Under the pieces are notes generated by a model. That model was given only the letters and a program-made list of their open reading frames with translations, did no database searches and had not been told where the DNA came from. A stretch of DNA of 62,789 bases from Eubacterium sp. (GTDB lineage: Bacteria; Bacillota; Clostridia; Lachnospirales; Lachnospiraceae). The translations under genes and the position numbers were made by a program. The DNA is taken from assembly GCA_017472565.1 (NCBI GenBank), contig JAFUPY010000072.1:1-62789 (forward strand), written 5' to 3'. Each line of letters opens with the position of its first letter. The first letter of the stretch is position 1. Shown in pieces: positions 1 through 62,789 of the stretch.

Positions 1-16
1 CGGAGAAAAATCTCCG
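1..16 (-). terminator. Hairpin after the small membrane protein gene
   Basis: CGGAGA and TCTCCG form a perfect 6-bp stem around four A bases (T on the minus strand). It lies 16 bases after the stop codon of the minus-strand gene ending at 32. The sequence that would show a following T-run is outside the window, so the terminator reading is likely but incomplete. Confidence 0.5.
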
Positions 17-31
17 CCCTTTGCAAATCAA

Positions 32-232
32 TTAACCGATCACTTTTTTAGCCGCTGCTTTGATTTTGTCAGCAAGAGATTCTTCTGCTTCTGCTTCGAT
101 ATCAAATTCTGCGCCATCCATATTGTCATCGAATTCATCGTATTCAGGTTCTTTTGTGAAGTACTGATATGCTTTGTAAGCGATTACACCGATGATACCA
201 AGTACTAATACAACTTTTAAAAATTTCTTCAT
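32..232 (-). CDS. Small single-span membrane protein, unknown function
   Basis: This encodes 66 residues from the ATG at 232, chosen because AAAGGATG lies 7 bases upstream; an upstream ATG at 265 has no such site. Residues 2-22 form one hydrophobic helix (KKFLKVVLVLGIIGVIAYKA). The rest is very acidic (EPEYDEFDDNMDG) and ends in a short basic helix rich in Ala and Lys. The likely topology is one N-terminal membrane span with a soluble acidic tail. It is about 110 bases after the methyltransferase gene on the same strand, so it could be the last gene of that run or a separate unit. I do not recognise the family and infer no role. Confidence 0.65.
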   Translation of the reverse strand: MKKFLKVVLVLGIIGVIAYKAYQYFTKEPEYDEFDDNMDGAEFDIEAEAEESLADKIKAAAKKVIG

Positions 233-342
233 GTCGTTCATCCTTTCTGGCCAACCGACCAACACGTTCTGATATGCTTATATCTTACCTTTATTTCAGA
301 TATCTAGCAACCATTTATCGTTCAATTTAGAATATATTTATA

Positions 343-1134
343 CTATTCCTCTATGGTAAAGGAATCGCAGCTTGCAGTTTGACTGCGTGTACGTAGTTCC
401 TCCATGCTCAGTTCTGCCTTGTGCCCACGATGGCAGGCAATGATTCCACCCAAGTAGCTGGCGCATCCAACCTTGGTGAATCCACTTTTCTGCATCAGAT
501 AGGCAAGATGCTTTCTGCTGATAAATTCTTTACTGTTCTTCGCCATATAGCGAAACTCCATGCCCTTTCCATTTAAGAAAGTGCTGACCGCCGGGATGAC
601 CTTGCCCTGATACACCTCACGAAGCTGCTTAAGCTCGCTTCGCTCTGGTTGAGATGTTTCCAGACAGTAAATCGTACCGCCCGGTCGAAGCACGCGGTAA
701 GCTTCCCTTAATACTTCTTCGCAGTCGCCTACATCCCGAAGTCCAAAGGAAATGACTACACAATCAAAAAACTCATCCCGAAACATCAGATGTTCTGCCT
801 GTTGAAGTAAGAACTCAATGTTGCGAATTGCCTTCTTGCTCTGACGTTTTCTTGCTTGATTCAGCATCTGTTCCGAAAAGTCTACCCCGAACACTTCCAT
901 ATCCGTATGCTGGCTTGCCAAAAGGAACGCCATATCACCGGTTCCGCAGCAAAGATCCAAAATTCTGCGATACTGCCTGTTCTTGATCTCCAGTGCCAAC
1001 TTTTGCTTATAGACACGGTGCATGCCAAGACTTGAAATATCATTCATGGCATCATAGTCGATACTGACGTGTTCAAAGGTCTTGTGGACCTTTTCTGTTT
1101 TTTTCTGTTTTGCAGACTTAAACATGGTTCCCAT
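343..1134 (-). CDS. menG: MenG/UbiE-type C-methyltransferase (demethylmenaquinone methyltransferase-like)
   Basis: This is a SAM-dependent methyltransferase of the UbiE/MenG family, which methylates a ring carbon of prenylated quinols. Visible family marks are YDAMNDISSLGMHRVYK near the N-terminus, the SAM motif ILDLCCGTGDMAF, FGLRDVGD, the post-I motif AYRVLRPGG and the C-terminal GGIIACHRGHK. The 263-residue length is close to the usual 230-260, with a slightly longer C-terminal tail. The start at 1134 is preferred because GAGAGG lies 7 bases upstream; the ATG at 1149 lacks a site. It is the last catalytic gene of the hdr/flx run, 35 bases after flxA. In Bacillus menG sits between hepS and hepT, and HepS-like and HepT genes lie in this run too. 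The actual substrate is unknown: a full menaquinone pathway is not visible here. Confidence 0.82.
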   Translation of the reverse strand: MGTMFKSAKQKKTEKVHKTFEHVSIDYDAMNDISSLGMHRVYKQKLALEIKNRQYRRILDLCCGTGDMAFLLASQHTDMEVFGVDFSEQMLNQARKRQSKKAIRNIEFLLQQAEHLMFRDEFFDCVVISFGLRDVGDCEEVLREAYRVLRPGGTIYCLETSQPERSELKQLREVYQGKVIPAVSTFLNGKGMEFRYMAKNSKEFISRKHLAYLMQKSGFTKVGCASYLGGIIACHRGHKAELSMEELRTRSQTASCDSFTIEE

Positions 1135-1169
1135 AGATTTACCTCTCATGTAACAATTCGAAGCACATC

Positions 1170-2030
1170 TTATTTCTCATCTGGAAGTTCATCCAACTGT
1201 GCCAGGTTAAATACCGGACCATCCAGACAGATGAATTTGCCACCAAGATTGCATCTTCCGCATTTACCAATACCGCATTTCATACGCATTTCCAATGTTG
1301 TAATAACATCTTCCTTTGCAAATCCCATGCGAAGCAGTGCTTCTGAAGCAAATTTTATCATAATTGGTGGTCCACAGAGAACAACTTTTTTGTTTTCCGG
1401 TGAAAAAGCCAGTTCTTCCACGAATGCTGGAACAAAACCTACATTGCCATTCCACTGGGCATTGCCTCTGTCTACGGTTACTTCCACTCTTGTATCAGGC
1501 TCTTTTGGCCAGTTTTCAAAAAGGTCTGGCTTAAATACCAGATCTTCTGGTGAACGGGAGCCATATACGATATCGATATGGCCATAGTCTTCACGATGTT
1601 CAAAGCAGTAACGGATCAGGGAACGTACTGGTGCAAGACCGATACCACCACCGATGAATACAAGATCCTTGCCTTTGATCTCATCGTATGGGAAGTTATT
1701 ACCGTATGGTCCGCGGATTCCCACTTCCTGTCCTTCTGTCATTTCATGAAGCGCGTCTGTTAAGATACCAACTCTTTTGATGGAAGATTCGATCCAGTCC
1801 TCACCTTTTGCAGTGATGGAGAACATACCTTCCCCAACACCGATGACGGAAATCATAGCCAACTGACCTGGTAATGGATCAAATGGTTTCTGACCATCTA
1901 GTGTCTGAAAACGGAAGGTCTTAACATCTGGCGTTTCTTCTGTAATTTTGATTAATTTTACGACCTGTGGTACCAGTGGATTGCAGGTACATTCATGATC
2001 GTGTTCATGTTCATGATTGCAGTCACACAT
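1170..2030 (-). CDS. flxA: FlxA: FAD/NAD(H)-binding subunit of an Hdr-Flx complex
   Basis: This 286-residue protein belongs to the ferredoxin-NADP reductase/DHOD electron-transfer subunit fold. It has an FAD-binding barrel around residues 22-115 (LPGQLAMISV, RGPYGNNFP), an NAD-binding motif GGGIGLAPVRSL at 127-138, and a C-terminal 2Fe-2S site formed by C252, C257, C260 and C268. In Flx-Hdr complexes this subunit takes electrons from NADH and feeds them to HdrA. Its start codon overlaps the flxB stop (TAATG), showing translational coupling. An odd point is the His/Cys-rich N-terminus, residues 2-17 (CDCNHEHEHDHECTCN), which looks like a metal-binding tail. The family call is firm; the flx naming rests on the seven-gene context. 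Confidence 0.85.
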   Translation of the reverse strand: MCDCNHEHEHDHECTCNPLVPQVVKLIKITEETPDVKTFRFQTLDGQKPFDPLPGQLAMISVIGVGEGMFSITAKGEDWIESSIKRVGILTDALHEMTEGQEVGIRGPYGNNFPYDEIKGKDLVFIGGGIGLAPVRSLIRYCFEHREDYGHIDIVYGSRSPEDLVFKPDLFENWPKEPDTRVEVTVDRGNAQWNGNVGFVPAFVEELAFSPENKKVVLCGPPIMIKFASEALLRMGFAKEDVITTLEMRMKCGIGKCGRCNLGGKFICLDGPVFNLAQLDELPDEK

Positions 2031-3016
2031 TAGATTTCCACCTCCGCTACTTTGTCAATAAAGGTTGTAATATCCATATGAGCCGGACATTTTTCTACAC
2101 ATCTGCCACAACCTACACACAGCATTTCACCGTATCTGTCGTGGAAGAAGGATAACTTGTGCATATAACGGTTACGTACACGTTCTTTTTTAGTTGGACG
2201 TGGGTTGTGTCCGCCTGCCATTCTGCTGTAGTCAGAGAACATACAGGAATCCCAACAACGATATTTTGTACCTTCTGCACCATGGTTATCAGAATCAATG
2301 TCGAAGCAGTAACAGGTTGGACATACGTATGTACAGGTTGCACAGCCCAAGCATGCTCTTGTCACTTCATCCCAGATTGGATGTTCGAACATTTTGCCTA
2401 ATTTTTCCGGAAGATCATCTGTTGCGTTTACCTTCAGTTCACAAGCAGTTGTTTTTTCTGCTGTGCCGCCTTCGGAAAGTAAGTCGCCAATCTTTTCCAG
2501 AGCTGCTTTTCCGGCTTCTGTGTACGCTTCCATGACAAGTGCATCCCCCGCATCGTGCATCATCACGTCTGCGTTTGGTGCATCGTTTGGATCTAAGCCC
2601 ATGGAATCACAGAAACAGGTACGGCATACGGTATCACAGCCGTATGCAAACAATAAGGTGTTCTCTCTTTTTCTCTTGTAAAAACTGTCTACAAAGCCTT
2701 TTTCAAAGAACACTTTATCCATCAGGAAAATACTTCTGGCATCACAAGGACGGATACCGAAGATAACCTGCTTTGTGTTATCTACCACTTCTTTGATCTC
2801 GATAGATTTGCCAAGTTTGTAGTTGTACATTTTTTCTGTACATGGGAACAGGATATCCTTTGGAGGAAGTGTTGTGTTATCTCCACCAAGTTCTACTTCC
2901 TGTCCGTCCCACAACATAAAACGTTTTACGTCTGCTACCTGGCCTGGTACAAAGACACTTGCGTCAGCGGCAAGAATCTCTAATGCTTTTGTAATATCTG
3001 ATTTCTTTAACAGCAT
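2030..3016 (-). CDS. flxB: FlxB: iron-sulfur subunit (4Fe-4S dicluster, FrhB/AsrA-like)
   Basis: This 328-residue protein has an N-terminal domain seen in anaerobic sulfite reductase A/hydrogenase beta-type proteins (GIRPCDARSI, LLFAYGCDTVCRTCFC) and two C-terminal ferredoxin-type motifs, CLGCATCTYVCPTCYC and CVGCGRCVEKCP. The ATG at 3016 is the start because GGAGG lies 7 bases before it; longer in-frame readings back to 3115 overlap flxC and lack a site. It should relay electrons between FlxA and FlxC/HdrA. It sits 13 bases after flxC and overlaps flxA by one base. Membership of the Flx-Hdr group is from both sequence and neighbours. Confidence 0.82.
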   Translation of the reverse strand: MLLKKSDITKALEILAADASVFVPGQVADVKRFMLWDGQEVELGGDNTTLPPKDILFPCTEKMYNYKLGKSIEIKEVVDNTKQVIFGIRPCDARSIFLMDKVFFEKGFVDSFYKRKRENTLLFAYGCDTVCRTCFCDSMGLDPNDAPNADVMMHDAGDALVMEAYTEAGKAALEKIGDLLSEGGTAEKTTACELKVNATDDLPEKLGKMFEHPIWDEVTRACLGCATCTYVCPTCYCFDIDSDNHGAEGTKYRCWDSCMFSDYSRMAGGHNPRPTKKERVRNRYMHKLSFFHDRYGEMLCVGCGRCVEKCPAHMDITTFIDKVAEVEI

Positions 3017-3029
3017 CCTACCGCCTCCT

Positions 3030-3866
3030 TTACATAAATTCGTCTCTGTCTGATAAATCAAACTCACCAAGAACATGCTCGTCTTCTGCGCTAAGTCCAC
3101 ATTCATATTCGCCAAATAAATCTTCGATGTCTTTTAACATCTTCTTTGTCTGACGCATGATTGGAAGTCCCATTGGACATACACGTTCACACTCGCCACA
3201 TTCGATACAACGGTCACCTACGTGGTAAACACGGGTTAAGCCGTATACCTGGTTGGAGTTACGATTGTTCTGTTTGCCATCCCATGCTTCTCTCGCCTGG
3301 TCTGCATAACATTCTTTACAGCTGCATGCAGGACATGCATTACGGCAAGCATAGCAATGAATACATTTGTCATACTGAACTGCCCAGTATTCATATCTTT
3401 CATCTGGCGTTAAAGCTTCAAATTCAATGATGTCTTTGAAACGCTCTGGATTCTTCTTATCTTCTACTAATTCACCGATGATCTCATCGTAAACCAATGG
3501 ATTTTTGTGCTGACAACCTTCACAAACCTTGTTTTCCTTGCCATCGCATGGAAGTCCAATGATGTAAAGATTTTCTCTTACAGCCTGTTTGTCCTTAATC
3601 ATACGATTGATCGCTCTCGTATCGCAACCTCTTGCTAAAATACCGATTTTTCCATCTGGATAACGGTCATCTAAGAGATATTTTGCAGTACCATTGATGC
3701 AGTACTTGTTCCAGACAAGTTTGTCTGCATCTTCTGGTTTTGTTACGAAGATTGGCATTGTCTTATCTTCAAAACGGGTAGCGCCCCATCCGATAAAGTA
3801 GGAAACAGTGCCATCTGCTAACAGTGCACGCACACGGTCGCGAATCTGTTCCTGAACATTACTCAT
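3030..3866 (-). CDS. flxC: FlxC: 4Fe-4S dicluster subunit of the Hdr-Flx complex
   Basis: This 278-residue protein has an N-terminal region resembling FrhB-like coenzyme F420 hydrogenase beta proteins (ILARGCDTRAINRM, IIGLPCDGKENKVCEGC) and two ferredoxin motifs, CIHCYACRNACPACSC and CIECGECERVCP. Start at 3866 is supported by GGAGG 8 bases upstream; the codon at 3875 is less likely. Its start overlaps the flxD stop region by 8 bases. In the described Flx-Hdr complex of Desulfovibrio the flxABCD genes adjoin hdrABC; here the order along the transcript is hdrC-hdrB-hdrA-flxD-flxC-flxB-flxA, the mirror arrangement of modules. Confidence 0.82.
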   Translation of the reverse strand: MSNVQEQIRDRVRALLADGTVSYFIGWGATRFEDKTMPIFVTKPEDADKLVWNKYCINGTAKYLLDDRYPDGKIGILARGCDTRAINRMIKDKQAVRENLYIIGLPCDGKENKVCEGCQHKNPLVYDEIIGELVEDKKNPERFKDIIEFEALTPDERYEYWAVQYDKCIHCYACRNACPACSCKECYADQAREAWDGKQNNRNSNQVYGLTRVYHVGDRCIECGECERVCPMGLPIMRQTKKMLKDIEDLFGEYECGLSAEDEHVLGEFDLSDRDEFM

Positions 3867-4329
3867 TCTGGGCACCTCCTTCGTTTGCTGCTGTATACCA
3901 GGTTTCCTGGAACTTCTTGTTTGGTCCCAGTTCTTTAATCTGGGCAGATACTCTTGTTACAGTATCACGGAACTTCACAGCTTCCGCACCGGAGATCCAT
4001 CTTGCCTGGAAACGGTTTGGATCGATGCCGTTGTACTCAAGGAGTCTCTGCATCAGCATAAATCTTCTTCTTGTGAAATAGTTACCGGTTGCGTAATGAC
4101 AGTCACCTGGGTGGCATCCGCATACGAGAACGCCATCCGCACCTTTCTGGAAAGCACGTAAGATGAACTGTGGATTCACACGGCTGGAACATGGTACGCG
4201 GATAACGCGCACGTTCTCAGGATATTTCATACGGTTCAGACCTGCCAAGTCTGCTCCAGTGTAGGTACACCAGTTACAGCAGAATGCGAGAATCTGAGGT
4301 TCCCAATTTTCATTATTGTTTACTGCCAT
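3859..4329 (-). CDS. flxD: FlxD: MvhD/FrhD-like 2Fe-2S adaptor subunit
   Basis: This is 156 residues of the methyl-viologen-reducing hydrogenase delta subunit family, the small protein that links an electron donor module to HdrA. Conserved parts are FCCNWCTYTGADLAG near the N-terminus, VIRVPCSSRVNP, the cysteine motif VCGCHPGDCHYATGN, and NRFQARWISGAEA. GGAGG precedes the ATG at 4329 by 10 bases, and the gene overlaps the end of hdrA by 10 bases. The adjacency to hdrA on one side and flxC on the other fits its bridging role. Confidence 0.9.
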   Translation of the reverse strand: MAVNNNENWEPQILAFCCNWCTYTGADLAGLNRMKYPENVRVIRVPCSSRVNPQFILRAFQKGADGVLVCGCHPGDCHYATGNYFTRRRFMLMQRLLEYNGIDPNRFQARWISGAEAVKFRDTVTRVSAQIKELGPNKKFQETWYTAANEGGAQNE

Positions 4330-6299
4330 AATGCATCTACCTCCCTGAGAATCTGGTCATTTGTATAACCCTGTAAGTCGATAGCACCGGTACGACATGC
4401 AGCTGCACAGCAACCACAGCCCTGACAAAGACCGGAGTTAACATCAGCAACGATACGTCTTACTTTCTTGCCATCGATTCTGTCTTCGATTTCTTTCAAG
4501 CTGATTGCTTTGTATGGACACATTGCCACGCAGTGACCACAACCACAACACTTGGACTGATCGGACTTACTTGTCATTGGAGATGTTTCCATCTCATCTT
4601 TGGAGAACAGACCACAAACTTTAACTGCTGCCGCAGAAGCCTGTGCTACGGTGTCTGGAATATCCTTTGGTCCCTGACAGGTACCACAAAGGAATACACC
4701 ACCTGTCTGTGTTTCTACCGGACGAAGCTTTGGATGTGCTTCCTGAACCCAGCCATCGTTGTCTTTTGCAATACCAAGTTTCTTCACGATGTCTTCCACG
4801 CCTTTTGCTGGAACCATTGCTGTTTCAAGAATTACCATATCTGCTTCTACGGTTACCTGTTTGCCGAGAAGGGAATCTTCACCTTTACAGATGAGACGTC
4901 CACGTTCTTTGTAAATCTTAGATACACGACCACGGATATAGTGAGCACCGTCGTTACGTGTTCTGTCATAGAACTCTTCATAGCCTTTACCAGGTGTACG
5001 AACGTCCATATAGAAAATATAAACGTTGGAACCTGGAATCTTTTCTAAAATCTGATGCGCATGTTTTGCACCGTACATACAGCATGCACGGGAACAATAG
5101 CTCTTGCCCTTCTTCGGATCACGGGAACCAACACATTTTACAATTACGATGTCTTTTGGTTCTGTTCCATCAGATGGACATAAAATGTGACCTTCGGTTG
5201 GACCGGAAGCGTTAACAAGACGTTCGAACTGAAGTCCGCTGATAACATCTTTGAATCTTCCTCCGCCGTATTCTGGATACAGATCCTGCCACTCGATCAG
5301 CTCATAACCGGTTGCAACTACGATGGCACCGTATGTTTCTGTGAATGTGGTATCTGTGTCTTCAAAATTGATTGCTTTTAATGGACATACAATCTGACAT
5401 ACGCCACATTTACCATCAATGAGTTTTTTACAGTGGTCAGCGTCAATGACTGGTTTTGCTGGAACAGCCTGTGCAAAGGATTTGTAGATGGCACGGCGTT
5501 CAGACATACCCTGGTTAAATTCGCTGATTACTTTTGTAGGACATTTTGTCTCACAGAGACCGCAACCGGTACAGATATCGTGGTTTACGTAACGAGCTTT
5601 CTGTTTGATGGTTACTTCAAAGTTTCCTACATAACCACTTACATCTTCTAATTCACAGGATGTTTTTAACGTGATATTTGGATGGGCACTTACCTCTACC
5701 ATCTTCGGTGTACTGATACATGCGGAACAGTCCAGTGTTGGGAATGTTTTATCCAGCATAACCATACGACCGCCGATGGATGGTTCACGATCCATCAGTG
5801 TTACCTGATAACCTGCATCTGCAATATCCAGTGCACACTGAATACCTGCAATACCGCCGCCGATAACCAGTGCTTTTTTGTGAATTGGAATAGTTGTTGT
5901 ATGTAATGGTTTGTTTCTTCCTACCTTAGCAACTGCCATTCTGGTAAGGGCGATGGCTTTCTGTGTTGCTTTTTCTCTGTCTGTGTGTACCCAGGAACAC
6001 TGTTCACGGATGTTGGCGATTTCCAACATGTATGGGTTGATCTTAGTTCCAGACAGCATCTTACGGAATGTATTTTCATGCATTCGAGGTGTACAGGAAG
6101 CAATAACGATACGATCTAAATTGTATTCTTCGATTTTTTCTTTTACCATTGCCTGGCCTGGTTCAGAACACATGTATTTGTAGTCTGTAGAGTAAACTAC
6201 GTTTGGTTCAGATTCCATAGCTCTTGCAACACGCTCAACGTCTACAACGCCTGCAATGTTGGTACCACAATGGCAGATAAATACACCAATACGACTCAT
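4320..6299 (-). CDS. hdrA: HdrA: FAD-containing heterodisulfide reductase subunit A
   Basis: HdrA carries the flavin at which electron bifurcation is thought to occur in Hdr complexes. The 659-residue protein starts with the conserved RIGVFICHCGTNIAG, has a dinucleotide-binding motif GGGIAGIQCALDIADAG from residue 147 and EPSIGGRM shortly after, the HdrA cysteine motif SACISTPKM, and four ferredoxin-type clusters: CTGCGLCETKCP, CGVCQIVCP, and near the C-terminus CCGCGHCVAMCP and CQGCGCCAAACR. The length is normal for single HdrA. Its ATG shares one base with the hdrB stop codon. With FlxA-D it would take electrons from NADH and send them to ferredoxin and, through HdrBC, to a disulfide acceptor; the acceptor in this organism is not known. 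Confidence 0.93.
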   Translation of the reverse strand: MSRIGVFICHCGTNIAGVVDVERVARAMESEPNVVYSTDYKYMCSEPGQAMVKEKIEEYNLDRIVIASCTPRMHENTFRKMLSGTKINPYMLEIANIREQCSWVHTDREKATQKAIALTRMAVAKVGRNKPLHTTTIPIHKKALVIGGGIAGIQCALDIADAGYQVTLMDREPSIGGRMVMLDKTFPTLDCSACISTPKMVEVSAHPNITLKTSCELEDVSGYVGNFEVTIKQKARYVNHDICTGCGLCETKCPTKVISEFNQGMSERRAIYKSFAQAVPAKPVIDADHCKKLIDGKCGVCQIVCPLKAINFEDTDTTFTETYGAIVVATGYELIEWQDLYPEYGGGRFKDVISGLQFERLVNASGPTEGHILCPSDGTEPKDIVIVKCVGSRDPKKGKSYCSRACCMYGAKHAHQILEKIPGSNVYIFYMDVRTPGKGYEEFYDRTRNDGAHYIRGRVSKIYKERGRLICKGEDSLLGKQVTVEADMVILETAMVPAKGVEDIVKKLGIAKDNDGWVQEAHPKLRPVETQTGGVFLCGTCQGPKDIPDTVAQASAAAVKVCGLFSKDEMETSPMTSKSDQSKCCGCGHCVAMCPYKAISLKEIEDRIDGKKVRRIVADVNSGLCQGCGCCAAACRTGAIDLQGYTNDQILREVDALWQ

Positions 6300-7189
6300 T
6301 ATTCAGTAGCACCTCCCTTTTTCAGATATGTATTCAGCAGGTCAAATGCCGGGAAGAAGTGTTTGTGTAAGCCAAGCTCTTTTGCACTTGCGCCCATGCA
6401 TACTGCTAAAAGTTCTGTGAACTGATAGATTGGAAGGTTGTATTTTGTTCCATTTGCAATGTTCAGTTCACCCTCTCTCATATCCAGGTTCAGATTGCAA
6501 AGTGGGCAGGCTGTGATGATTGCCTGTGCGCCGTTTGCTTCTGCGTTGCGTAAGATACGATCCAACTGAGGTCTTGCTACCTTTGGTGCGTCAACCTGAT
6601 GGCTGGCGCCACAACATTCTGTTTTGAAATCCCATTCTACTGGAATGGCACCTGTCAATTTGATGATCTCGTCCATTTCCATTGGGTTTTCTGTTGATTT
6701 TGCACCGGTAATCTGTGCTGGTCTGGAAGTTAAGCAGCCATAATAGCATGCAACCTTCATTCCCTTTAAGTTACGGTACATTTTTTCTTTACACTGTCTC
6801 ATTACTTCAGGCTTAGAAAAGATTTCTAAGAAGTTTAATACTTCCGCCTGTGCCTTAAATGGCATCTGAATGATTTCTTCTAATTCTTTGCGAACTTCTT
6901 CGCTGTTTTTCGCTGCATGAGCTGTGATCTTCATACGGGAGTAGCAGGATGCACATGGAACTGCAACGTCCAGTCCTTTGCCTTCCTTTTCTGCCATAGC
7001 AAGGTTTCTTGCTGGCAGTGCCAGTGCTACTTTTTCATTTTTGGAGTGTGCACATGTTGCACCACAGCAGTTCCAGTCTGGAATTTCATGAAGTACCATA
7101 TTGATCTTGCTGCATACATATTCGATTGAACTCTTGTATGTTCCACCAGTTGTGTCCATGGAACATCCTGGATAATAAGAATACTGCAT
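6299..7189 (-). CDS. hdrB: HdrB: CCG-domain heterodisulfide reductase subunit B
   Basis: HdrB binds the two noncubane 4Fe-4S clusters that reduce a disulfide. The 296-residue protein has the paired CCG motifs: YYPGCSMDTTG, NCCGATCAH and PCASCYSRM in the first half, then ACYYGCLTSRP, ECCGASHQVD and ACPLCNLNLD in the second. All cysteines expected for two CCG domains are present, so the disulfide-reducing site appears intact. It overlaps hdrC and hdrA by one base at each end. The neighbours contain no DsrC-like or other obvious dithiol partner. Confidence 0.92.
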   Translation of the reverse strand: MQYSYYPGCSMDTTGGTYKSSIEYVCSKINMVLHEIPDWNCCGATCAHSKNEKVALALPARNLAMAEKEGKGLDVAVPCASCYSRMKITAHAAKNSEEVRKELEEIIQMPFKAQAEVLNFLEIFSKPEVMRQCKEKMYRNLKGMKVACYYGCLTSRPAQITGAKSTENPMEMDEIIKLTGAIPVEWDFKTECCGASHQVDAPKVARPQLDRILRNAEANGAQAIITACPLCNLNLDMREGELNIANGTKYNLPIYQFTELLAVCMGASAKELGLHKHFFPAFDLLNTYLKKGGATE

Positions 7190-7746
7190 TACTCTTCACT
7201 CCTTTCTTCTGCTCTCTTCATCAGCTCTTTTACTTCAGCCGCCTGTTTTGTCATACTTAATTCTGGTCCAACGATCTTATTCTTGATCATGTGAGGAACG
7301 TTAAGCATATCCTGCATCAAATGACCAGTTGTTACGTTGTAGAGACCTTCCAGTACAACTTCCTGGTTTCTACCAAACATCTTCACATTTTCAAGGAAGA
7401 TATCTGTGAATTTATCTACTTCCTGTACACCAATGATACCGCGTTTCTTTGCTTCCATTCTGGTAAGTTCCATCAGACTTGGAAGGTTGATGTCGTGTGG
7501 ACATCTGTCAACGCAGGTATGACATGCTGCACAGAGCCAGATTGCCTTTGATTTCAGAAGTGGTTTCATCATGCCAAGCTGCAGATAGTGCACAACCTGT
7601 CGTGGCATTAAGTCCATACCACGAGCCATTGGACATCCTGCAGAGCATTTTCCACACTGATAACAGTCATGGAGATTCACGCCAGCTTCTTCTGCAATTT
7701 TGTTTGCCAAAGCTCTTTGACTATTCTGGTTCAGGCATTCATCCAT
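7189..7746 (-). CDS. hdrC: HdrC: two-cluster ferredoxin-like heterodisulfide reductase subunit C
   Basis: This 185-residue protein has two CxxCxxCxxxC motifs: C28, C31, C34, C38 (CYQCGKCSAGCP) and C72, C75, C78, C82 (CAACHTCVDRCP). It relays electrons from HdrA to HdrB. The cluster region is followed by a helical part and no membrane span, so this is the soluble type, not the DsrMK/HdrDE type. It begins 57 bases after hepT, the largest gap between genes from the hdr group and the prenyl synthase genes, but no terminator hairpin is obvious there, so cotranscription is likely. Confidence 0.9.
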   Translation of the reverse strand: MDECLNQNSQRALANKIAEEAGVNLHDCYQCGKCSAGCPMARGMDLMPRQVVHYLQLGMMKPLLKSKAIWLCAACHTCVDRCPHDINLPSLMELTRMEAKKRGIIGVQEVDKFTDIFLENVKMFGRNQEVVLEGLYNVTTGHLMQDMLNVPHMIKNKIVGPELSMTKQAAEVKELMKRAEERSEE

Positions 7747-7803
7747 TTTTCTTTCTCCTTATTTACTAGTGGTAATCCTTTCCAAACCTCAGGCTTGCAA
7801 GGA

Positions 7804-8805
7804 TTACACGGTCCTTTTAACAAGTGTCTGTGCCATTTTGATCAGCGCTGCCTTTCCTTCGCATTCTGGAATCACATCCAGTGCGCGGATCGCCTCACGG
7901 CTGCAGACACGTATCTGAAATTCGGTATGTTCCACACCCTTTGACTGTTGAACATACGCTAATAATGTGTTAATCTCTTGTTTTGTCTTCTCTCGTTTTT
8001 CTGCCAGACGTTCCATTTCCGGATTTGGATTGTTTTTGAATGCATACAACACCGGATAGGTGAAAATGCCTCGTTTCAGATCCTGTCCATTCTGTTTCCC
8101 AAAGCTTTCGGTGCCGGTAAAATCTAAAATGTCATCCTTTAACTGGAATGCAATCCCAATCTGTTCACCGTAAAACCGAAGTGCTTCGCACTGTTTCTTA
8201 TCAAGTCCGCCTGCAATGCCGCCGCAATAGCAGCTTGTGGCAATCAGATAAGCAGTCTTTCTCCTGATCTGTTCGAAATAGGTTTCCAGATTTTGCTTTT
8301 TTGTATCAAAGAGATGCTCCATCTGCTGAAACTCTCCCAGACACATCTGCAGGGAAATCTCAGCCAGGGCTTCGTTAATGCCAGTGCCTCGATACAGGTG
8401 AAGATATTCCATGGCCCTTCCAAGCAAAAAGTCCCCACTCTGCACTGCTGCATGTCGCCCGCTTGTGGTATGGATGGTAGCCACCCCTCTTCTGGTCGGT
8501 GCATCATCCACAACATCGTCGTGAATCAGGGAAGCCGTGTGCATCAGTTCCAGCATACACATCAACGGAATGATCTCCATCTGCGCTCCCGTTCCGATCT
8601 GATGACAGGTCCAAGCTAATGAAGGGCGTAATCGCTTGCCGCCTGCCATCACCACGCGTTCAAGATTTTGTGCCATCTCAAGCTGTTCGGAACGACATAA
8701 CGTCTTCAACTGGGCTTCCATTTCTTTGATTGCAGCCTGCATCAAGTCAAAGGTACTGCTATTTAATTGTTTTTTCACTTGTGCTTTTATCTGCAATCCT
8801 GTCAT
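7804..8805 (-). CDS. hepT: HepT-like long-chain polyprenyl diphosphate synthase
   Basis: This is a trans-prenyltransferase that extends allylic diphosphates with isopentenyl diphosphate. The 333-residue protein has GGKRLRP at 55-61, the first aspartate-rich motif DDVVD at 96-100 followed by RRG, and the second motif LKDDILDF. The residues just before the first motif (MLELMHTASLIH) lack the bulky aromatics that stop chains at C15 or C20, so a long product is expected. Its ATG overlaps the stop of the upstream gene (ATGA), which itself resembles a HepS subunit; two-subunit synthases of the HepS-HepT type make quinone side chains in Bacillus. Placement inside a redox operon, rather than with housekeeping isoprenoid genes, is unusual and supports a quinone-like product. 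Confidence 0.88.
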   Translation of the reverse strand: MTGLQIKAQVKKQLNSSTFDLMQAAIKEMEAQLKTLCRSEQLEMAQNLERVVMAGGKRLRPSLAWTCHQIGTGAQMEIIPLMCMLELMHTASLIHDDVVDDAPTRRGVATIHTTSGRHAAVQSGDFLLGRAMEYLHLYRGTGINEALAEISLQMCLGEFQQMEHLFDTKKQNLETYFEQIRRKTAYLIATSCYCGGIAGGLDKKQCEALRFYGEQIGIAFQLKDDILDFTGTESFGKQNGQDLKRGIFTYPVLYAFKNNPNPEMERLAEKREKTKQEINTLLAYVQQSKGVEHTEFQIRVCSREAIRALDVIPECEGKAALIKMAQTLVKRTV

Positions 8806-9236
8806 AGTCCTATTTCCTCTGCAGCACTGGTCACAAAGGCAAGATATGGTTCCATATCGAATGCTTTGTTTCCGCCGACTGCCAACTTTGTATCACTTTT
8901 TAAATACTCTGCAAACAGATCAATCAGTTTTGGACTGTCAATTGGAATCAAAAACTGAGAAAACTGGCTAAAATAATAGTCCCCCAACAATGTGGCCGTC
9001 TCTGGTTGCTCGTCTACCGTATGATGAAGCTTGCGGTAGAGGAAAAAACACTGGCAGGCAGCCGCATACTCTTTGGTATGTGCGTTTGTTTTGCATGCAG
9101 AAACTGCCTGCTCTAATACTACGTGCTTTTCCATTTCATTTAAGGGGATACAACCAAAACCTTCCCACATCCGGTAGCCTTCGCAAAGGAGAGTATTCAG
9201 TTCGTCATATAGGGGGGATTTCGCGTTAAACATCAT
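8802..9236 (-). CDS. Short HepS-like subunit of a polyprenyl diphosphate synthase (tentative)
   Basis: This encodes 144 residues, largely helical. The stretch ATLLGDYYFSQFSQFLI resembles the GDYLYS-like segment shared by polyprenyl synthases and their noncatalytic HepS subunits, but no DDxxD motif is present. It overlaps the catalytic HepT-like gene by 4 bases, exactly where a partner subunit would be expected. Bacillus HepS is about 250 residues, so this would be a cut-down version. The start is ATG at 9236 or the next codon, with GGAGA 7 bases upstream. An alternative considered was a TorD-type chaperone for the nearby molybdoenzyme, but the helix pattern and lack of TorD motifs make that weaker. 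Confidence 0.5.
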   Translation of the reverse strand: MMFNAKSPLYDELNTLLCEGYRMWEGFGCIPLNEMEKHVVLEQAVSACKTNAHTKEYAAACQCFFLYRKLHHTVDEQPETATLLGDYYFSQFSQFLIPIDSPKLIDLFAEYLKSDTKLAVGGNKAFDMEPYLAFVTSAAEEIGL

Positions 9237-9293
9237 CTAGGTCTCTCCTTTGCGCTTTGCCAATCTTTACTGGTTCAATTTCGTACTACCAAT

Positions 9294-10136
9294 TTAAGCT
9301 TCGAACATCAAGCAACCAAGATTTGGGCTTTCTGTTTTGATTTCTACTTCTTTGGTGATTGTCTGATATCCATCCAGAAGGAATTCCAGTGTGTAGGTTC
9401 CACTGTTCTGTGGCAGGCGGTCAATCTTGAACTCGCCAAGGAAATCTACATAGGTTTCTTTTAAAAGAACCCCGTTCATGGATAATTTCACCTTTGCATC
9501 GGTAGCAGCTACTTCCTTATCGCCATCCATGTATGCCAATGCACCTGCGATAAAGCATTTGTTGTACTTGTACAGATTTCTGTAAAGGACACGTGGCTTG
9601 TTGCTGCCATCTGTTAATGGTTTTAATTTCTGCTTGTCAATGATTTTCTGGAATTCATCATCTTCGCAGTAGTAAACATTCAACGCTCTCAGCGGACAAG
9701 CCTGTACGCAGCGTGGTTCTTTCCATCCATCTTCTAAGAGATGTACACACATGGTACATTTCTGTGCTGTCTGAAGTTCTTCGTTCCACTGAATGTTGCC
9801 GTATGGACAAGCTTCCTTCAGGTTTTTGTTGCCTTTTGCTCTTGCAGCGTCGATTAATACGATACCATCACCACGCTGGATAATTGCATCCGGACATTTA
9901 TTTGCACAAGGTGCATTGTCGCAGTGCTGACAGGTTTTTGTTAAGAAAGCGGTTTCTGTAAATGGCACAGACCCTCTTTCTACTCTTACTGGATTGATCC
10001 ATTTATCTTCATGATGCTGCTGGCAATCCGTATATGGAAGCCAGGAGTTTCCAACATGTTCATCCTTGCAGGCTAAGAGGCAGTTATAACAGCCAACACA
10101 TTTTGCAAGGTCTACAACCATATGCCATTTTTTCAT
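9294..10136 (-). CDS. Iron-sulfur subunit of transhydroxylase-like molybdoenzyme
   Basis: This 280-residue protein belongs to the DMSO-reductase-type iron-sulfur subunits and matches the layout of the small subunit of Pelobacter pyrogallol-phloroglucinol transhydroxylase: about 190 residues with three 4Fe-4S clusters, then a beta-sandwich domain. Cysteine groups include CVGCYNCLLACKDEH near the start, CQHCDNAPCANKCPD, ACPYGN and CTMCVHLLEDGWKEPRCVQACP in part. The C-terminal domain (VKLSMNGVLLKETYVDFLG, GTYTLEFLLDGYQTITKEV) is transthyretin/Cna-B-like. The ATG at 10136 shares a base with the stop of the large subunit (TAATG) and has GGAAGGAG upstream; the codon at 10157 lies inside the large subunit gene. 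No Tat signal or membrane anchor is visible, so the complex is cytoplasmic. Confidence 0.85.
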   Translation of the reverse strand: MKKWHMVVDLAKCVGCYNCLLACKDEHVGNSWLPYTDCQQHHEDKWINPVRVERGSVPFTETAFLTKTCQHCDNAPCANKCPDAIIQRGDGIVLIDAARAKGNKNLKEACPYGNIQWNEELQTAQKCTMCVHLLEDGWKEPRCVQACPLRALNVYYCEDDEFQKIIDKQKLKPLTDGSNKPRVLYRNLYKYNKCFIAGALAYMDGDKEVAATDAKVKLSMNGVLLKETYVDFLGEFKIDRLPQNSGTYTLEFLLDGYQTITKEVEIKTESPNLGCLMFEA

Positions 10137-13100
10137 TATTTTGCATCTCCTTCCCATTTACGAACTTCTACCAGACAGGAGTTAGCTCCCATACCGTGTG
10201 CCCCTTCAACAAGGAATCTCTTGTTTGTCAGGTTGTTGATACATCCATTCTTTTCTACAACGCCATCGCCGCCTGGTTCGCCAAGTGGAACATAGTCAGC
10301 ACAAGCTTCGTAGGAATGTACAACACCAACAGGAACACGTTCTGTTACCTGAAGACCACAGAGTACGTTACCTCTGTCGTTGTATACTTCTACGATGTCA
10401 CCCTGTTTTAATCCACGAGCTGCTGCATCTGCTGGATTCATACGGAAGATCCAGTAACGGAAGCCGTCGATCAACATACGGTGTTCATCGATATCATTGA
10501 TGTTAGAATCTTTACCATCACCCATTGTGTGGAAGCTGTATTTGGAATGTGGTGAAATCAGCTGTAATGGATATTTTTCGTAAAGTTCTGTTGTGTCGCA
10601 GCCTTCCCAGGATGGATGATATTTACAAAGTGGTTCTCTGTCTTTATCGCCTGGAAGTGCACGTTTTAAGGACTGGGATTCAAATTCAAACAGACCAGTC
10701 TGTGTCTGAAGACCTTCTGCATAACGTCCGTAGTATTCAGATGGAAGTGGAGATAATTCTGGTGTATCTTTCTTTCTTCCTTCTGCAAACCATCGGAATG
10801 CAACAGGATCTCTCTTATCTTCTGTAAGTGGTGGAACTACATAGTAACCTTTCTTTAAGAGGCTTCTCCAGGAGATTTTCTTCTTAAGATCGGTTGCTTC
10901 AAAGTATCTTCTTGCCCAGTCATACTCTGTATTACCTTCGGAGAATACCTGCCATAAGCCAAGCTTGTTCGCTACTGCCTGGAAGATATCAAAGTCAGAT
11001 TTGGATTCTCCAAGTGGTTCGATACATTTATGCTGTACGAAGCATACTCTGTGGTTGTTCTGTAAGTAAGATTTTTCAATATAACCACCACAGTTTGCAG
11101 ATTCAGCGATATCCCAACGTTCAAAGTTTGTACATGCTGGCAGGATAACGTCAGCGAATTTTGTTTCGCCTTCGAACCAGATTGCCTGGTTAACAACGAA
11201 ATCCAGACTGTCTGTTCTGTACATCTGTGCAAAACGTTTGGACTGTGGCTGTGTTCCGATGTGAGATCCGCCATATTTCCAGTACATTTTTACAGGATTG
11301 TGTCCTGGTGCCGGATAAATGATCTTCTGGAACTGACCAACTACGCTGAATGGAGGCATTGGATAGCCTTCTGTATATTTGTCAATGATTGCTTCTGGAA
11401 TACGCAGACGTGGAATCTGCTGTGTTTCAGAAGTTACAGATGGAGACTGTGGCATACGGTTGTACAGTGCAACACCTGCACCGGAACCAATATAGTCACC
11501 AGAAAAACCGCCATCTGCATAACCTGGGAACCAGAATCTTGTATCAAGTGGAGTACCATACTGAAGACCACCGAAGTTGATACCTGGTTTACCAGCACCC
11601 TGCATGAATACTAAGCATGTCATGGATGTTGCCCAATCTGTACCATAAGCAGTACGACAAGCACCACCGAAACATGTGATACCGCCACATGCAAGGTATG
11701 TTTTATTTCTTGCCCATTCCTGAGCAAGTGCACGAACAGTACGAGCTGGAATACCTGTGATTGGTTCCTGCCATTCTGGAGATTTTACAACACCATCTTC
11801 TTCGCCCATTACATATGCGCGCCATTTATCAAAACCATAGGTTCTTGTTGCTACATATTCGTGATCGTAGGTATCTTCTTCCATCCAAACCTGTGCAATT
11901 GCGATTGCCAGCGCTGTATCTGTACCTGGTTTTGGAGCGATCCAACGACCTGGAACAAATGCTGCTGTGGAGTTCTGGTATGGATCGATATGAACAACCT
12001 TCATACCCAATTCTTTGATCCATTCACGGCGGATAGTACCTTCCTGCGCACCGTAAACACCGCCTGTTGTTTCTGGGTCAGAGGACCAGAATACGATCAT
12101 ATCAGAGTTCTGCATACAGTCTTCTACTGTAGAGTATGTTTCACATCCACCATTACGAGCAGAACCACCCCAATGGTGAACAGCGCCCCATGCAAAACCT
12201 TCCCAGGAGTCTGGGTTCAATGCTGCTGTTGTAGCACCAAGACAGTTGAAGAAACGTTTTGCTGCGGATAAGTAGTAACCAATATTACCCCACATGTGGT
12301 GAGAACCACAGGTAAAGAATACGGATCCAGGACCATTTTCCTGACGTACACGTACAATTTCTTTTGCTACGATATCAAGGGCTTCTTCCCAGGAAATTCT
12401 TTCATAACCGGAAGTACCACGATTCTGTGGATTTCTTTCTCCATTTGGATCAAAGTCCACACGTTTCATTGGGTAAAGCACACGATCTTTGGAGTAGATC
12501 AGTGATTTATAGAACGCGTAAGGTGCAACGGTTGCTCTCTTTGGAGGTGTAAACTTTTTGCCCTTTGCTGTGATTGTCCATGGTTCAGCATCGTCTGCTT
12601 CGAAATCGATCGGAGTCATACGAACAATCTTGCCGTCTTTTACATATACAAATAATGGACCACCATTTGTTGCGTTTACGTAACGCATTTCGCCATTTGG
12701 CATCTTGGTACCATACTGACCTAAGTAAAGTACGTCAAATGCAAATACTTTTAACAGTAATCCTGCAAACCACATTGCATCGTCATCTGGTCCGTTCAGC
12801 TCGATACCATTGGACTTCGCTGCGTTAACGAAATCGTCCTGTTTGCCCATCATCATACCAGTCATAACGCGCATTGCTACTGCTTCATCTGAGAAGATCA
12901 TATCTACAGTTGCGTCGTTGTAGATACCATTCTTACCTGATACTTTGCCGCCGCTGAATTCGATCAGACGACCAGCGCTCTTGTCCCTGATACGAATCTG
13001 CACTTTCAATTCTTTATCCTTCCATTCATCACCGAATGCAGGACAGGCTTTCGCCAAACCATTTAACATTTTGTCAAGTACAAATAAGGTACCTGTCAAT

Positions 13101-13150
13101 GCTGTTTTGTTCAGCGCACTTGTTGTCTTGTTAACAATTGACTTTGCCAT
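10136..13150 (-). CDS. SCP2-domain fusion of a transhydroxylase-like Mo-bisPGD enzyme, large subunit
   Basis: This 1004-residue protein has two parts. Residues about 20-135 look like an SCP2 sterol/lipid-carrier domain (VQIRIRDKSAGRLIEFSGGK, YNDATVDMIFSDEAV, KSNGIELNGPDDDAMW). From about residue 160 to the end it closely follows pyrogallol-phloroglucinol transhydroxylase: GGPLFVYVKDGKIVRMTP, YPMKRVDFDPNGERNPQ, GSHHMWGNIGY, LNPDSWEGFAWG, VFWSSDPETTGG, FPGYADGG, ACTNFERWDIAESANC, SPHSKYSFHTMGDGK. S315 fits the serine molybdenum ligand, with H284 and D314 as catalytic residues; the arginine expected two residues after the GNxG turn is Y293. There is no N-terminal cluster motif and no Tat signal. 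Family members move or remove ring hydroxyls without oxygen. The residue mapping is from my memory of the Pelobacter enzyme and needs an alignment. True substrate unknown. Confidence 0.88.
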   Translation of the reverse strand: MAKSIVNKTTSALNKTALTGTLFVLDKMLNGLAKACPAFGDEWKDKELKVQIRIRDKSAGRLIEFSGGKVSGKNGIYNDATVDMIFSDEAVAMRVMTGMMMGKQDDFVNAAKSNGIELNGPDDDAMWFAGLLLKVFAFDVLYLGQYGTKMPNGEMRYVNATNGGPLFVYVKDGKIVRMTPIDFEADDAEPWTITAKGKKFTPPKRATVAPYAFYKSLIYSKDRVLYPMKRVDFDPNGERNPQNRGTSGYERISWEEALDIVAKEIVRVRQENGPGSVFFTCGSHHMWGNIGYYLSAAKRFFNCLGATTAALNPDSWEGFAWGAVHHWGGSARNGGCETYSTVEDCMQNSDMIVFWSSDPETTGGVYGAQEGTIRREWIKELGMKVVHIDPYQNSTAAFVPGRWIAPKPGTDTALAIAIAQVWMEEDTYDHEYVATRTYGFDKWRAYVMGEEDGVVKSPEWQEPITGIPARTVRALAQEWARNKTYLACGGITCFGGACRTAYGTDWATSMTCLVFMQGAGKPGINFGGLQYGTPLDTRFWFPGYADGGFSGDYIGSGAGVALYNRMPQSPSVTSETQQIPRLRIPEAIIDKYTEGYPMPPFSVVGQFQKIIYPAPGHNPVKMYWKYGGSHIGTQPQSKRFAQMYRTDSLDFVVNQAIWFEGETKFADVILPACTNFERWDIAESANCGGYIEKSYLQNNHRVCFVQHKCIEPLGESKSDFDIFQAVANKLGLWQVFSEGNTEYDWARRYFEATDLKKKISWRSLLKKGYYVVPPLTEDKRDPVAFRWFAEGRKKDTPELSPLPSEYYGRYAEGLQTQTGLFEFESQSLKRALPGDKDREPLCKYHPSWEGCDTTELYEKYPLQLISPHSKYSFHTMGDGKDSNINDIDEHRMLIDGFRYWIFRMNPADAAARGLKQGDIVEVYNDRGNVLCGLQVTERVPVGVVHSYEACADYVPLGEPGGDGVVEKNGCINNLTNKRFLVEGAHGMGANSCLVEVRKWEGDAK

Positions 13151-13330
13151 AAATGCCTCCCTTTTTTCTTCCTTTTGCTTGGTTTATACTTTTGCATTTC
13201 TTCGGTTTTTATTTTGTATTCGCTTGGTATCCCAAGCAAAATCTATTTTTACCCCACATCACACAGCTTCTTCCTTATGCAGATTTTTGTTCTGTATAAT
13301 ATGTGTAATCTGGGGACAAAATACTACGAG

Positions 13331-13585
13331 TTACATACCAGATGCCTGTTCTGCTGCAAATTTTTCATATTCGCAGTCCTTGTCCAGGTTTTCGGCAATG
13401 ATTGTTTTCAACTGATCTGCAAACTCACGGCCCTTTTCCGGATTGTTTCTGGTGCCATAGTAAGCAGTTACATTGATGATGGTATTGATCATCAGGATCA
13501 TCTCTTCTGCAAAATGATTTGCAGACTGAAATGAAGAATCCAATTCGATTTCATTTTTTTCAACATCCAGCTTAAAATGAATCAT
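13331..13585 (-). CDS. Small soluble protein upstream of the transhydroxylase operon, unknown
   Basis: This encodes 84 residues starting at the ATG at 13585 (MIHFKLDVEKNEIELD), chosen because GGGAGG lies 7 bases upstream; a codon at 13606 would put that site inside the gene. The composition is acidic, with a short beta start and then long helices (AEEMILMINTIINVTAYYG, ADQLKTIIAENLDKDCEYE). There is no signal peptide or membrane span. It is 180 bases upstream of the molybdoenzyme gene on the same strand and is probably first in the transcript. I do not recognise a family; an accessory or regulatory role in the operon is only a guess. Confidence 0.7.
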   Translation of the reverse strand: MIHFKLDVEKNEIELDSSFQSANHFAEEMILMINTIINVTAYYGTRNNPEKGREFADQLKTIIAENLDKDCEYEKFAAEQASGM

Positions 13586-13661
13586 GTTTGCGCCTCCCTT
13601 TTTCACTTTTGCCTTTTCGGCACATACGCAAGTATTTTTGTAGTTTTTTCTTGGTATTTAT

Positions 13662-13673
13662 ATGGTATACCAT
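13662..13673 (-). promoter_or_regulatory. Perfect palindrome ATGGTATACCAT, candidate operator of the operon
   Basis: The 12-base palindrome lies about 80 bases upstream of the first gene of the transhydroxylase operon. On the minus strand it sits between a weak -35-like TTGGGC and an AT-rich TATAAAT, the usual position for a repressor site. The operator role is inferred from symmetry and position only. Confidence 0.4.
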
Positions 13674-13909
13674 TATGCCCAAAAAAATATTTGCGCAGAC
13701 TTAGCCCTATGATTTGATTATACGCCTATTGATTTTTAATTTCAATACGCAGTTGGTTTATAATTAGAACCTCTACTATTCAATTTTATCATGACGATAT
13801 AACTTTATTGCATAGTAATACAAATTATCACTTTTGTGTTTGTAATTTTTTACAATTTTTGGAATTTTATTTGTGTATTTCTTTTATTTTCGGGACAAAA
13901 AGAGAAACA

Positions 13910-13931
13910 GGCTGTGTCCTGTGACACAGCC
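13910..13931 (-). terminator. Terminator of the AGCS symporter gene
   Basis: Nine-base arms GGCTGTGTC and GACACAGCC enclose a four-base loop, 45 bases after the symporter stop codon. On the minus strand the hairpin is followed by TGTTTCTCTTTTTG, a T-rich tail. Confidence 0.85.
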
Positions 13932-13975
13932 TTATACATAACTCTTACCAGAATGTGATCAAATGATGATTTGTC

Positions 13976-15376
13976 TTAGTCATTCCAATATTCCGTACCT
14001 TCAATACCCACATCTTTTGCATGGAATACCGGGTCTTTGCCTTCTTTTTTCTGCTTGAAGTAGTCATTCATAACTACCAGCGCTTTTCTGCCAAGAATCC
14101 AGATTACCGGAATGTTGATCAACGCCATGATACCCATCAGAACGTCAGCAAGATCCCATGCGAGGCCAGCGGAGAACTGTGCACCTACGAAAATAATGAT
14201 AACAGCGATCAGACGGTAGATGAACATGAACGCTTTGTTGTTCTTCGCATTTTTGTAAAGGTAAGAAATATTCTGTTCTGCATAGAAGTAATTACCAATC
14301 AGGGTTGTGTATGCAAACAATGCAAGTGCAATGGTAATGAACAGAGGTCCAATTGGTCCAAATACTGCCTGTAATGCACCCTGGATATAAGCTGCATTGG
14401 TGTCAAATGCGGATGGATCAACGCCAGAGCTTAAGCACATGAATGCGGTTGCAGAACAGATAATGATTGTATCAAGGAATACAGAGAATACCTGTACAAA
14501 ACCCTGTTTTGCCGGATGAGACACTTCTGCTGCCGCAGCTGCGTTTGGAGCAGAACCGATACCAGCTTCGTTGGAGTACAGACCACGTTTGATACCCTGC
14601 ATGATCGCTGCACCAAGCGCACCACCAGCGATTGACTTGAAGTTCAGCGCCTGTGTAAAGATTGCTGCAATAACACCTGGTAATTCTGTAATGTTCATTA
14701 CTACAACGATAATCGCTACGATGATGTAAAGGGCTGCCATAATTGGTACTAATACACCAGTTGCCTTTGTGATAATCTTACCACCACCAAGGATAACGAT
14801 TGCTGCTAATATTGCGATCACAAGACCAATAACCAATGTAGCGTTTGGAATTGTAACATACGCTTTTGTAAACTCTGTAAGGTTGTAAGCTGCAAGTGCA
14901 TTGAAGCCACCCATGTATGTAAGGATCAGTGCCACAGCAAAGATACCACCAAGTGCAGGCGCTTTTAATGCCTGTTTCATGTAGTAAGCAGGTCCACCGT
15001 AGGAACCATCTTTCCCACGTTTCTTGTATACCTGAGCCAGAGTAGACTCTACGAATGCAGATGCGCCACCAACAATAGCAATGATCCACATCCAGAATAC
15101 AGCACCAGGACCACCAACAAGAATTGCACCAGCAACACCGACAATATTACCGGTACCAACACGAGATGCTGTGGATACCATCAGTGCCTGGAATGAGGAT
15201 GTCTTTCCTTTTTCCCCTTTTTCCATAATGGATCTGATTGCTTCCGGGATTGCACGAACCTGTACAAATTTAAACCTAAACGTGAACCACAAACCTGCAA
15301 TGATCAAAAGTGCAATCAGGATATAACCATACATAGCACCACTGATTGAACTAATAATGTTACCAAATACTTCCAT
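13976..15376 (-). CDS. Alanine/glycine:cation symporter (AGCS family)
   Basis: This 466-residue integral membrane protein imports small neutral amino acids, normally alanine or glycine, with sodium or protons. Around ten hydrophobic spans are visible. AGCS signatures include ASRVGTGNIVGVAGAI, the segment GGPGAVFWMWIIA, GSYGGPAYYMKQ, and RGLYSNEAGIGSAPNAAA. Length is normal for the family (about 450-490). It is monocistronic, with a terminator just downstream and a promoter gap of over 300 bases upstream. No link to the neighbouring operons is evident, though amino-acid uptake would suit a fermenter. Confidence 0.93.
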   Translation of the reverse strand: MEVFGNIISSISGAMYGYILIALLIIAGLWFTFRFKFVQVRAIPEAIRSIMEKGEKGKTSSFQALMVSTASRVGTGNIVGVAGAILVGGPGAVFWMWIIAIVGGASAFVESTLAQVYKKRGKDGSYGGPAYYMKQALKAPALGGIFAVALILTYMGGFNALAAYNLTEFTKAYVTIPNATLVIGLVIAILAAIVILGGGKIITKATGVLVPIMAALYIIVAIIVVVMNITELPGVIAAIFTQALNFKSIAGGALGAAIMQGIKRGLYSNEAGIGSAPNAAAAAEVSHPAKQGFVQVFSVFLDTIIICSATAFMCLSSGVDPSAFDTNAAYIQGALQAVFGPIGPLFITIALALFAYTTLIGNYFYAEQNISYLYKNAKNNKAFMFIYRLIAVIIIFVGAQFSAGLAWDLADVLMGIMALINIPVIWILGRKALVVMNDYFKQKKEGKDPVFHAKDVGIEGTEYWND

Positions 15377-15704
15377 AAAAACTCTCCTTCTCTTTTTAAG
15401 ATTCGTATAAATATAAAGTTTTAATCCCGCGACTTCCTTTACCGAATCTTAGCTTCTATTCATACTAACTAAAAGTTTAGCATAAAAAACATCAGTAGGA
15501 TATAGTTTTTTTCATCTTTTTTTAGTAAAATTTAATATTTTTCATCACCCATTACACTTTTTAATCATGCAAAATAATACAAAATAAGTAGTTTTTATGC
15601 AATTTGAATTGGATCCTGTATTTTTTTCCCTAAAAAAAGAAATGCCTCAGATTTCTCTGAAGCACTTCTCTCTCTTTTATATGGTTTTTATGTCACTGGT
15701 CAAA
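15377..15704. other. Intergenic region between symporter and URO-D gene
   Basis: This 328-base AT-rich stretch contains the minus-strand promoter side of the symporter gene and, at 15643-15664, the terminator of the upstream URO-D gene. No gene or repeat was seen. Confidence 0.6.
15634..15664 (-). terminator. Terminator of the URO-D-like gene
   Basis: On the minus strand TGCTTCAGA, a GAAA tetraloop and TCTGAGGCA form a 9-bp stem (one G-T pair) followed by TTTCTTTTTTTA. It lies about 40 bases past the stop of the gene ending at 15705. Confidence 0.9.
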
Positions 15705-16976
15705 TTAATATTTGATGTAAGTTGCTGCTGTATCAAACAGTGCATGTAAGTTTTCTGGTTTTGCAACGTCAAGAGATACATCGCAGTTCAAGAAGTAGCC
15801 GCCGCCTGGCGCCCACATATCGATTGCTGCTTTTACATTCTTTACAACGTCTTCTGGTGTACCGTAGTTCAATAAGGAACCATCTACACCACCAGAGAGA
15901 GCGACTTTGCCCTGGCAAGCTGCTTTCCATTTTTCAACATCACAGTTGATCAGAGTTAAGATACATTTATTAGCAGGAAGATCATTTACGATGATATCCA
16001 TCTTGCTGTCATACTTGTCTTCGATATAGATGTTTGGTGTGCCGCCACATTCGATAACAGCATCGATACAAGCCTTTAAGCCTGGCCAGTAGAATGTCTG
16101 GAACTGCTCACGGCTCATGAACATATCAAAACCATTGTGGATAAAGAATACATAATTCTTAACGAATGGCTGTGTTGCAAATGTATTTTTGATAGAACGT
16201 ACACAGATCTTTGTACAAGCCTCTAACGCTGCCAACAGTTCGTCTGGATATTCGATCATATCCATGGTTGTATTTAAGAAACCACGAAGGGTATCGTTGA
16301 ACATATCAAATGGAGCGATACCTGCCTGATCACAGGCACTTGGCCAACCCATGCCGGCTAAGATACCCATCAGCTTACCACCAGACTGTGCCATACCTAA
16401 CATCTTTTCACCCGCATCAGATAATGCATTGAAAGCTGCTCTTACTGGTGGAAGACCACATGGAATCATACCGTAAAGACCACCCTGCCAAATTGCATTG
16501 GAGAAGTCTACCATCTCCAAGCCTTTCAACGCGCCATAGTGACGTGGGAGAATCTTTCTCATGATAAATCCGGTTGGATCTTCTGCATATTCCAAATATT
16601 CTTCCCCTGTCATATAGCCATCTTCTCTGTCCACTACCTGGAATGGAGCATTGTCAGCCAGATGTTTGCCTGGCCATCTGATATACTGGCAATCAAGACC
16701 TTCCAATGGTGCGCCAGGGAAAATTGCCTGTGGTCCCCATGCCATATCTGGCTGGAATTCCTGATGATAACGGATAAAAGAAGCTTCTGCCTTGCCATAA
16801 TCCATCATAACATCTTTTACAGTTGTCATACCATACAGATTGATTGGCAGATACATGATCATTGGAGCAGCAAGAATCTTGTCTGTCTTTTTGCAGTCTA
16901 ATGTATCCTGGAACAACTGGATTCTTTCAAAAAACTTTGGATCTGGCTGGAACTGTTCGTTGTGTTCGTTTCCCAT
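15705..16976 (-). CDS. URO-D/MtaA-superfamily protein with altered metal site
   Basis: This 423-residue protein has the uroporphyrinogen decarboxylase fold used by cobalamin methyltransferases such as MtaA. Start at 16976 has AGGAGG just upstream; the codon at 17012 lacks a site. Family-like parts include LAGMGWPSACDQAGIAPFDMF (in part), HNGFDMFMSREQFQTFYWPG, LINCDVEKWKAACQG and GGGYFLNCDVS. The zinc motif His-x-Cys found in methyl-transferring members is not seen where expected: the segment reads TPNIYIEDKYDSKMDI. It may therefore act differently from MtaA. The gene is transcribed away from a PucR-type regulator, 223 bases apart, a layout that suggests the regulator controls it in response to a substrate. 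The substrate is unknown; a methoxylated or quaternary amine compound is one possibility. Confidence 0.78.
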   Translation of the reverse strand: MGNEHNEQFQPDPKFFERIQLFQDTLDCKKTDKILAAPMIMYLPINLYGMTTVKDVMMDYGKAEASFIRYHQEFQPDMAWGPQAIFPGAPLEGLDCQYIRWPGKHLADNAPFQVVDREDGYMTGEEYLEYAEDPTGFIMRKILPRHYGALKGLEMVDFSNAIWQGGLYGMIPCGLPPVRAAFNALSDAGEKMLGMAQSGGKLMGILAGMGWPSACDQAGIAPFDMFNDTLRGFLNTTMDMIEYPDELLAALEACTKICVRSIKNTFATQPFVKNYVFFIHNGFDMFMSREQFQTFYWPGLKACIDAVIECGGTPNIYIEDKYDSKMDIIVNDLPANKCILTLINCDVEKWKAACQGKVALSGGVDGSLLNYGTPEDVVKNVKAAIDMWAPGGGYFLNCDVSLDVAKPENLHALFDTAATYIKY

Positions 16977-17199
16977 TATAAAAATCCTCCTAAAATTGTA
17001 TTCGTACGTCATTATTCTGGTTTTAAACCATATACATCTATTAAACTATATTTCGCTATTTCTGTATCCGTGTTCTCTGCACATATTTTTATTTTTCACA
17101 CTTGTTTCATTGTGCATTATGCACTAAAATAACATTGAATACATGGTATCGGCAAATACGTTCAAATATTTTCATGCCATTTGCACAAAGGAGATTCTC

Positions 17200-18648
17200 A
17201 TGAAACTTAACATGTCCGTTTTTTATGATTGGTTAAAAGATTTCCATCCAACTGCCGAAATACGTTCGGATGCAATTGAAATTGATACCGTTCGTCTGTT
17301 TTCCAATAACATGACACCGAAAAGCAATTGTCTTTACATCGGAAAGTTAAAGGATTTATTTGTAAATGGCAGTGACAAAGTTATCTGTACTCACAATAAT
17401 GATATTCTGATCCTTGATACAGATGATGAAGAGGACGTTCTGAACTCGGTATTAAATGCGTTTGAATTCTATTCCAAATGGGACAATGCCCTGCTGGAAC
17501 TGCTCAGTTCCAACTCCATGCTGCAGGATTTTTTGGATGCATCAGAAACAGTATTAAAAAGGCCGATTTTTATACTGGATGCAGGACAGCGGCTTCTGGC
17601 AATGAGCCAGAACTACCCCCTTGGTTCTGTGGATGCACAATGGGATGAGCTGATCATGGACGGCAGTTCCAATATGGAAATGATCGTGAAACTGAACCGT
17701 ACGCAGCCGGAACGTTTTCTTCGCAAGGGAATCTACACTCTGGACGACAGTTTTGGCACTCCACATGGAGGACAACATTACAACTTCTTCGTCAATGAAA
17801 AGTGGGTTGGAAAACTGGTCATGATCGACCTGGACCAAAAGATTACCAAAGGAGAAACCTGTCTATTGACGATTCTCTGTCAGCAATTTGATAAATGGTT
17901 CCATGCCCACATTCAGGAGTTGGACGCCCTCCAGCAGGATCGACTTCTGTGTGCCGCCCTTGCCAATGCAGAAAATGACAACAGCGAGTTGGTACGCTCC
18001 CTGAACATCCATGGCTGGTCTGATACAGACAAACTAATCCTTATCCAGGTAAATGCCCCCTATCAGCCATTTAACATTAACACTCATTTTTGCAGAACCA
18101 TCAACCATCAGTTTTCCAATATTTTTGCAGTCAGCTTCCGATATTCGGTTTGTCTGTTGTGCAACCTGTCTCTGATGAATAAGGAAAAAACATTTCAGGA
18201 ATTGCTGCCACTGCTTCAAGCGGGAAAATATTATGGTGTTATCAGCCAGGAATTTACAATGACAGATTCGTTCCAGAAAAATTATCTCTACACAGAAATC
18301 ACCGGCGAATATTGTGAAAAAAAAGCCGGCAAATTATACAACGGCGAAGACTATATCATGAAATATATCTTCCACGAGATGCCAAAGCAGACTAACGCAG
18401 ACCTGTGTCACCCTGCCCTTCGAAAGCTGTTGGAGTATGACAAAAAACACCATTCTGATTTCGTACAGACCTTACAGGTATATCTGACCTGTGAACGCAG
18501 CAATGTAGAAACTGCTAAGGCATTGAATCTTCACCGCAACTCTCTGTCTTATCGATTAGCAAAATTGCAGGAACTGCTGGAAGCGGATCTGGATGATGCA
18601 GATACAAGGCTCCATCTGCTGCTGTCATTTCAATTCATTGAGCAATAA
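17200..18648 (+). CDS. PucR-family transcriptional regulator
   Basis: This 482-residue protein ends with the PucR-type helix-turn-helix (ERSNVETAKALNLHRNSLSY followed by RLAKLQELLEADL), the usual position in the family. The upstream part has no obvious enzyme motif and probably senses a ligand. The start at 17200 (MKLNMSVFYDW) has AAAGGAG 8 bases upstream; the earlier codon at 17143 lacks a site. PucR-type proteins usually activate catabolic genes in response to the pathway substrate. The divergent URO-D-like gene is the natural target, sharing the 223-base gap between them. A strong hairpin follows at 18697. Confidence 0.85.
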   Translation: MKLNMSVFYDWLKDFHPTAEIRSDAIEIDTVRLFSNNMTPKSNCLYIGKLKDLFVNGSDKVICTHNNDILILDTDDEEDVLNSVLNAFEFYSKWDNALLELLSSNSMLQDFLDASETVLKRPIFILDAGQRLLAMSQNYPLGSVDAQWDELIMDGSSNMEMIVKLNRTQPERFLRKGIYTLDDSFGTPHGGQHYNFFVNEKWVGKLVMIDLDQKITKGETCLLTILCQQFDKWFHAHIQELDALQQDRLLCAALANAENDNSELVRSLNIHGWSDTDKLILIQVNAPYQPFNINTHFCRTINHQFSNIFAVSFRYSVCLLCNLSLMNKEKTFQELLPLLQAGKYYGVISQEFTMTDSFQKNYLYTEITGEYCEKKAGKLYNGEDYIMKYIFHEMPKQTNADLCHPALRKLLEYDKKHHSDFVQTLQVYLTCERSNVETAKALNLHRNSLSYRLAKLQELLEADLDDADTRLHLLLSFQFIEQ

Positions 18649-18696
18649 ATCAGGAAGCCGCCGTATCTATCTGCATGAAAAATAATAACCATATAC

Positions 18697-18737
18697 AAAA
18701 AGCCGCCCCGCAGCCTTACGGCCACGGGACGGCTTTT
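18697..18737. terminator. Bidirectional terminator between pucR-type gene and PFOR gene
   Basis: AAAAGCCGCCCCG and CGGGACGGCTTTT form a long stem around a 14-base loop. T runs follow on both strands, so it can end both the plus-strand regulator and the minus-strand PFOR transcript. Confidence 0.9.
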
Positions 18738-18823
18738 CTAGGATATTTTTAGTTCAAGACTAACACATTTATATGGGGCGATACCCCGGCAATGACTCTG
18801 TGTTCCAAAGTTCACTGCACCAA

Positions 18824-21800
18824 TTATTCTGCTTTCTTTCCGTAGAATGCCTGCAGTTTTTCAAGATATTCGTATCTTTCTTTTGCAGCTTTTTCGGATG
18901 CAGCAAATAATTTTTCTGCTTTTTCCGGATCCATTCTTGCAAGAGCGTTGTAACGTACTTCGCCATTTAAGAACTCTTTGTAATCTTTTGTAGGAGCTTT
19001 GGAATCAAGCATAAATCCTGCTTCGCCTGCTGCTACTTTTCTTGGATCGAATCTGAAGTTATGCCAGTAACCTGCTGCTACGGCATCTTTCATTTCTTCC
19101 TGTGCCTTGGACATACCTTTCTTGATACCATGGTTGATACATGGAGCGTATGCAATGATCAGGGATGGACCTGGATAAGCCTCTGCCTCAGCAATTGCTT
19201 TTACGCACTGTGCGTAGTCAGCACCCATGGATACCTGAGCAACGTATACATAACCATAGCTCATTGCGATACTTGCAAGGTCTTTCTTCTTGATTTCTTT
19301 ACCGCCAGCTGCGAACTGTGCTGTTGCACCTGTTGGTGTTGCTTTGGATGCCTGACCACCTGTATTGGAGTAAACTTCTGTATCAAATACCATGATATTG
19401 ATATCCTGACCAGATGCCAATACATGATCTAAGCCACCGAAACCGATATCGTAAGCCCAGCCGTCACCACCAAAGATCCACTGTGATTTCTTTGAAAGGA
19501 ACTGTTTGTCTTTCAACAGTTCTTTTGCTCTTGCTCCAGACTGTGCTTCCATTGCTGCTACAAGGCGATCGGTAGCTGCACCGTTTTCGATACCACTATT
19601 GTAAGTAGCTAACCAAAGCTGTGCCGCTTCTTTTACTTCTTCATGCATTGCATTTGCAGCTACGTCTTTTACGATACCTTTCAATCTTTCACGGATTGTT
19701 TTTGCACCAAGGTACATACCCAGACCAAACTCAGCAGCATCTTCAAATAAGGAGTTGGACCAAGCCGGACCCTGTCCTCGTTTGTTTACTGTATATGGTG
19801 TAGATGGTGAGGAGTTACCCCAGATAGAGGAACATCCTGTTGCGTTTGCAATATACATTCTGTCACCGAATAACTGTGTCAGAAGTTTTGCGTAAGGTGT
19901 TTCACCACAACCAGCACATGCGCCTGAGAACTCAAGCAGTGGCTGTTTGTACTGAGAACCTTTTACTGTATCAGGTTTGAATTTTTCAAAAATTTCAGGT
20001 TTGTCAGAAACTGTCATACCATAATCAAAGTGTTTCTGTAATTCGTCTGCATTGCTTAAGAAGTCAGACAGTGTGATTGCATTTGTAGGACATACAGATA
20101 CACAGCTTCCGCAACCTGTACAGTCATATGCAGATACAACCATAGAAACTTTATATGGTGTGCCTTTCAGTTCGATTGGTTTGAAACCTTCTGGAGCGTT
20201 TGCCACTTCTTCGTCTGTACATACAGCTGGACGAATGGTTGCATGTGGACATACATAAGAGCAAAGATTACAAGCCACACATTTTGTTGGTTCCCAGATA
20301 GGTGTTAATGTTGCAATACCACGTTTTTCGTAAGCGGAAGAACCGGATGGTGTGGAACCATCAGCATATTTGCTAACAACAGATACTGGAATGGTATTAC
20401 CTAACTGTGCGTTTACTTTTCTCTGAACGTCGTTAACGAAGTCAACAACATCTTTGCGGTCGCCTGTTACTGGTGCGCCAAGCAGATCTTCTTCTTCTGC
20501 TGTTAACCAGCTTTCTGGAATTTCAATTTTGTTTACCGCATTGATACCAGCGTCGATAGCGTCATAGTTCATCTGAACGATAGCGTTACCTTTTTTGCCG
20601 TAAGCTTTCTTCGCAGCTTCCTTCATATATCCTACAGCATCTTCAACAGGAATGATTTCTGTTACTTTAAAGAATGCTGCCTGAAGGATGGTGTTTACAC
20701 GATTGCCAAGTCCGATTTCCTGACCAAGTTTTACTGCATCAATAGTATAGAAATTGATATTGTTTTCTGCCAGGTGACGTTTTACCTGGCCTGGAAGTAC
20801 TTTGTCCAGTTCTTCCACATCCCATGGGCAGTTTAACAGGAAGGTACCGCCTGGTAAGATATCCTGTACCATGTCGTATTTGAAAATATATGCGGTACAA
20901 TGACATGCAACGAACTCACATTTACCAATCAGATATGTGGAATGGATCTTTTCCTGACCAAAACGAAGGTGAGATACAGTTACACCACCTGATTTTTTGG
21001 AGTCATAGTCAAAGTACGCCTGTGCGTATTTATCTGTATTGTTACCAATGATCTTGATAGAGTTCTTGTTGGCACCAACCGTACCATCAGAACCAAGACC
21101 CCAGAACTTACAGTTGATTGTTGATTTTGGAATCGTACCAGTATGCACTTCGAAGTCAAGAGACAGTTTTGTCATATCGTCCTTGATACCGATTGTGAAT
21201 TCTGGTTTTGTGTTGTTGTGGAATACAGCCATAAGCTGACCAGGTCTTGTATCCTTGGAGCCCAGACCATAACGGCCGTGGAATACTTTGATACCTTCGA
21301 ACTTGGAACCTTTTAAAGCTGCAACAACGTCAAGGTATAATGGTTCACCGATGGAACCTGGTTCTTTTGTTCTGTCTAATACAGAAATCTTTCTTGTTGT
21401 GTGTGGAAGGGCATCAATCAATGCTGTTGTGGAGAATGGTCTGTACAGACGAACTTTAACAACACCAACTTTATCGCCACGTTTTACAAGGTAGTCTACG
21501 GCTTCTGTTAATGCTTCACAAACAGAACCCATAGCGATAACTACATGGTCTGCATCTTCTGCACCATAGTAGTTGAACAATTTATAGTCAGTACCGATTC
21601 GTTCATTGACTCTGTTCATACAGTTCTGAACAATGTCCGGCATATCGATGTAAGCTGGATTACACGCTTCTCTTGTCTGGAAGAAAAGGTCTGGATTCTG
21701 CGCGGAACCCATCTGGCATGGATTTTCCGGATTCAGACAGCTGTCACGATATGCTTTTAATGCTTCGAAATCGTACATTTCTTTCAAATCTTCATAATCC

Positions 21801-22357
21801 CATGTTTCAATCTTCTGGATTTCGTGTGATGTACGGAAACCATCGAAGAAGTTGATGAATGGAAGTCTGCCTTCAATTGCTGCCATATAAGCAACTGGAG
21901 TTAAGTCCATTACTTCCTGAACGGAAGATTCGCAGAGCATTGCCACACCAGTCTGACGACAGGCATATACATCAGAGTGATCACCAAAGATGTTTAACGC
22001 GTGTGATGCAATAGCACGAGCAGAAACGTTGATAACACCTGGAAGTCTTTCGCCTGCGATCTTGTAAAGGTTTGGAATCATCAGTAATAATCCCTGGGAT
22101 GCTGTGTAAGTAGATGTGAGAGCACCTGCTGCCAAAGAACCATGTACAGTACCTGCTGCACCTGCTTCAGACTGCATCTCTGTAATCTTAACAGTTTCAC
22201 CAAAGATGTTCTTTCTTCCCAGTGTTGCCCACTGATCAGAAACCTCAGCCATAACGGATGATGGTGTGATTGGATAGATAGCTGCCACTTCAGTATACGC
22301 ATATGACGCATGAGCTGCTGCTGTGTTGCCATCCATTGTTAACATTGAACGTTTCAT
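18824..22357 (-). CDS. nifJ: Pyruvate:ferredoxin (flavodoxin) oxidoreductase
   Basis: This 1177-residue single-chain enzyme converts pyruvate and CoA to acetyl-CoA and CO2 while reducing ferredoxin. It starts MKRSMLTMDGNTAAAHASYA with the pyrimidine-domain motif YPITPSSVMAE, contains the two-cluster ferredoxin insert (CVACNLCSYVCPH and CTGCGSCVSVCPTNAI), the ACAGCGETPY region, and the thiamine diphosphate site GGDGWAYDIGFGGLDHVLAS with the following NIMVFDTEVYSNTGGQ. Length and domain order are those of the homodimeric clostridial type. Start at 22357 has AGGAGG 8 bases upstream. It is monocistronic, with dyads in its 5-prime region. It is the likely source of reduced ferredoxin that Hdr-Flx would balance against NADH. 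Confidence 0.97.
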   Translation of the reverse strand: MKRSMLTMDGNTAAAHASYAYTEVAAIYPITPSSVMAEVSDQWATLGRKNIFGETVKITEMQSEAGAAGTVHGSLAAGALTSTYTASQGLLLMIPNLYKIAGERLPGVINVSARAIASHALNIFGDHSDVYACRQTGVAMLCESSVQEVMDLTPVAYMAAIEGRLPFINFFDGFRTSHEIQKIETWDYEDLKEMYDFEALKAYRDSCLNPENPCQMGSAQNPDLFFQTREACNPAYIDMPDIVQNCMNRVNERIGTDYKLFNYYGAEDADHVVIAMGSVCEALTEAVDYLVKRGDKVGVVKVRLYRPFSTTALIDALPHTTRKISVLDRTKEPGSIGEPLYLDVVAALKGSKFEGIKVFHGRYGLGSKDTRPGQLMAVFHNNTKPEFTIGIKDDMTKLSLDFEVHTGTIPKSTINCKFWGLGSDGTVGANKNSIKIIGNNTDKYAQAYFDYDSKKSGGVTVSHLRFGQEKIHSTYLIGKCEFVACHCTAYIFKYDMVQDILPGGTFLLNCPWDVEELDKVLPGQVKRHLAENNINFYTIDAVKLGQEIGLGNRVNTILQAAFFKVTEIIPVEDAVGYMKEAAKKAYGKKGNAIVQMNYDAIDAGINAVNKIEIPESWLTAEEEDLLGAPVTGDRKDVVDFVNDVQRKVNAQLGNTIPVSVVSKYADGSTPSGSSAYEKRGIATLTPIWEPTKCVACNLCSYVCPHATIRPAVCTDEEVANAPEGFKPIELKGTPYKVSMVVSAYDCTGCGSCVSVCPTNAITLSDFLSNADELQKHFDYGMTVSDKPEIFEKFKPDTVKGSQYKQPLLEFSGACAGCGETPYAKLLTQLFGDRMYIANATGCSSIWGNSSPSTPYTVNKRGQGPAWSNSLFEDAAEFGLGMYLGAKTIRERLKGIVKDVAANAMHEEVKEAAQLWLATYNSGIENGAATDRLVAAMEAQSGARAKELLKDKQFLSKKSQWIFGGDGWAYDIGFGGLDHVLASGQDINIMVFDTEVYSNTGGQASKATPTGATAQFAAGGKEIKKKDLASIAMSYGYVYVAQVSMGADYAQCVKAIAEAEAYPGPSLIIAYAPCINHGIKKGMSKAQEEMKDAVAAGYWHNFRFDPRKVAAGEAGFMLDSKAPTKDYKEFLNGEVRYNALARMDPEKAEKLFAASEKAAKERYEYLEKLQAFYGKKAE

Positions 22358-22393
22358 GTTAGTTCCTCCTAAAAATATCCTCATTTTATACCC

Positions 22394-22416
22394 GGCAAAT
22401 ACTTGTTACATTTGCC
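22394..22416. promoter_or_regulatory. Inverted repeat GGCAAAT-N9-ATTTGCC in the nifJ leader
   Basis: Two perfect 7-base arms separated by 9 bases lie about 40 bases upstream of the nifJ start codon. This could be an operator or a small leader hairpin; there is no T-run after it. Confidence 0.4.
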
Positions 22417-22607
22417 TAATTATTTATACAACTCTCGCACTGGAAATCAGTACGAATTCTGTTCCCTCTCAAAAGAACTGCCTTTAGGATATCAATAAGA
22501 TTGTATTTTTTCAAGTACAAAACTTTATTTTCCTAAAGCTTTTAGACAATTTTGGAGATTTTCACAAAATTTCCTGGAACAAATAGTTTTTATTAAGCAA
22601 TATTTAT

Positions 22608-22650
22608 ATTGTATTTTTTTAAAAACAATGTTGTATTTTTAACAATACAA
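22608..22650. promoter_or_regulatory. Tandem TTGT/ACAA dyads, Rex-like candidate operator
   Basis: The perfect dyad TTGTATT-tttaac-AATACAA (22631-22650) follows an imperfect ATTGT...ACAAT dyad (22608-22629). The TTGT...ACAA ends recall Rex redox-repressor sites (TTGTTAA-N4-TTAACAA), but the inner bases differ. A redox-controlled nifJ would make sense; the assignment is inference. Confidence 0.35.
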
Positions 22651-22896
22651 TTACTGTCATGTTACCAGGCCACTTTTTAGTTATTATCCAACATGAGCAG
22701 TTCCTGGAACAGATACGTAATTTCTCTTATTTTACTCCTTAGGACGCAAAAAAATTCTTCTATCGAGAACGCTATTTATATCTTGAAAAAAAATGTATAT
22801 GCAGTTAAAATTATGAAGTGTGCGTGCTTCTATCCATCACACACTGAAATCGATTCAATAAACCAGTTATTTTTATAAAAGAAAGGCTATGAAAAA

Positions 22897-24540
22897 ATGA
22901 TTAGTGCAAACAACGTAACCTTACGTCTTGGCAAAAAAGCTCTTTTTGAAGATGTAAACATCAAATTTACAGAAGGCAACTGCTACGGACTGATCGGCGC
23001 CAACGGTGCTGGTAAGTCTACCTTTTTAAAAATTCTTACCGGGCAGTTGGAACCAACCAACGGTGATGTATCTATCACACCTGGTCAGCGTCTCTCCTTC
23101 TTACAGCAGGATCACTTCAAATACGATGCGTACTCTGTACTGGATACCGTTATCATGGGTAACCAGAGACTGTATGACATCATGAAAGAAAAAGATGCTA
23201 TTTATATGAAAGAAGACTTTACAGACGAAGATGGTATCCGTGCCAGCGAACTGGAAGCAGAATTCGCAGAAATGGACGGATGGAATGCAGAATCCGATGC
23301 CGCTACTCTTCTTAACGGTCTTGGTATTGAAACAGAATTCCACTACTATATGATGGCTGACCTTACTGGTCCACAGAAGGTAAAGGTACTTCTTGCGCAG
23401 GCACTGTTTGGCAACCCGGACATCCTGCTTCTGGACGAACCTACCAACAACCTGGACTTAGATGCCATCGGCTGGTTGGAAGAATTCCTGATCAACTTCG
23501 AAAACACTGTTATTGTTGTCTCTCACGACCGTTACTTCTTAAATAAAGTATGTACTCACATCGCTGACATCGACTACGCTAAGATCCAGCTCTACGCTGG
23601 TAACTACGACTTCTGGTACGAATCCAGCCAGTTGATGATCAAGCAGATGAAAGAAGCCAACAAGAAAAAGGAAGAAAAGATCAAAGAGTTACAGGAATTT
23701 ATTTCCCGCTTCTCTGCGAACGCTTCCAAATCCAAACAGGCAACTTCCCGTAAGAAAGCACTGGAAAAAATCCAGCTGGATGAAATCAAACCTTCCAGCC
23801 GTAAGTATCCATACATCGACTTCCGTCCATCCCGTGAGATCGGTAACGAAGTTCTCATGGTAGAAAATCTGTCCAAGACAATCGATGGTGTAAAGGTATT
23901 AGACAACATCTCCTTTATCATCAGCCGTGAAGACAAGGTTGCTTTCGTTGGCGGTAACGAGCTTGCAAAAACAACTTTATTCAAGATTTTAACCGGCGAA
24001 ATGGAACCAGACGAAGGTACCTTCAAATGGGGTGTTACCACAAGTCAGTCCTATTTCCCAAAAGACAATACCGAAATCTTTGATACAGACCTGATTATCG
24101 TTGACTGGTTAACACAGTTCTCCGAAATCAAAGATGCTACTTATGTACGTGGTTTCCTTGGAAGAATGCTCTTCCCAGGAGAAGATGGCGTAAAGAAAAT
24201 GCGTGTTCTCTCCGGTGGTGAAAAAGTACGTGTCCTGTTCTCCCGTATGATGATCGAAGCATCCAACGTTCTGATCATGGACGAACCAACTGACCACCTT
24301 GATATGGAATCCATCACCGCACTGAACAACGGTATGATCAAGTTCCCTGGCGTTCTCTTATTCGCTTCCCGAGATCACCAGATCGTACAGACAACTGCGA
24401 ACCGCATCATGGAAATCCTTCCAAACGGAAGCATGATTGATAAGATCACAACTTACGACGAATATCTTGAAAGTGATGAAATGGCTAGAAAACGTCAGGT
24501 TTACACAATGAAGATGGAAGAAGAAGTGATTGAGGAATAA
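22897..24540 (+). CDS. ABC-F ATPase, YkpA/YbiT-like, with one degenerate ATP site
   Basis: This 547-residue protein has two ABC domains joined by a charged linker and no membrane spans, the ABC-F plan of ribosome-associated ATPases. Domain 1 has a normal Walker A (GANGAGKST, from residue 34), Walker B (DILLLDEPTNNLD) and H-loop SHDRYF, but its signature is LTGPQ at 156-160 rather than LSGGQ. Domain 2 has VGGNELAKTT at 351-360, in which two Walker A glycines are Glu355 and Ala357, an intact LSGGEK signature, Walker B LIMDEPTDHLD, and an H-loop in which His is Arg492. All three changed elements fall in the same composite site. It is alone, with a hairpin at 24557. Confidence 0.88.
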   Translation: MISANNVTLRLGKKALFEDVNIKFTEGNCYGLIGANGAGKSTFLKILTGQLEPTNGDVSITPGQRLSFLQQDHFKYDAYSVLDTVIMGNQRLYDIMKEKDAIYMKEDFTDEDGIRASELEAEFAEMDGWNAESDAATLLNGLGIETEFHYYMMADLTGPQKVKVLLAQALFGNPDILLLDEPTNNLDLDAIGWLEEFLINFENTVIVVSHDRYFLNKVCTHIADIDYAKIQLYAGNYDFWYESSQLMIKQMKEANKKKEEKIKELQEFISRFSANASKSKQATSRKKALEKIQLDEIKPSSRKYPYIDFRPSREIGNEVLMVENLSKTIDGVKVLDNISFIISREDKVAFVGGNELAKTTLFKILTGEMEPDEGTFKWGVTTSQSYFPKDNTEIFDTDLIIVDWLTQFSEIKDATYVRGFLGRMLFPGEDGVKKMRVLSGGEKVRVLFSRMMIEASNVLIMDEPTDHLDMESITALNNGMIKFPGVLLFASRDHQIVQTTANRIMEILPNGSMIDKITTYDEYLESDEMARKRQVYTMKMEEEVIEE

Positions 24541-24556
24541 TTTTGAAAATAGTAAT

Positions 24557-24576
24557 GGGGCTGCAATTGCAGCCCC
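24557..24576. terminator. Terminator between ABC-F gene and sortase gene
   Basis: The 20-base perfect palindrome GGGGCTGCAATTGCAGCCCC forms a strong hairpin 16 bases past the ABC-F stop, followed by TAAATTTTC on the plus strand. It also lies just past the end of the convergent sortase gene. Confidence 0.85.
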
Positions 24577-24587
24577 TAAATTTTCAT

Positions 24588-25316
24588 TTAACGTTCTATA
24601 GAAATAACCACAATTCGACCATCATCACTGCCATAACAGGTAGACAACGTCAGTAACTGTTTTCCATAAGTTGGTACCACTTCTGTCTGATATACTGCTT
24701 TTTCTGTAACAGCAGAAACTGCAGAATCAAATGCTGCCGCTGTCTCTGACATAATGAATCCATACCACGCATCATTTTTATCCAGCAAAGCAACTGCAAC
24801 CACGTCATAATATCTAACGCCTTCTGCCGTCTCAAATTCGATGGTCGGATGTGCCTCACAATAGGCCTCATCTGCATAGTTTGTCACATCAGCAAACATA
24901 GAACCATTGCGCATGTTGTGACCATAAATGATAAGATGATCGCCGTCTAAAGTTGTGTTCTCCTGTAAAAAAGGGACACCACCTGTACTGTCTTCACCTT
25001 CGAAATTACGATGCAAATATTTTTGTGTTTCTGTAGGGGTGTACATGACTGGATAATCTACTTCTGTTCCTTCAATGCAGATCCAGCCGATACAGTCTGG
25101 ATTTTCTGCAAACAAAGGAGTCAGATTCCGTTTTCTTAACACTTCTGCATCTTTATCAATCTGGGAATCTTCATTTTGTACAACAGCTTGTGTAAGTGCA
25201 TCAAAATCTGCTTTCTCTTCCTTACTCTGTGAGATTTCACGAAAAATCATGACACAGGATAATAACAATACCACTACTAATAGAATAATAATGACAGATA
25301 TATATTTTTTCATCAT
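24588..25316 (-). CDS. Class B-type sortase
   Basis: This 242-residue membrane-anchored transpeptidase has an N-terminal signal anchor (YISVIIILLVVVLLLSCVMIF, in part) and the class B sortase core: DYPVMYTPTETQKYLHRNF, GGVPFLQ, the histidine in HLIIYGHNMRNGSMFADV, and the catalytic cysteine in LLTLSTCYG followed by an arginine in DGRIVVISI. Start at 25316 has GGAG 6 bases upstream. It is the last gene of the surface locus, about 37 bases after the small SipW-type protein. The only sorting-type signal visible nearby is PPQTGD in the protein at 32049-32969, which is not a classic class B motif, so the substrate relation is uncertain. Confidence 0.9.
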   Translation of the reverse strand: MMKKYISVIIILLVVVLLLSCVMIFREISQSKEEKADFDALTQAVVQNEDSQIDKDAEVLRKRNLTPLFAENPDCIGWICIEGTEVDYPVMYTPTETQKYLHRNFEGEDSTGGVPFLQENTTLDGDHLIIYGHNMRNGSMFADVTNYADEAYCEAHPTIEFETAEGVRYYDVVAVALLDKNDAWYGFIMSETAAAFDSAVSAVTEKAVYQTEVVPTYGKQLLTLSTCYGSDDGRIVVISIER

Positions 25317-25353
25317 GGCATTCTCCATTATTCTTTATTGGGATTTACCAAAT

Positions 25354-25920
25354 TTAAGGTGCTGCTGTGATCATTCCGTCTGCACCTAATGTTACGCCCC
25401 AACTGTTGGTTACTGCACTTTGCGGTTCACTCTGAATCGCCTCTGCAAAAACTTCTATTACCTGTTTGTAGCCATCCTCTTCCGTTAAAACAATAGACGC
25501 ATTAAGAAGTTCTGTCGTCAGGTTATTTGGAGACTGACTCTCTGGTGCTACCGGAATTGTATAATAATAGGTATCATTAGAACCCTTAATCCAGCCATTC
25601 ATAGGAGTGATTTCCGGAAGTTCTGATTCTTTGGCTACAATCTCGTAATTACCATCACCGAGGTCATTTACCCAATAAGAGACTAAGCGTACACGCAAAT
25701 ACGCATCAATGTTACTGGTGTTTTTTACCTTGATACTGTTTTTTTGCGTCAAAGGTGTATCTGTTTGCTCTACCACTTCACAGGAAACCTGCGCTGGTGT
25801 AAACTGATTTTTCTTCTCTTCCGTCTGCTTGAACATATAGGCATACACAGAGCCACAGGCTGTTACGGCGATAAGTATAAGGACAAGGATGAGCAAACCT
25901 CTGAATTTTTCTTTTCTCAT
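25354..25920 (-). CDS. Secreted TasA/camelysin-like protein with SipW-type signal
   Basis: This 188-residue protein has a long N-terminal hydrophobic stretch (RGLLILVLILIAVTACGSVY) followed by AYMFKQTEEKKNQFTPAQVS, the pattern of SipW-processed signal peptides and the first strand of TasA-like beta-sandwiches. The remainder is predicted beta-rich (KNTSNIDAYLRVRLVSYWVN), with no LPXTG motif. Its ATG directly follows the stop codon of the 1620-residue protein gene, so they are translationally coupled. It is probably a minor subunit or partner of the surface structure. Confidence is good for secretion and moderate for the TasA-like fold. Confidence 0.7.
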   Translation of the reverse strand: MRKEKFRGLLILVLILIAVTACGSVYAYMFKQTEEKKNQFTPAQVSCEVVEQTDTPLTQKNSIKVKNTSNIDAYLRVRLVSYWVNDLGDGNYEIVAKESELPEITPMNGWIKGSNDTYYYTIPVAPESQSPNNLTTELLNASIVLTEEDGYKQVIEVFAEAIQSEPQSAVTNSWGVTLGADGMITAAP

Positions 25921-28900
25921 TTACTCATCCCCCTTTATATTTTTAAGTAGAATACTATTGCCATTCAGCCATTTTTTCTTACTTATAGGACCACGGAACA
26001 CCACCGTTGTTCCCTTTTCGTTTTGATGGCTTACAACCGATGATAATTCTTGAGTATAGCGCCAAGACCACTCCTTCTGTTCTGTTATAATATATTCACC
26101 AAAAGGCATATCGTGGATAGTCACGCTACTATTTCCAGTGACAGTAACAAATATTATTTCATCTAAAGCAGTATTCTTCACTTCATAAACAAACACCTGT
26201 CCATCATCTTCTGCATCCTGTCTATCAATTGTCAAGTCACCTACTTTACGACTAAACTTTGCATAAAAGATATTTCGATTCGTGTCACTTAAACTTGCTT
26301 TATGTGGTGTGAACTTGTTATCCGCACTAATTGCCCCACAGTTTTCACCAGCACTTATCGTACAGGCTTCATCTATATACCAGCCAGCAAACTCATAATA
26401 TGGATTTGCCGTTGGTTTGGAACCATTCAAACTCTCCCCACCAGCTATTACCTCTATTGTATTGGATAACCAACCACCATCTGATGGAACAGCAACATAC
26501 TCTGCAACATATTGCACTGGCGAGTAGTAGAACGTGATAACATTCTGGGCAGCGTTATCTCGAATAGGAATCGACTGTGTCGTCTGTGCTGAAACACAGG
26601 TATAACCAGGAATGACTGCTGCCTCTTTGGTTAAAGTTGAACCATAAGGTGCTGTTCCTGTTTCAGATAAATCAGTGTCTGGAACAGGCATGGTGGTGTT
26701 ATAAAGATAATGATTCACAGTATAGCCGTATTCCAAACGTTTATAAAAGATATACAGTTCCGTACCTTCTATTGTAATCCTTATGTTATATTGGGAACCC
26801 GTGTATTTTGTCACAGTCTGCTCGCCATTAACCACAGAAATAGCTACCTCATCATTATCAATCAATTCAAAGCCTGCAAAGGTCTGCGGTATAATAGATA
26901 CAGTGCTGTTTACATCTCCAATACCCTCTAAATACGTCCCTGTTTCCTCATATCCACCAGTGCCATCAATCGCGTAATTATTTTTATCCTCATCTGATGC
27001 ATCCAATTTTTCCAGCATAAAATGCACAGCATAGTAAGCACTGGTCTTATTCGGTGTGTAATAGAAGGTAATCACATTATCTTCTGTACCGACCCAATTT
27101 CCATTTTCATCCTGTTCAACGGAAATGACCAAACGCTTATAGAAAGCATCCGGAACCATATTTTCAAATGCTTTAAATCGTTCTGTCACGACTGCATCTG
27201 ATGTACTTTTTACCGTCACTTCTTCCAGTAGAGTATTATTTTCTTTATTGACATATCGTACCGTATAATCTATATCGTTTGCTTTTACATAATAAAAAGT
27301 ATACGTATTTAAAACTGGATTTTCCTTATCTTCCTCATACTGCATGGTAATAGAATGAGAACCAACCGTAGGAAAATACCCTGTATTAAATTTATCGTAA
27401 AGCTGATTGTATGGGTTACCTGCTTTAGCTATAAAAGTACGAGTAGAGCCGCCATACGCAAAACCTGTCGTATCATCCGTTACTTTTGTCGTAGGATCAC
27501 TTTGTAACACATATTGTATTTGATATGGTTGTGGCTGTGTACTACTCCAATCAGCAAAGATATTCATATCTCTATTAATTGGCATATCCAAAGGAGAAAA
27601 GGCCTTTTTCTGACCATTTTCAATATAGAACCAGCCTGCAAAGATTAAGTTCATATCTCCAACAGCAGGTCGCTCTGGATTTGTAACGCTTCCTACAACT
27701 GTACCATGAGTAACTGCATCGTATGTTTTATAGATATCGACAGAAGAACTGTTTTCTTCAAACACTAACATTTCATCATAGGTGGTAAAAAAGTTGACAG
27801 TGTGGGTCTTAGGAATCCATTTCGCGTATAACAAGAGATTACCTTCTGGCATAGTTAACGTTTCCCAATTTACTTCTGTTCCTTCATAACAGCCAGGAGA
27901 TGTGTACCAACCAGCGAAAAGATATGCATTTGGTTCCAAATTAGCTGGATACTCTGGTGCGAAATAATATTTTTCCAATGGTGCACCATACATAATGCCC
28001 TTTTCTTCTTTTTCATCGACTAAAATACCGTTGTTATCAAACTGCAGCACATGGTCTGTTATGCGATTGTAATAGAAGTAGGCTGTATCGCTGTTTCGAA
28101 TCGCACCATTACTGAACGCTGGACTTGAAGCATACTGTACAAATCCCTTAATATCAAAGAAATCCTCGTCTTCTGTAATATAGCCATAATTAGCAGAGAT
28201 AGTGTTATGAAGCTTGTACTGATTTCCGTCATATTCTACGTCATATCCCTCTCCTGGCAAAACCTGAAGATAATAATACATCGTTTTGGTGGAATTAGAG
28301 GAATCATCCAGTGTTAATGTAAAATCATCAGGAGGCATAGTCGAAATATACACTAATACTTCACTATAATAACTGGAATCAGACGGATCCCATCGCTCAC
28401 CATCATCGTATGTAACACCATTATCATCAGTAACCGGCCAAAGATCCTCCAATGACTGCTGGTATTTTCTATATACTGTTTTTACAGTATTAGTTCTATT
28501 TCCATTATTACAGTTATTTGCGTGACTATGCGCTTCCGTAATACTACAAATCAGGCGCAAACAGGCATCCATATGGATATGTTCGATGTTTCCACAATTA
28601 TAGCAGTCATCTACGTGTGAATGAGACGTCTGCGGACAAATGCAACTTCCTTCATCATGCGTATGCTCGACACCACCATTGGTGCAGGTATCGGTATTAC
28701 AATCGCCTCCCATATGGTCATGCACCGTTTCGGCACAGGTACAATTACCATCACCATGGATATGTTCTTCATTACCACAGGTACAGTCTCCAGCATCGTG
28801 AGTGTGACAGCTTGGTGTAACAATTTCCCCGGAACTTTCACTTCCAGAATATCGATACCAAGAATCAGCAATATAAATATATTTAGTGCTGTAATTATTC

Positions 28901-30783
28901 CGTTGATAAACTTGTCCTTCCTGTGGATTCCGAGGAGCATTATTTGGCCTACCATCATACTTTTGATCAACATTTTCCCAACAATTCATTGTGTGTTCCA
29001 CACACACTTCTAGTGTACAGCAACTTTCACCATGAGTATGTTCTTTGGTAGTACAGCAATCGTCACCATGAACATGATAGGTTATATCACAACAATTGGC
29101 GTCATGAGTATGCTCCGTAAGTGTACAGCAACTTCCCCCGTGAGTATGCTCCGGTATAACACATACAAGGCACTCGTCTGTGTGAGTATGCTGGCCGCCT
29201 TCACATATATAATCATAACAAGTCGTACTATGAGTATGACCTTCAGGAATTGTGCATACTCCAGTTGCTCTGAAAGTGAGTGTATAATAGTTTCGTGTAT
29301 AATACACATTTACGATGGTAGAACCATCACCTTCCACTAGGATATTTTTATCAGACATTACATCGTTAAAGGTGAAATATTCAGCATCTGACATACCATC
29401 AATCTCAGCCGAATCTGTGCCATCTACATAGGAAGCGGAAGTCGCCTGCTTCTTGGCATTTCCCCAATAGGCGTAACCATTGTCATCCGCATTTTCTTTC
29501 CAATAAACTACTGTATAGGTTGTCTCAACAGTTTCCCAAAGTGCAATATAAGACTGCCCTTCTGCCGGAATAACAGATGGAAGTTCGTCTTCGATACCAT
29601 TTCCGCTATCTGCAATTCCATCACCATCCGTATCCACTGTAATTAAATCCCACCCCTTAAAATTATAACCATGCTTTACCGGATCATTTACAACAAACGG
29701 TGTTCCATAACGTGCATAGATAGGGTCTACACCATAACCTCCGTCAAGGTCAAACTGGATTAAATAATAGTTTCGGTCATAATAGCACTCAAAAACCGTG
29801 CTTCCATCTGCAGCTACACTTTCTGGAATGTGATACATTTTTTCAAAACCTGTTGTATTTCCTGCATGGGTGCGCAAATATTCATCAGAAATAATGGTTC
29901 CTGTCTCTTCTTTACCAGTATGATATAAGGCAACATTTTCAGTATAAAGATCATCATTAATATTCTGGAAAAAGTAGCGAATCGCAAAATTAACCTTAAT
30001 CGGTTTATAATAAACTTTTATCTCAATATTTTCTGTTACATTTGGATAATCTAAAGATAGATCTGACGCGTCCTCATCAACTACTCCATCGCCATTCGCA
30101 TCATAATAAGGTGCAAATCCCAAAAATGTTGGTGAAATAACATTCTGATTAAAGCTACTGCCAGATTCTATTGTGGCTACATATGGGCTATAAATTGCCG
30201 CCTCTTCACCTGTTAAACTGGATGCATCCAAATATTTGATTGTTATCGTAACGTATTGACTTGTCTCTCTTGAAAGTGCAAATGAACGAGGCACTATTTC
30301 TGCGTCCGTAGCTACAACTTCATTTTGAGAATATTCCGCATCAGCAAAACTCTCAGCAGTTGATGCCGCTTGTTCCATACGAACAACAGACACGCACACT
30401 TCATCACTATAAACAGTTTCGTTGTCTGTGATTATCGCACAGCGCACGTACGTACTATCGGCTTCATCTAACATATTTTTTACGACAGCATATGATATTT
30501 CACATTGTTGCTCAGTTTTATCATAAATGTCTACCCAAGTTGATGTATGTGGATCAAGCAGAATCTGCCATTGATAGGCATTCACATCGAAGCCATTGGT
30601 TTCTACAGATAAAGCCTCTTTATCATACTGTTCTAGTACCAGTTCACTAATTTGCGCTCCATTATGCAGGACGTATACGGACCTTTCTTGTGCATCAACA
30701 GTAGGGAATACATGCATAGCCATAGTAAAAAATATTGCGACACACATAATTAACGATACGGCTCTTTTTCTCATGTTCTTCAT
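25921..30783 (-). CDS. Large secreted multi-repeat surface protein with His/Cys-rich segment
   Basis: This 1620-residue protein starts with a Sec signal peptide (cleavage probably after PTVDA near residue 31). It contains calcium-loop-like segments (DANGDGVVDEDASD near 225, DTDGDGIADSGNG near 388), InlB B-type repeats (FDLDGGYGVDPIY near 345, AYLFAGWYTSPGC near 950, YYEFAGWYIDEAC near 1465), MucBP-like units, and a Cna-B-like C-terminal domain (about 1516-1600, PFGEYIITEQKEWSWRY). Residues 516-758 carry thirteen His-x-His...Cys repeats. It ends KKKWLNGNSILLKNIKGDE with no LPXTG motif and no membrane anchor. It lies between two SipW-type secreted proteins and a sortase, so it may be a tip or matrix adhesin of the same structure. 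The exact function is unknown. Confidence 0.85.
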   Translation of the reverse strand: MKNMRKRAVSLIMCVAIFFTMAMHVFPTVDAQERSVYVLHNGAQISELVLEQYDKEALSVETNGFDVNAYQWQILLDPHTSTWVDIYDKTEQQCEISYAVVKNMLDEADSTYVRCAIITDNETVYSDEVCVSVVRMEQAASTAESFADAEYSQNEVVATDAEIVPRSFALSRETSQYVTITIKYLDASSLTGEEAAIYSPYVATIESGSSFNQNVISPTFLGFAPYYDANGDGVVDEDASDLSLDYPNVTENIEIKVYYKPIKVNFAIRYFFQNINDDLYTENVALYHTGKEETGTIISDEYLRTHAGNTTGFEKMYHIPESVAADGSTVFECYYDRNYYLIQFDLDGGYGVDPIYARYGTPFVVNDPVKHGYNFKGWDLITVDTDGDGIADSGNGIEDELPSVIPAEGQSYIALWETVETTYTVVYWKENADDNGYAYWGNAKKQATSASYVDGTDSAEIDGMSDAEYFTFNDVMSDKNILVEGDGSTIVNVYYTRNYYTLTFRATGVCTIPEGHTHSTTCYDYICEGGQHTHTDECLVCVIPEHTHGGSCCTLTEHTHDANCCDITYHVHGDDCCTTKEHTHGESCCTLEVCVEHTMNCWENVDQKYDGRPNNAPRNPQEGQVYQRNNYSTKYIYIADSWYRYSGSESSGEIVTPSCHTHDAGDCTCGNEEHIHGDGNCTCAETVHDHMGGDCNTDTCTNGGVEHTHDEGSCICPQTSHSHVDDCYNCGNIEHIHMDACLRLICSITEAHSHANNCNNGNRTNTVKTVYRKYQQSLEDLWPVTDDNGVTYDDGERWDPSDSSYYSEVLVYISTMPPDDFTLTLDDSSNSTKTMYYYLQVLPGEGYDVEYDGNQYKLHNTISANYGYITEDEDFFDIKGFVQYASSPAFSNGAIRNSDTAYFYYNRITDHVLQFDNNGILVDEKEEKGIMYGAPLEKYYFAPEYPANLEPNAYLFAGWYTSPGCYEGTEVNWETLTMPEGNLLLYAKWIPKTHTVNFFTTYDEMLVFEENSSSVDIYKTYDAVTHGTVVGSVTNPERPAVGDMNLIFAGWFYIENGQKKAFSPLDMPINRDMNIFADWSSTQPQPYQIQYVLQSDPTTKVTDDTTGFAYGGSTRTFIAKAGNPYNQLYDKFNTGYFPTVGSHSITMQYEEDKENPVLNTYTFYYVKANDIDYTVRYVNKENNTLLEEVTVKSTSDAVVTERFKAFENMVPDAFYKRLVISVEQDENGNWVGTEDNVITFYYTPNKTSAYYAVHFMLEKLDASDEDKNNYAIDGTGGYEETGTYLEGIGDVNSTVSIIPQTFAGFELIDNDEVAISVVNGEQTVTKYTGSQYNIRITIEGTELYIFYKRLEYGYTVNHYLYNTTMPVPDTDLSETGTAPYGSTLTKEAAVIPGYTCVSAQTTQSIPIRDNAAQNVITFYYSPVQYVAEYVAVPSDGGWLSNTIEVIAGGESLNGSKPTANPYYEFAGWYIDEACTISAGENCGAISADNKFTPHKASLSDTNRNIFYAKFSRKVGDLTIDRQDAEDDGQVFVYEVKNTALDEIIFVTVTGNSSVTIHDMPFGEYIITEQKEWSWRYTQELSSVVSHQNEKGTTVVFRGPISKKKWLNGNSILLKNIKGDE
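28510..29238 (-). repeat. Thirteen His-x-His-(x)3-4-Cys repeats in the large surface protein
   Basis: The encoded units include HTHSTTC, HTHTDEC, HTHGGSCC, HTHDANCC, HVHGDDCC, HTHGESCC, HTHDAGDC, HIHGDGNC, HDHMGGDC, HTHDEGSC, HSHVDDC, HIHMDAC and HSHANNC, plus a degenerate HTMNC. They fall in two blocks separated by a tyrosine-rich spacer of about 60 residues. His and Cys at fixed spacing imply metal binding or disulfide cross-linking. Confidence 0.85.
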
Positions 30784-30798
30784 CCCTCCTCCAGTTTT

Positions 30799-31464
30799 TT
30801 ATTTTAATGCAATCGAATCCCATGCGTCGCTTGCGCTATCAAATCCACTGCTCTGAACCGCTGTTGCCCTAAATTCAATAGAAACATCTGCCAGATTATT
30901 GATGTCATATTTTGTAATTTCATCACCGACAGCTATTGTGGTTTCCTCATCATCTGTGGCATCAAGTTCTGCAATGATATCCTTATCTATAAGTTTTGTA
31001 TTTGGTGCTAATTCTTGATAATATACATATCTTACACTGCCATCATCTAAATCTGTCCCTGCACCCAAAGGCATCCATTCACCGTTTACCGACCACTGCA
31101 TGTATACCGTTTCACCAGACTTGACTGTAAAAGTTTGATTATCATCTTTTGTCCAGCCAGATACTATAACTTCTACAAATACATATGTTGCCGATTCACT
31201 ACCCTCAAAGTTAACGACCGCCTTTTTCGTAAGGTCAACACCTGGAATAATCATCAACTGTCCATCACTGGTAAAATCCCCAGTTTCTGTAATGTTAATA
31301 TCTCCAAAGGTAATAACTCTTGCCGAATCACTACCTTCACCTGATGTGGTATATCGGGCATACAACCCACTTGTAAAATGTATGGATATTAAGGTTGCGC
31401 AAAATAAGACGGCGGCAAGGAACATTGGAATATTCATTTTTATTGTTTTCTTATGTTCTGCCAT
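30799..31464 (-). CDS. TasA-like fibre protein with SipW-type signal peptide
   Basis: This 221-residue protein starts with an N-terminal hydrophobic helix and the motif GLYARYTTSGEGSDSARVI, which is shared almost word for word with the protein at 33146-33856 and marks SipW-dependent TasA/camelysin-like proteins. The mature part is beta-rich and acidic (KKAVVNFEGSESATYVFVEV, FRATAVQSSGFDSASDAWD). No sorting motif is seen. It is 15 bases upstream of the large surface protein gene and 34 bases downstream of a SipW-type peptidase gene, so it is probably processed by that peptidase. A fibre-forming role is inferred from the family. Confidence 0.78.
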   Translation of the reverse strand: MAEHKKTIKMNIPMFLAAVLFCATLISIHFTSGLYARYTTSGEGSDSARVITFGDINITETGDFTSDGQLMIIPGVDLTKKAVVNFEGSESATYVFVEVIVSGWTKDDNQTFTVKSGETVYMQWSVNGEWMPLGAGTDLDDGSVRYVYYQELAPNTKLIDKDIIAELDATDDEETTIAVGDEITKYDINNLADVSIEFRATAVQSSGFDSASDAWDSIALK

Positions 31465-31498
31465 GGTCTTATTTCACCTCCTACCCATATACATTTTC

Positions 31499-32062
31499 TT
31501 ATTCGTCTTTTAGTCTCTTGATCTCGTCTATGATTTGCTGACGTTCTTCCTCGTCTTTTTGTTTTTCTCTTCTTCTAGGAATCTCAACCAGTGCAATTGC
31601 CACAATAATGATAATGATTGTTCCAACAGGACTCTTAATAAATCCTATGAGATTTCCAACAGCAGGAATGCTTGCAAAGACTTTTCCTTTTACATCTGTA
31701 ATCACAATCGGTGCATCTGCTACATTATTTGCATCTCCCTTTGTTATAAGGATGCTGTCATCCATCTCTATCACTCTATGAACAACTAAGCTTCCTGACT
31801 GCTGATAAACAACAATATCATTTTCCTTAATATCATTTGTTTCTTTTACCAGAATCAAATCGCCCGCAGATAATTCCGGCTCCATACTGCCCGACAGTAC
31901 AATTGCCGTTCCATATCCGAATGGCATCGGAAGCTGGTCTCCCACCAGGCTCTTGGCATTGATATGATAAACATTCGCGCCCAAAACAATGCCACACACA
32001 ACCAATAATACAATTCTTATAATCCCTTGCCATTTAAGGGTTGCTTTCTTAGCGTTTTTCAC
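31499..32062 (-). CDS. sipW: SipW-type signal peptidase I
   Basis: This 187-residue membrane protease of the ER-type signal peptidase group has the catalytic serine in VLSGSMEPELSAGD and the histidine (in place of the bacterial lysine) in SLVVHRVIE, then TKGDANNVADAP. N- and C-terminal hydrophobic spans flank the domain, and the tail is charged. The likely start is GTG at 32062 with GGAGG 9 bases upstream, which overlaps the end of the preceding gene by 14 bases; an ATG at 32080 is an alternative. SipW enzymes process TasA-like precursors, three of which are encoded in this locus. Confidence 0.85.
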   Translation of the reverse strand: MKNAKKATLKWQGIIRIVLLVVCGIVLGANVYHINAKSLVGDQLPMPFGYGTAIVLSGSMEPELSAGDLILVKETNDIKENDIVVYQQSGSLVVHRVIEMDDSILITKGDANNVADAPIVITDVKGKVFASIPAVGNLIGFIKSPVGTIIIIIVAIALVEIPRRREKQKDEEERQQIIDEIKRLKDE

Positions 32063-32969
32063 TGCTTCTCGCCTCCACAATTACACGACGCTTTTCTCTA
32101 ATCTGATAAAGGATAAGGATAACGATGAGTATCAGAGATCCGATAGCAATAGATATCCATAAAGTAATCTTACTGTCATCTCCGGTCTGTGGAGGTGTAA
32201 TACCACTATCATCATTAGGATCATCGCTGGCAGTTGCGATGGTTGAAATCACAATCGTAAGTGCCAGTTCTTCGTCCACTGCCATATTGCCAAGCATAGT
32301 ATCTAATTCATCATTTCCACTCTCATATGACCAAAGCCAATCTAAGGTGTAATAGGTATATTTCCCGGCTCCAAGAGTTGCAGAATCTTCTACTCCATTA
32401 AGAGCCAATATCTCTTCATAATTTTGTAAATCTCCAACGAGCCACTTGCTATCATATCGATTTAATCTTCCGATAATCGGAAGTTCAATCTCTTCCGGGG
32501 TAAAGTATGCTTCCACTGCCACTGTATAATCCACTGCTACATCTCCAGTGTTTTTTAACTTAAAGGTGTAAGAATTTTCCGTACCTGGTGCAATGACGCT
32601 TTCACCATTATCACTATTTACCGTAACAACCTTTTCACCATTTAAATAAGAAACCTTAAAAATTTCTATTTCTGTAGCTGTATTCCATACAGTCTGTTCA
32701 TCACTAACTTCAAAGCCAGCGTTTCCTGGCTGTATAGACACCTGTGGAGTCATTGTTTCCGTAGACGGTGTTAACACAGATTCATTCTCTGGCATTTTTT
32801 CTGTCACGGTCGATGCAGTTTCTGAAACAAGTGAAATCGCACCATTATCATCTAATAAAAAAACATTCAGTCTGCTTGTTAATACGAAACTGCTTATACC
32901 AACAAATATGATAAGGATCAGGACAAACAACCATATGGTTTTGTATTTACTACTATTTACTTTTCCCAT
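32049..32969 (-). CDS. Cell-wall-anchored protein with PPQTG sorting signal
   Basis: This 306-residue protein has an N-terminal signal anchor (TIWLFVLILIIFVGISSFVL), an acidic Thr/Ser-rich stretch, a beta-rich domain with a DUF-like 'APGTENSYTFKLKNTGD' segment typical of TasA-type folds, and a C-terminal sorting signal: PPQTG at residues 259-263, a hydrophobic span, and a basic tail (REKRR). PPQTG is a variant of LPxTG. It could anchor the TasA-like fibre to the wall. It overlaps the SipW-type peptidase gene downstream and has GGGGAGAGG before its ATG. Confidence 0.8.
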   Translation of the reverse strand: MGKVNSSKYKTIWLFVLILIIFVGISSFVLTSRLNVFLLDDNGAISLVSETASTVTEKMPENESVLTPSTETMTPQVSIQPGNAGFEVSDEQTVWNTATEIEIFKVSYLNGEKVVTVNSDNGESVIAPGTENSYTFKLKNTGDVAVDYTVAVEAYFTPEEIELPIIGRLNRYDSKWLVGDLQNYEEILALNGVEDSATLGAGKYTYYTLDWLWSYESGNDELDTMLGNMAVDEELALTIVISTIATASDDPNDDSGITPPQTGDDSKITLWISIAIGSLILIVILILYQIREKRRVIVEARSSEKR

Positions 32970-33060
32970 AAGGTGCCTCTCCCCCTTTCCTTATCTCGTT
33001 CTTCTTTTCAAACTTTTCAAAAAACAAAAGGTTTTTATTCTTTAAAAAATTTGAAAATAA

Positions 33061-33099
33061 ATTCCACCCAAGCCCCGCCACGATGGACTTGAGTGGAAT
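33061..33099 (-). terminator. Hairpin after the major TasA-like gene, possible partial terminator
   Basis: ATTCCACCCAAG and CTTGAGTGGAAT pair over 12 bases with one mismatch around a 15-base loop. On the minus strand it is followed by TTATTTTCAAATTTTTT. It lies 47 bases past the TasA-like stop and before the next gene, so it may reduce expression of the downstream genes relative to the fibre protein. Confidence 0.6.
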
Positions 33100-33145
33100 C
33101 TTATTTCATTGAATTTACGAAATCGTTAATATTTGTAGATGCAAA

Positions 33146-33856
33146 TTAATCAATCTGAGTTACTGTGGTTTCAATAGCAATCTTAATAGTTGCAGGATTA
33201 ATTTTTGCCGCCTGATCTCCAAGTTCTGTATCTTTCTTATCATTATCATCACTTGTACTATATGGCCATTCCCAAGATACTACGAGATCATCTTCGCTTG
33301 TATCAGCATACATCAAGGATAAATCTGTATTTGCTTCATAGATCTGAGAATATTCTCCGATAAATCTTGCAATTTCATCTTCAAAGGCATTTATATCTGT
33401 ATAATCAGTACCTTTTAAGGTTGCAATGACACCATTTTTTCCGCTAATAGTGATTATGATAGGACAATAAGTATTGTCTTCTACTGTCCAACCTTCAAAC
33501 TCAATTTCCGTAGCCTTATAAGTTACCTCTACAGCAACTTCTGGTTTACCAATAATTTTAACAGCTGCCATTGTTCCTTCTGTACCAGGTGCAACAACTT
33601 CTTTAATATCTTTTACCATTCCAGCGGAAACAACAGAATTTGTGATAGTTGTTATTTTTGTATCGTCTGTTGCATAAGCATCAGCAAACATCGTTCCTTC
33701 AGCAGTAACTTCAACACCCCACTTAGCTACACGTGCAGTGTCAGAACCAGTTTCAGATGTTGTATACTTCGCAAATGTACCACTCACAGCACAAGTTGTA
33801 AGGAGAACTGCTATCAAAAGAGCGGAAGCAGCTCTCATCATTTTGTTTTTCTTCAT
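33146..33856 (-). CDS. TasA-like fibre protein with SipW-type signal peptide (candidate major subunit)
   Basis: This 236-residue protein starts with a basic N-terminus and hydrophobic helix (ASALLIAVLLTTCAVSGTFA), then AKYTTSETGSDTARVAKWGV, the SipW-type cleavage region and first strand. The mature part has the APGTEGTMAAVKI segment, alternating beta-like residues and many acidic residues (MYADTSEDDLVVSWEWPYS). There is no LPXTG motif. It has the best ribosome binding site of the locus (GGAGAG before ATG) and a structured 120-base leader, both of which fit a highly expressed major subunit. It is flanked by SipW-type peptidase genes on both sides. The fibre role is inferred. Confidence 0.78.
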   Translation of the reverse strand: MKKNKMMRAASALLIAVLLTTCAVSGTFAKYTTSETGSDTARVAKWGVEVTAEGTMFADAYATDDTKITTITNSVVSAGMVKDIKEVVAPGTEGTMAAVKIIGKPEVAVEVTYKATEIEFEGWTVEDNTYCPIIITISGKNGVIATLKGTDYTDINAFEDEIARFIGEYSQIYEANTDLSLMYADTSEDDLVVSWEWPYSTSDDNDKKDTELGDQAAKINPATIKIAIETTVTQID

Positions 33857-33888
33857 TGTAGAACTCTCCTTTCGTTAGTTTTTCTTCT

Positions 33889-34007
33889 ATTCTTCCTCTT
33901 CCGAGAAAGATAGCGTACCGGGCCTCCGTATCGGATTCCCATCCGCGTCAGAATGCCGCGGTATTTATAATCATCCTCGGAACAAACGTGGCTTCCGCAG
34001 GAAGAAT
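33889..34007 (-). ncRNA. Structured leader RNA upstream of the TasA-like gene (candidate)
   Basis: Within the 172-base gap between the second SipW-type gene and the TasA-like gene, ATTCTTCCT and AGGAAGAAT (33999-34007 and 33889-33897) can pair across 119 bases. Inside are a perfect CCGCG...CGCGG hairpin and a CGG...CCG hairpin. The segment is much more GC-rich than the flanking DNA. I could not match it to a known riboswitch. It may be a riboswitch, an RNA stabiliser or a processing element. Confidence 0.45.
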
Positions 34008-34028
34008 ACACTTAATAATATTGGATGT

Positions 34029-34724
34029 TTACACATCCCTGGAGGCATCCGTGCTAATTGCCTCTTCTTTTTCTGTCTTTTCTATTTTTTCAGCTTTGGC
34101 AGCTTTCTCAGCACGAAGTGCCTCTAATTCTGCAAGCAGGGCATCGGTATCTGTCTGTTTTTTCTTGTCGTAAGAACGACGACGAACCACATCATATGCC
34201 ACCAATGCAACAATTGGCAGCACTACGCACACGATCAAACCTGTCGTGGACTGCATGAACATGGCTACATTACCAACTCCCGGAATGCGTTTCTGATACA
34301 CGCCTACCAGGTCTTCTTCTGGTACGAGCATCTTATCTTCCGTATTGTTGGCATCACCCTTGGTGCGAAACTGCAGCATACCATCTTCTTCTACTACATC
34401 AACAACACGATGCGTCACAATGCTTGTCCCATTTCCTGCCGGGTCAAAAAAGGCAATGATATCGCCATCTGCTACATCCTCCGCCTCAATGGTATGACAG
34501 ATAATCAAATCTCCACTCTGTATCTCCGGATACATAGAATCCGTCAGAACAATCAACGGCAGGCGCCCGCCAATACTTGGTACCTCTGTCTGATTGGTAA
34601 AACTTTTTACAATCAATGTAATATTGATGCATAATGTAGGTATAAGAATTACACAAAGCACCAATCCTATAATGGATAGCACTTTGTGTTTTGCTGTTGC
34701 TTTTTGTTTTGCTGCTTTCGCCAT
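34029..34724 (-). CDS. sipW: SipW-type signal peptidase I (second copy)
   Basis: This 231-residue ER-type signal peptidase has the catalytic Ser in LIVLTDSMYPEIQSGD, His in SIVTHRVVDVV, and FRTKGDANNTEDKML. The membrane spans flank the domain, and the C-terminal tail is a Lys/Glu/Ala-rich helix (LLAELEALRAEKAAKAEKIE). Start at 34724 is supported by GAGAGG 7 bases upstream; the codon at 34754 has none. It is the first gene of the TasA-like locus, so it is probably the dedicated peptidase for the downstream fibre proteins. Two SipW copies in one locus suggest separate clients. Confidence 0.87.
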   Translation of the reverse strand: MAKAAKQKATAKHKVLSIIGLVLCVILIPTLCINITLIVKSFTNQTEVPSIGGRLPLIVLTDSMYPEIQSGDLIICHTIEAEDVADGDIIAFFDPAGNGTSIVTHRVVDVVEEDGMLQFRTKGDANNTEDKMLVPEEDLVGVYQKRIPGVGNVAMFMQSTTGLIVCVVLPIVALVAYDVVRRRSYDKKKQTDTDALLAELEALRAEKAAKAEKIEKTEKEEAISTDASRDV

Positions 34725-35086
34725 AACGCGTCCTCTCTCCCATAATAAATCCAATTATTTTGAACTTTTGTATTATTACTTTTTCCTTATCTATCATACA
34801 TCCGAAACCATTTTATATTTTTATCCTGGAATGAAATGCGTGTTTTAAGGAATGAATTGCACCATTGAAAAGATACATAACTCCTGCCACTCAAGGTGCC
34901 GATACCAACGTATTTTTACTCTTTTATATTAATTTTAGATACTTTTATTATAGTCTATTTATTGACCACAATCTATTTGCTATTATCACAAAAAATATGG
35001 CTAATTTGTTAGCCATATTCAACAATTTTACTAAGCTATATAATGAATAAGATACATAAATATTCATACCCTAGAGCGAGCAAACA
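34725..35086. other. Divergent promoter region of surface locus and XRE-type gene
   Basis: This 362-base AT-rich gap contains the minus-strand promoter side of the SipW-first operon and the plus-strand promoter of the small regulator. A perfect 11-bp-arm inverted repeat lies at 34994-35019. No other gene was seen. Confidence 0.55.
34994..35019. promoter_or_regulatory. Inverted repeat with 11-base arms upstream of the surface locus
   Basis: AATATGGCTAA and TTAGCCATATT are separated by TTTG. On the minus strand a run of six T bases follows, so it looks like an intrinsic terminator or attenuator in a long leader; on either strand it could also be an operator for the adjacent XRE-type protein. 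The spacing to the sipW start (about 270 bases) is long. Confidence 0.45.
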
Positions 35087-35293
35087 ATGATATCTTATGA
35101 CCCTTTTTGGAACACGTTACAAAATTCCACGGAATCTACGTACACCCTAATACACAAACATAATATTAGTTCTAACACCCTGAATCGCATTCGCAAAAAT
35201 CTTCCACTTACTACCACAACGATAGATGATTTATGTAATGTATTAAAATGCAATGTGCAGGACATTCTCACTCATATACCAAATGAAACATAA
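35087..35293 (+). CDS. Small XRE/Cro-type DNA-binding protein (copy 1)
   Basis: This 68-residue protein consists of just one helix-turn-helix domain (STYTLIHKHNISSNTLNRIR, then TTIDDLCNVLKCNVQDILTH). It is clearly paralogous to the protein at 46769-46990: the first 25 residues share PFWNTL and TYTLIHKHNI. Upstream is AGAGCGAGCAAACA rather than a clear Shine-Dalgarno site, as in the other copy. It is divergent from the SipW-first surface operon and might regulate it. A terminator follows at 35329. Confidence 0.8.
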   Translation: MISYDPFWNTLQNSTESTYTLIHKHNISSNTLNRIRKNLPLTTTTIDDLCNVLKCNVQDILTHIPNET

Positions 35294-35328
35294 AAGATAA
35301 ACAACAATATCCTTTATGATGATTGCGT

Positions 35329-35357
35329 CAGCCCTTATATTACGGGCTGGCTTTTTT
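35329..35357 (+). terminator. Terminator of the small XRE-type gene
   Basis: CAGCCC and GGGCTG pair around an AT-rich loop and are followed by GCTTTTTTATT, 36 bases past the stop codon. Confidence 0.85.
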
Positions 35358-35504
35358 ATTGTGTCAGGCAATCTCAAACTAACGTATTTCATAGAACGAA
35401 ATGTCAATATAGGGGAATGAAATGAATGCGTATACTCTTGTTGCTTTTTCGTATTTTTGCTATTCTAAAAAAAGAGAACGGCATGCTTGCAAGGAGGGAC
35501 ATAG

Positions 35505-36227
35505 ATGCGAATTGGGATTTGTGATGATCAACAGATTTTCCTTGCCACAATGGAACATCTGCTGCAGAATTGGGAAAACAAACCGCCTGTTTTTTGTGTG
35601 GAAACCTTTTCAGATGGCGACAGTTTATTGGATGCCCACAGCAAGCATCCCTACGACGTGATTTTTCTGGATATTGTAATGCCTATTTTTAATGGCATGG
35701 AGATTGCCCGTGAAATTCGTTCTACAGACAAGTCAGTACAACTGATTTTTCTCACATCCTCCCCTGATTATGCAGTAGAATCTTACACGGTAAGAGCCAA
35801 CAATTATTTGTTGAAACCGATACAGACCCAGGCTTTATATCAGGTAATGGATGAACTTTTGCAAGAATTTTCCATGCAGTCAAAATATCTGACGATCCGT
35901 GGTCTGGAAGCAGTCCATCACATCCCGATCATGACCATCGCATATATTGAATCACAGGGAAAGCATTTGCTCTTTTCTCTGACAGACGGCAGTATGATAG
36001 AAACCTCTGCCTCTCTTTACACCTACGAAACCGCGTTGACACGCCAGGACGGTTTTTTCCGATGCCATCGAAGCTATATTGTCAACATTTATCACATCGC
36101 ATCCTTTACCGCAAAAGATATTCGCATGCGTTCCGGGCAGGTGATTCCTGTTTCTCGTAATATGAAAAAAGAATTTGAGGCATTGTACTTTTCTCTCATT
36201 TTTGAAAAGGCAGGTGACCGGACATGA
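35505..36227 (+). CDS. LytTR-family response regulator
   Basis: This 240-residue protein has an N-terminal receiver domain (ICDDQQ; phosphoacceptor D56 in DVIFLDIVMP; conserved Lys in NYLLKPIQT) and a C-terminal LytTR DNA-binding domain (IESQGKHLLFSLTDGSMIET, FFRCHRSYIVNIYHI, PVSRNMKKEFE). AAGGAGG precedes the ATG. The stop overlaps the kinase start by 4 bases, so the pair is cotranscribed. This is the AgrA/VirR type, which often controls virulence, biofilm or peptide-signal genes. The surface locus is a plausible target because of position, but no binding repeats were identified. Confidence 0.92.
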   Translation: MRIGICDDQQIFLATMEHLLQNWENKPPVFCVETFSDGDSLLDAHSKHPYDVIFLDIVMPIFNGMEIAREIRSTDKSVQLIFLTSSPDYAVESYTVRANNYLLKPIQTQALYQVMDELLQEFSMQSKYLTIRGLEAVHHIPIMTIAYIESQGKHLLFSLTDGSMIETSASLYTYETALTRQDGFFRCHRSYIVNIYHIASFTAKDIRMRSGQVIPVSRNMKKEFEALYFSLIFEKAGDRT

Positions 36228-37489
36228 TAGAAACCATCCTCTATTATCTGCAATACGGGACGGTTCTGGCATTTGGCATAATATTATCCTGCGCCTTTTG
36301 CGGTCTTTCATTTTCCAAAAAGAACATAACATTTGTGATCGGCACATTTATCCTATGTGGTGCGCTACAGCTTCTTTTCCTGCATACGAGTGGAGAAACT
36401 GGCGTCTGGATACACTATCCCCTGATCACACATTTGCCGCTGTTTCTCCTGCTATGTATTGTTTATCGCAAGCGTATCTTAACTGTCATCGCTGCAATCG
36501 CCACCGCATATATGTGTTGTCAATTATCAAAATGGGTGGGGCTTTTGACTGTTTCGCTTGGCGGCAGCGTTTGCACAGAACAGATGGTGCACATCCTTAC
36601 GCTCCTTCTGTCCGGCTATATTATTTTGCGCTATGCGGCAACTTATATTGCAGAGCTTTATCACAAAGAAACCCGCAGTATTATCATCTTTGGCATTGTA
36701 CCGATCGTGTATTATGTGTTTGACTACGCCGTATATATTTACTCTGACTTTTGGGCAACAAATGGACGTTTCGCAGTAGAGTTTCTTCCGTTTTTCCTGT
36801 GTATTATTTTTCTTGTTTTCTGTATCATCTATTATCGGGAGCAGGAACTTGCAATGGATGCAAAACGCAGAGAACAGATGGTGCAGATTACCATTGAGCA
36901 GCAGCAAAAAGAAATGGACGCCATAAGACACAGCGAAAAAGCAGTCCGTCTTCTGCGGCATGATATGCGATTTTTGCTCAACCAAATTTCTTTAAGTATG
37001 GAAAATCAAGATCTGGAAACAGCAAACAGACTCATTGCTGGATACCTTTCAGAAATAGAAGACACTGCCATCCAACGATATTGCGATAATGATACCTTAA
37101 ATTATGTATTCACCCTTTATGCTTCCAAATGCAAGGAACAAAACATTCCATTCGAGATAAAGGTGGCGATGGCAGGCTGTAAAGTGGACGAGCTTTTGTT
37201 TTCTTCTATCCTGTCCAATGCATTGGATAACGCACTGAACGCCCAGTCTCTGGTTCCTTATCACAGGCGGCACATTTCCGTATGGTTAAAAGAAGCGGAT
37301 GGCAAGCTTTTGTTATCCGTGAAAAATGCCTGCGGGCATAAACCGACCTTTGTGGATGGCGTCCCGATTTCCCGCCGTGCAAATCACGGTTATGGAACCC
37401 AAAGTATCCGCTACTTAACCGAACGGCTGGGCGGCAATTACCAGTTTTCTATCGACGAGACGAACTTTAATTTAAAAATTGTTATATAG
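36224..37489 (+). CDS. GHKL-type sensor histidine kinase (AgrC-like)
   Basis: This 421-residue protein has about six N-terminal membrane spans (residues 8-210), a coiled-coil linker rich in Gln and Glu, the phosphoacceptor His246 in LLRHDMRFLLNQ, and a GHKL ATPase domain (SSILSNALDNALNAQ, the G box near NHGYGTQSIRYLTERLGG). This matches the HPK10 group of peptide-sensing kinases paired with LytTR regulators. There is no agrB- or agrD-like gene nearby, so its signal is unknown. A bidirectional terminator follows. Confidence 0.9.
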   Translation: MIETILYYLQYGTVLAFGIILSCAFCGLSFSKKNITFVIGTFILCGALQLLFLHTSGETGVWIHYPLITHLPLFLLLCIVYRKRILTVIAAIATAYMCCQLSKWVGLLTVSLGGSVCTEQMVHILTLLLSGYIILRYAATYIAELYHKETRSIIIFGIVPIVYYVFDYAVYIYSDFWATNGRFAVEFLPFFLCIIFLVFCIIYYREQELAMDAKRREQMVQITIEQQQKEMDAIRHSEKAVRLLRHDMRFLLNQISLSMENQDLETANRLIAGYLSEIEDTAIQRYCDNDTLNYVFTLYASKCKEQNIPFEIKVAMAGCKVDELLFSSILSNALDNALNAQSLVPYHRRHISVWLKEADGKLLLSVKNACGHKPTFVDGVPISRRANHGYGTQSIRYLTERLGGNYQFSIDETNFNLKIVI

Positions 37490-37497
37490 TAATAAAA

Positions 37498-37544
37498 AAC
37501 GGTGACTTTCTGTAGATACCAATATTCTACAAACAGTCACCGTT
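37498..37544. terminator. Bidirectional terminator between the kinase and pgeF genes
   Basis: AACGGTGACT and AGTCACCGTT form a 10-bp stem with an inner shorter pairing (CTGT...ACAG). T/A runs flank both sides. Confidence 0.85.
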
Positions 37545-37603
37545 TTGTTATGTGATTTTGTTATTTGACTTTACTTCTCTCAGTTACTTCTGATTCTATT
37601 ATC

Positions 37604-38461
37604 TTATCTAATACTCAAAAAAGCCCCCAGATTGCCTCGCTTGCCATGACTGGCTCTGTGGGAAAACAGCTTCCCGGGATTACAGCAGGTGCACACATTG
37701 GTCACTGCAATATGTTCTGGGAGGACACCGGCTTCTAACAGGACGATCTCGTTGGCGCGCCATAAATCCAACTGAAACTTTTCCAATGGTTTTGGCTCTA
37801 AAATCTCTTCTATATGTTCTGGAAACTCTGCTGCGAAGGCTTCTGCCACATCTGCACTGACTTCGTAGCAGTCCTGACAGATGGATGGTCCGATGGCGCA
37901 GATGACGTCCGCTGGATTGGTTCCATAGGTCACATGCATGGCTTCCAAGGTTGTGGCTCCCATTCTGCCAACGGTGCCTCTCCAGCCGGAATGACTCATA
38001 CCGATTGCCCGATGTACCGGATCCACAAAATACAATGGTACACAGTCTGCAAAAAAGGTGGAAAGCACCAGCCCCGGTACATTGGTAATCAACCCATCCA
38101 CATCCGTATAATCTTTTGGCACAATGATACCTTTTCCTGCGTCTGCTTCTGTCACCACTCGCACATTGGTGGTATGTGTCTGGTCGGTAAATACAAACTG
38201 ATTCACTTCCGCATCCAGAACTTCTGCCAGGCGGCGATAATTTTCCCGCACTGCTGCCTCATCATCCCCGCGGGTAAAGCTAAGATTCAAGGACGCGCAA
38301 TGTTCCTTACTGACACCGCCCATGCGGGTGGTAAAGCAATGTTTTACCATACCGGTCTGTTCAATATTTTCAAAATGTAATAACGGCAATACTTCACCGG
38401 TGTTTAATGGATGTTCCACCAGGTTCAGGCCTGCGTGGTTTTCTTTTCTAATCAAATTCAT
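37604..38461 (-). CDS. pgeF: PgeF/YfiH family peptidoglycan editing protein (laccase-like domain)
   Basis: This 285-residue protein has the copper-oxidase-like YfiH fold. Family motifs are CFTTRMGGVS, SLNLSFTRGDDEAAV, the metal-binding HSGWRGTVGRMG, AIGPSICQDCYEVSADV and NVCTCCNPGKLFSHRASHG. E. coli members remove wrongly incorporated residues from peptidoglycan precursors; zinc or copper is bound by the conserved Cys and His. The start at 38461 (MNLIRKENHAG) has AAGGA upstream; a longer reading to 38575 would overlap the next gene. It heads toward a terminator and follows yraN on the same strand. Confidence 0.9.
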   Translation of the reverse strand: MNLIRKENHAGLNLVEHPLNTGEVLPLLHFENIEQTGMVKHCFTTRMGGVSKEHCASLNLSFTRGDDEAAVRENYRRLAEVLDAEVNQFVFTDQTHTTNVRVVTEADAGKGIIVPKDYTDVDGLITNVPGLVLSTFFADCVPLYFVDPVHRAIGMSHSGWRGTVGRMGATTLEAMHVTYGTNPADVICAIGPSICQDCYEVSADVAEAFAAEFPEHIEEILEPKPLEKFQLDLWRANEIVLLEAGVLPEHIAVTNVCTCCNPGKLFSHRASHGKRGNLGAFLSIR

Positions 38462-38510
38462 AGATTCCTTATATTCCTTCCCTAAAAAAGGATTCCCACT
38501 TCTCCTTATA

Positions 38511-38876
38511 CTATCTTGCAAATCGTCCGCAATAAGGAAAGGCATTTTGATACAGCGCGATCTGCTCTCCCACAATGCTTACCACATCAAATCTGCAATT
38601 ATAATTATGAAACTGTCTGTGAGAGTGTACGTAGTAGGATGCCACATTGGAGATACGCGTCTGCTTCTGCTGATTTACCGCCACCGTTGGCTGACCAAAA
38701 TGTGCGGTAGCACGGTATTTCACTTCTACGAACACCAGTGTATTCTGATGAAGAGCAACGATATCTACTTCTCCAAGCTTGCATCGAAAATTCCGTTCTA
38801 ATATGCGATATCCCGCATTCTGAAGGTATTCCTCTGCAATCACTTCATAGTAAGCCCCCGTCTGACGATTGTTCAT
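38511..38876 (-). CDS. yraN: YraN family endonuclease-fold protein (UPF0102)
   Basis: This 121-residue protein has the restriction-endonuclease-like fold of the UPF0102 family: GAYYEVIAEEYLQNAGYRIL, the catalytic-type core GEVDIVALHQNTLVFVEVKY, and RFDVVSI toward the end. The D-ExK residues look intact. The biological role of the family is poorly known; it commonly follows rnhB, as here, 4 bases apart. Confidence 0.92.
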   Translation of the reverse strand: MNNRQTGAYYEVIAEEYLQNAGYRILERNFRCKLGEVDIVALHQNTLVFVEVKYRATAHFGQPTVAVNQQKQTRISNVASYYVHSHRQFHNYNCRFDVVSIVGEQIALYQNAFPYCGRFAR

Positions 38877-38879
38877 ACA

Positions 38880-39656
38880 TTATACCTCTACAAAGTTTCC
38901 TATAAAACTTCTTCTATGTATTGGTGTTGGCCCAAATTTCTTCAATGCTTCGATATGCATGGCCGAACCATATCCCTTGTTTGATGCGAACCCATACGCC
39001 GGAAACATCTTATCGTACTCTACCATCATACGGTCTCGCGTTACCTTGGCGATGATACTTGCTGCGCCGATGGAAATACTTTTTGCATCGCCTTTGATGA
39101 TTGGAACCTGCTTCAAGGAAGGCGCAAGCCCAGGAATGGTCACTGCATCATTCAAAAGGCATGTTGGCTGTGGATTCAGTTTACCAACAGCTTCACGCAT
39201 GGCTTCATAAGTTGCCTGCAAAATATTGATTTCATCAATGCGCTGTGGACTTGCCATGCCAATGCCCACTGCCTCTGCTTTTTCCATGATTACATCGTAG
39301 AGTTCTTCTCGTTTTTTCTCTGTCAGTTTTTTGGAATCGTTGATATACAGAATATCGCAGTCCTTTGGCAGAATCACCGCTGCTGCCACAACAGGACCTG
39401 CTAATGGTCCTCGCCCAACTTCATCAATTCCGCAGATATATGCGTACGCTGCATACTCCTTTTCGTATTTTTTCAATGCCTCTGTACGCTGAATTTCCTG
39501 TTCTAATTTTACCAGACGTTTTTTCGCCTGTTCTACAATTGTCTGTACGCCGCCTCGCATGTCATTTTCATAGGCAGATATAAAGAGAGGCAGCATCTCA
39601 TCTGACACTGCCTTAAGTTCTGCTTTAATGACACTGACCTTTTTTTCTTCTGTCAA
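38880..39656 (-). CDS. rnhB: Ribonuclease HII
   Basis: This 258-residue enzyme removes RNA from RNA-DNA hybrids, including single misincorporated ribonucleotides. It has the DEVGRGPLAGPVVAAAVI active-site start, INDSKKLTEKKREEL, GDAKSISIGAASIIAKVTRD and MFPAYGFASNKGYGS. About 70 residues before the catalytic motif form a helical N-terminal extension, which is common in Firmicutes. It sits between lepB and yraN. Confidence 0.95.
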   Translation of the reverse strand: MTEEKKVSVIKAELKAVSDEMLPLFISAYENDMRGGVQTIVEQAKKRLVKLEQEIQRTEALKKYEKEYAAYAYICGIDEVGRGPLAGPVVAAAVILPKDCDILYINDSKKLTEKKREELYDVIMEKAEAVGIGMASPQRIDEINILQATYEAMREAVGKLNPQPTCLLNDAVTIPGLAPSLKQVPIIKGDAKSISIGAASIIAKVTRDRMMVEYDKMFPAYGFASNKGYGSAMHIEALKKFGPTPIHRRSFIGNFVEV

Positions 39657-39725
39657 TGTTTCATCCTCCGTTTATCTTTACAAATGTCCAGTGTAAACAC
39701 AAAAACTTACCGTTTTTTCTCTGAA

Positions 39726-40352
39726 CTACTCGATGTTTTTAACCAGTCCTACATCCTTGAATGGATAGAATCTTACCCATGCTCTGCCGATGATGTCATC
39801 CTCGTCAATCACACCCACATCTACCGCGCGGCTGTCATTGCTTTCATTACGATTATCGCCCAGAACAAAGTATTCATCCTCGCCCAATGTGATTGGATCT
39901 GCCGCAATACCTGGATTGACCATCACTTCATAGCCATACTCTTCCTCAAGAATCTCTCCATCTATGTAGATGTTGCCGTCATAGTCAATCTGGATCGTCT
40001 CACCCGGAAGTCCAATCACTCGCTTGATATAGAACACTTTCTCATTCTGTGGATATGGGAAAATGATCACATCAAATCTGTCCGGATCGTGAAAACGATA
40101 GGAAATCTTATCCACAATCAGGTTGTCGCCATCGTGGAGGGTTGGATACATGGAGTCTCCATCCACCTTAGTGCGCTGCCCTACAAAACAAATAATAAAA
40201 ATGGTGATTGCCAGAACAATTACTACATATATGATGTTGCTGATAATCTCTTTTTTCTTATTTACAGGCTTCTGCGCTTTGGTTGACTCCTCCGCATAGG
40301 CTTTGATTTTTTCAAACTCTACATCTTTCTTAGAATTCTTTTTTTCAAACAT
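39726..40352 (-). CDS. lepB: Signal peptidase I (lepB-type)
   Basis: This 208-residue type I signal peptidase has an acidic N-terminal cytoplasmic part, one membrane span (ISNIIYVVIVLAITIFIICF), the catalytic serine in DGDSMYPTLHDGDNL, the general-base lysine in VFYIKRVIGLPGET, and the GDNRNESNDSR motif. These are bacterial Ser/Lys enzymes, unlike the two SipW-type Ser/His ones at 31499 and 34029. A second lepB-type gene lies two genes away. Confidence 0.94.
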   Translation of the reverse strand: MFEKKNSKKDVEFEKIKAYAEESTKAQKPVNKKKEIISNIIYVVIVLAITIFIICFVGQRTKVDGDSMYPTLHDGDNLIVDKISYRFHDPDRFDVIIFPYPQNEKVFYIKRVIGLPGETIQIDYDGNIYIDGEILEEEYGYEVMVNPGIAADPITLGEDEYFVLGDNRNESNDSRAVDVGVIDEDDIIGRAWVRFYPFKDVGLVKNIE

Positions 40353-40529
40353 TACTACTACCCTTTAAACGTTTGTTGCAAAGTCTCTTTCCATTGGTTC
40401 AAGAAAACTTATACCCTAATACCACTTACAAGTTTACTCGCCTGTCGTTGGTTTTTCAAGTTAAAAAACTATGAACATTTCTTCTGATACAATAGCAGCC
40501 TGCAGAAATATTCAGCACCTGCTTTTATG

Positions 40530-41375
40530 CTATGCTTCTGGAAATTCAAGTGTGATCTTGCCGATACGGCCACTTCTGAACTCATCAATAATCAGTGCTG
40601 CCGCCTTGCTGTAATCAGGCTCTCCGCCCTTCTGGATACAGTTACGTCTGATGGCAACTGCTTCCAATATTTTGACCGCATCCTGTGACTCATCCACTTC
40701 GTATCTTTCCTGCAGCATACCACTGTAATGCTCCTTCAAGATCTTGATCAGTTCAATGGACAATTCATCAATATTGAGAATCTCATCCTTGATGGAACCA
40801 ATCAGCGCCAGACGAAGACCTACCAGCTGATCTTCGAATTTTGGCCAGAGAATACCTGGGGTATCAAGCAGTTCCACGTTCTTATTCAGACGGATCCACT
40901 GTTTTCCCTTGGTCACACCCGGCTTATTCCCTGTTTTTGCGCAGGCTTTGCCTGCAAAGGTATTGATAAAAGTAGACTTTCCTACATTTGGAATGCCTAC
41001 GACCATGGCGCGGACAGGTCTGTTTTTGATACCACGTTTCCTGTCACGCTCGATTTTTTCCTTACATGCCTCCAAAATCACGTTCTGAATGGTTTTCATG
41101 CCGTTATTGCGGCGGGCATCAATCTTTACTACATAAAAGCCTTTTGCCTTGAAATATTCAGACCAGGCTTCGTTCTGTTTCTCATCCGCAAGATCTGCTT
41201 TGTTTAACAGAATCAGACGGGCCTTGTTCTTTCCCAGCTCATCAATGTCAGGATTTCTGCTGCTTAATGGGATTCTGGAATCAACCAGCTCGATGACCAA
41301 GTCAATCAACTTGATATCTTCCTGCATCTGACGTTTCGCCTTGGTCATATGCCCTGGATACCACTGAAAATGCAT
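40530..41375 (-). CDS. rbgA: RbgA (YlqF) ribosome biogenesis GTPase
   Basis: This 281-residue circularly permuted GTPase is needed for late 50S assembly. The G4 motif (LLNKADL) comes before G1 (GIPNVGKSTFINTFAG), then G3 (LLDTPGILWPKFED). The conserved start HFQWYPGHMTKAKRQMQ is present. It is flanked by two lepB genes, a usual arrangement in Clostridia together with rplS. Confidence 0.95.
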   Translation of the reverse strand: MHFQWYPGHMTKAKRQMQEDIKLIDLVIELVDSRIPLSSRNPDIDELGKNKARLILLNKADLADEKQNEAWSEYFKAKGFYVVKIDARRNNGMKTIQNVILEACKEKIERDRKRGIKNRPVRAMVVGIPNVGKSTFINTFAGKACAKTGNKPGVTKGKQWIRLNKNVELLDTPGILWPKFEDQLVGLRLALIGSIKDEILNIDELSIELIKILKEHYSGMLQERYEVDESQDAVKILEAVAIRRNCIQKGGEPDYSKAAALIIDEFRSGRIGKITLEFPEA

Positions 41376-41391
41376 AGTTACTACCTACTTT

Positions 41392-41976
41392 CTATTTAAT
41401 ACGTCCACGTGGGCTTCCCGGTCCGGTTCGGAACCAGGCCTTGCCCTCGATATATTCTTTCTTAATGTTGCCGATATTGGCATATCGACTGTCCTCGCTG
41501 CTGTTTGGATTATCACCGATCACAAAATATTCATCTTCGCCTACAGTGACAATTTCTTCTGCCAGACCTGCATACTCAATATTCTGGTTGGCATCCTCGA
41601 AAAAAAGTTCTCCATTGACGTACAGTTCACCACTCTTGATCTGTACAGTATCACCCGGAACTGCAACCACTCGCTTTACGTAATAATGGGTGTTCTCATT
41701 GCCGTTTGGAAAAAATACAATGATGTCATTGGCTTTTGGCCCTTTTAAGGCATAGACAAAACGATTCACCAGAACCTTGTCACCATCCTCCAATGTGACA
41801 GACATGGAATTGCCGATGACGGTTGCTTTCATGCCGAAGAAATAGACACACACAAATGCCACCACAATTACGATCACAATCTGAATCGCGAACATAACAG
41901 AACTTTTTACTGTATTCACTTCTACTTTTCGACGACGTCTATGGAAATTCAATCCTCTTCTTAATGGCAATCTCAT
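41392..41976 (-). CDS. lepB: Signal peptidase I (second lepB-type)
   Basis: This 194-residue enzyme has a basic N-terminus (RRRRKVEVN), one membrane span (SVMFAIQIVIVIVVAFVCVY), the catalytic Ser in VIGNSMSVTLEDGD, Lys in YYVKRVVAVPGD, and IGDNPNSSEDSRY. The ATG at 41976 (MRLPLRRGLNF) has GAGG 5 bases upstream; longer readings to 42069 run into the rplS terminator. Two paralogs close together point to different substrate sets or simple duplication. Confidence 0.92.
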   Translation of the reverse strand: MRLPLRRGLNFHRRRRKVEVNTVKSSVMFAIQIVIVIVVAFVCVYFFGMKATVIGNSMSVTLEDGDKVLVNRFVYALKGPKANDIIVFFPNGNENTHYYVKRVVAVPGDTVQIKSGELYVNGELFFEDANQNIEYAGLAEEIVTVGEDEYFVIGDNPNSSEDSRYANIGNIKKEYIEGKAWFRTGPGSPRGRIK

Positions 41977-42048
41977 AATAACCTCACTCGCATATGCATC
42001 CAAAGGGGAACTGTCCCTACAATATAATAAATCCATATGTAAGGAAAA

Positions 42049-42073
42049 GCGTGTGTTTACATCAAACACACGC
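42049..42073 (-). terminator. Terminator of rplS
   Basis: GCGTGTGTTT and AAACACACGC pair perfectly over 10 bases with a five-base loop. On the minus strand CTTTTCC follows. It is 14 bases after the rplS stop. Confidence 0.85.
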
Positions 42074-42086
42074 CCTCATTGTTTTC

Positions 42087-42440
42087 TTATTTTACTAATT
42101 CTTTAACTTTAGCTTTCTTACCAACGCGCTGTCTTAAGTAGTTCAGTTTTGCACGTCTTACTTTACCGTAACGAACAACTTCGATCTTGTCTACGTTTGG
42201 AGAATGTAATGGCCATGTTTTTTCAACACCTACGCCATTTGAAAACTTACGAACTGTGAAAGTTTCACGGTTGCTTCCGCCCTGTCTTTTCAGAACTGTA
42301 CCTTCGAATACCTGGATTCTTTCACGGTTTCCTTCTTTGATTTTAGCGTGAACTCTTACTGTATCACCTACACGGAATTCAGCTACTTCTGCTTTTAATT
42401 CAGCAGCTTCAATGCTTTTTAAAATTTCTGTTGCGTTCAT
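42087..42440 (-). CDS. rplS: 50S ribosomal protein L19
   Basis: This 117-residue protein has the L19 marks [20 protein letters not shown] and [20 protein letters not shown] (in part). L19 sits at the 30S-50S interface. It is transcribed after trmD, separated by a hairpin at 42550-42577, so it probably has its own promoter too. Confidence 0.98.
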
Positions 42441-42549
42441 TTGTGACCTCCTAAATTTGGATGTTCTTAATACGACCGATTCCGTAACAGAGGACCATCT
42501 CTTTTCTCACAGTTTTCAATTTTACCACAATGGTTATTTATATGCAAGT

Positions 42550-42577
42550 AAAAAAGTTGTGATTTCTCAACTTTTTT
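42550..42577 (-). terminator. Hairpin between trmD and rplS
   Basis: AAAAAAGTTG and CAACTTTTTT form a 10-bp stem around 8 bases, followed on the minus strand by a T-rich run in the stem itself. It is 42 bases past trmD and may end or attenuate that transcript. Confidence 0.7.
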
Positions 42578-42618
42578 CACCACATAATCTTTCGCTTAAT
42601 CATAACTTTTTATTACGA

Positions 42619-43353
42619 TTATTTTTCCTGTAAAATAGCCAGTATTTGTTTCACATCCGCCAGGCTAAGTTCTGCCTCATCCAGCAGATCCGGGCGATGC
42701 TCCAGAGTACGAAGTACAGACTGGGCATGGCGCCAGGCCTCTACTTTTTTATGGTCTCCAGACAAAAGTACATCTGGAACCCGTTTGCCGTTCCACTCTA
42801 CCGGTCTGCTGTACTGTGGATACTCAAGCAAACTTCCTTCAAAGGTTTCTCCCGTGCCTGACTCTGCATTGGTCAGAACCCCTGGAACCATTCTGGAAAT
42901 GGCGTCCACCATGACCATGGCCGGCAATTCGCCGCCAGTCAGAACATAATCTCCGATAGAAACAAAATCGGTAACGATTTCCTCCAGGACACGTTCATCC
43001 ACGCCTTCATAGTGCCCGCAGAGGAAAATCAGGTCTTCCTCTTTGGCAAACTCCTTGGCCATATCCTGGTTGAAGGTTCTGCCCTGTGGTGTGAGATAGA
43101 TGCATCTTGGGCGATGACCAATGCTTTCTACCACTGCTTTCCATGCGTCATAGATTGGCTGAGCCTGCATGACCATGCCTGCACCACCACCATATGGATA
43201 ATCGTCTACTTTTTTGTGTTTGTCTGCCGTGTAATCTCTGATATTAATCGCATCCAGCGTAACAAAGCCATTCTGCATGGCTTTTCCAAGGATACTGGTG
43301 TTTAATCCCTGCTCAATCATCTCAGGGAACAGTGTTAATATATGAAAATTCAT
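42619..43353 (-). CDS. trmD: tRNA (guanine-N1)-methyltransferase TrmD
   Basis: This 244-residue SPOUT enzyme methylates G37 of tRNAs. It begins MNFHILTLFPEM, and has GGGAGMVMQAQPIYDA, YLTPQGRTFNQ, FLCGHYEGVDERV and the knot segment SIGDYVLTGGELPAMVMVD. Start at 43353 lies 2 bases after the rimM stop; longer in-frame readings overlap rimM and are rejected. Confidence 0.97.
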   Translation of the reverse strand: MNFHILTLFPEMIEQGLNTSILGKAMQNGFVTLDAINIRDYTADKHKKVDDYPYGGGAGMVMQAQPIYDAWKAVVESIGHRPRCIYLTPQGRTFNQDMAKEFAKEEDLIFLCGHYEGVDERVLEEIVTDFVSIGDYVLTGGELPAMVMVDAISRMVPGVLTNAESGTGETFEGSLLEYPQYSRPVEWNGKRVPDVLLSGDHKKVEAWRHAQSVLRTLEHRPDLLDEAELSLADVKQILAILQEK

Positions 43354-43355
43354 GC

Positions 43356-43865
43356 TTAGTCCCTTAAACCTGGCATCAGATGAACCGTCATCAGATGCTT
43401 GTCCATATCTATATTCAAAATGCATTCTTTGATAGCTGGAAGCAGGAGTTCCTTTTCGCCTTCTTTGGTAATGACATAGACATCATTGGCGCCCGTCTGC
43501 AACACATCATCCAGAATGCCCAACTCTTCCCCGTCATCTGCCACCACCTGCATACCAATCATATCTGCAATAAAGTACTCGTCTTTTTTCAGCTTCACTG
43601 CATTTTCTCTGGTCACATACAGGCTCTTGCCACGAAAACGTTCCACTTCGTTGATGTTGGTGAATTCTTTAAACTTCAGGATGACCATCTGTTTAAAAAA
43701 CTTGCACTGCACCACGTGGAGAGTCAGTTTCTCTTTTCCTGTATCAAGAATAACCTCTTTTAACTTTTTAAAGCGGTTAACATCGTCCGTTGTTGGAAAC
43801 ACCTTCACTTCACCGGCGATTCCATGTGTACTTGAAATGATTCCTACCTGAAAGATATCTTCCAT
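43356..43865 (-). CDS. rimM: Ribosome maturation factor RimM
   Basis: This 169-residue protein has the RimM N-terminal domain (VGIISSTHGIAGEVKVFPTT) and the PRC-barrel part (YFIADMIGMQVVADDGEELG, DVYVITKEGEKELLLPAIK). It assists 30S head maturation. It lies directly before trmD and after the KH protein, the classical order. Confidence 0.96.
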   Translation of the reverse strand: MEDIFQVGIISSTHGIAGEVKVFPTTDDVNRFKKLKEVILDTGKEKLTLHVVQCKFFKQMVILKFKEFTNINEVERFRGKSLYVTRENAVKLKKDEYFIADMIGMQVVADDGEELGILDDVLQTGANDVYVITKEGEKELLLPAIKECILNIDMDKHLMTVHLMPGLRD

Positions 43866-43934
43866 TATATTAGTCTCCCTAAGTATCCCTGTGCATATGC
43901 GCGCAGCTCTGCTTTTTTGCTTTGCAAAAAATGA

Positions 43935-43957
43935 GGGATATAGTTGAACTATATCCC
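43935..43957 (-). terminator. Hairpin between KH protein gene and rimM
   Basis: GGGATATAG and CTATATCCC pair around TTGAA; on the minus strand CTCATTTTTTGC follows. It splits the rpsP-KH genes from rimM-trmD, suggesting partial termination inside the ribosomal operon. Confidence 0.7.
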
Positions 43958-43970
43958 TTTATCAGTTTCG

Positions 43971-44201
43971 CTACTGCATAATCTCAACAATAACTTTTTT
44001 CTCTTCTTTCGAAGCAGCTGCTTTTACAACTGCACGAATTGCTTTTGCAATTCTTCCCTGTTTACCGATTACCTTACCCATATCAGACTGTGCTACACGA
44101 AGTTCAAGGATGATAACTTTTTCTTTTTCATTCTTGATAACAGTAACTTCGTCCGGATAATCGACTAGTGATTTAGCAATTACTTCTACTAAGTCTTTCA
44201 T
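43971..44201 (-). CDS. khpA: KH-domain RNA-binding protein KhpA
   Basis: This 76-residue protein has the KH core VAQSDMGKVIGKQGRIAKAI (IGKQGR loop) and little else. The ATG at 44201 has GAGG 7 bases upstream; a GTG just before is an alternative. KhpA pairs with KhpB in RNA binding and cell division control in some Firmicutes. It lies 18 bases after rpsP. Confidence 0.95.
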   Translation of the reverse strand: MKDLVEVIAKSLVDYPDEVTVIKNEKEKVIILELRVAQSDMGKVIGKQGRIAKAIRAVVKAAASKEEKKVIVEIMQ

Positions 44202-44219
44202 CACGTCACCTCACTAATC

Positions 44220-44462
44220 TTATTTTTCGATACCAGCGTTTTTGAAGATTTTTTCTACTGTTGCTGTTGGCTGAGCGCCGTTAGCTAACCATTTTTTAGC
44301 AGCTTCTTCGTCAACACGGATTACGGATGGTTCCTTTGTTGGATCATAGTATCCGATTTCGTCAACGAATCTTCCATCTCTTGGGGATCTGGAATCAGCT
44401 ACAACGATTCTATAGAAAGGAGCTTTTTTCTGTCCCATTCTTCTTAATCTGATCTTTAACAT
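44220..44462 (-). CDS. rpsP: 30S ribosomal protein S16
   Basis: This 80-residue protein starts [20 protein letters not shown] and includes [20 protein letters not shown], standard for S16. It is downstream of ffh by 46 bases on the same strand. Confidence 0.98.
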
Positions 44463-44508
44463 CTTCTATTACCTCCTGTTTTTATAGTGCATTCAATTTA
44501 TTTATGGA

Positions 44509-45879
44509 TTAAAAAGGAAATTTCATTCCTCCTAAGCCGCCAAAACCACCGAGCTTGCCTCGTTTGCCTTTGCCCATCATACCAGGCATCTGCTTCATCA
44601 TCTTGCGGGCCTGCTCAAACTGTTTGATCAATCTGTTCACGTCTGCTACCTGCACACCAGCGCCCTTGGCAATACGAATCTTTCTGCTAGGGTTGATGGC
44701 ATCCTGTCCACTTCTCTCTCCTGGAGTCATGGAGTAGATAATTGCTTCGATGCGAGCCATCTTCTTGTCATCCATGGCATCTTCCATCTGCTTCATCTGT
44801 GCGCCGCCCATGCCTGGCATCATGCCAAGGACACTTGCAAGACCGCCCATCTTCTTCATCTGACTCATGGCGTCAAGATAGTCATCGAAAGAAAACTCTG
44901 CTTTACGGAAACGTTTTTCCATATCGGCTGCTTTCTCTGCATCGAAGTCTTCCTGTGCTTTTTCAATCAGGGTAAGCACATCACCCATTCCAAGGATACG
45001 AGACGCCATACGATCTGGATAAAACTGTTCCAAATCAGAAAGCTTTTCGCCCATACCTACGTAAAAGATTGGCTTTCCGGTTACGGCTCTGATGGAAAGT
45101 GCCGCACCGCCTCGGGTGTCACCGTCTAACTTGGTAAGAACAACACCGTCGATGCCGATTTTTTCATCAAAGGTTCCTGCCACATTGACAGCATCCTGAC
45201 CTGTCATGGAGTCAACAACCAGAATGGTCTGGGAAACATCCACATTTTCCTTGATCTCGATCAGCTCGTTCATCATGTCCTCATCTACATGAAGACGACC
45301 GGCGGTATCCAGGATTACTACATTCTTGTTGTTTTTCTGTGCATGCTCGATTGCTGCTTTTGCGATGTTAACCGGCTTGTGAGAATCCCCCATGGAGAAC
45401 ACTTCCACACCGACTTTCTCTCCATTTACCTGTAACTGCTGAATCGCTGCCGGACGGTAAACGTCGCAGGCTGCCAGCAATGGCTTTTTGCCCTTCTGTA
45501 ACATCTTACCGGCAATCTTTGCTGTGGTAGTTGTTTTACCGGCACCCTGAAGACCGACCATCATGATGACTGTAATTGCGATACCTGGTTTCAATGCGAT
45601 CTCTGTTGTCTCAGAGCCCATCAGCTTAACCATCTCTTCGTTTACAATCTTGATAACCATCTGGCCAGGATTCAGACCGTTCATCACATCTGCGCCAATC
45701 GCACGTTCCTGCACAGACTTAACAAAGTTCTTAACAACCTTAAAGTTAACGTCCGCTTCCAAAAGAGCCATCTTAACCTCTTTTAAAGCAGCCTTAACAT
45801 CCTCTTCTGTCAAGCGCCCCTTACGTCTCAGGTTCTTAAATACGTTTTGCAGTTTTTCTGATAAACTGTCAAATGCCAT
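44509..45879 (-). CDS. ffh: Signal recognition particle protein Ffh
   Basis: This 456-residue GTPase has the N domain (MAFDSLSEKLQNVFKNLRRK), G1 GLQGAGKTTTTAKIAGK, DTAGRLHVDED, TKLDGDTRGGAALS, and a methionine-rich M domain (KMGGLASVLGMMPGMGGAQM) ending in a Gly-rich tail. It delivers nascent membrane proteins with 4.5S RNA and FtsY, encoded about 1.2 kb upstream on this strand. It begins 3 bases after ylxM. Confidence 0.98.
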   Translation of the reverse strand: MAFDSLSEKLQNVFKNLRRKGRLTEEDVKAALKEVKMALLEADVNFKVVKNFVKSVQERAIGADVMNGLNPGQMVIKIVNEEMVKLMGSETTEIALKPGIAITVIMMVGLQGAGKTTTTAKIAGKMLQKGKKPLLAACDVYRPAAIQQLQVNGEKVGVEVFSMGDSHKPVNIAKAAIEHAQKNNKNVVILDTAGRLHVDEDMMNELIEIKENVDVSQTILVVDSMTGQDAVNVAGTFDEKIGIDGVVLTKLDGDTRGGAALSIRAVTGKPIFYVGMGEKLSDLEQFYPDRMASRILGMGDVLTLIEKAQEDFDAEKAADMEKRFRKAEFSFDDYLDAMSQMKKMGGLASVLGMMPGMGGAQMKQMEDAMDDKKMARIEAIIYSMTPGERSGQDAINPSRKIRIAKGAGVQVADVNRLIKQFEQARKMMKQMPGMMGKGKRGKLGGFGGLGGMKFPF

Positions 45880-45881
45880 TC

Positions 45882-46223
45882 CTACAACTCCTCTAAAATC
45901 TCACGGGAAATCTGTTTGATTTCTTCCATTGTTTCTTCCACGTGATCCTGATAGTGATCAGTCAGATCACAGATCTTTTCAATCTGCTTTTTGCAGTTCA
46001 TAAACTTTTCCACCAGATGAAGCTTTTCCTCATAGCCCTTTAAAATCTTGTCGCAGCGCTTCACCAGATCGTGAACCCCCTGGCGGCTAATGCCAAGATC
46101 CTGCGCAATTTCGCTAAGGGACATATCATTTAAAACCACATCTTCGTAAACTTGTTTTTGATGTTCTGTCAGCAGTTCTCCATAGAAATCATAGAGAAAA
46201 ACCTGTTCTGCAATTCGTTCCAT
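45882..46223 (-). CDS. ylxM: YlxM-type SRP-associated DNA-binding-fold protein
   Basis: This 113-residue protein has a sigma-like helix-turn-helix ([20 protein letters not shown] followed by LVKRC), the hallmark of YlxM. It commonly precedes ffh and is thought to modulate SRP. An inverted repeat at 46236-46255 just upstream of its start overlaps the expected promoter and could be an autoregulatory site. Confidence 0.93.
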
Positions 46224-46235
46224 TTCTAATCACCT

Positions 46236-46255
46236 GGAGTAGTTTACTATACTCC
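46236..46255 (-). promoter_or_regulatory. Inverted repeat upstream of ylxM
   Basis: GGAGTA and TACTCC arms flank TAGTAAAC on the minus strand, 13 bases before the ylxM start and downstream of a TTGACA box at about 46264-46269. It overlaps the expected -10 and start region, so a repressor or YlxM itself could act here. Confidence 0.45.
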
Positions 46256-46265
46256 AACAGGGTAT

Positions 46266-46303
46266 GTCAAGTATTTTTTCTTTACAGTCAAGTATTTTTT
46301 CTT
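46266..46303 (-). repeat. Two copies of a 17-base TTGAC-containing direct repeat
   Basis: AAGAAAAAATACTTGAC occurs twice with a 21-base period on the minus strand. Each copy ends in TTGAC, the -35 consensus; the nearer one reads TTGACA, 13 bases before TATAGT. This may be a duplicated promoter element for the ylxM-ffh operon. Confidence 0.55.
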
Positions 46304-46352
46304 GACGTAAAACAACTGTCCATTCCACATCCCAACAAAGGGCTGCCATTCC

Positions 46353-46526
46353 CTACTTCATTTCCAGCGGCAGCCGTTTTATTCGCTGAAAAAGTCGTAT
46401 CTGATCTTTCTCATCGGCAACCTGTTTTGCGATTTCATAGGCTGCATGAAACTTGTGCTCCGGGTTTGCAGCAGCCTCCCACTCTTCTCTCATTTTTCGA
46501 TTCCTTTTTTCTTCTATCCAGCTCAC
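46353..46526 (-). CDS. 57-residue small protein, unknown, GTG start
   Basis: Reading from GTG at 46526 to TAG at 46353 gives 57 residues (MSWIEEKRNRKMREEWEAAA at the start, RLFQRIKRLPLEMK at the end). AAAAGGAG lies 8 bases before the GTG, a strong ribosome binding site. An internal ATG at 46493 would give 46 residues. The protein is highly charged and helical (PEHKFHAAYEIAKQVADEKD in the middle). It is 130 bases upstream of ylxM on the same strand. I do not recognise it. Confidence 0.55.
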   Translation of the reverse strand: MSWIEEKRNRKMREEWEAAANPEHKFHAAYEIAKQVADEKDQIRLFQRIKRLPLEMK

Positions 46527-46768
46527 TCATATATCTCCTTTTAATGGTATTTCGCACTCTATTGCGTATCTCTATTATAGATGTTTTGGCACCTATATAC
46601 TATACAATAATTAGCCAATTATTTAAAACTATTTTTGTAAACAATGTTAAAAAGAGTAATTCTTGGCACACACTATGGTTATAGGTGTTCTTTCATCCAT
46701 AATATGAAATTTTGCAGATGCTATAATAAGACAGGCCTATCAATATTCTATCTAAGAGCGAACGAGAC

Positions 46769-46990
46769 ATGATAACATACGAACCATTTTGGAATACTCT
46801 GAAACATTCTTCAGAAACAACTTATACGTTGATTCACAAACATAATATTAATTCGACTACGATTACGCGTCTGCGAAACAATGAACCAGTTACCACCAGA
46901 ACGCTGAATGATTTATGTCGCATTCTAAAATGTGAACTTCATGAAATCGTGATTTATATAGATGAAGAGGCCGAAAACGAAAACAAATAG
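46769..46990 (+). CDS. Small XRE/Cro-type DNA-binding protein (copy 2)
   Basis: This 73-residue single-domain helix-turn-helix protein (TTYTLIHKHNINSTTITRLR, then TTRTLNDLCRILKCELHEIV) is paralogous to the one at 35087-35293. Its leader also has AGAGCGA followed by an A-rich spacer before ATG, so both copies share their translation start region. It is the only plus-strand gene in the housekeeping block. A bidirectional terminator follows at 47003. Confidence 0.8.
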   Translation: MITYEPFWNTLKHSSETTYTLIHKHNINSTTITRLRNNEPVTTRTLNDLCRILKCELHEIVIYIDEEAENENK

Positions 46991-47002
46991 TGGAACGAAA
47001 AT

Positions 47003-47033
47003 GCCGGGTGAAACACAATCCATTTCACCCGGC
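47003..47033. terminator. Bidirectional terminator between XRE-type gene and ftsY
   Basis: GCCGGGTGAAA and TTTCACCCGGC form a perfect 11-bp stem with a nine-base loop. TTCTTTTG follows on the plus strand, and TTTTCG on the minus strand. Confidence 0.9.
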
Positions 47034-47058
47034 TTCTTTTGTATTATGATATGATTTC

Positions 47059-48000
47059 TTATTCTTCATCGCGCTTTACATCAAACAGCGCATCTACGAA
47101 TTCATCTGCATCAAACTTCTGCAGATCTTCAATTTTTTCACCCACACCGATATATTTTACCGGAATACCCAGTTCGGAGTGGATTGCAATAGCAATACCG
47201 CCTTTGGCAGTTCCGTCCATCTTTGTTAAGATGATACCTGTGATATCCGCCACTTCTGAGAACTGCTTTGCCTGTGCGAGCGCGTTCTGTCCTGTGGTTC
47301 CGTCCAATACTACCAGTGTCTCTCTGTATGCTTCCGGATATTCTTTTGCCAGAATACGATTGATCTTTTTCAACTCTTCCATCAGGTTCTTCTTGTTATG
47401 AAGACGGCCTGCGGTGTCGCAAAGAAGCACATCTGTTTTTCTTGCCTTTGCTGCCTGTACAGCATCAAATACAACTGCTGCCGGATCTGCACCGTCCTGT
47501 CCGCCTACGATATCTACACCTGCACGGTGGGACCATTCTTCCAACTGCTCTCCTGCTGCTGCACGGAAGGTATCTGCTGCTGCCATAAGCACACGCTTGC
47601 CCTGACCTTTCAACTTGCCAGCCAGCTTGCCAACGGATGTTGTTTTGCCCACACCGTTTACGCCAATGATCAGTACCACAGATTTTTCTTCTTCAAAACG
47701 ATATGCGGTTTCTCCGATTTCCATCTGCTCTTTGATACTGTCAATCAACAGCTGTTTGCAGTCTGTTGGGTCTTTGATCTTATTTTCTTTTACTTTTTCT
47801 TTCAGACTTTCTAAAATCTCTTCGGTGGCACGAACACCGATGTCGCCCATGATCAGAATCTCTTCCAGTTCTTCATAGAAATCGTCATCGATTTTGGAAA
47901 AACCACTGAATACAGATTCAAAACCGGACACGATGTTGTTACGTGTTTTAGAAAGACCGGCTACCAGTCGTTTAAAAAAGCCTTTTTTTTCTTCACTCAT
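47059..48000 (-). CDS. ftsY: Signal recognition particle receptor FtsY
   Basis: This 313-residue GTPase has the NG domain only, with no acidic A domain: G1 GVNGVGKTTSVGKLAGKL, CDTAGRLHNKKNLMEEL, LDGTTGQNAL, TKMDGTAKGGIAIAI and GVGEKIEDLQKFDADEFVD. It is the membrane receptor for Ffh. The ATG abuts the end of smc. Confidence 0.97.
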   Translation of the reverse strand: MSEEKKGFFKRLVAGLSKTRNNIVSGFESVFSGFSKIDDDFYEELEEILIMGDIGVRATEEILESLKEKVKENKIKDPTDCKQLLIDSIKEQMEIGETAYRFEEEKSVVLIIGVNGVGKTTSVGKLAGKLKGQGKRVLMAAADTFRAAAGEQLEEWSHRAGVDIVGGQDGADPAAVVFDAVQAAKARKTDVLLCDTAGRLHNKKNLMEELKKINRILAKEYPEAYRETLVVLDGTTGQNALAQAKQFSEVADITGIILTKMDGTAKGGIAIAIHSELGIPVKYIGVGEKIEDLQKFDADEFVDALFDVKRDEE

Positions 48001-51000
48001 TATTCATCCAAATCCTTTTCTATCAAATTAACAGATACCAGGGTGGATACCCCTTTTTCCTGCATGGTGATACCGTAGAGACGGTCTGCTGCATTCATGG
48101 TACCTCTTCTGTGTGTGATAATGATAAACTGTGTGTTTTTGGTCAGTTTATGTAAGTATTTCGCAAAACGAACTACGTTGGAATCATCCAGTGCCGCCTC
48201 GATCTCGTCTAAGAGACAGAATGGAGATGGCTTTAAGTTCTGGATGGCAAACAAAAGGGCAATGGCTGTCAGTGCCTTTTCTCCACCGGAAAGCTGCATC
48301 ATATTCTGCAGTTTCTTTCCTGGCGGCTGGGCAATGATGCGAACGCCACATTCCAATACGTCCTCATCCTCTGTCAGTTCCAGCGTACCTTTCCCACCAC
48401 CGAACAGTTCCTTGAATGCCTTGTCAAATTCTCTCTGAATCTCAGCAAACTTTTCGTTGAACTGCTTTGCATACCTGCATCCAGGTCTGCGATGATATCC
48501 ATCAGTGTTTTTTCTGCTTCCATCAGATCGTTTCTCTGATCATCCATGAAATGGAATCGTTCGGAAACTTCCTTATATTCTTCGATGGCATGGATATTCA
48601 CCGGACCAAGCTTCTTGATCTCGTCTTTTAACACGCCAATCTGCTTTTTGATTTCTGTTAAGTTGTTGTATTCCGGATTACGAAGCGGCATTGCGGCATG
48701 CAGTGTCAGCTCGTACTCTTCCCACATGTAATTGTTCTGTGTTTCCAGCTGAGATTCGTATTTTTCCTTCTGGGCATTCAGACGGAACAATTCCTTGTCC
48801 AGATTTGCTTTTTTCTGGGACAATTCTTCACGCTGGTTGAAATAATCCTTGTACTCTGCAGACATGGATTCCTTGTCTGACAGAGCTGCTTTCAACTGCT
48901 CTTCCAGTTCTTTCTGGCGGGATTCCCCTGCCTGGATGGTCACCTGGATTTCTTCCATTGCGGTCTGTTTGGAAGCAGCATCTGCATTGCTTTCCTCGAA
49001 GGAAATATGAATGCCTTCCAGTTCTTCCTGCAGTTTCTGAATCTCCTGTTCGATTCGGTCAATATTTTCCTGCTGGAAGCCGGACTTCTGACGCACGGCA
49101 GCGTCCTCTACTAATATAGAAGAAACTTCTTCCTGAATCTGTTCCAACAACTGATTTTGCTGATCCAACTGTTCCTGCCAGATGATACTGTCTGCCTGAA
49201 TCTGATTTTCTTTTTCCTCAGATTCTTCTGCAGTTTTTGCAAGAGCCGCCTTCTCTTCTTCGATTGCCTGCATCTGCTGGGAAATCTGCTGGCTTTCTTC
49301 TCTGATATTTTTAAAGAATGCTTCCTGAGCAGCTTTTTCTTCCTCTGCATGGGAAAGATTCATCTTGGCGGTGTTAAGCGCAAGCTCTGCCTTCTGCTGG
49401 TCTTCTCGCACCGCTGCCAGATCTTCTTTTAACAGTTCTCTTGCGGTCTTGATATCTTCCAGGCGTTCGGATGCCTCTGTCATCAGCGCATGGGCTTCTT
49501 TTACACTTACTTCTAACGCTGCGATCTCTCGATTACGGCCTAACAGATTACTGTTATTCTTAAACGCACCACCTGTCATAGAACCGCCTGGCTGTAAGGA
49601 TTCCCCTTCTAAGGTAACCATACGCAGTGTGTAGCGGTACTTTTTCGCTAGGGCAATGGCATGGTCGATGTGATCTACAACCAGCGTTCTGCCAAGAAGG
49701 TGTCCCGCGATCCCTCTGTACTTATCTGCTGTCTGCACCAGAGAATCCGCGTAACCAATCACGCCTTCTTCTTTTAAAACCGTTTCCTGCACGTTAACAT
49801 CACGCTTTTTCACACTTGTCAGTGGTAAAAATGTGGCACGGCCAAAACGATTTTCTTTTAAAAAGGCAATCATCTGTTTTGCAGTGGTTTCATCTGCCGT
49901 TACAATATTCTGAATGCTGCCGCCAAGGGCTGTCTCGATGGCAACTTCGTATTTTTTCTCTACTTTGATCAGATCCGCCACAACGCCATGGATCCCTGGT
50001 ACATCTGCCTTTTTCTCCATGATCTTACGGATACTGTTGCCGTAACCGTCATAGCGTTCTGCAATATTTTTCAAAGACTCCAGACGAGAAGCATCTCTGT
50101 GATAACGCTCTCTGGCATCTTCTATCTGTCGAATGGTCTCCACAGACTTTTCTTTCCAGCCATCCAACTTGGACGCAATCTTTGCTTCCTGGGCTTTCAT
50201 ATCTTCCAAAGCAGCCAACAAGTGGTCATAGTCTGCCTGATAGGTATCTAAAACATCCTGCAGATCTGCCTCGGAGCTCTGCTGTGACAACAGTTTCTGA
50301 TTCAACTGGGCTTTCTGGATGTTGGCCTGTTCCATCATGGTGTCAAGACGCTGCTGTTCTCCGCGAAGCACCGCTTTCTGATTCAGCAGTTCGATGATCT
50401 GATTCTTACCATCCTCCATCTTGCTTTCCAATTCCGCAATCTGATTCTGCATCTGGGTACGTTTGTCATACACAACGGCCTTTTCTCATCCACAGCCTGG
50501 ATTTCTCCTGCAATATCAGCCAGTGCGTTTTCATAGGAAGCTTTGCTTTCCTGATGGGATCTGATATCCTCCGCAATGGTCTGTACGCGGCTCTGGAGCT
50601 GACTGCCGCTTGCCTCCAGGGCTTTGATCTGCTCACGAAGCACATTGAACTGTCCTTCCAGTTTTTCTCTGGTCAGACTGGTATTGCTCAAATCCTCTCG
50701 CAGGGCATCAATCTGCTGATCCTTGCCCGCAATATCCTGTTCCATCTGTTCGTACTGGGCACGAATCTGCTGGAACGTATTTTCTGCTGATTCGAATTCC
50801 TGCTCTGCGATAGTCTGATTGGTTTCTACTTCATGTAAAAGCTTGTTCAGACGTTCTGCTTCCATTAGGAACAGATTGACATCAAAGGACTTTAATTCAT
50901 CACGTTTTTTCAAATAGGTACGAGCCGCCTCAGACTGACGCTCCAATGGACCCAACTGTTTTTCCAGTTCAGCCAGAATGTCATTGACACGGACAAGGTT

Positions 51001-51558
51001 TGCCTGCTCATTTTCCAGCTTTTTCTGGGCGGTTGCCTTACGGCGTTTGTACTTAACAATCCCTGCCGCTTCATCAAAAAGTTCTCGTCTCTCCTCTGGT
51101 TTACCAGCCAGAATCTTATCAATCTGACCCTGACCAATAATAGAGTATCCTTCCTTACCAATACCAGTATCGTAGAAAAGCTCATGAACATCCTTCAGAC
51201 GGCAGGTTGTGCCGTTGATCAGATATTCGCTTTCACCGGAACGGTACACACGGCGGGCGATGGTAACTTCGTTAAAGTCCAATGCCAGTGCATGGTCTGA
51301 GTTGTCTAAAGTGATGGCAACATACGCGTAACTCTGTGGCTTACGATTCTCTGTTCCTGCAAAAATAACATCCTGCATACTGGAGCTTCGAAGCTGTTTT
51401 ACCTTCTGTTCACCAAGCACCCAGCGAACCGCGTCCGCAACATTACTCTTACCACTGCCATTTGGACCTACGATACCTGTGATACCATTGTGAAAGTCGA
51501 ACTTTATTTTGTTTGCGAAAGATTTGAATCCGTGTACCTCTATACTTTTAAGATACAT
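48000..51558 (-). pseudogene. smc: Chromosome segregation protein Smc, broken by two one-base deletions
   Basis: The reading is split into three pieces: 51558-50383 (N-terminal ATPase half with [19 protein letters not shown], long coiled coil), 50473-48374 (coiled coil and hinge) and 48356-48000 (C-terminal half with LSGGEKALTAIALLFAI and LLDEIEAALDDSNVV). In each break the correct frame returns if one A is added: near 50481-50484 (AAAA run on the minus strand; expected EK(K)AVVYDK) and near 48466-48468 (AAA run; expected GMQKQFNEKFAEIQ). All domains are otherwise full length and well conserved, so the breaks are recent or are sequencing errors. A functional Smc is normally important for chromosome condensation. 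No scpA or scpB is nearby. Confidence 0.85.
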
Positions 51559-52246
51559 ATTTTCCTCCGTTCCGTAAAATCAAGATAGCCTGGTAGGCAG
51601 CTTCCTGTTCCGCTGACTTTTTGGTATGTCCTTCCCCACGGCTAACTGGTGTTTCCCCGATTCTTGCTTCCACAATGAATCTCTTGTCGTGGTCTGGTCC
51701 TTCCTCTCCCACAAGCTGATAACTCAATTCCCCTTTGTTATCTGCCTGTACGATTTCCTGCAGGATAGTCTTGCTATCATAAAAGAGCTGCATATGCTCG
51801 ATGTCGTCCATTACATACTTGTGGACAAACTCCTTTGCATTAGCAAAACCACCATCCAAATAGATTGCGCCTATCACTGCTTCAAATGCGTCTGATAAAA
51901 TGGACTTTCTCTTTCGTCCACCGGTCTGATCCTCGCCCTTGCCTAAAAAAAGATACTTTCCCAGGTCTACCTTTTTCGTGCAAAATGCCAGCGTTGGTTC
52001 GCAGACAATACTTGCACGGAGTTTTGTAAGCTCGCCTTCTCTCCAGTCCGGATGAAGATTGAAAAGATATTCGCTGCTGATGACTTCCAGCACCGCATCT
52101 CCCAAAAACTCCAGTCTTTCGTTATCAGACAGCTTCTTCATGTGGCGCTCATTTGCATAGGAACTGTGGGTCAATGCCTGACGAAGCAATGCTTCGTTTT
52201 TAAAGGTATACCCAATCCGTTCCTGAAACTCTTTTATAAGTTCCAT
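51548..52246 (-). CDS. rnc: Ribonuclease III
   Basis: This 232-residue double-strand RNA nuclease has the catalytic signature NERLEFLGDAVLEVISSEYL, DAFEAVIGAIYLDGG and a C-terminal double-stranded RNA-binding domain (GPDHDKRFIVEARIGETPVS, KKSAEQEAAYQAI). It overlaps the smc start by 11 bases, the common rnc-smc-ftsY order. Confidence 0.97.
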   Translation of the reverse strand: MELIKEFQERIGYTFKNEALLRQALTHSSYANERHMKKLSDNERLEFLGDAVLEVISSEYLFNLHPDWREGELTKLRASIVCEPTLAFCTKKVDLGKYLFLGKGEDQTGGRKRKSILSDAFEAVIGAIYLDGGFANAKEFVHKYVMDDIEHMQLFYDSKTILQEIVQADNKGELSYQLVGEEGPDHDKRFIVEARIGETPVSRGEGHTKKSAEQEAAYQAILILRNGGKYVS

Positions 52247-52310
52247 TTCTCTCTCCTTCTTGTTGTTGGCTATAAAGCACAGATAGTTTCAATCTGATTC
52301 TATCTGTGAA

Positions 52311-52538
52311 TTATCTCTGATTTAAAATCAACTGATACAAGCCGCCAACGGTTCTGTCTTTATTTAAAGTTACATTGGAGATAGAAATGTCAAATTCCTT
52401 TTCTATCTCCAGTATGATCTGGTAAATCTCCAGGGAATCTGCACCCAGGTCAGACACAAGATCTGCGTCATCTGTGATTTCGGAAATATCAAGTTGTAGG
52501 ACTTGTGAAATGATGTTCTGGATTTTTTTGAATTCCAT
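52311..52538 (-). CDS. acpP: Acyl carrier protein
   Basis: This 75-residue acidic protein has the phosphopantetheine serine in LGADSLEIYQI and the usual four-helix pattern. It follows plsX by 88 bases. The motif DSL and the surrounding acidic residues are typical of fatty-acid synthesis ACPs. A 9-base-arm hairpin lies between it and rnc. Confidence 0.93.
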   Translation of the reverse strand: MEFKKIQNIISQVLQLDISEITDDADLVSDLGADSLEIYQIILEIEKEFDISISNVTLNKDRTVGGLYQLILNQR

Positions 52539-52625
52539 TGAGATTCCCTCCTAAAATGCTGACGCTCAGAGAAAACAAGAAATCTTCTTCAGACCCGTTC
52601 TCTCTTCGCTGTCTGTGAAATTATT

Positions 52626-53648
52626 TTACACTTCTTTATTTTTAGAATTAGCAATGTACTCAGCGATCTTTTCATTGATCTGCTGTTCTTTGAATGTGAC
52701 ACACTGAATGATGGAGTTTTTCACATCGATGGCTTTTGCGCTTCCGTGTGTTTTTACAACCAGACCGTTTAAGCCAAGGAGTGGCGCTCCGCCGTACTGG
52801 TCTGTGTCAAAGGATTTTAGAGTGCTCTTTAATGCTGGTTTGATCAGGGCACCGCCAATCTTGGAACGAAGTGTGCTCATCAGACCTTTTTTCACTGCGG
52901 AAATCAGAGTAGAAGCTACGCCTTCGTATAATTTCAGAACCACGTTTCCAGCAAATGCGTCTGTTACGATAACGTCTGCTCCGCCGTGTGGAATCTCTCG
53001 GGCTTCGATACTTCCTGTGAAGTTGATGCCTTCACATTCTTTTAACAGTGGGAAGGTTTCTTTTACAAGGGTGTTCCCTTTTTCTTCTTCTGCACCAATA
53101 TTTAAGATGCCCACACGAGGATTTTTTACACCTACTACGTGTTCCATATAGATGGAACCCATCTGGGCAAACTGCACCAGGTCAGATGGACGGGCATCTA
53201 CGTTGGCACCGCAGTCAATCAAAAGTGCAACACCATTTTCGGTAGGAATGAGTGGCGCCAGTGGTGGTCTGCGCACGCCTTTGATACGGCCAACCAGAAC
53301 CTGTCCACCAACTAAGGTCGCGCCAGTGCTTCCTGCGGTAACAAATGCATCTGCTTCGCCCTTTTTCACCATGCCCATACCAACAACCAGAGAAGAATCT
53401 TTCTTTCTCTTGATGGCATTTACAGGTGGTTCTGCAGTCTCAATCACTTCTGTGGTTGGAACCAGCACAATCTGCTCTTCTGGATATGTATACTTCTGCA
53501 ATTCTGCACGAACTACGTCTTCCTTTCCGGTCAGGATAACCTTGATATCTTTTCTTGCCTGGACAGCTTCCACCGCACCTTTTACAGGTTCCATCGGGGC
53601 ATTGTCACCGCCCATTGCATCTACAACGACTCTAATCATGTCAGCCAT
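52626..53648 (-). CDS. plsX: Phosphate acyltransferase PlsX
   Basis: This 340-residue enzyme makes acyl-phosphate from acyl-ACP for phospholipid synthesis. It shows VVVDAMGGDNAPMEPVKGAV, IKRKKDSSLVVGMGMVKKGE, FVTAGSTGATLVGG, TENGVALLIDCGAN and VTDAFAGNVVLKLYEGVA. The ATG at 53648 has AAGGAGG upstream; the codon at 53675 is less likely. Confidence 0.96.
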   Translation of the reverse strand: MADMIRVVVDAMGGDNAPMEPVKGAVEAVQARKDIKVILTGKEDVVRAELQKYTYPEEQIVLVPTTEVIETAEPPVNAIKRKKDSSLVVGMGMVKKGEADAFVTAGSTGATLVGGQVLVGRIKGVRRPPLAPLIPTENGVALLIDCGANVDARPSDLVQFAQMGSIYMEHVVGVKNPRVGILNIGAEEEKGNTLVKETFPLLKECEGINFTGSIEAREIPHGGADVIVTDAFAGNVVLKLYEGVASTLISAVKKGLMSTLRSKIGGALIKPALKSTLKSFDTDQYGGAPLLGLNGLVVKTHGSAKAIDVKNSIIQCVTFKEQQINEKIAEYIANSKNKEV

Positions 53649-53780
53649 ATTGGACCTCCTTCTATTTACAGGCAAATTGCCAGTTCATCGAGATTATAAT
53701 GCTGTGACAACATGTGTGCGCATAGAGATAAGCCCACTGAGCCACAGTATCAGTGTTAACAACTCATTTTAACAGAAAAA

Positions 53781-53806
53781 TGGGATCACGGCAAGGCGTG
53801 ATCCCA
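53781..53806 (-). terminator. Terminator of the hydantoinase-family gene
   Basis: TGGGATCACG and CGTGATCCCA form a perfect 10-bp stem with a six-base loop; on the minus strand TTTTTCTG follows. It is 50 bases after the gene ending at 53856. Confidence 0.9.
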
Positions 53807-53855
53807 CTTTCCATATCACAATATTATATTACTGCAAAGTTACATTGTAACTTTA

Positions 53856-55892
53856 TTATTTCTTCGGATACGCATAGGCTGTCACTGTCACCATACTACC
53901 CATCAAAATGGTGCCAAAGTTAAGGTCCGGCTTATATTGCTTCACCTCTGTGATGTAGGAAATATCTTCGTCACCGCCTCGCTCCAGCACTGCTTCGTGA
54001 GTCACCTCTTTTAGATATTCCAGTGCCTTACTTTCTGCATCTTCACATTCTTCAAATTCGTATAGCGTTCCGCCGAGGACAACTTCAAATCCACCGCCGC
54101 CTTCACTACAGAGCTTGATTTCTGCTTTTCTTGTCACGGAGATACGTCCTGCCAGGGTACCAAGTGCATTGGCTACTCTAGCGTACGCAGGCAGCACACA
54201 GTTTGCTTTAAGTTTCTCTGCTACTATCGGCAGGAATACATGGGTTGGTGCACCCACACCAACTAAGGTGTAATGTGTAGTGAAAGTTGGAATCAGACCA
54301 TTAAAACCTCTTCTATTACCATCTGCAGATTTCTGCTGCTTTGGTATACACTGTTCACAGTTGCTTTCTGTGTCCACATAATAACTCTCTGTGATATAGT
54401 CCAGAACTTCCTGTGGTACACCCTTTTCATATTTATCAGAACCATTTTCTATCAGGATACGAACCATGTTTCGATAGAGACGTCTGGTCACCATTTCAAA
54501 TACCAGAGAAATCAGTGAATCAAACGGCATCTTCAGATATCTCCCCAACCATTCAAAGGCTGCCCTGGAGCAGTCTGCGTCATAAGCGGTAAAATCACCT
54601 CGCACATGCATCATATCTGTCGGAGTCAATCCGAATCGAAGGATAGCGCCTTCTTTTTCTAGTCGGTCTGTATTCATGGAGTAAAAATCCTTGTGAATGG
54701 CGTCTGCTGCCTCCTGTAAAAGCAGTGGCCCTTTTTTCAGCTCCTGTACAAGATTTTTCTCATATTCTTCATAATCCAGAGATGCATCAATGTCTTTTAC
54801 CAGCACAAATCCTTCGTATGGAACCACCCAGGAGTATGCCTTCTGACTGCAGCCATCCAGAATTCTTTCTTTCAGTTCGGGATGATCAAAAGCCGCCATA
54901 CACACTGGCATAAGACGATAGTCTGCAAGTGCAAGCTTGCGTTCCTGGATCTTCAGCCCGGAGTCACCGCCCAGACCAAAAGTATCCACATACATGCCCT
55001 TAACAAAGGTTTTCCAAGATCCGATGGAGATTCCGTCTTTGACAGACTTGAGCATATCCTGATTCATAATGGCTACATCTGTGGTTGTGCCACCAATATC
55101 AACGATCAGCGCATCCGAAGCATTTGCCAGATACGCACCTCCCAGAGCACTTGCTGCCGGTCCGCATAGGAGTGTTTCCACCGGATTTTTTCTGGTAAAG
55201 CTTTCATTCATCAGACTGCCATCGCTTCGCACAATATAGATTGGGGCGTTCAACTGACGCTTTGCCATAACCTCTTTTACTGCGTGCAGAAAATCTTCGA
55301 TCAATGGAATCAACTGGGCATTCAGATAAGCACCGGCTCCACGGGTAATGGCATTTAAGTCAGAGAACATCTGGTAGGCACAGATGATTGGTATATCATA
55401 ATATTTTTCCAAAATCTCCTTGGCTAAAGTCTCATAAGCTCCGCCATTTCTGGCTGCAAAAAGCTGACTAATGGCAATTCCACCTGCTCCGGCAAAAGCA
55501 CCCTCTTTTGCCATTTCCTCCAACTGGGAAAAATCAGGTTCCATCCCCTCTTTTGGTTCACCCGATAAATAGAGAATATCTTCGGTGGAAGTAAAGCCGT
55601 ACTTTTCGTAAGTCTCTTCCACTACCTTCGGATCCACGCCGATAAAAAGCAGTTTTACACGACCGCCTCTGCCCTCTACACAGGCATTTGTCGCCAGTGT
55701 GGTAGACAGTGATACAATCTCTACCTGTGCCAAAAGTTCCTTATCCAACTGTCCAATGGCGGTGTCAATTCCCTGCTCTAAGTTGTGCTTGGTTGTCTGT
55801 GTTTTTCCCCAGGACAGAACCTGTCTTGCGTCCATATCAAACAGGACAGCGTCCGTACAGGTTCCACCCGTGTCGATTCCCAATCCGATCAT
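53856..55892 (-). CDS. Hydantoinase/oxoprolinase family protein
   Basis: This 678-residue protein has an actin-like ATPase fold. It starts IGLGIDTGGTCTDAVLFDMD, a phosphate-binding loop typical of the family, and has SLSTTLATNACVEGRGG, DLNAITRGAGAYLNAQLIPL, VRSDGSLMNESFTRKNPVET, CGPAASALGGAYLA, and VDIGGTTTDVAIMNQD. Members hydrolyse cyclic amides or act with partner subunits in acetone carboxylases; some proteins in corrinoid loci have similar folds. No HyuB-type partner gene is here. The neighbours (URO-D, radical SAM, CobW) suggest a role in methyl-group or cofactor chemistry rather than hydantoin degradation, but that is inference. Confidence 0.85.
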   Translation of the reverse strand: MIGLGIDTGGTCTDAVLFDMDARQVLSWGKTQTTKHNLEQGIDTAIGQLDKELLAQVEIVSLSTTLATNACVEGRGGRVKLLFIGVDPKVVEETYEKYGFTSTEDILYLSGEPKEGMEPDFSQLEEMAKEGAFAGAGGIAISQLFAARNGGAYETLAKEILEKYYDIPIICAYQMFSDLNAITRGAGAYLNAQLIPLIEDFLHAVKEVMAKRQLNAPIYIVRSDGSLMNESFTRKNPVETLLCGPAASALGGAYLANASDALIVDIGGTTTDVAIMNQDMLKSVKDGISIGSWKTFVKGMYVDTFGLGGDSGLKIQERKLALADYRLMPVCMAAFDHPELKERILDGCSQKAYSWVVPYEGFVLVKDIDASLDYEEYEKNLVQELKKGPLLLQEAADAIHKDFYSMNTDRLEKEGAILRFGLTPTDMMHVRGDFTAYDADCSRAAFEWLGRYLKMPFDSLISLVFEMVTRRLYRNMVRILIENGSDKYEKGVPQEVLDYITESYYVDTESNCEQCIPKQQKSADGNRRGFNGLIPTFTTHYTLVGVGAPTHVFLPIVAEKLKANCVLPAYARVANALGTLAGRISVTRKAEIKLCSEGGGGFEVVLGGTLYEFEECEDAESKALEYLKEVTHEAVLERGGDEDISYITEVKQYKPDLNFGTILMGSMVTVTAYAYPKK

Positions 55893-56157
55893 AAAAAATC
55901 TCCTAGTCTTGTCTCATATTACTTTCGATATATCCATTTTAAATACGTAACTTTCACTGTGCATTCATACAAAAAATTATAGCTGACTATCACATATCAC
56001 TCCACAAAAATCTTTGCAAATAATAGTAATTTTTTTGAATGGTAACTCCATATTTTCTCATAGTAATACAGCGTTCTCGAACATCTCAAGAACGCTGCAC
56101 TCGGGGGTTTTTCATTTTTTAAAGAAGTTTATATATGGGGTGTCAAATTTCTAATTT

Positions 56158-57201
56158 TTATTTCGCATATGGATTGTATGTTGTTGCAATTTCATACATC
56201 TTGTGTGCTCTGTCAAAGCTTGCATTTGCTGGATATTCACAGCCAAGTGCTAAAATGTAACCGCCATCTTTTGCCATAGCATCGATATGGTCTTTACATT
56301 CCTGTACAAATGCTTCTTCTTCGCCAAATACAACCTTTGTTGGTTCTACACAGCCGGCTAATGTTGTTAAGTGACCGTATTTTGCTTTTGTTTCTGCAAA
56401 ATCTACACAGTCATCTGCTGGGAATAACAGAGAAATTGCTTCCGGTTTCATACGTTTGATCTGTGCATCAAGATAGATCTTTTCGCCACAGTTGTGGATC
56501 ATAACCAGACCACCCATGTCATGTACATGGTTTGCAAGATCTTCTACCAATTCACCTTCCATGTCGTCCCACATTTCTTTTCTCATGATAGAACCGGAAG
56601 AGAATAAGGTATCAAACATAATACCCTGTACACCTGTTTCCATAAGAGCGGTACAGTATTCTTTTAATGTTTCTTTGATTTCAGCAGCAGCATCTCTTAC
56701 TACGTCTGGATCATCGAAAATATCCATGTACATTTCGCTCTGGTTACGAAGCATAGATAAGGTGCCAAGTGGACCAAATACGAATGCGATAACTGGGTAT
56801 TCGCCCTTTGCAGCTTCTACTACTTTTTTACAAACATCAATGTGCATCATCATACGTTCACAAGTACGGTAGTCCACTTTTTTGATTTTTTCATATTCAT
56901 CAATGTCCTGAATCACACAGTTTTTATAGTTTGGATGAGCCGCTTCGTTTTCTGGGAAGATCAATTCCTGTCCCCATGCGGTACATTCGATGGAAAGGTC
57001 AATCAGTGTTACTACACAGTCCATGTTGAATTCTTTCTGTGCTTTGATTAAAGACTCTGCACAAAGATCAGCGTTTGTAGACCATTCTGGATAGCTTGCA
57101 TTGACAAGTCTTCTTGCAGCACCTGCGATCAGTGGATATACTGGTGTGCGGTCTGGCTGTTCATGATTTAAAGTTTTTAACATACGTTCCATTGATGTCA
57201 T
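56158..57201 (-). CDS. URO-D/MtaA-type methyltransferase with HxC...C zinc motif
   Basis: This 347-residue protein has the URO-D fold. It starts MTSMERMLKTLNHEQPDRTP, and has the zinc-binding motif His-x-Cys in VMIHNCGEKIYL with the third ligand in LALGCEYPANA, as in MtaA/MtbA enzymes that move methyl groups from a corrinoid to a thiol. The length is that of the MtaA group. It stands alone, with gaps of 265 and 172 bases to its neighbours, so it probably has its own promoter. The corrinoid partner is not in the window. Confidence 0.85.
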   Translation of the reverse strand: MTSMERMLKTLNHEQPDRTPVYPLIAGAARRLVNASYPEWSTNADLCAESLIKAQKEFNMDCVVTLIDLSIECTAWGQELIFPENEAAHPNYKNCVIQDIDEYEKIKKVDYRTCERMMMHIDVCKKVVEAAKGEYPVIAFVFGPLGTLSMLRNQSEMYMDIFDDPDVVRDAAAEIKETLKEYCTALMETGVQGIMFDTLFSSGSIMRKEMWDDMEGELVEDLANHVHDMGGLVMIHNCGEKIYLDAQIKRMKPEAISLLFPADDCVDFAETKAKYGHLTTLAGCVEPTKVVFGEEEAFVQECKDHIDAMAKDGGYILALGCEYPANASFDRAHKMYEIATTYNPYAK

Positions 57202-57373
57202 AATGATATTCTCCTTTTTCTTTCCTATCTTTTTAATGCAAAATATTTACAAAAAAATGTTTACTTCGTCTCACAAATGCGAGTATATATGAAAATAATT
57301 TTGGTTTCTTGTAAAAATTTGTGCTACTTTTGCACTTTTTTTATATTTCAGACAAATAATTAACCCATGCATT

Positions 57374-58423
57374 TTAAAACAGAGAATCTGTCTTTGCCAG
57401 ATAATCAAAATCCAATGTAATCTTGCTCTCGTCACCGCGCAGCAGATGAGAGAAACCACATTCATATAACAGCTTTCTACATCTGTTCATATCCCAGCCA
57501 CGGCCTTTGCTTGTGTCTACTGCAGTGTCTCGTGGGTTCGCTCCTGTTTCTGCTGTTACAAAGTTAGCGCCAGCCAGATAACCAAGCTGACATGGTTCGT
57601 GAACACCAAAGTATCTTGCTGTTTCTACAGACGCATATACCAGACCTACGCAGCCCATAACATGAGCCATCATAAGATCACTGATCTGGCCATATTTGTA
57701 TAATGGAGAACCTGGCACTGCAATACGGCGCATCGCACCATACTGTGTTACGCCCAAGTCAATGCATACGAAGATGTTATCAACCAGTTCATCAATACTG
57801 TGTTCTGGTCCAATTGGTTCACAGCAGCTAAAGAGCTGTAAGCCTGCTTCCACGATCTTTTCCATACTCTCAATTCGTGTCTTAGGATCAATTTTTGTAT
57901 CTACACCTTCACGAAGTCTGCAAACGTGGTAAGCACCAACGGCACCTGCTGCCACCAGTTCTTTATAAAATCCAAGGTCATTGTCACCGGTATTCACCCA
58001 GATTTGAGTTTCTTTGGAAGCTACTTTTCTAGCATAAGCAACATTGTCTAACAAAAAGTCCTTGTCGGTATCTGTCATTGTCATCAGATAGAGTCCAAAG
58101 AGGTCGCCTTCTTTACAGAAGTCTGTAATTGCTTTTTCCAGTGCTGGTTTTTCAATTTTAATCGTCGGGATGCCTGTATGGCCTTCCCCGAAAGAACAAA
58201 AACCACAGTTGGCTTCACATGGATGAATGTCAATACCCACCTGTCCGATAATGATCGCGGAATTCTCATTTTTCTTGCGGATGATATCGTTTGCTGCTGC
58301 ACGGATAATACTGGATTCCAGTGATTCTGCAGGCTGCATCAGTAAATATTTGCATTCTTCCTTTGTTAGGCGTTCGCCGTTCTGAGCCTTGTTGATAATG
58401 TCATATAATTTTGTGCCAATCAT
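57374..58423 (-). CDS. Radical SAM enzyme, BioB/HydE/PylB-like
   Basis: This 349-residue radical SAM enzyme has the cluster motif CEANCGFCSF (CxxxCxxC) after a helical start. It continues with a TIM-barrel-like body (TMTDTDKDFLLDNVAYARKV, YHVCRLREGVDTKIDPKTR, CCEPIGPEHSIDELVDNIF). The length and lack of extra clusters fit the BioB/HydE/PylB branch; biotin synthase itself is not indicated because there is no bio gene near. It may make or modify a cofactor. The gene follows AGAGAGG. Confidence 0.82.
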   Translation of the reverse strand: MIGTKLYDIINKAQNGERLTKEECKYLLMQPAESLESSIIRAAANDIIRKKNENSAIIIGQVGIDIHPCEANCGFCSFGEGHTGIPTIKIEKPALEKAITDFCKEGDLFGLYLMTMTDTDKDFLLDNVAYARKVASKETQIWVNTGDNDLGFYKELVAAGAVGAYHVCRLREGVDTKIDPKTRIESMEKIVEAGLQLFSCCEPIGPEHSIDELVDNIFVCIDLGVTQYGAMRRIAVPGSPLYKYGQISDLMMAHVMGCVGLVYASVETARYFGVHEPCQLGYLAGANFVTAETGANPRDTAVDTSKGRGWDMNRCRKLLYECGFSHLLRGDESKITLDFDYLAKTDSLF

Positions 58424-58601
58424 TGTGTAATCCTCTCTTCCAAAAATTTCCCATTAACCTTGTCGCATTTCTACACAGACTTCATCTATTAGACATAGTC
58501 CATTATCTTTATCCATATCCTACCAACTCATACCCTCTCCTGCTATAATATTTCCACTTAATTTTTGGAAATATTTTTGACAATGCAAAATATTTCCAAA
58601 C

Positions 58602-58638
58602 AAAAAACACCCCAGCAGGATATTTAGCGGGATGTTTT
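58602..58638 (-). terminator. Terminator of the CobW-PadR pair
   Basis: AAAACATCCC and GGGGTGTTTT (minus strand) pair over 10 bases with one G-T pair, and TTTG follows. It lies 63 bases past the PadR gene. Confidence 0.8.
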
Positions 58639-58701
58639 GTTGCTTTTTACATATTTTGTTTTTCAGGTTGCTTTCAAGCAACATCTGCTGCTGCTAACCT
58701 G

Positions 58702-59073
58702 TTACTGAATCGTTGTGGACTTCATAAAGGTCACCAATTCTATGATCGCTTCCGCATACCCAGACAGTGTATTCTCCCAGTTAGCCAGACAGGACTTGCC
58801 TTCTTCTGTGATGCGGTACTTCATTTTGTACTTATTTTCATCTTCTTTGTACTCGAACTGTTCCAACAGACCTTTTTGCGCCATTGTTCTAAGATAACGA
58901 TACACTCCTGTTGCATCTGGGCGGGAATCACGAAACATGGAAAAGTTGGACATCTTTTTTAAGATGCCATATCCGGTATCTGCTTCCTCCAATAGGATCA
59001 AAAGCACGATTGGCTGGATAAAACGATCCAGATTATCACCCTTACAGGCACACTTTTTGTTTTCTGACATCAT
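58702..59073 (-). CDS. PadR-family transcriptional regulator
   Basis: This 123-residue protein has the PadR winged helix (FIQPIVLLILLEEADTGYGI followed by LKKMSNFSMF; RPDATGVYRYLRTMAQKGLL; KYRITEEGKSCLANWENTL) and a C-terminal helix. It starts 25 bases after cobW-like stop on the same strand, so both are likely cotranscribed. It is a candidate local regulator of the URO-D locus. The Cys-rich N-terminus (KKCACKGDNLDRF) is unusual and could bind a metal. Confidence 0.88.
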   Translation of the reverse strand: MMSENKKCACKGDNLDRFIQPIVLLILLEEADTGYGILKKMSNFSMFRDSRPDATGVYRYLRTMAQKGLLEQFEYKEDENKYKMKYRITEEGKSCLANWENTLSGYAEAIIELVTFMKSTTIQ

Positions 59074-59098
59074 AACAACTACTCCCTTTCATGAAATA

Positions 59099-60028
59099 TT
59101 ACTGCTTTGCAGGTTTAAAGTCTATTACCTTACCAGGATACCATTTCATGGCTTCCTTCACACTCTTGGCAGCTGGCAGACCATTTCCCGCTAGAATAAC
59201 GATCTGATTCACATCTGCAGTCTCACCCTGAAATTCCTTCATCTGGAACAAACTGCCCACACAGTCCAGCAAAAAGGTCTTACCCTCCAAGGCCACAAAT
59301 CCTTTGACACGATAGGTATCTGCCAAAAACATTTCCACAAATTTCTCCAATTCATAGCAGGTGAACTTATCGCTAATCTCTAAGATATAGCTTTTCAGCG
59401 TAATATCCTTGGTCTGAATCTCTGGGCGCTCGGCGGAAAGGGGTGGTTTTTTCATCAATTCCAGCCAGTCTGCCTCAATCTTTCCATATCTGGTCTCAAA
59501 AATCTCAATATCCGGACGCTGATTTACAATCATCTGACGAACATTTGCCAGTTCCTCTGCGGTGGCAATGTCTGTCTTGTTGATCAGAATAATATCGCTG
59601 ATACTGATCTGTTTTTTCACTACAGTGGCTGTCTGATATACTTTGTGGAAGCGCTTCGCATCCACCAGACAGATACTTCCCATATATTCCAGACCAGGGA
59701 ACTTCTCCTCCTGAGCCATTATTTTTCGAACGTTGGTCGGATTGGACAATCCAGAAGCCTCAATCACGATTACATCCGGCTGACTTTCCAGTGCTTTTTG
59801 CAGCACTTCTTCAAACTTGTCCAAACGGCAGGAGCAAAAAATGGAACCATTGTTGATCTCATCCAGTACCGTTCCCACTTCCTGCAGGATCTTGCCATCA
59901 ATGCCTTCTTTTCCATATTCATTTACAATTACATGCAGACGCTGCCCATCAAACATGTGGATAAAGTTTTTCAAAAAGGTGGTCTTTCCCGCCCCTAAAA
60001 ATCCTGTCACCAGATATAACTTAGACAT
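59099..60028 (-). CDS. CobW/G3E-family GTPase (metallochaperone type)
   Basis: This 309-residue G3E GTPase has Walker A in VTGFLGAGKTTFLKNFI, the INNGSIFCSCRLDKF segment in place of the usual CxCC metal motif (here CSCR), SGLSNPTNVRKIM, NKTD as the G4 motif, and a CobW C-terminal domain. These proteins insert zinc, cobalt or other metals into partners. With three URO-D proteins in the window, which use zinc, and likely corrinoids, a zinc or cobalt delivery role is possible. It forms an operon with the PadR gene. Confidence 0.87.
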   Translation of the reverse strand: MSKLYLVTGFLGAGKTTFLKNFIHMFDGQRLHVIVNEYGKEGIDGKILQEVGTVLDEINNGSIFCSCRLDKFEEVLQKALESQPDVIVIEASGLSNPTNVRKIMAQEEKFPGLEYMGSICLVDAKRFHKVYQTATVVKKQISISDIILINKTDIATAEELANVRQMIVNQRPDIEIFETRYGKIEADWLELMKKPPLSAERPEIQTKDITLKSYILEISDKFTCYELEKFVEMFLADTYRVKGFVALEGKTFLLDCVGSLFQMKEFQGETADVNQIVILAGNGLPAAKSVKEAMKWYPGKVIDFKPAKQ

Positions 60029-60106
60029 ATGATTCTCCTTTTGTTTCCAATCTTTTCTTTTTTACAATTTTAAGAAATACCAGGAAGGTTCCTTATTAAT
60101 CAAAAA

Positions 60107-60164
60107 ATGCTTCCTACATAAACTCCCGAACTTATGATAGTTCTAAGCCTATTATAGGAAGCAT
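60107..60164 (-). terminator. Terminator of the URO-D/thioredoxin fusion gene
   Basis: ATGCTTCCTA and TAGGAAGCAT pair perfectly at the ends of a 58-base element with inner pairings. On the minus strand TTTTTTGATTAA follows, 75 bases past the stop. Confidence 0.8.
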
Positions 60165-60239
60165 CTTCTCTTTATGCTAGAAAAAGTTTTCTATTGACTG
60201 CATTTTTATTGCATCTTATGCAAAAGTGTTACCGTAGAA

Positions 60240-61601
60240 TTATAAAACTGCATTGATTGCTGCTTCTAATTCTTCTTTGGATGGTACGATAGAGCTGAAT
60301 TTCAGTTCGCCATTGATATAGATGGATGGCAGATTCTTAACGCCCATCTTCTTGCATCTTGCGATGTTTTCTTTGATTGTGAATTTGTACTCGATCATGT
60401 CGATCTTGTCACCGAAAGTTGCTTTTGCTTCGTTAGCAGCACCCATCATGTATGTACAAGCCGCACAGGTAGCAGAATCAAGTGTAAATACTTCCATGAA
60501 TGGTTTTTCCAGATTTGCATAATCAGGAATTTCAACTTCGATATCTTCATCCACTGCTACATAGTTTTTCACCATTTCTCTTACTTCGTCTGGCTGAGTT
60601 ACTGCCTGCACTGCACCAATTGTGTTTTCAACTGGAACTGCGTATGGCATATCGCAACCAGGAGCGAGGATAAAGTTTCTCTTGTTTTCCATGCTGTCTA
60701 ACAGATCGATAACGTATTTCATGTTATCCTGCTGTGTTCCGTGAAGCATGATGGTTGTCAGTGGGATGTTACCACCGATACATACATTGTATTTATCTGT
60801 GATTTCTTTTGCTGCAAGTAAGTCAACGTTCTCATCTACAGAGATTGCATCTGGATTTGTCTGACACATAACTTCGATGTTTCTTGTAGCGTCTCCACAT
60901 ACAAAGAAGGAAGACATTGCGCCTTTTTCACGGATAAAAGTAAATAATTCAGAGAATGGTTTGCTCATGAATTCTTCAAAATGTGCAGAAGAAATCTGAG
61001 AGATCAATGGATCAACCACTGCAATTACGTCCATACCAGCTTCGATGTAGTATTCAGCCATAGCTTTTGCTACGTCACAGCAGTAACCAAGGAAATCTTC
61101 GACTGCTTCTGGATCATCAAACATATCCATGAAGATTTCGTTGCCACGAAGGTGTGTAGCAAGTGTGAATGGTCCACAGATCAAGCCGTAAAGAGCTGTT
61201 TCTTCACCTACTGCAGCTTTGATACGTTTCATAACGTCTAAGATCATTGGGATACGACCATCTTCTTTTGTTGGGATTGTGCATCTGCATGGTGTTGTCA
61301 GTTCATCATCTTCTTCCATTGGATGATTTGCTACAGATGGTGGTGAATCTTCTGCCCATGCAAGTTCGCATCCGAGACATTCAGCTTCTACCTGAAGGTC
61401 GAAGATAACTGGAAGACCGGATGGTTTGTACAGTCTGTGTACTTCCAGTAATGCATTGTACAGATTGTCGCCATTGCTAAGTACGTCTTTTGCATTGCAG
61501 TTGATTAACTGACCAGCATGAACGCCTGCAAATGGAACCCATGCAACCTGTGGTGTTTCTTCATGTCTTAATGTCGCTAAAAGTAGTTCTTTTGGTGTCA
61601 T
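60240..61601 (-). CDS. URO-D protein fused to a thioredoxin-like domain
   Basis: This 453-residue protein has an N-terminal URO-D domain (residues 1-345: MTPKELLLATLRHEETPQVA, CGPFTLATHLRGNEIFMDMF, ILAPGCDMPYA) and a C-terminal thioredoxin/glutaredoxin-like domain (from about 370) with the CxxC active site at C379 and C382 (SATCAACTYMMG) and a cis-proline loop (KNLPSIYINGELKFSS). The zinc-ligand histidine of HxC methyltransferases is replaced: the segment reads SFFVCGDA. The fusion suggests that a thiol is attached or reduced in the reaction. It has no close neighbours, with gaps over 200 bases. Confidence 0.88.
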   Translation of the reverse strand: MTPKELLLATLRHEETPQVAWVPFAGVHAGQLINCNAKDVLSNGDNLYNALLEVHRLYKPSGLPVIFDLQVEAECLGCELAWAEDSPPSVANHPMEEDDELTTPCRCTIPTKEDGRIPMILDVMKRIKAAVGEETALYGLICGPFTLATHLRGNEIFMDMFDDPEAVEDFLGYCCDVAKAMAEYYIEAGMDVIAVVDPLISQISSAHFEEFMSKPFSELFTFIREKGAMSSFFVCGDATRNIEVMCQTNPDAISVDENVDLLAAKEITDKYNVCIGGNIPLTTIMLHGTQQDNMKYVIDLLDSMENKRNFILAPGCDMPYAVPVENTIGAVQAVTQPDEVREMVKNYVAVDEDIEVEIPDYANLEKPFMEVFTLDSATCAACTYMMGAANEAKATFGDKIDMIEYKFTIKENIARCKKMGVKNLPSIYINGELKFSSIVPSKEELEAAINAVL

Positions 61602-61819
61602 AGAATGATACCTGCCTTTCTTTTTTCTGCCTTACTAATTCCTAAAAAATTCGCTTTGTTTAGATATTACCAAATTCGCCTCAACAAAATTTGGTTTTTA
61701 CAAAATTTATTATAAATAGAAATTATTTCTATGCAATAGCTTTGGAACAACCCACAAAATTAGTAAAAAAATTCGATAATTATTCCTTAGACATTGTCTA
61801 ATACTATTGCAAATAATAA

Positions 61820-61847
61820 GGGTGGCGCGCCTTATGGCGTGCCACCC
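61820..61847 (-). terminator. Terminator of the flavodoxin-family gene
   Basis: GGGTGGCGCGCC and GGCGTGCCACCC pair over 12 bases (one G-T pair) around TTAT; on the minus strand TTATTATTTGC follows. It lies 18 bases past the stop at 61866. Confidence 0.9.
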
Positions 61848-61865
61848 AGTGGATGATATCAATAC

Positions 61866-62789
61866 TTATTCAGCAATCAGTTCAGGTAATTTTACAACAT
61901 AGTCCATTGCAGCGTATTCTTTACGTTTTTCTACAATTGTTTCTCTGCCCTGGCCAGCTTTCATATGACCTTTTCTGATATTGTTGTCATGCAGTTCCTG
62001 TCCCCAACGGCTCCAACGGTTTTTTGCTTTTTCTTCTTCTGTAAAGTCTGCCACCAGTTTGCCATCGATAATGCTGACATTTGCTTTTGTTAAGCACTGT
62101 GGGCAGTATACACCGTCCTCACGGATTTCAAGCATAGTACCGTGACAGTCTGGACATACGCCCTGTGGTCCTCTGTATGCTGGCACTTTGCCTTCTGATT
62201 TTTCTACTAAAGCATCTGCAACGTTTTCACCAAGAAGTCTCATACGAGCCAGCATCTCATCTTCTAACACGATTGCACCTACACCTGGAACAAAGTCAAA
62301 GTGTACAGAATCCACGATTGCATCGTAAGAACCTACATATTCCATACATGCCATACGTGTTGCATTTAATGTGAAGTTTGTCCAGTCTGTTCCACCAAGA
62401 GAGAATGCTGCACCAACTTTGTGATTTGCATGTACCAGTTCACGATAATCCCCTGATGCATGCAGTTTGTTTAAGAAATTGATGAATGGACCTGTTGGCA
62501 GTAAGTTGTAAGCAGGAGAAGATACGATGATCGCATCTGCTTCTCTCATCAGCTGTTCGATAAAATAGTAATGATCTGCTTCCTTTGGAGTGATGCATCT
62601 AAAATCAAAATTACCCTTTAAGTGATTCATCATACAGGCTTCACAACCTGTACATTTGCTAACTTCTGCTTCCTGCAGTCTAACCAGCTTGCATTCTACG
62701 CCTTCAATCTTTCCTTCAATGGCTTTGAATGCTTCCTTCATCATGATTTCCGTGTTGCCGTTGATACGGCCTGCGCAAATACCTAATAC
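61866..62789 (-). CDS. Flavodoxin-fold NADPH-dependent FMN reductase family protein (partial)
   Basis: At least 307 residues are present; the gene starts beyond the right end, since the frame reads VLGICAGRINGNTEI up to base 62789 before the internal Met at 62744. This is the usual start of FMN-reductase-like flavodoxins. It then has KCTGCEACMMNHLKGNF, a cysteine pattern common in these proteins, IVSSPAYNLLPTGPFINFLN, and a C-terminal CPDCHGTMLEI/CPQCL zinc-ribbon-like segment. The zinc ribbon after the flavin domain is uncommon. Its partner is unknown; it may supply electrons to the URO-D enzymes nearby. Confidence 0.82.
   Translation of the reverse strand, partial: VLGICAGRINGNTEIMMKEAFKAIEGKIEGVECKLVRLQEAEVSKCTGCEACMMNHLKGNFDFRCITPKEADHYYFIEQLMREADAIIVSSPAYNLLPTGPFINFLNKLHASGDYRELVHANHKVGAAFSLGGTDWTNFTLNATRMACMEYVGSYDAIVDSVHFDFVPGVGAIVLEDEMLARMRLLGENVADALVEKSEGKVPAYRGPQGVCPDCHGTMLEIREDGVYCPQCLTKANVSIIDGKLVADFTEEEKAKNRWSRWGQELHDNNIRKGHMKAGQGRETIVEKRKEYAAMDYVVKLPELIAE

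What the first reader, a model, noticed from the sequence alone, without database searches (positions are those of the whole stretch)
343..13585. Candidate oxygen-independent prenyl-polyphenol or quinone-like system built on a transhydroxylase, HepS/HepT, MenG and Hdr-Flx
One tightly packed minus-strand run (stop/start overlaps at most junctions) joins a transhydroxylase-type molybdoenzyme with a lipid-carrier domain, its FeS subunit, a HepS-like plus HepT synthase pair, HdrABC-FlxABCD and a MenG/UbiE methyltransferase. HepS-HepT-MenG is the classic menaquinone side-chain and methylation set. SCP2 domains in UbiJ and UbiT carry quinone intermediates in oxygen-independent ubiquinone synthesis. 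Adding a hydroxyl-transferring enzyme and an NADH-driven redox complex gives a coherent route to hydroxylate or reduce a prenylated aromatic without oxygen. I know of no described pathway of this makeup; such anaerobes are not usually quinone users.
Basis: partly seen in the sequence, partly recalled or inferred. Interest (0 to 1): 0.9.

Follow-up and report, generated by a model that had tools for sequence, protein, structure and literature searches.

The report
Polyphenol molybdoenzyme operon carrying quinone genes
Some gut and rumen bacteria that lack key genes of the two known menaquinone routes carry one conserved gene block that joins a plant-polyphenol type of molybdenum enzyme to genes for building and reducing a membrane quinone, which suggests a new quinone-linked way of using polyphenols without oxygen, still to be tested at the bench.

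Summary
Window 343-13150 (minus) is one operon: molybdenum transhydroxylase-type subunits with an extra N-domain, HepS-like/HepT, HdrABC-FlxABCD, MenG. The contig end cuts it: the window's first 141 bases equal the start of contig G000:C48, so it continues with a small protein, a UbiA prenyltransferase, a radical SAM enzyme and DUF445. The block recurs in 11 other genomes; UbiA is linked to it in 10 of the 12. MenD and MqnA/D were not found. HdrA (8 genomes) and ETF-quinone oxidoreductase (3) never co-occur. So a prenyl-quinone system is well supported. I favour the quinone as electron carrier between a (probably bifurcating) NADH-oxidising complex and the Mo enzyme acting on free polyphenols. 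Head group, redox direction and N-domain fold remain open; SCP2 similarity is below threshold and no structure could be predicted. None of the listings searched describes it.

The parts
13717..13745 (-). promoter-like site TTGAAA-17-TATAAT upstream of the operon
   Evidence: 11 of 12 consensus matches; promoter-like matches in this region are fewer than in shuffles, so only suggestive
13331..13606 (-). small 91-aa ORF of unknown function ahead of the large subunit
   Evidence: 66% identical stretch at the same place in L044; no Pfam family over cut-off
10136..13150 (-). thL: Mo large subunit, AhtL/transhydroxylase type (residues about 155-1004) with an extra N-domain (residues 1 to about 150; SCP2-like below threshold in relatives)
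   Evidence: PF21423 4e-27 and PF00384 4e-33; 4v4c 1e-291 over 155-1002; active-site column check; hydrophobic stretch LLLKVFAFDVLYL
9294..10157 (-). thS: Fe-S small subunit, C-terminal part resembling carboxypeptidase-regulatory-like domains
   Evidence: PF13247 1.4e-23; PF13715/PF13620 at 2e-4, below their cut-offs
8802..9236 (-). hepS-like: presumed non-catalytic partner of the prenyl diphosphate synthase
   Evidence: no family hit; in frame with hepT as one ORF in L036, L038, L039, L045; conserved GDYxFSxFS core
7804..8805 (-). hepT: long-chain polyprenyl diphosphate synthase
   Evidence: PF00348 8e-62; TIGR02748 233 bits, below equivalog cut-off 457; DDVVD at 96 and DDILD at 224
7189..7746 (-). 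hdrC
   Evidence: TIGR03290 3e-21, below cut-off
6299..7189 (-). hdrB
   Evidence: TIGR03288 8e-46; also SdhE of 8-methylmenaquinol:fumarate reductase 3e-44; both below cut-off
4320..6299 (-). hdrA
   Evidence: NF040770 HdrA2 1e-239, below cut-off; 75-84% identical copy in 7 other operon genomes
3859..4329 (-). flxD (MvhD-like)
   Evidence: NF045873 VhuD 1e-39, below cut-off
3030..3875 (-). flxC (presumed 4Fe-4S subunit)
   Evidence: named by position and 65-74% identity in operon relatives; not searched against a family library
2030..3016 (-). flxB (4Fe-4S; start at the ATG at 3016 rather than the TTG at 3115 is my choice)
   Evidence: PF17179 3e-36
1170..2030 (-). flxA (FAD/NAD oxidoreductase)
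   Evidence: PF00175 1e-18; AsrB-like TIGR02911 6e-63, below cut-off
343..1149 (-). menG/ubiE-type C-methyltransferase
   Evidence: PF01209 3e-65; TIGR01934 214.6 bits, cut-off 158
32..232 (-). 66-aa small protein with one hydrophobic stretch; similar small ORFs lie just ahead of UbiA in 7 relatives
   Evidence: also after hepT in L035 and near fixC in L040 and L044; no Pfam family over cut-off
1..141 (.). contig junction: matches (as reverse complement) the first 141 bases of contig G000:C48, where UbiA (L032 168-1280), radical SAM (1301-2194), a His-rich ORF and DUF445 (2529-3443) follow
   Evidence: 141-base exact end overlap; families

Best explanation
A self-contained quinone-linked polyphenol redox operon. 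HepS/HepT make a long prenyl chain, the UbiA joined to the operon attaches it to an aromatic acid, and MenG (where present) methylates the ring, giving a membrane quinone in bacteria in which MenD and MqnA/D were not found. An NADH-oxidising flavin complex (HdrABC-FlxABCD here, an ETF-quinone oxidoreductase in three relatives) exchanges electrons with that quinone, probably by bifurcation. The quinol/quinone exchanges electrons with the N-domain form of the transhydroxylase-type molybdoenzyme, which acts on free polyphenols: reductive dehydroxylation as electron sink is the likelier direction, water-dependent hydroxylation of the resorcinol-hydroxylase kind the alternative. SHOWN by sequence: the gene block, its recurrence, the UbiA linkage, no MenD or MqnA/D hit, the HdrA versus ETF-QO swap, conservation of the recalled transhydroxylase active-site residues, and extra copies elsewhere in 10 of 12 operon genomes. 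INFERRED: that the product is a quinone, that the Mo enzyme meets it through the N-domain, bifurcation, the direction of electron flow, and the head group (scavenged or new).
For: Operon order kept in 11 other genomes as far as contigs reach. UbiA on the operon's contig in 9 of 12 and joined by contig overlap in the window's own genome, against 32 of 200 family genomes with any UbiA over cut-off. In the tree of 31 copies the 13 with the N-domain (9 operon, G226, 2 betaproteobacteria, Zixibacteria) are split from the other 18, Pelobacter included, with support 1.000. 10 of 12 operon genomes hold at least one further copy outside the operon, and the N-domain query hit none of the 14 loci read for them. 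The four N-domain genomes outside the operon set that were tested (G226, G403, G404, G405) all encode a UbiA. In all 10 operon N-domains examined the last helix is strongly hydrophobic (17-residue Kyte-Doolittle mean 1.62-1.80, against 0.65-0.98 in 5 relatives with no prenyl genes on the DNA held; scale as recalled). Precedent: resorcinol hydroxylase, a Ser-ligated relative, is described as an electron donor enzyme in anaerobic respiration (PMC10100899, passages).
Against: The SCP2 identity of the N-domain is below threshold, two further tests found nothing and no structure could be predicted. The known transhydroxylase reaction needs no net electrons (recalled). G226 has the N-domain enzyme beside phloroglucinol genes with no prenyl or Hdr genes in the 40 kb held, and its N-domain has a hydrophobic stretch of its own near the N-terminus (19-residue mean 2.09), so lipid contact may not be special to operon copies. 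menG is seen linked in only 4 of 12 (window, L040, L044, L050; three contigs end too early to tell). The FixC-like protein passes NF007450 and PF21162 but not the FixC model (467 against 610 bits), and the FixX-like protein is below its cut-off. No quinone has been measured; HdrABC-Flx is classically a disulfide-reducing complex (recalled). EtfA in Sporobacter is named by eye and EtfB was not identified. G000 is 68.6% complete, so absences there are weak alone; completeness of the other MAGs is not told.
Confidence: 0.45

Rival explanations
1. One reading: ThLS hydroxylates (or moves a hydroxyl on) the prenylated ring without oxygen, holding the lipid through its N-domain, and MenG then methylates it; a new quinone biosynthesis pathway in which the Mo enzyme replaces UbiU/V- or flavin-type hydroxylases.
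For: Tight thLS-hepS-hepT order in all 12 as far as contigs reach; further copies outside the operon in 10 of 12 operon genomes, so this copy is probably not needed for catabolism; the UbiA is a clade of its own in 9 genomes, 41-68% identical to the window's, against 16-25% for 4 other UbiAs, and the window's is below MenA equivalog cut-offs; no head-group route found; hydrophobic last helix in all 10 operon N-domains and in none of 5 relatives.
Against: Two other N-domain copies (G226, L043) sit in phloroglucinol-type catabolic clusters without prenyl genes there; active-site residues recalled for pyrogallol are kept, and pocket size was not tested; the redox module is unexplained by a hydroxyl transfer alone.
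Confidence: 0.25
2. Ordinary menaquinone from scavenged DHNA: UbiA is a divergent MenA, with HepS/T and MenG finishing menaquinone from a precursor released by neighbours; the transhydroxylase is a catabolic gene that merely shares the operon.
For: menA plus ubiE without the rest is a known pattern and DHNA feeds gut bacteria (PMC5738691, passages); the UbiA's best families are MenA models; Sporobacter's UbiA near thL passes the TIGR00751 cut-off; 10 of 12 operon genomes have DPGC- plus TfD-type phloroglucinol genes, which could use a transhydroxylase.
Against: The window's UbiA is below the cut-offs of all 10 models it hit; the same thLS-hepST unit recurs in Sporobacter (Oscillospiraceae) and Lachnospiraceae MAGs; 10 of 12 genomes have other transhydroxylase-type copies for catabolism.
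Confidence: 0.22
3. No functional link: a catabolic transhydroxylase and an isoprenoid/redox gene set are neighbours by regulation or transfer only.
For: G226 has the enzyme without the set in the 40 kb held; menG is not always linked.
Against: Conserved order, overlapping genes, hepS-hepT fusion, and replacement of one electron module by another.
Confidence: 0.08

Closest known systems
[quoted passage not shown]
   Same: Large subunit aligns over 155-1002 at 1e-291; H144, Y152, D174, S175, W176, Y404, C557, Y560 kept in the window copy (residue list recalled); Fe-S small subunit with a similar make-up (4v4c's small subunit not compared).
   Different: About 150-residue N-domain absent from 4v4c; W354 replaced by F; separate from Pelobacter in the tree; sits with prenyl and redox genes.
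Resorcinol hydroxylase (RhL/RehLS), named from PMC10100899
   Same: Same Ser-ligated group; described there as an electron donor enzyme in anaerobic respiration (passages).
   Different: No sequence could be compared here, so membership is untested; prenyl genes are not mentioned in the passages seen.
Menaquinone/demethylmenaquinone tail end (HepST-MenA-MenG; DHNA scavenging)
   Same: Same enzyme families: PF00348, PF01040, PF01209.
   Different: MenD and MqnA/D not found; UbiA and HepT below equivalog cut-offs; joined to a Mo enzyme, radical SAM and DUF445.
HdrABC-FlxABCD and EtfAB-FixCX electron complexes
   Same: Hdr-Flx gene set in the window by family and position; FixC-like genes in three relatives.
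   Different: Not known to me as partners of a transhydroxylase-type enzyme; never both in one of the 12 genomes.
Gut catechol dehydroxylases
   Same: bis-MGD enzymes acting on polyphenols in gut bacteria.
   Different: Reported to cluster away from pyrogallol hydroxytransferase (PMC7028382, passages), whereas this enzyme's best solved relative is that enzyme.

Membership tests
Pyrogallol-phloroglucinol transhydroxylase (AthLS) | AhtL-type Mo subunit with Ser ligand and pyrogallol-site residues | tested here: met
   PF21423; column check, residue list recalled; W354 is F
Pyrogallol-phloroglucinol transhydroxylase (AthLS) | Groups with the characterised Pelobacter enzyme | tested here: not met
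   Pelobacter groups with L184_p2 and L185_p1; the 13 N-domain copies are separated from the other 18 with support 1.000
Pyrogallol-phloroglucinol transhydroxylase (AthLS) | Transhydroxylase activity | not testable with these tools
   needs purified enzyme
SCP2 lipid-carrier domain (as in UbiJ/UbiT) | Match to PF02036 over cut-off or SCP2 fold | tested here: inconclusive
   5 of 15 members sub-threshold, best 18.8 bits against cut-off 21.3, window member none; hhalign and reverse profile negative; structure queue full
Classical menaquinone pathway | MenD | tested here: not met
   0 of 12 genomes over cut-off; the window's genome is 68.6% complete
Futalosine menaquinone pathway | MqnA/MqnD | tested here: not met
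   2 of 14 genomes with a Pfam hit over cut-off, both judged ABC-transporter proteins from their neighbours
MenA (DHNA prenyltransferase) | NCBIfam MenA equivalog cut-off | tested here: not met
   window genome UbiA 127 bits against 264, and 86 against 102 for TIGR00751; Sporobacter UbiA near thL does pass TIGR00751, 138.5 bits
MenG/UbiE | TIGR01934 subfamily cut-off | tested here: met
   214.6 against 158.35; the UbiE/MenG equivalogs listed are below their cut-offs, the nearest 212.7 against 216
HdrABC-FlxABCD | All seven subunits contiguous | tested here: met
   models below equivalog cut-offs, flxC by position and identity only
ETF-quinone oxidoreductase (FixC) in relatives | PF21162 quinone-binding domain and FixC model | tested here: inconclusive
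   PF21162 over cut-off in 3 of 12 genomes and NF007450 479.9 against 466, but the FixC model NF007542 466.8 against 610
Oxygen-independent ubiquinone pathway (UbiT/U/V) | UbiU/UbiV U32 proteins | not tested
   none recognised among the operon genes; the genome was not searched for them
Resorcinol hydroxylase (RhL) | Orthology to Azoarcus RehL | not testable with these tools
   no RehL sequence obtained; primary paper not held

The most novel reading that the evidence does not exclude
A third, oxygen-independent route to a respiratory-type quinone in strict anaerobes: a transhydroxylase-type molybdoenzyme with a lipid-holding N-domain moves a hydroxyl group (from water or a dietary polyphenol) onto a prenylated aromatic ring, a radical SAM enzyme and MenG tailor it, and Hdr-Flx or an ETF-quinone oxidoreductase reduces it, so that dietary polyphenols become both the raw material and the electron sink of a new quinone.
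Probability: 0.22. Interest if true: 0.92.

Novelty: new variant of a known kind. Interest (0 to 1): 0.72.

Why it matters
Gut and rumen Clostridia of this type are mostly taken as quinone-free fermenters (my general knowledge). A conserved operon that supplies its own prenyl-quinone machinery and ties it to polyphenol chemistry would mean quinone-linked energy conservation from dietary polyphenols, bearing on rumen hydrogen flow, on how the gut community handles tannins and gallate, and on how quinones can be made or completed without MenD or futalosine enzymes. It makes the question directly testable in one cultured species, Sporobacter termitidis DSM 10068.

Tried and rejected
Considered and rejected: (1) the operon is a one-off or assembly accident: rejected, 11 further genomes. 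(2) MqnA/D present in two genomes: rejected, both hits are solute-binding-type proteins next to permease- and ATPase-like genes, named by eye. (3) MenD hits in all 12: all below cut-off (55.8 to 81.8 bits for the best hit of each genome, cut-off 244.2), read as acetolactate-synthase-like, which is my inference. (4) The radical SAM as a family-wide quinone marker: of 200 family genomes only the window's had a close copy; nine others have a 32-36% homologue. The UbiA query hit none of those nine loci, and in the four whose ORFs I listed (L103, L105, L107, L111) the neighbour is a HemN-like radical SAM gene, named by eye. (5) The transhydroxylase as simply the catabolic pyrogallol enzyme: weakened by extra copies in 10 of 12 genomes (G397's has a stop inside), but it stays possible where there is one copy (G000 at 68.6% completeness, G400, G226).

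Led nowhere: structure prediction of the N-domain (19 attempts, queue full); profile comparisons of the N-domain with held SCP2 proteins and with PDB sequences; HepS profile against PDB, best a weak match to solanesyl diphosphate synthases at E 0.012, which are catalytic homologues and not HepS; literature searches for transhydroxylase with menaquinone and prenyltransferase (0 papers) and for related combinations. 'Not in print' means only that no title or abstract start in those listings describes it; I read passages of PMC7028382, PMC10100899, PMC10470551, PMC7327174, PMC3971608, PMC12203004 and PMC5738691, and of the other papers only search listings.

Limits: of the 20 loci, 11 carry the hepS/hepT operon and 9 do not on the DNA held; L042 (4.3 kb) ends inside thS and L041 and L046 (7.5 kb each) are short, so absence there is weak. 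L037 (G393) ends inside hepS. One copy on the N-domain-free side of the tree, L041_p1, is cut by its contig start, so its N-domain cannot be judged; the reading-frame starts of L187_p2 and L188_p3 are longer than the likely starts. The active-site residue list of the Pelobacter enzyme and the hydropathy scale are recalled. MenB, MenC, MenE and UbiU/V were not searched.

Full report
OBSERVATION. The minus-strand run is real. From the upstream end: a 91-aa ORF (13331-13606), the Mo large subunit thL (10136-13150), the Fe-S subunit thS (9294-10157), a HepS-like ORF (8802-9236), hepT (7804-8805), hdrC, hdrB, hdrA (7746 down to 4320), flxD, flxC, flxB, flxA (4329 down to 1170) and menG (343-1149). 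Seven of the eleven junctions from thL to menG overlap. Family searches support the names, mostly below equivalog cut-offs, except HepS, which hits nothing, and flxC, which was not searched. The HepS-like stretch is read in frame with hepT as one ORF in L036, L038, L039 and L045, which supports the name.

THE OPERON IS CUT BY THE CONTIG END. The genome (2.1 Mb in 126 contigs, 68.6% complete) has one UbiA-family match, near the start of the 3.7-kb contig C48. The window's end on the reading side overlaps the start of C48 by 141 exact bases. The order is therefore menG, a 66-aa protein with one hydrophobic stretch (window 32-232), UbiA, a radical SAM protein, a His-rich ORF and DUF445. An exact end overlap could also mark a branch in the assembly, but relatives on longer contigs show the order small protein, UbiA, radical SAM, DUF445, so the overlap is not the only evidence for the join.

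RECURRENCE. One scan of 84,980 species genomes gave 20 loci; 11 carry thL-thS-hepS and, where the contig goes on, hepT: Sporobacter termitidis DSM 10068, three Parasporobacterium MAGs, five Lachnospiraceae MAGs, one Eubacterium sp. MAG and one Clostridia MAG. With the window that is 12 genomes. UbiA is found in 11 of them (not in G393). It is on the contig of thL in seven (G391, G392, G394, G395, G396, G399, G400; in Sporobacter, G391, on the opposite strand beyond fixC), on a contig with the flx end of the operon in two (G398, G401), joined by overlap in the window's genome, and elsewhere, beside another menG, in G397. By comparison 32 of 200 genomes of the window's family have any UbiA over the cut-off. 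In nine genomes the linked UbiA forms one clade (support 1.000); the other eight are 41-68% identical to the window's, four other UbiAs 16-25%; the radical SAM gene follows it in the same nine. The window's UbiA is below the MenA equivalog cut-offs, while Sporobacter's near thL passes TIGR00751. menG is linked in the window, L040, L044 and L050; in L037, L045 and L052 the contig ends too early to tell.

NO HEAD-GROUP ROUTE FOUND. MenD: 0 of 12 over cut-off. MqnA/D: 2 of 14 Pfam hits, both judged solute-binding proteins in transporter operons. MenB, MenC, MenE and UbiU/V were not searched. The head group is either scavenged (DHNA feeding of gut bacteria is documented, PMC5738691, passages) or made in an unknown way.

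THE ELECTRON MODULE IS SWAPPED. The ETF-quinone oxidoreductase domain PF21162 is in exactly G391, G396 and G397, where the FixC-like gene sits beside thL or menG, with a FixX-like protein (below its cut-off) in G396 and G397 and an EtfA-like ORF, named by eye, in Sporobacter. The FixC-like protein passes NF007450 but not the FixC model. G393, whose thL contig ends inside hepS, has neither. That two unrelated complexes take the same place is the best sign that the operon product is a quinone-type electron carrier.

THE MO ENZYME IS A SPECIAL FORM. It matches the Pelobacter enzyme from residue 155 on (1e-291) and keeps the pyrogallol-site residues that I recall from the crystal structure, except W354, which is F in all 9 operon copies tested and G226, but also in two Sporobacter paralogues; one of the two G394 operon copies has N for Y152. 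The first 150 residues are an added domain. In a tree of 31 copies the 13 with it (9 operon copies, G226, two betaproteobacteria, Zixibacteria) are split from the other 18, Pelobacter's among them, with support 1.000. None of the 18 shows the domain, though L041_p1 is cut by its contig start. Ten of 12 operon genomes have at least one further copy outside the operon (G000 and G400 do not); the N-domain query hit none of the 14 loci read. Those of G391, G392, G394, G395, G398 and G401 lie beside PGR-like genes, several also beside DPGC-like, TAL- or TfD-like or thiolase-like genes; those of G393, G396, G397 and G399 do not on the DNA read, although Pelobacter's enzyme groups with copies of G396 and G399. 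DPGC- plus TfD-type genes are found together in 10 of 12 operon genomes, in Sporobacter at only 34-35% identity, and not in G393 or G400 (functions by homology to PMC10470551, passages). So most of these bacteria are probable phloroglucinol users, and the operon copy is in most not their only transhydroxylase-type enzyme. Against a purely biosynthetic reading, G226 has the N-domain enzyme beside PGR-TfD-TAL-DPGC genes with no prenyl genes in that locus, and L043 (N-domain) and L047 (no N-domain) have cyclase genes near theirs; L053 does not, nor do the ORFs of L041.

THE N-DOMAIN. SCP2 is the family hit most often, always below threshold (5 of 15 members, best E 0.0021 over almost the whole profile). 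Two other comparisons gave nothing and no structure could be predicted. One result is independent of the SCP2 name: the last helix is strongly hydrophobic in all 10 operon N-domains and only mildly so in 5 relatives with no prenyl genes on the DNA held (17-residue means 1.62-1.80 against 0.65-0.98). That fits contact with a lipid or membrane in the operon form. Against this, G226's domain has a strongly hydrophobic stretch near its N-terminus (19-residue mean 2.09).

MECHANISM. I put 0.45 on a quinone that carries electrons between an NADH-oxidising, probably bifurcating complex and the Mo enzyme acting on free polyphenols. It accounts for the swap, for a self-supplied quinone in genomes where no known quinone route was found, for a UbiA in all four N-domain genomes tested outside the operon set (G226, G403, G404, G405), and for the hydrophobic helix.

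KNOWN OR NEW. The parts are known families. No title or abstract start listed by the searches describes their combination. I rate it a new variant of known kinds, with a categorically new pathway not excluded.

Noticed in passing
window 15705-17012, 53856-55892, 56158-57201, 59099-60028, 60240-61601, 61866-62744: Three URO-D-type methyltransferase genes, a hydantoinase-A-type gene, CobW and an FMN reductase: likely corrinoid methyl transfer or O-demethylation of methoxylated compounds (families; function inferred).
   Followed up: partly
L147, L148 (window's genome): Two separate phloroglucinol-type clusters, one with PGR-TfD-DPGC-TAL and one with TAL-DPGC-TfD, whose DPGC types differ; the second may serve another ring substrate.
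   Followed up: partly
L187, L189, L190 (and probably L196): A far AhtL-type branch (42-44% over the N-terminal half) in which Y152 is P and Y404 is I in the three copies checked, next to an ordinary paralogue: possibly another reaction. L196 has the same gene pair but was not in the tree.
   Followed up: no
window 25921-30783: 1620-aa surface-type protein with many His/Cys-rich repeats (HTHxxxC-like), in a locus with sortase- and signal-peptidase-like ORFs, all named by eye.
   Followed up: no
window 48374-51558: SMC-like gene read as two overlapping ORFs (48374-50473, 50383-51558): a frameshift or assembly error (named by eye).
   Followed up: no
L084, L094: In Sporobacter and G226 a polyprenyl synthase and UbiA lie with a pyridine-nucleotide oxidoreductase and a small ORF of cluster c18, resembling the flavin-based extracellular electron transfer locus (resemblance recalled).
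   Followed up: no
L103-L111: Nine of 200 family genomes carry a 32-36% homologue of the operon's radical SAM gene; the UbiA query hit none of the nine loci, and in the four read the neighbour is a HemN-like radical SAM gene.
   Followed up: partly
L086 6679-8620: In G394 an amidohydrolase gene (7008-8219) and a second copy of the small protein sit between flxA and UbiA.
   Followed up: no
L125, L127: Two betaproteobacterial genomes with an N-domain transhydroxylase also have an SCP2 protein next to a UbiV-like gene (UbiV and UbiT named by eye).
   Followed up: no
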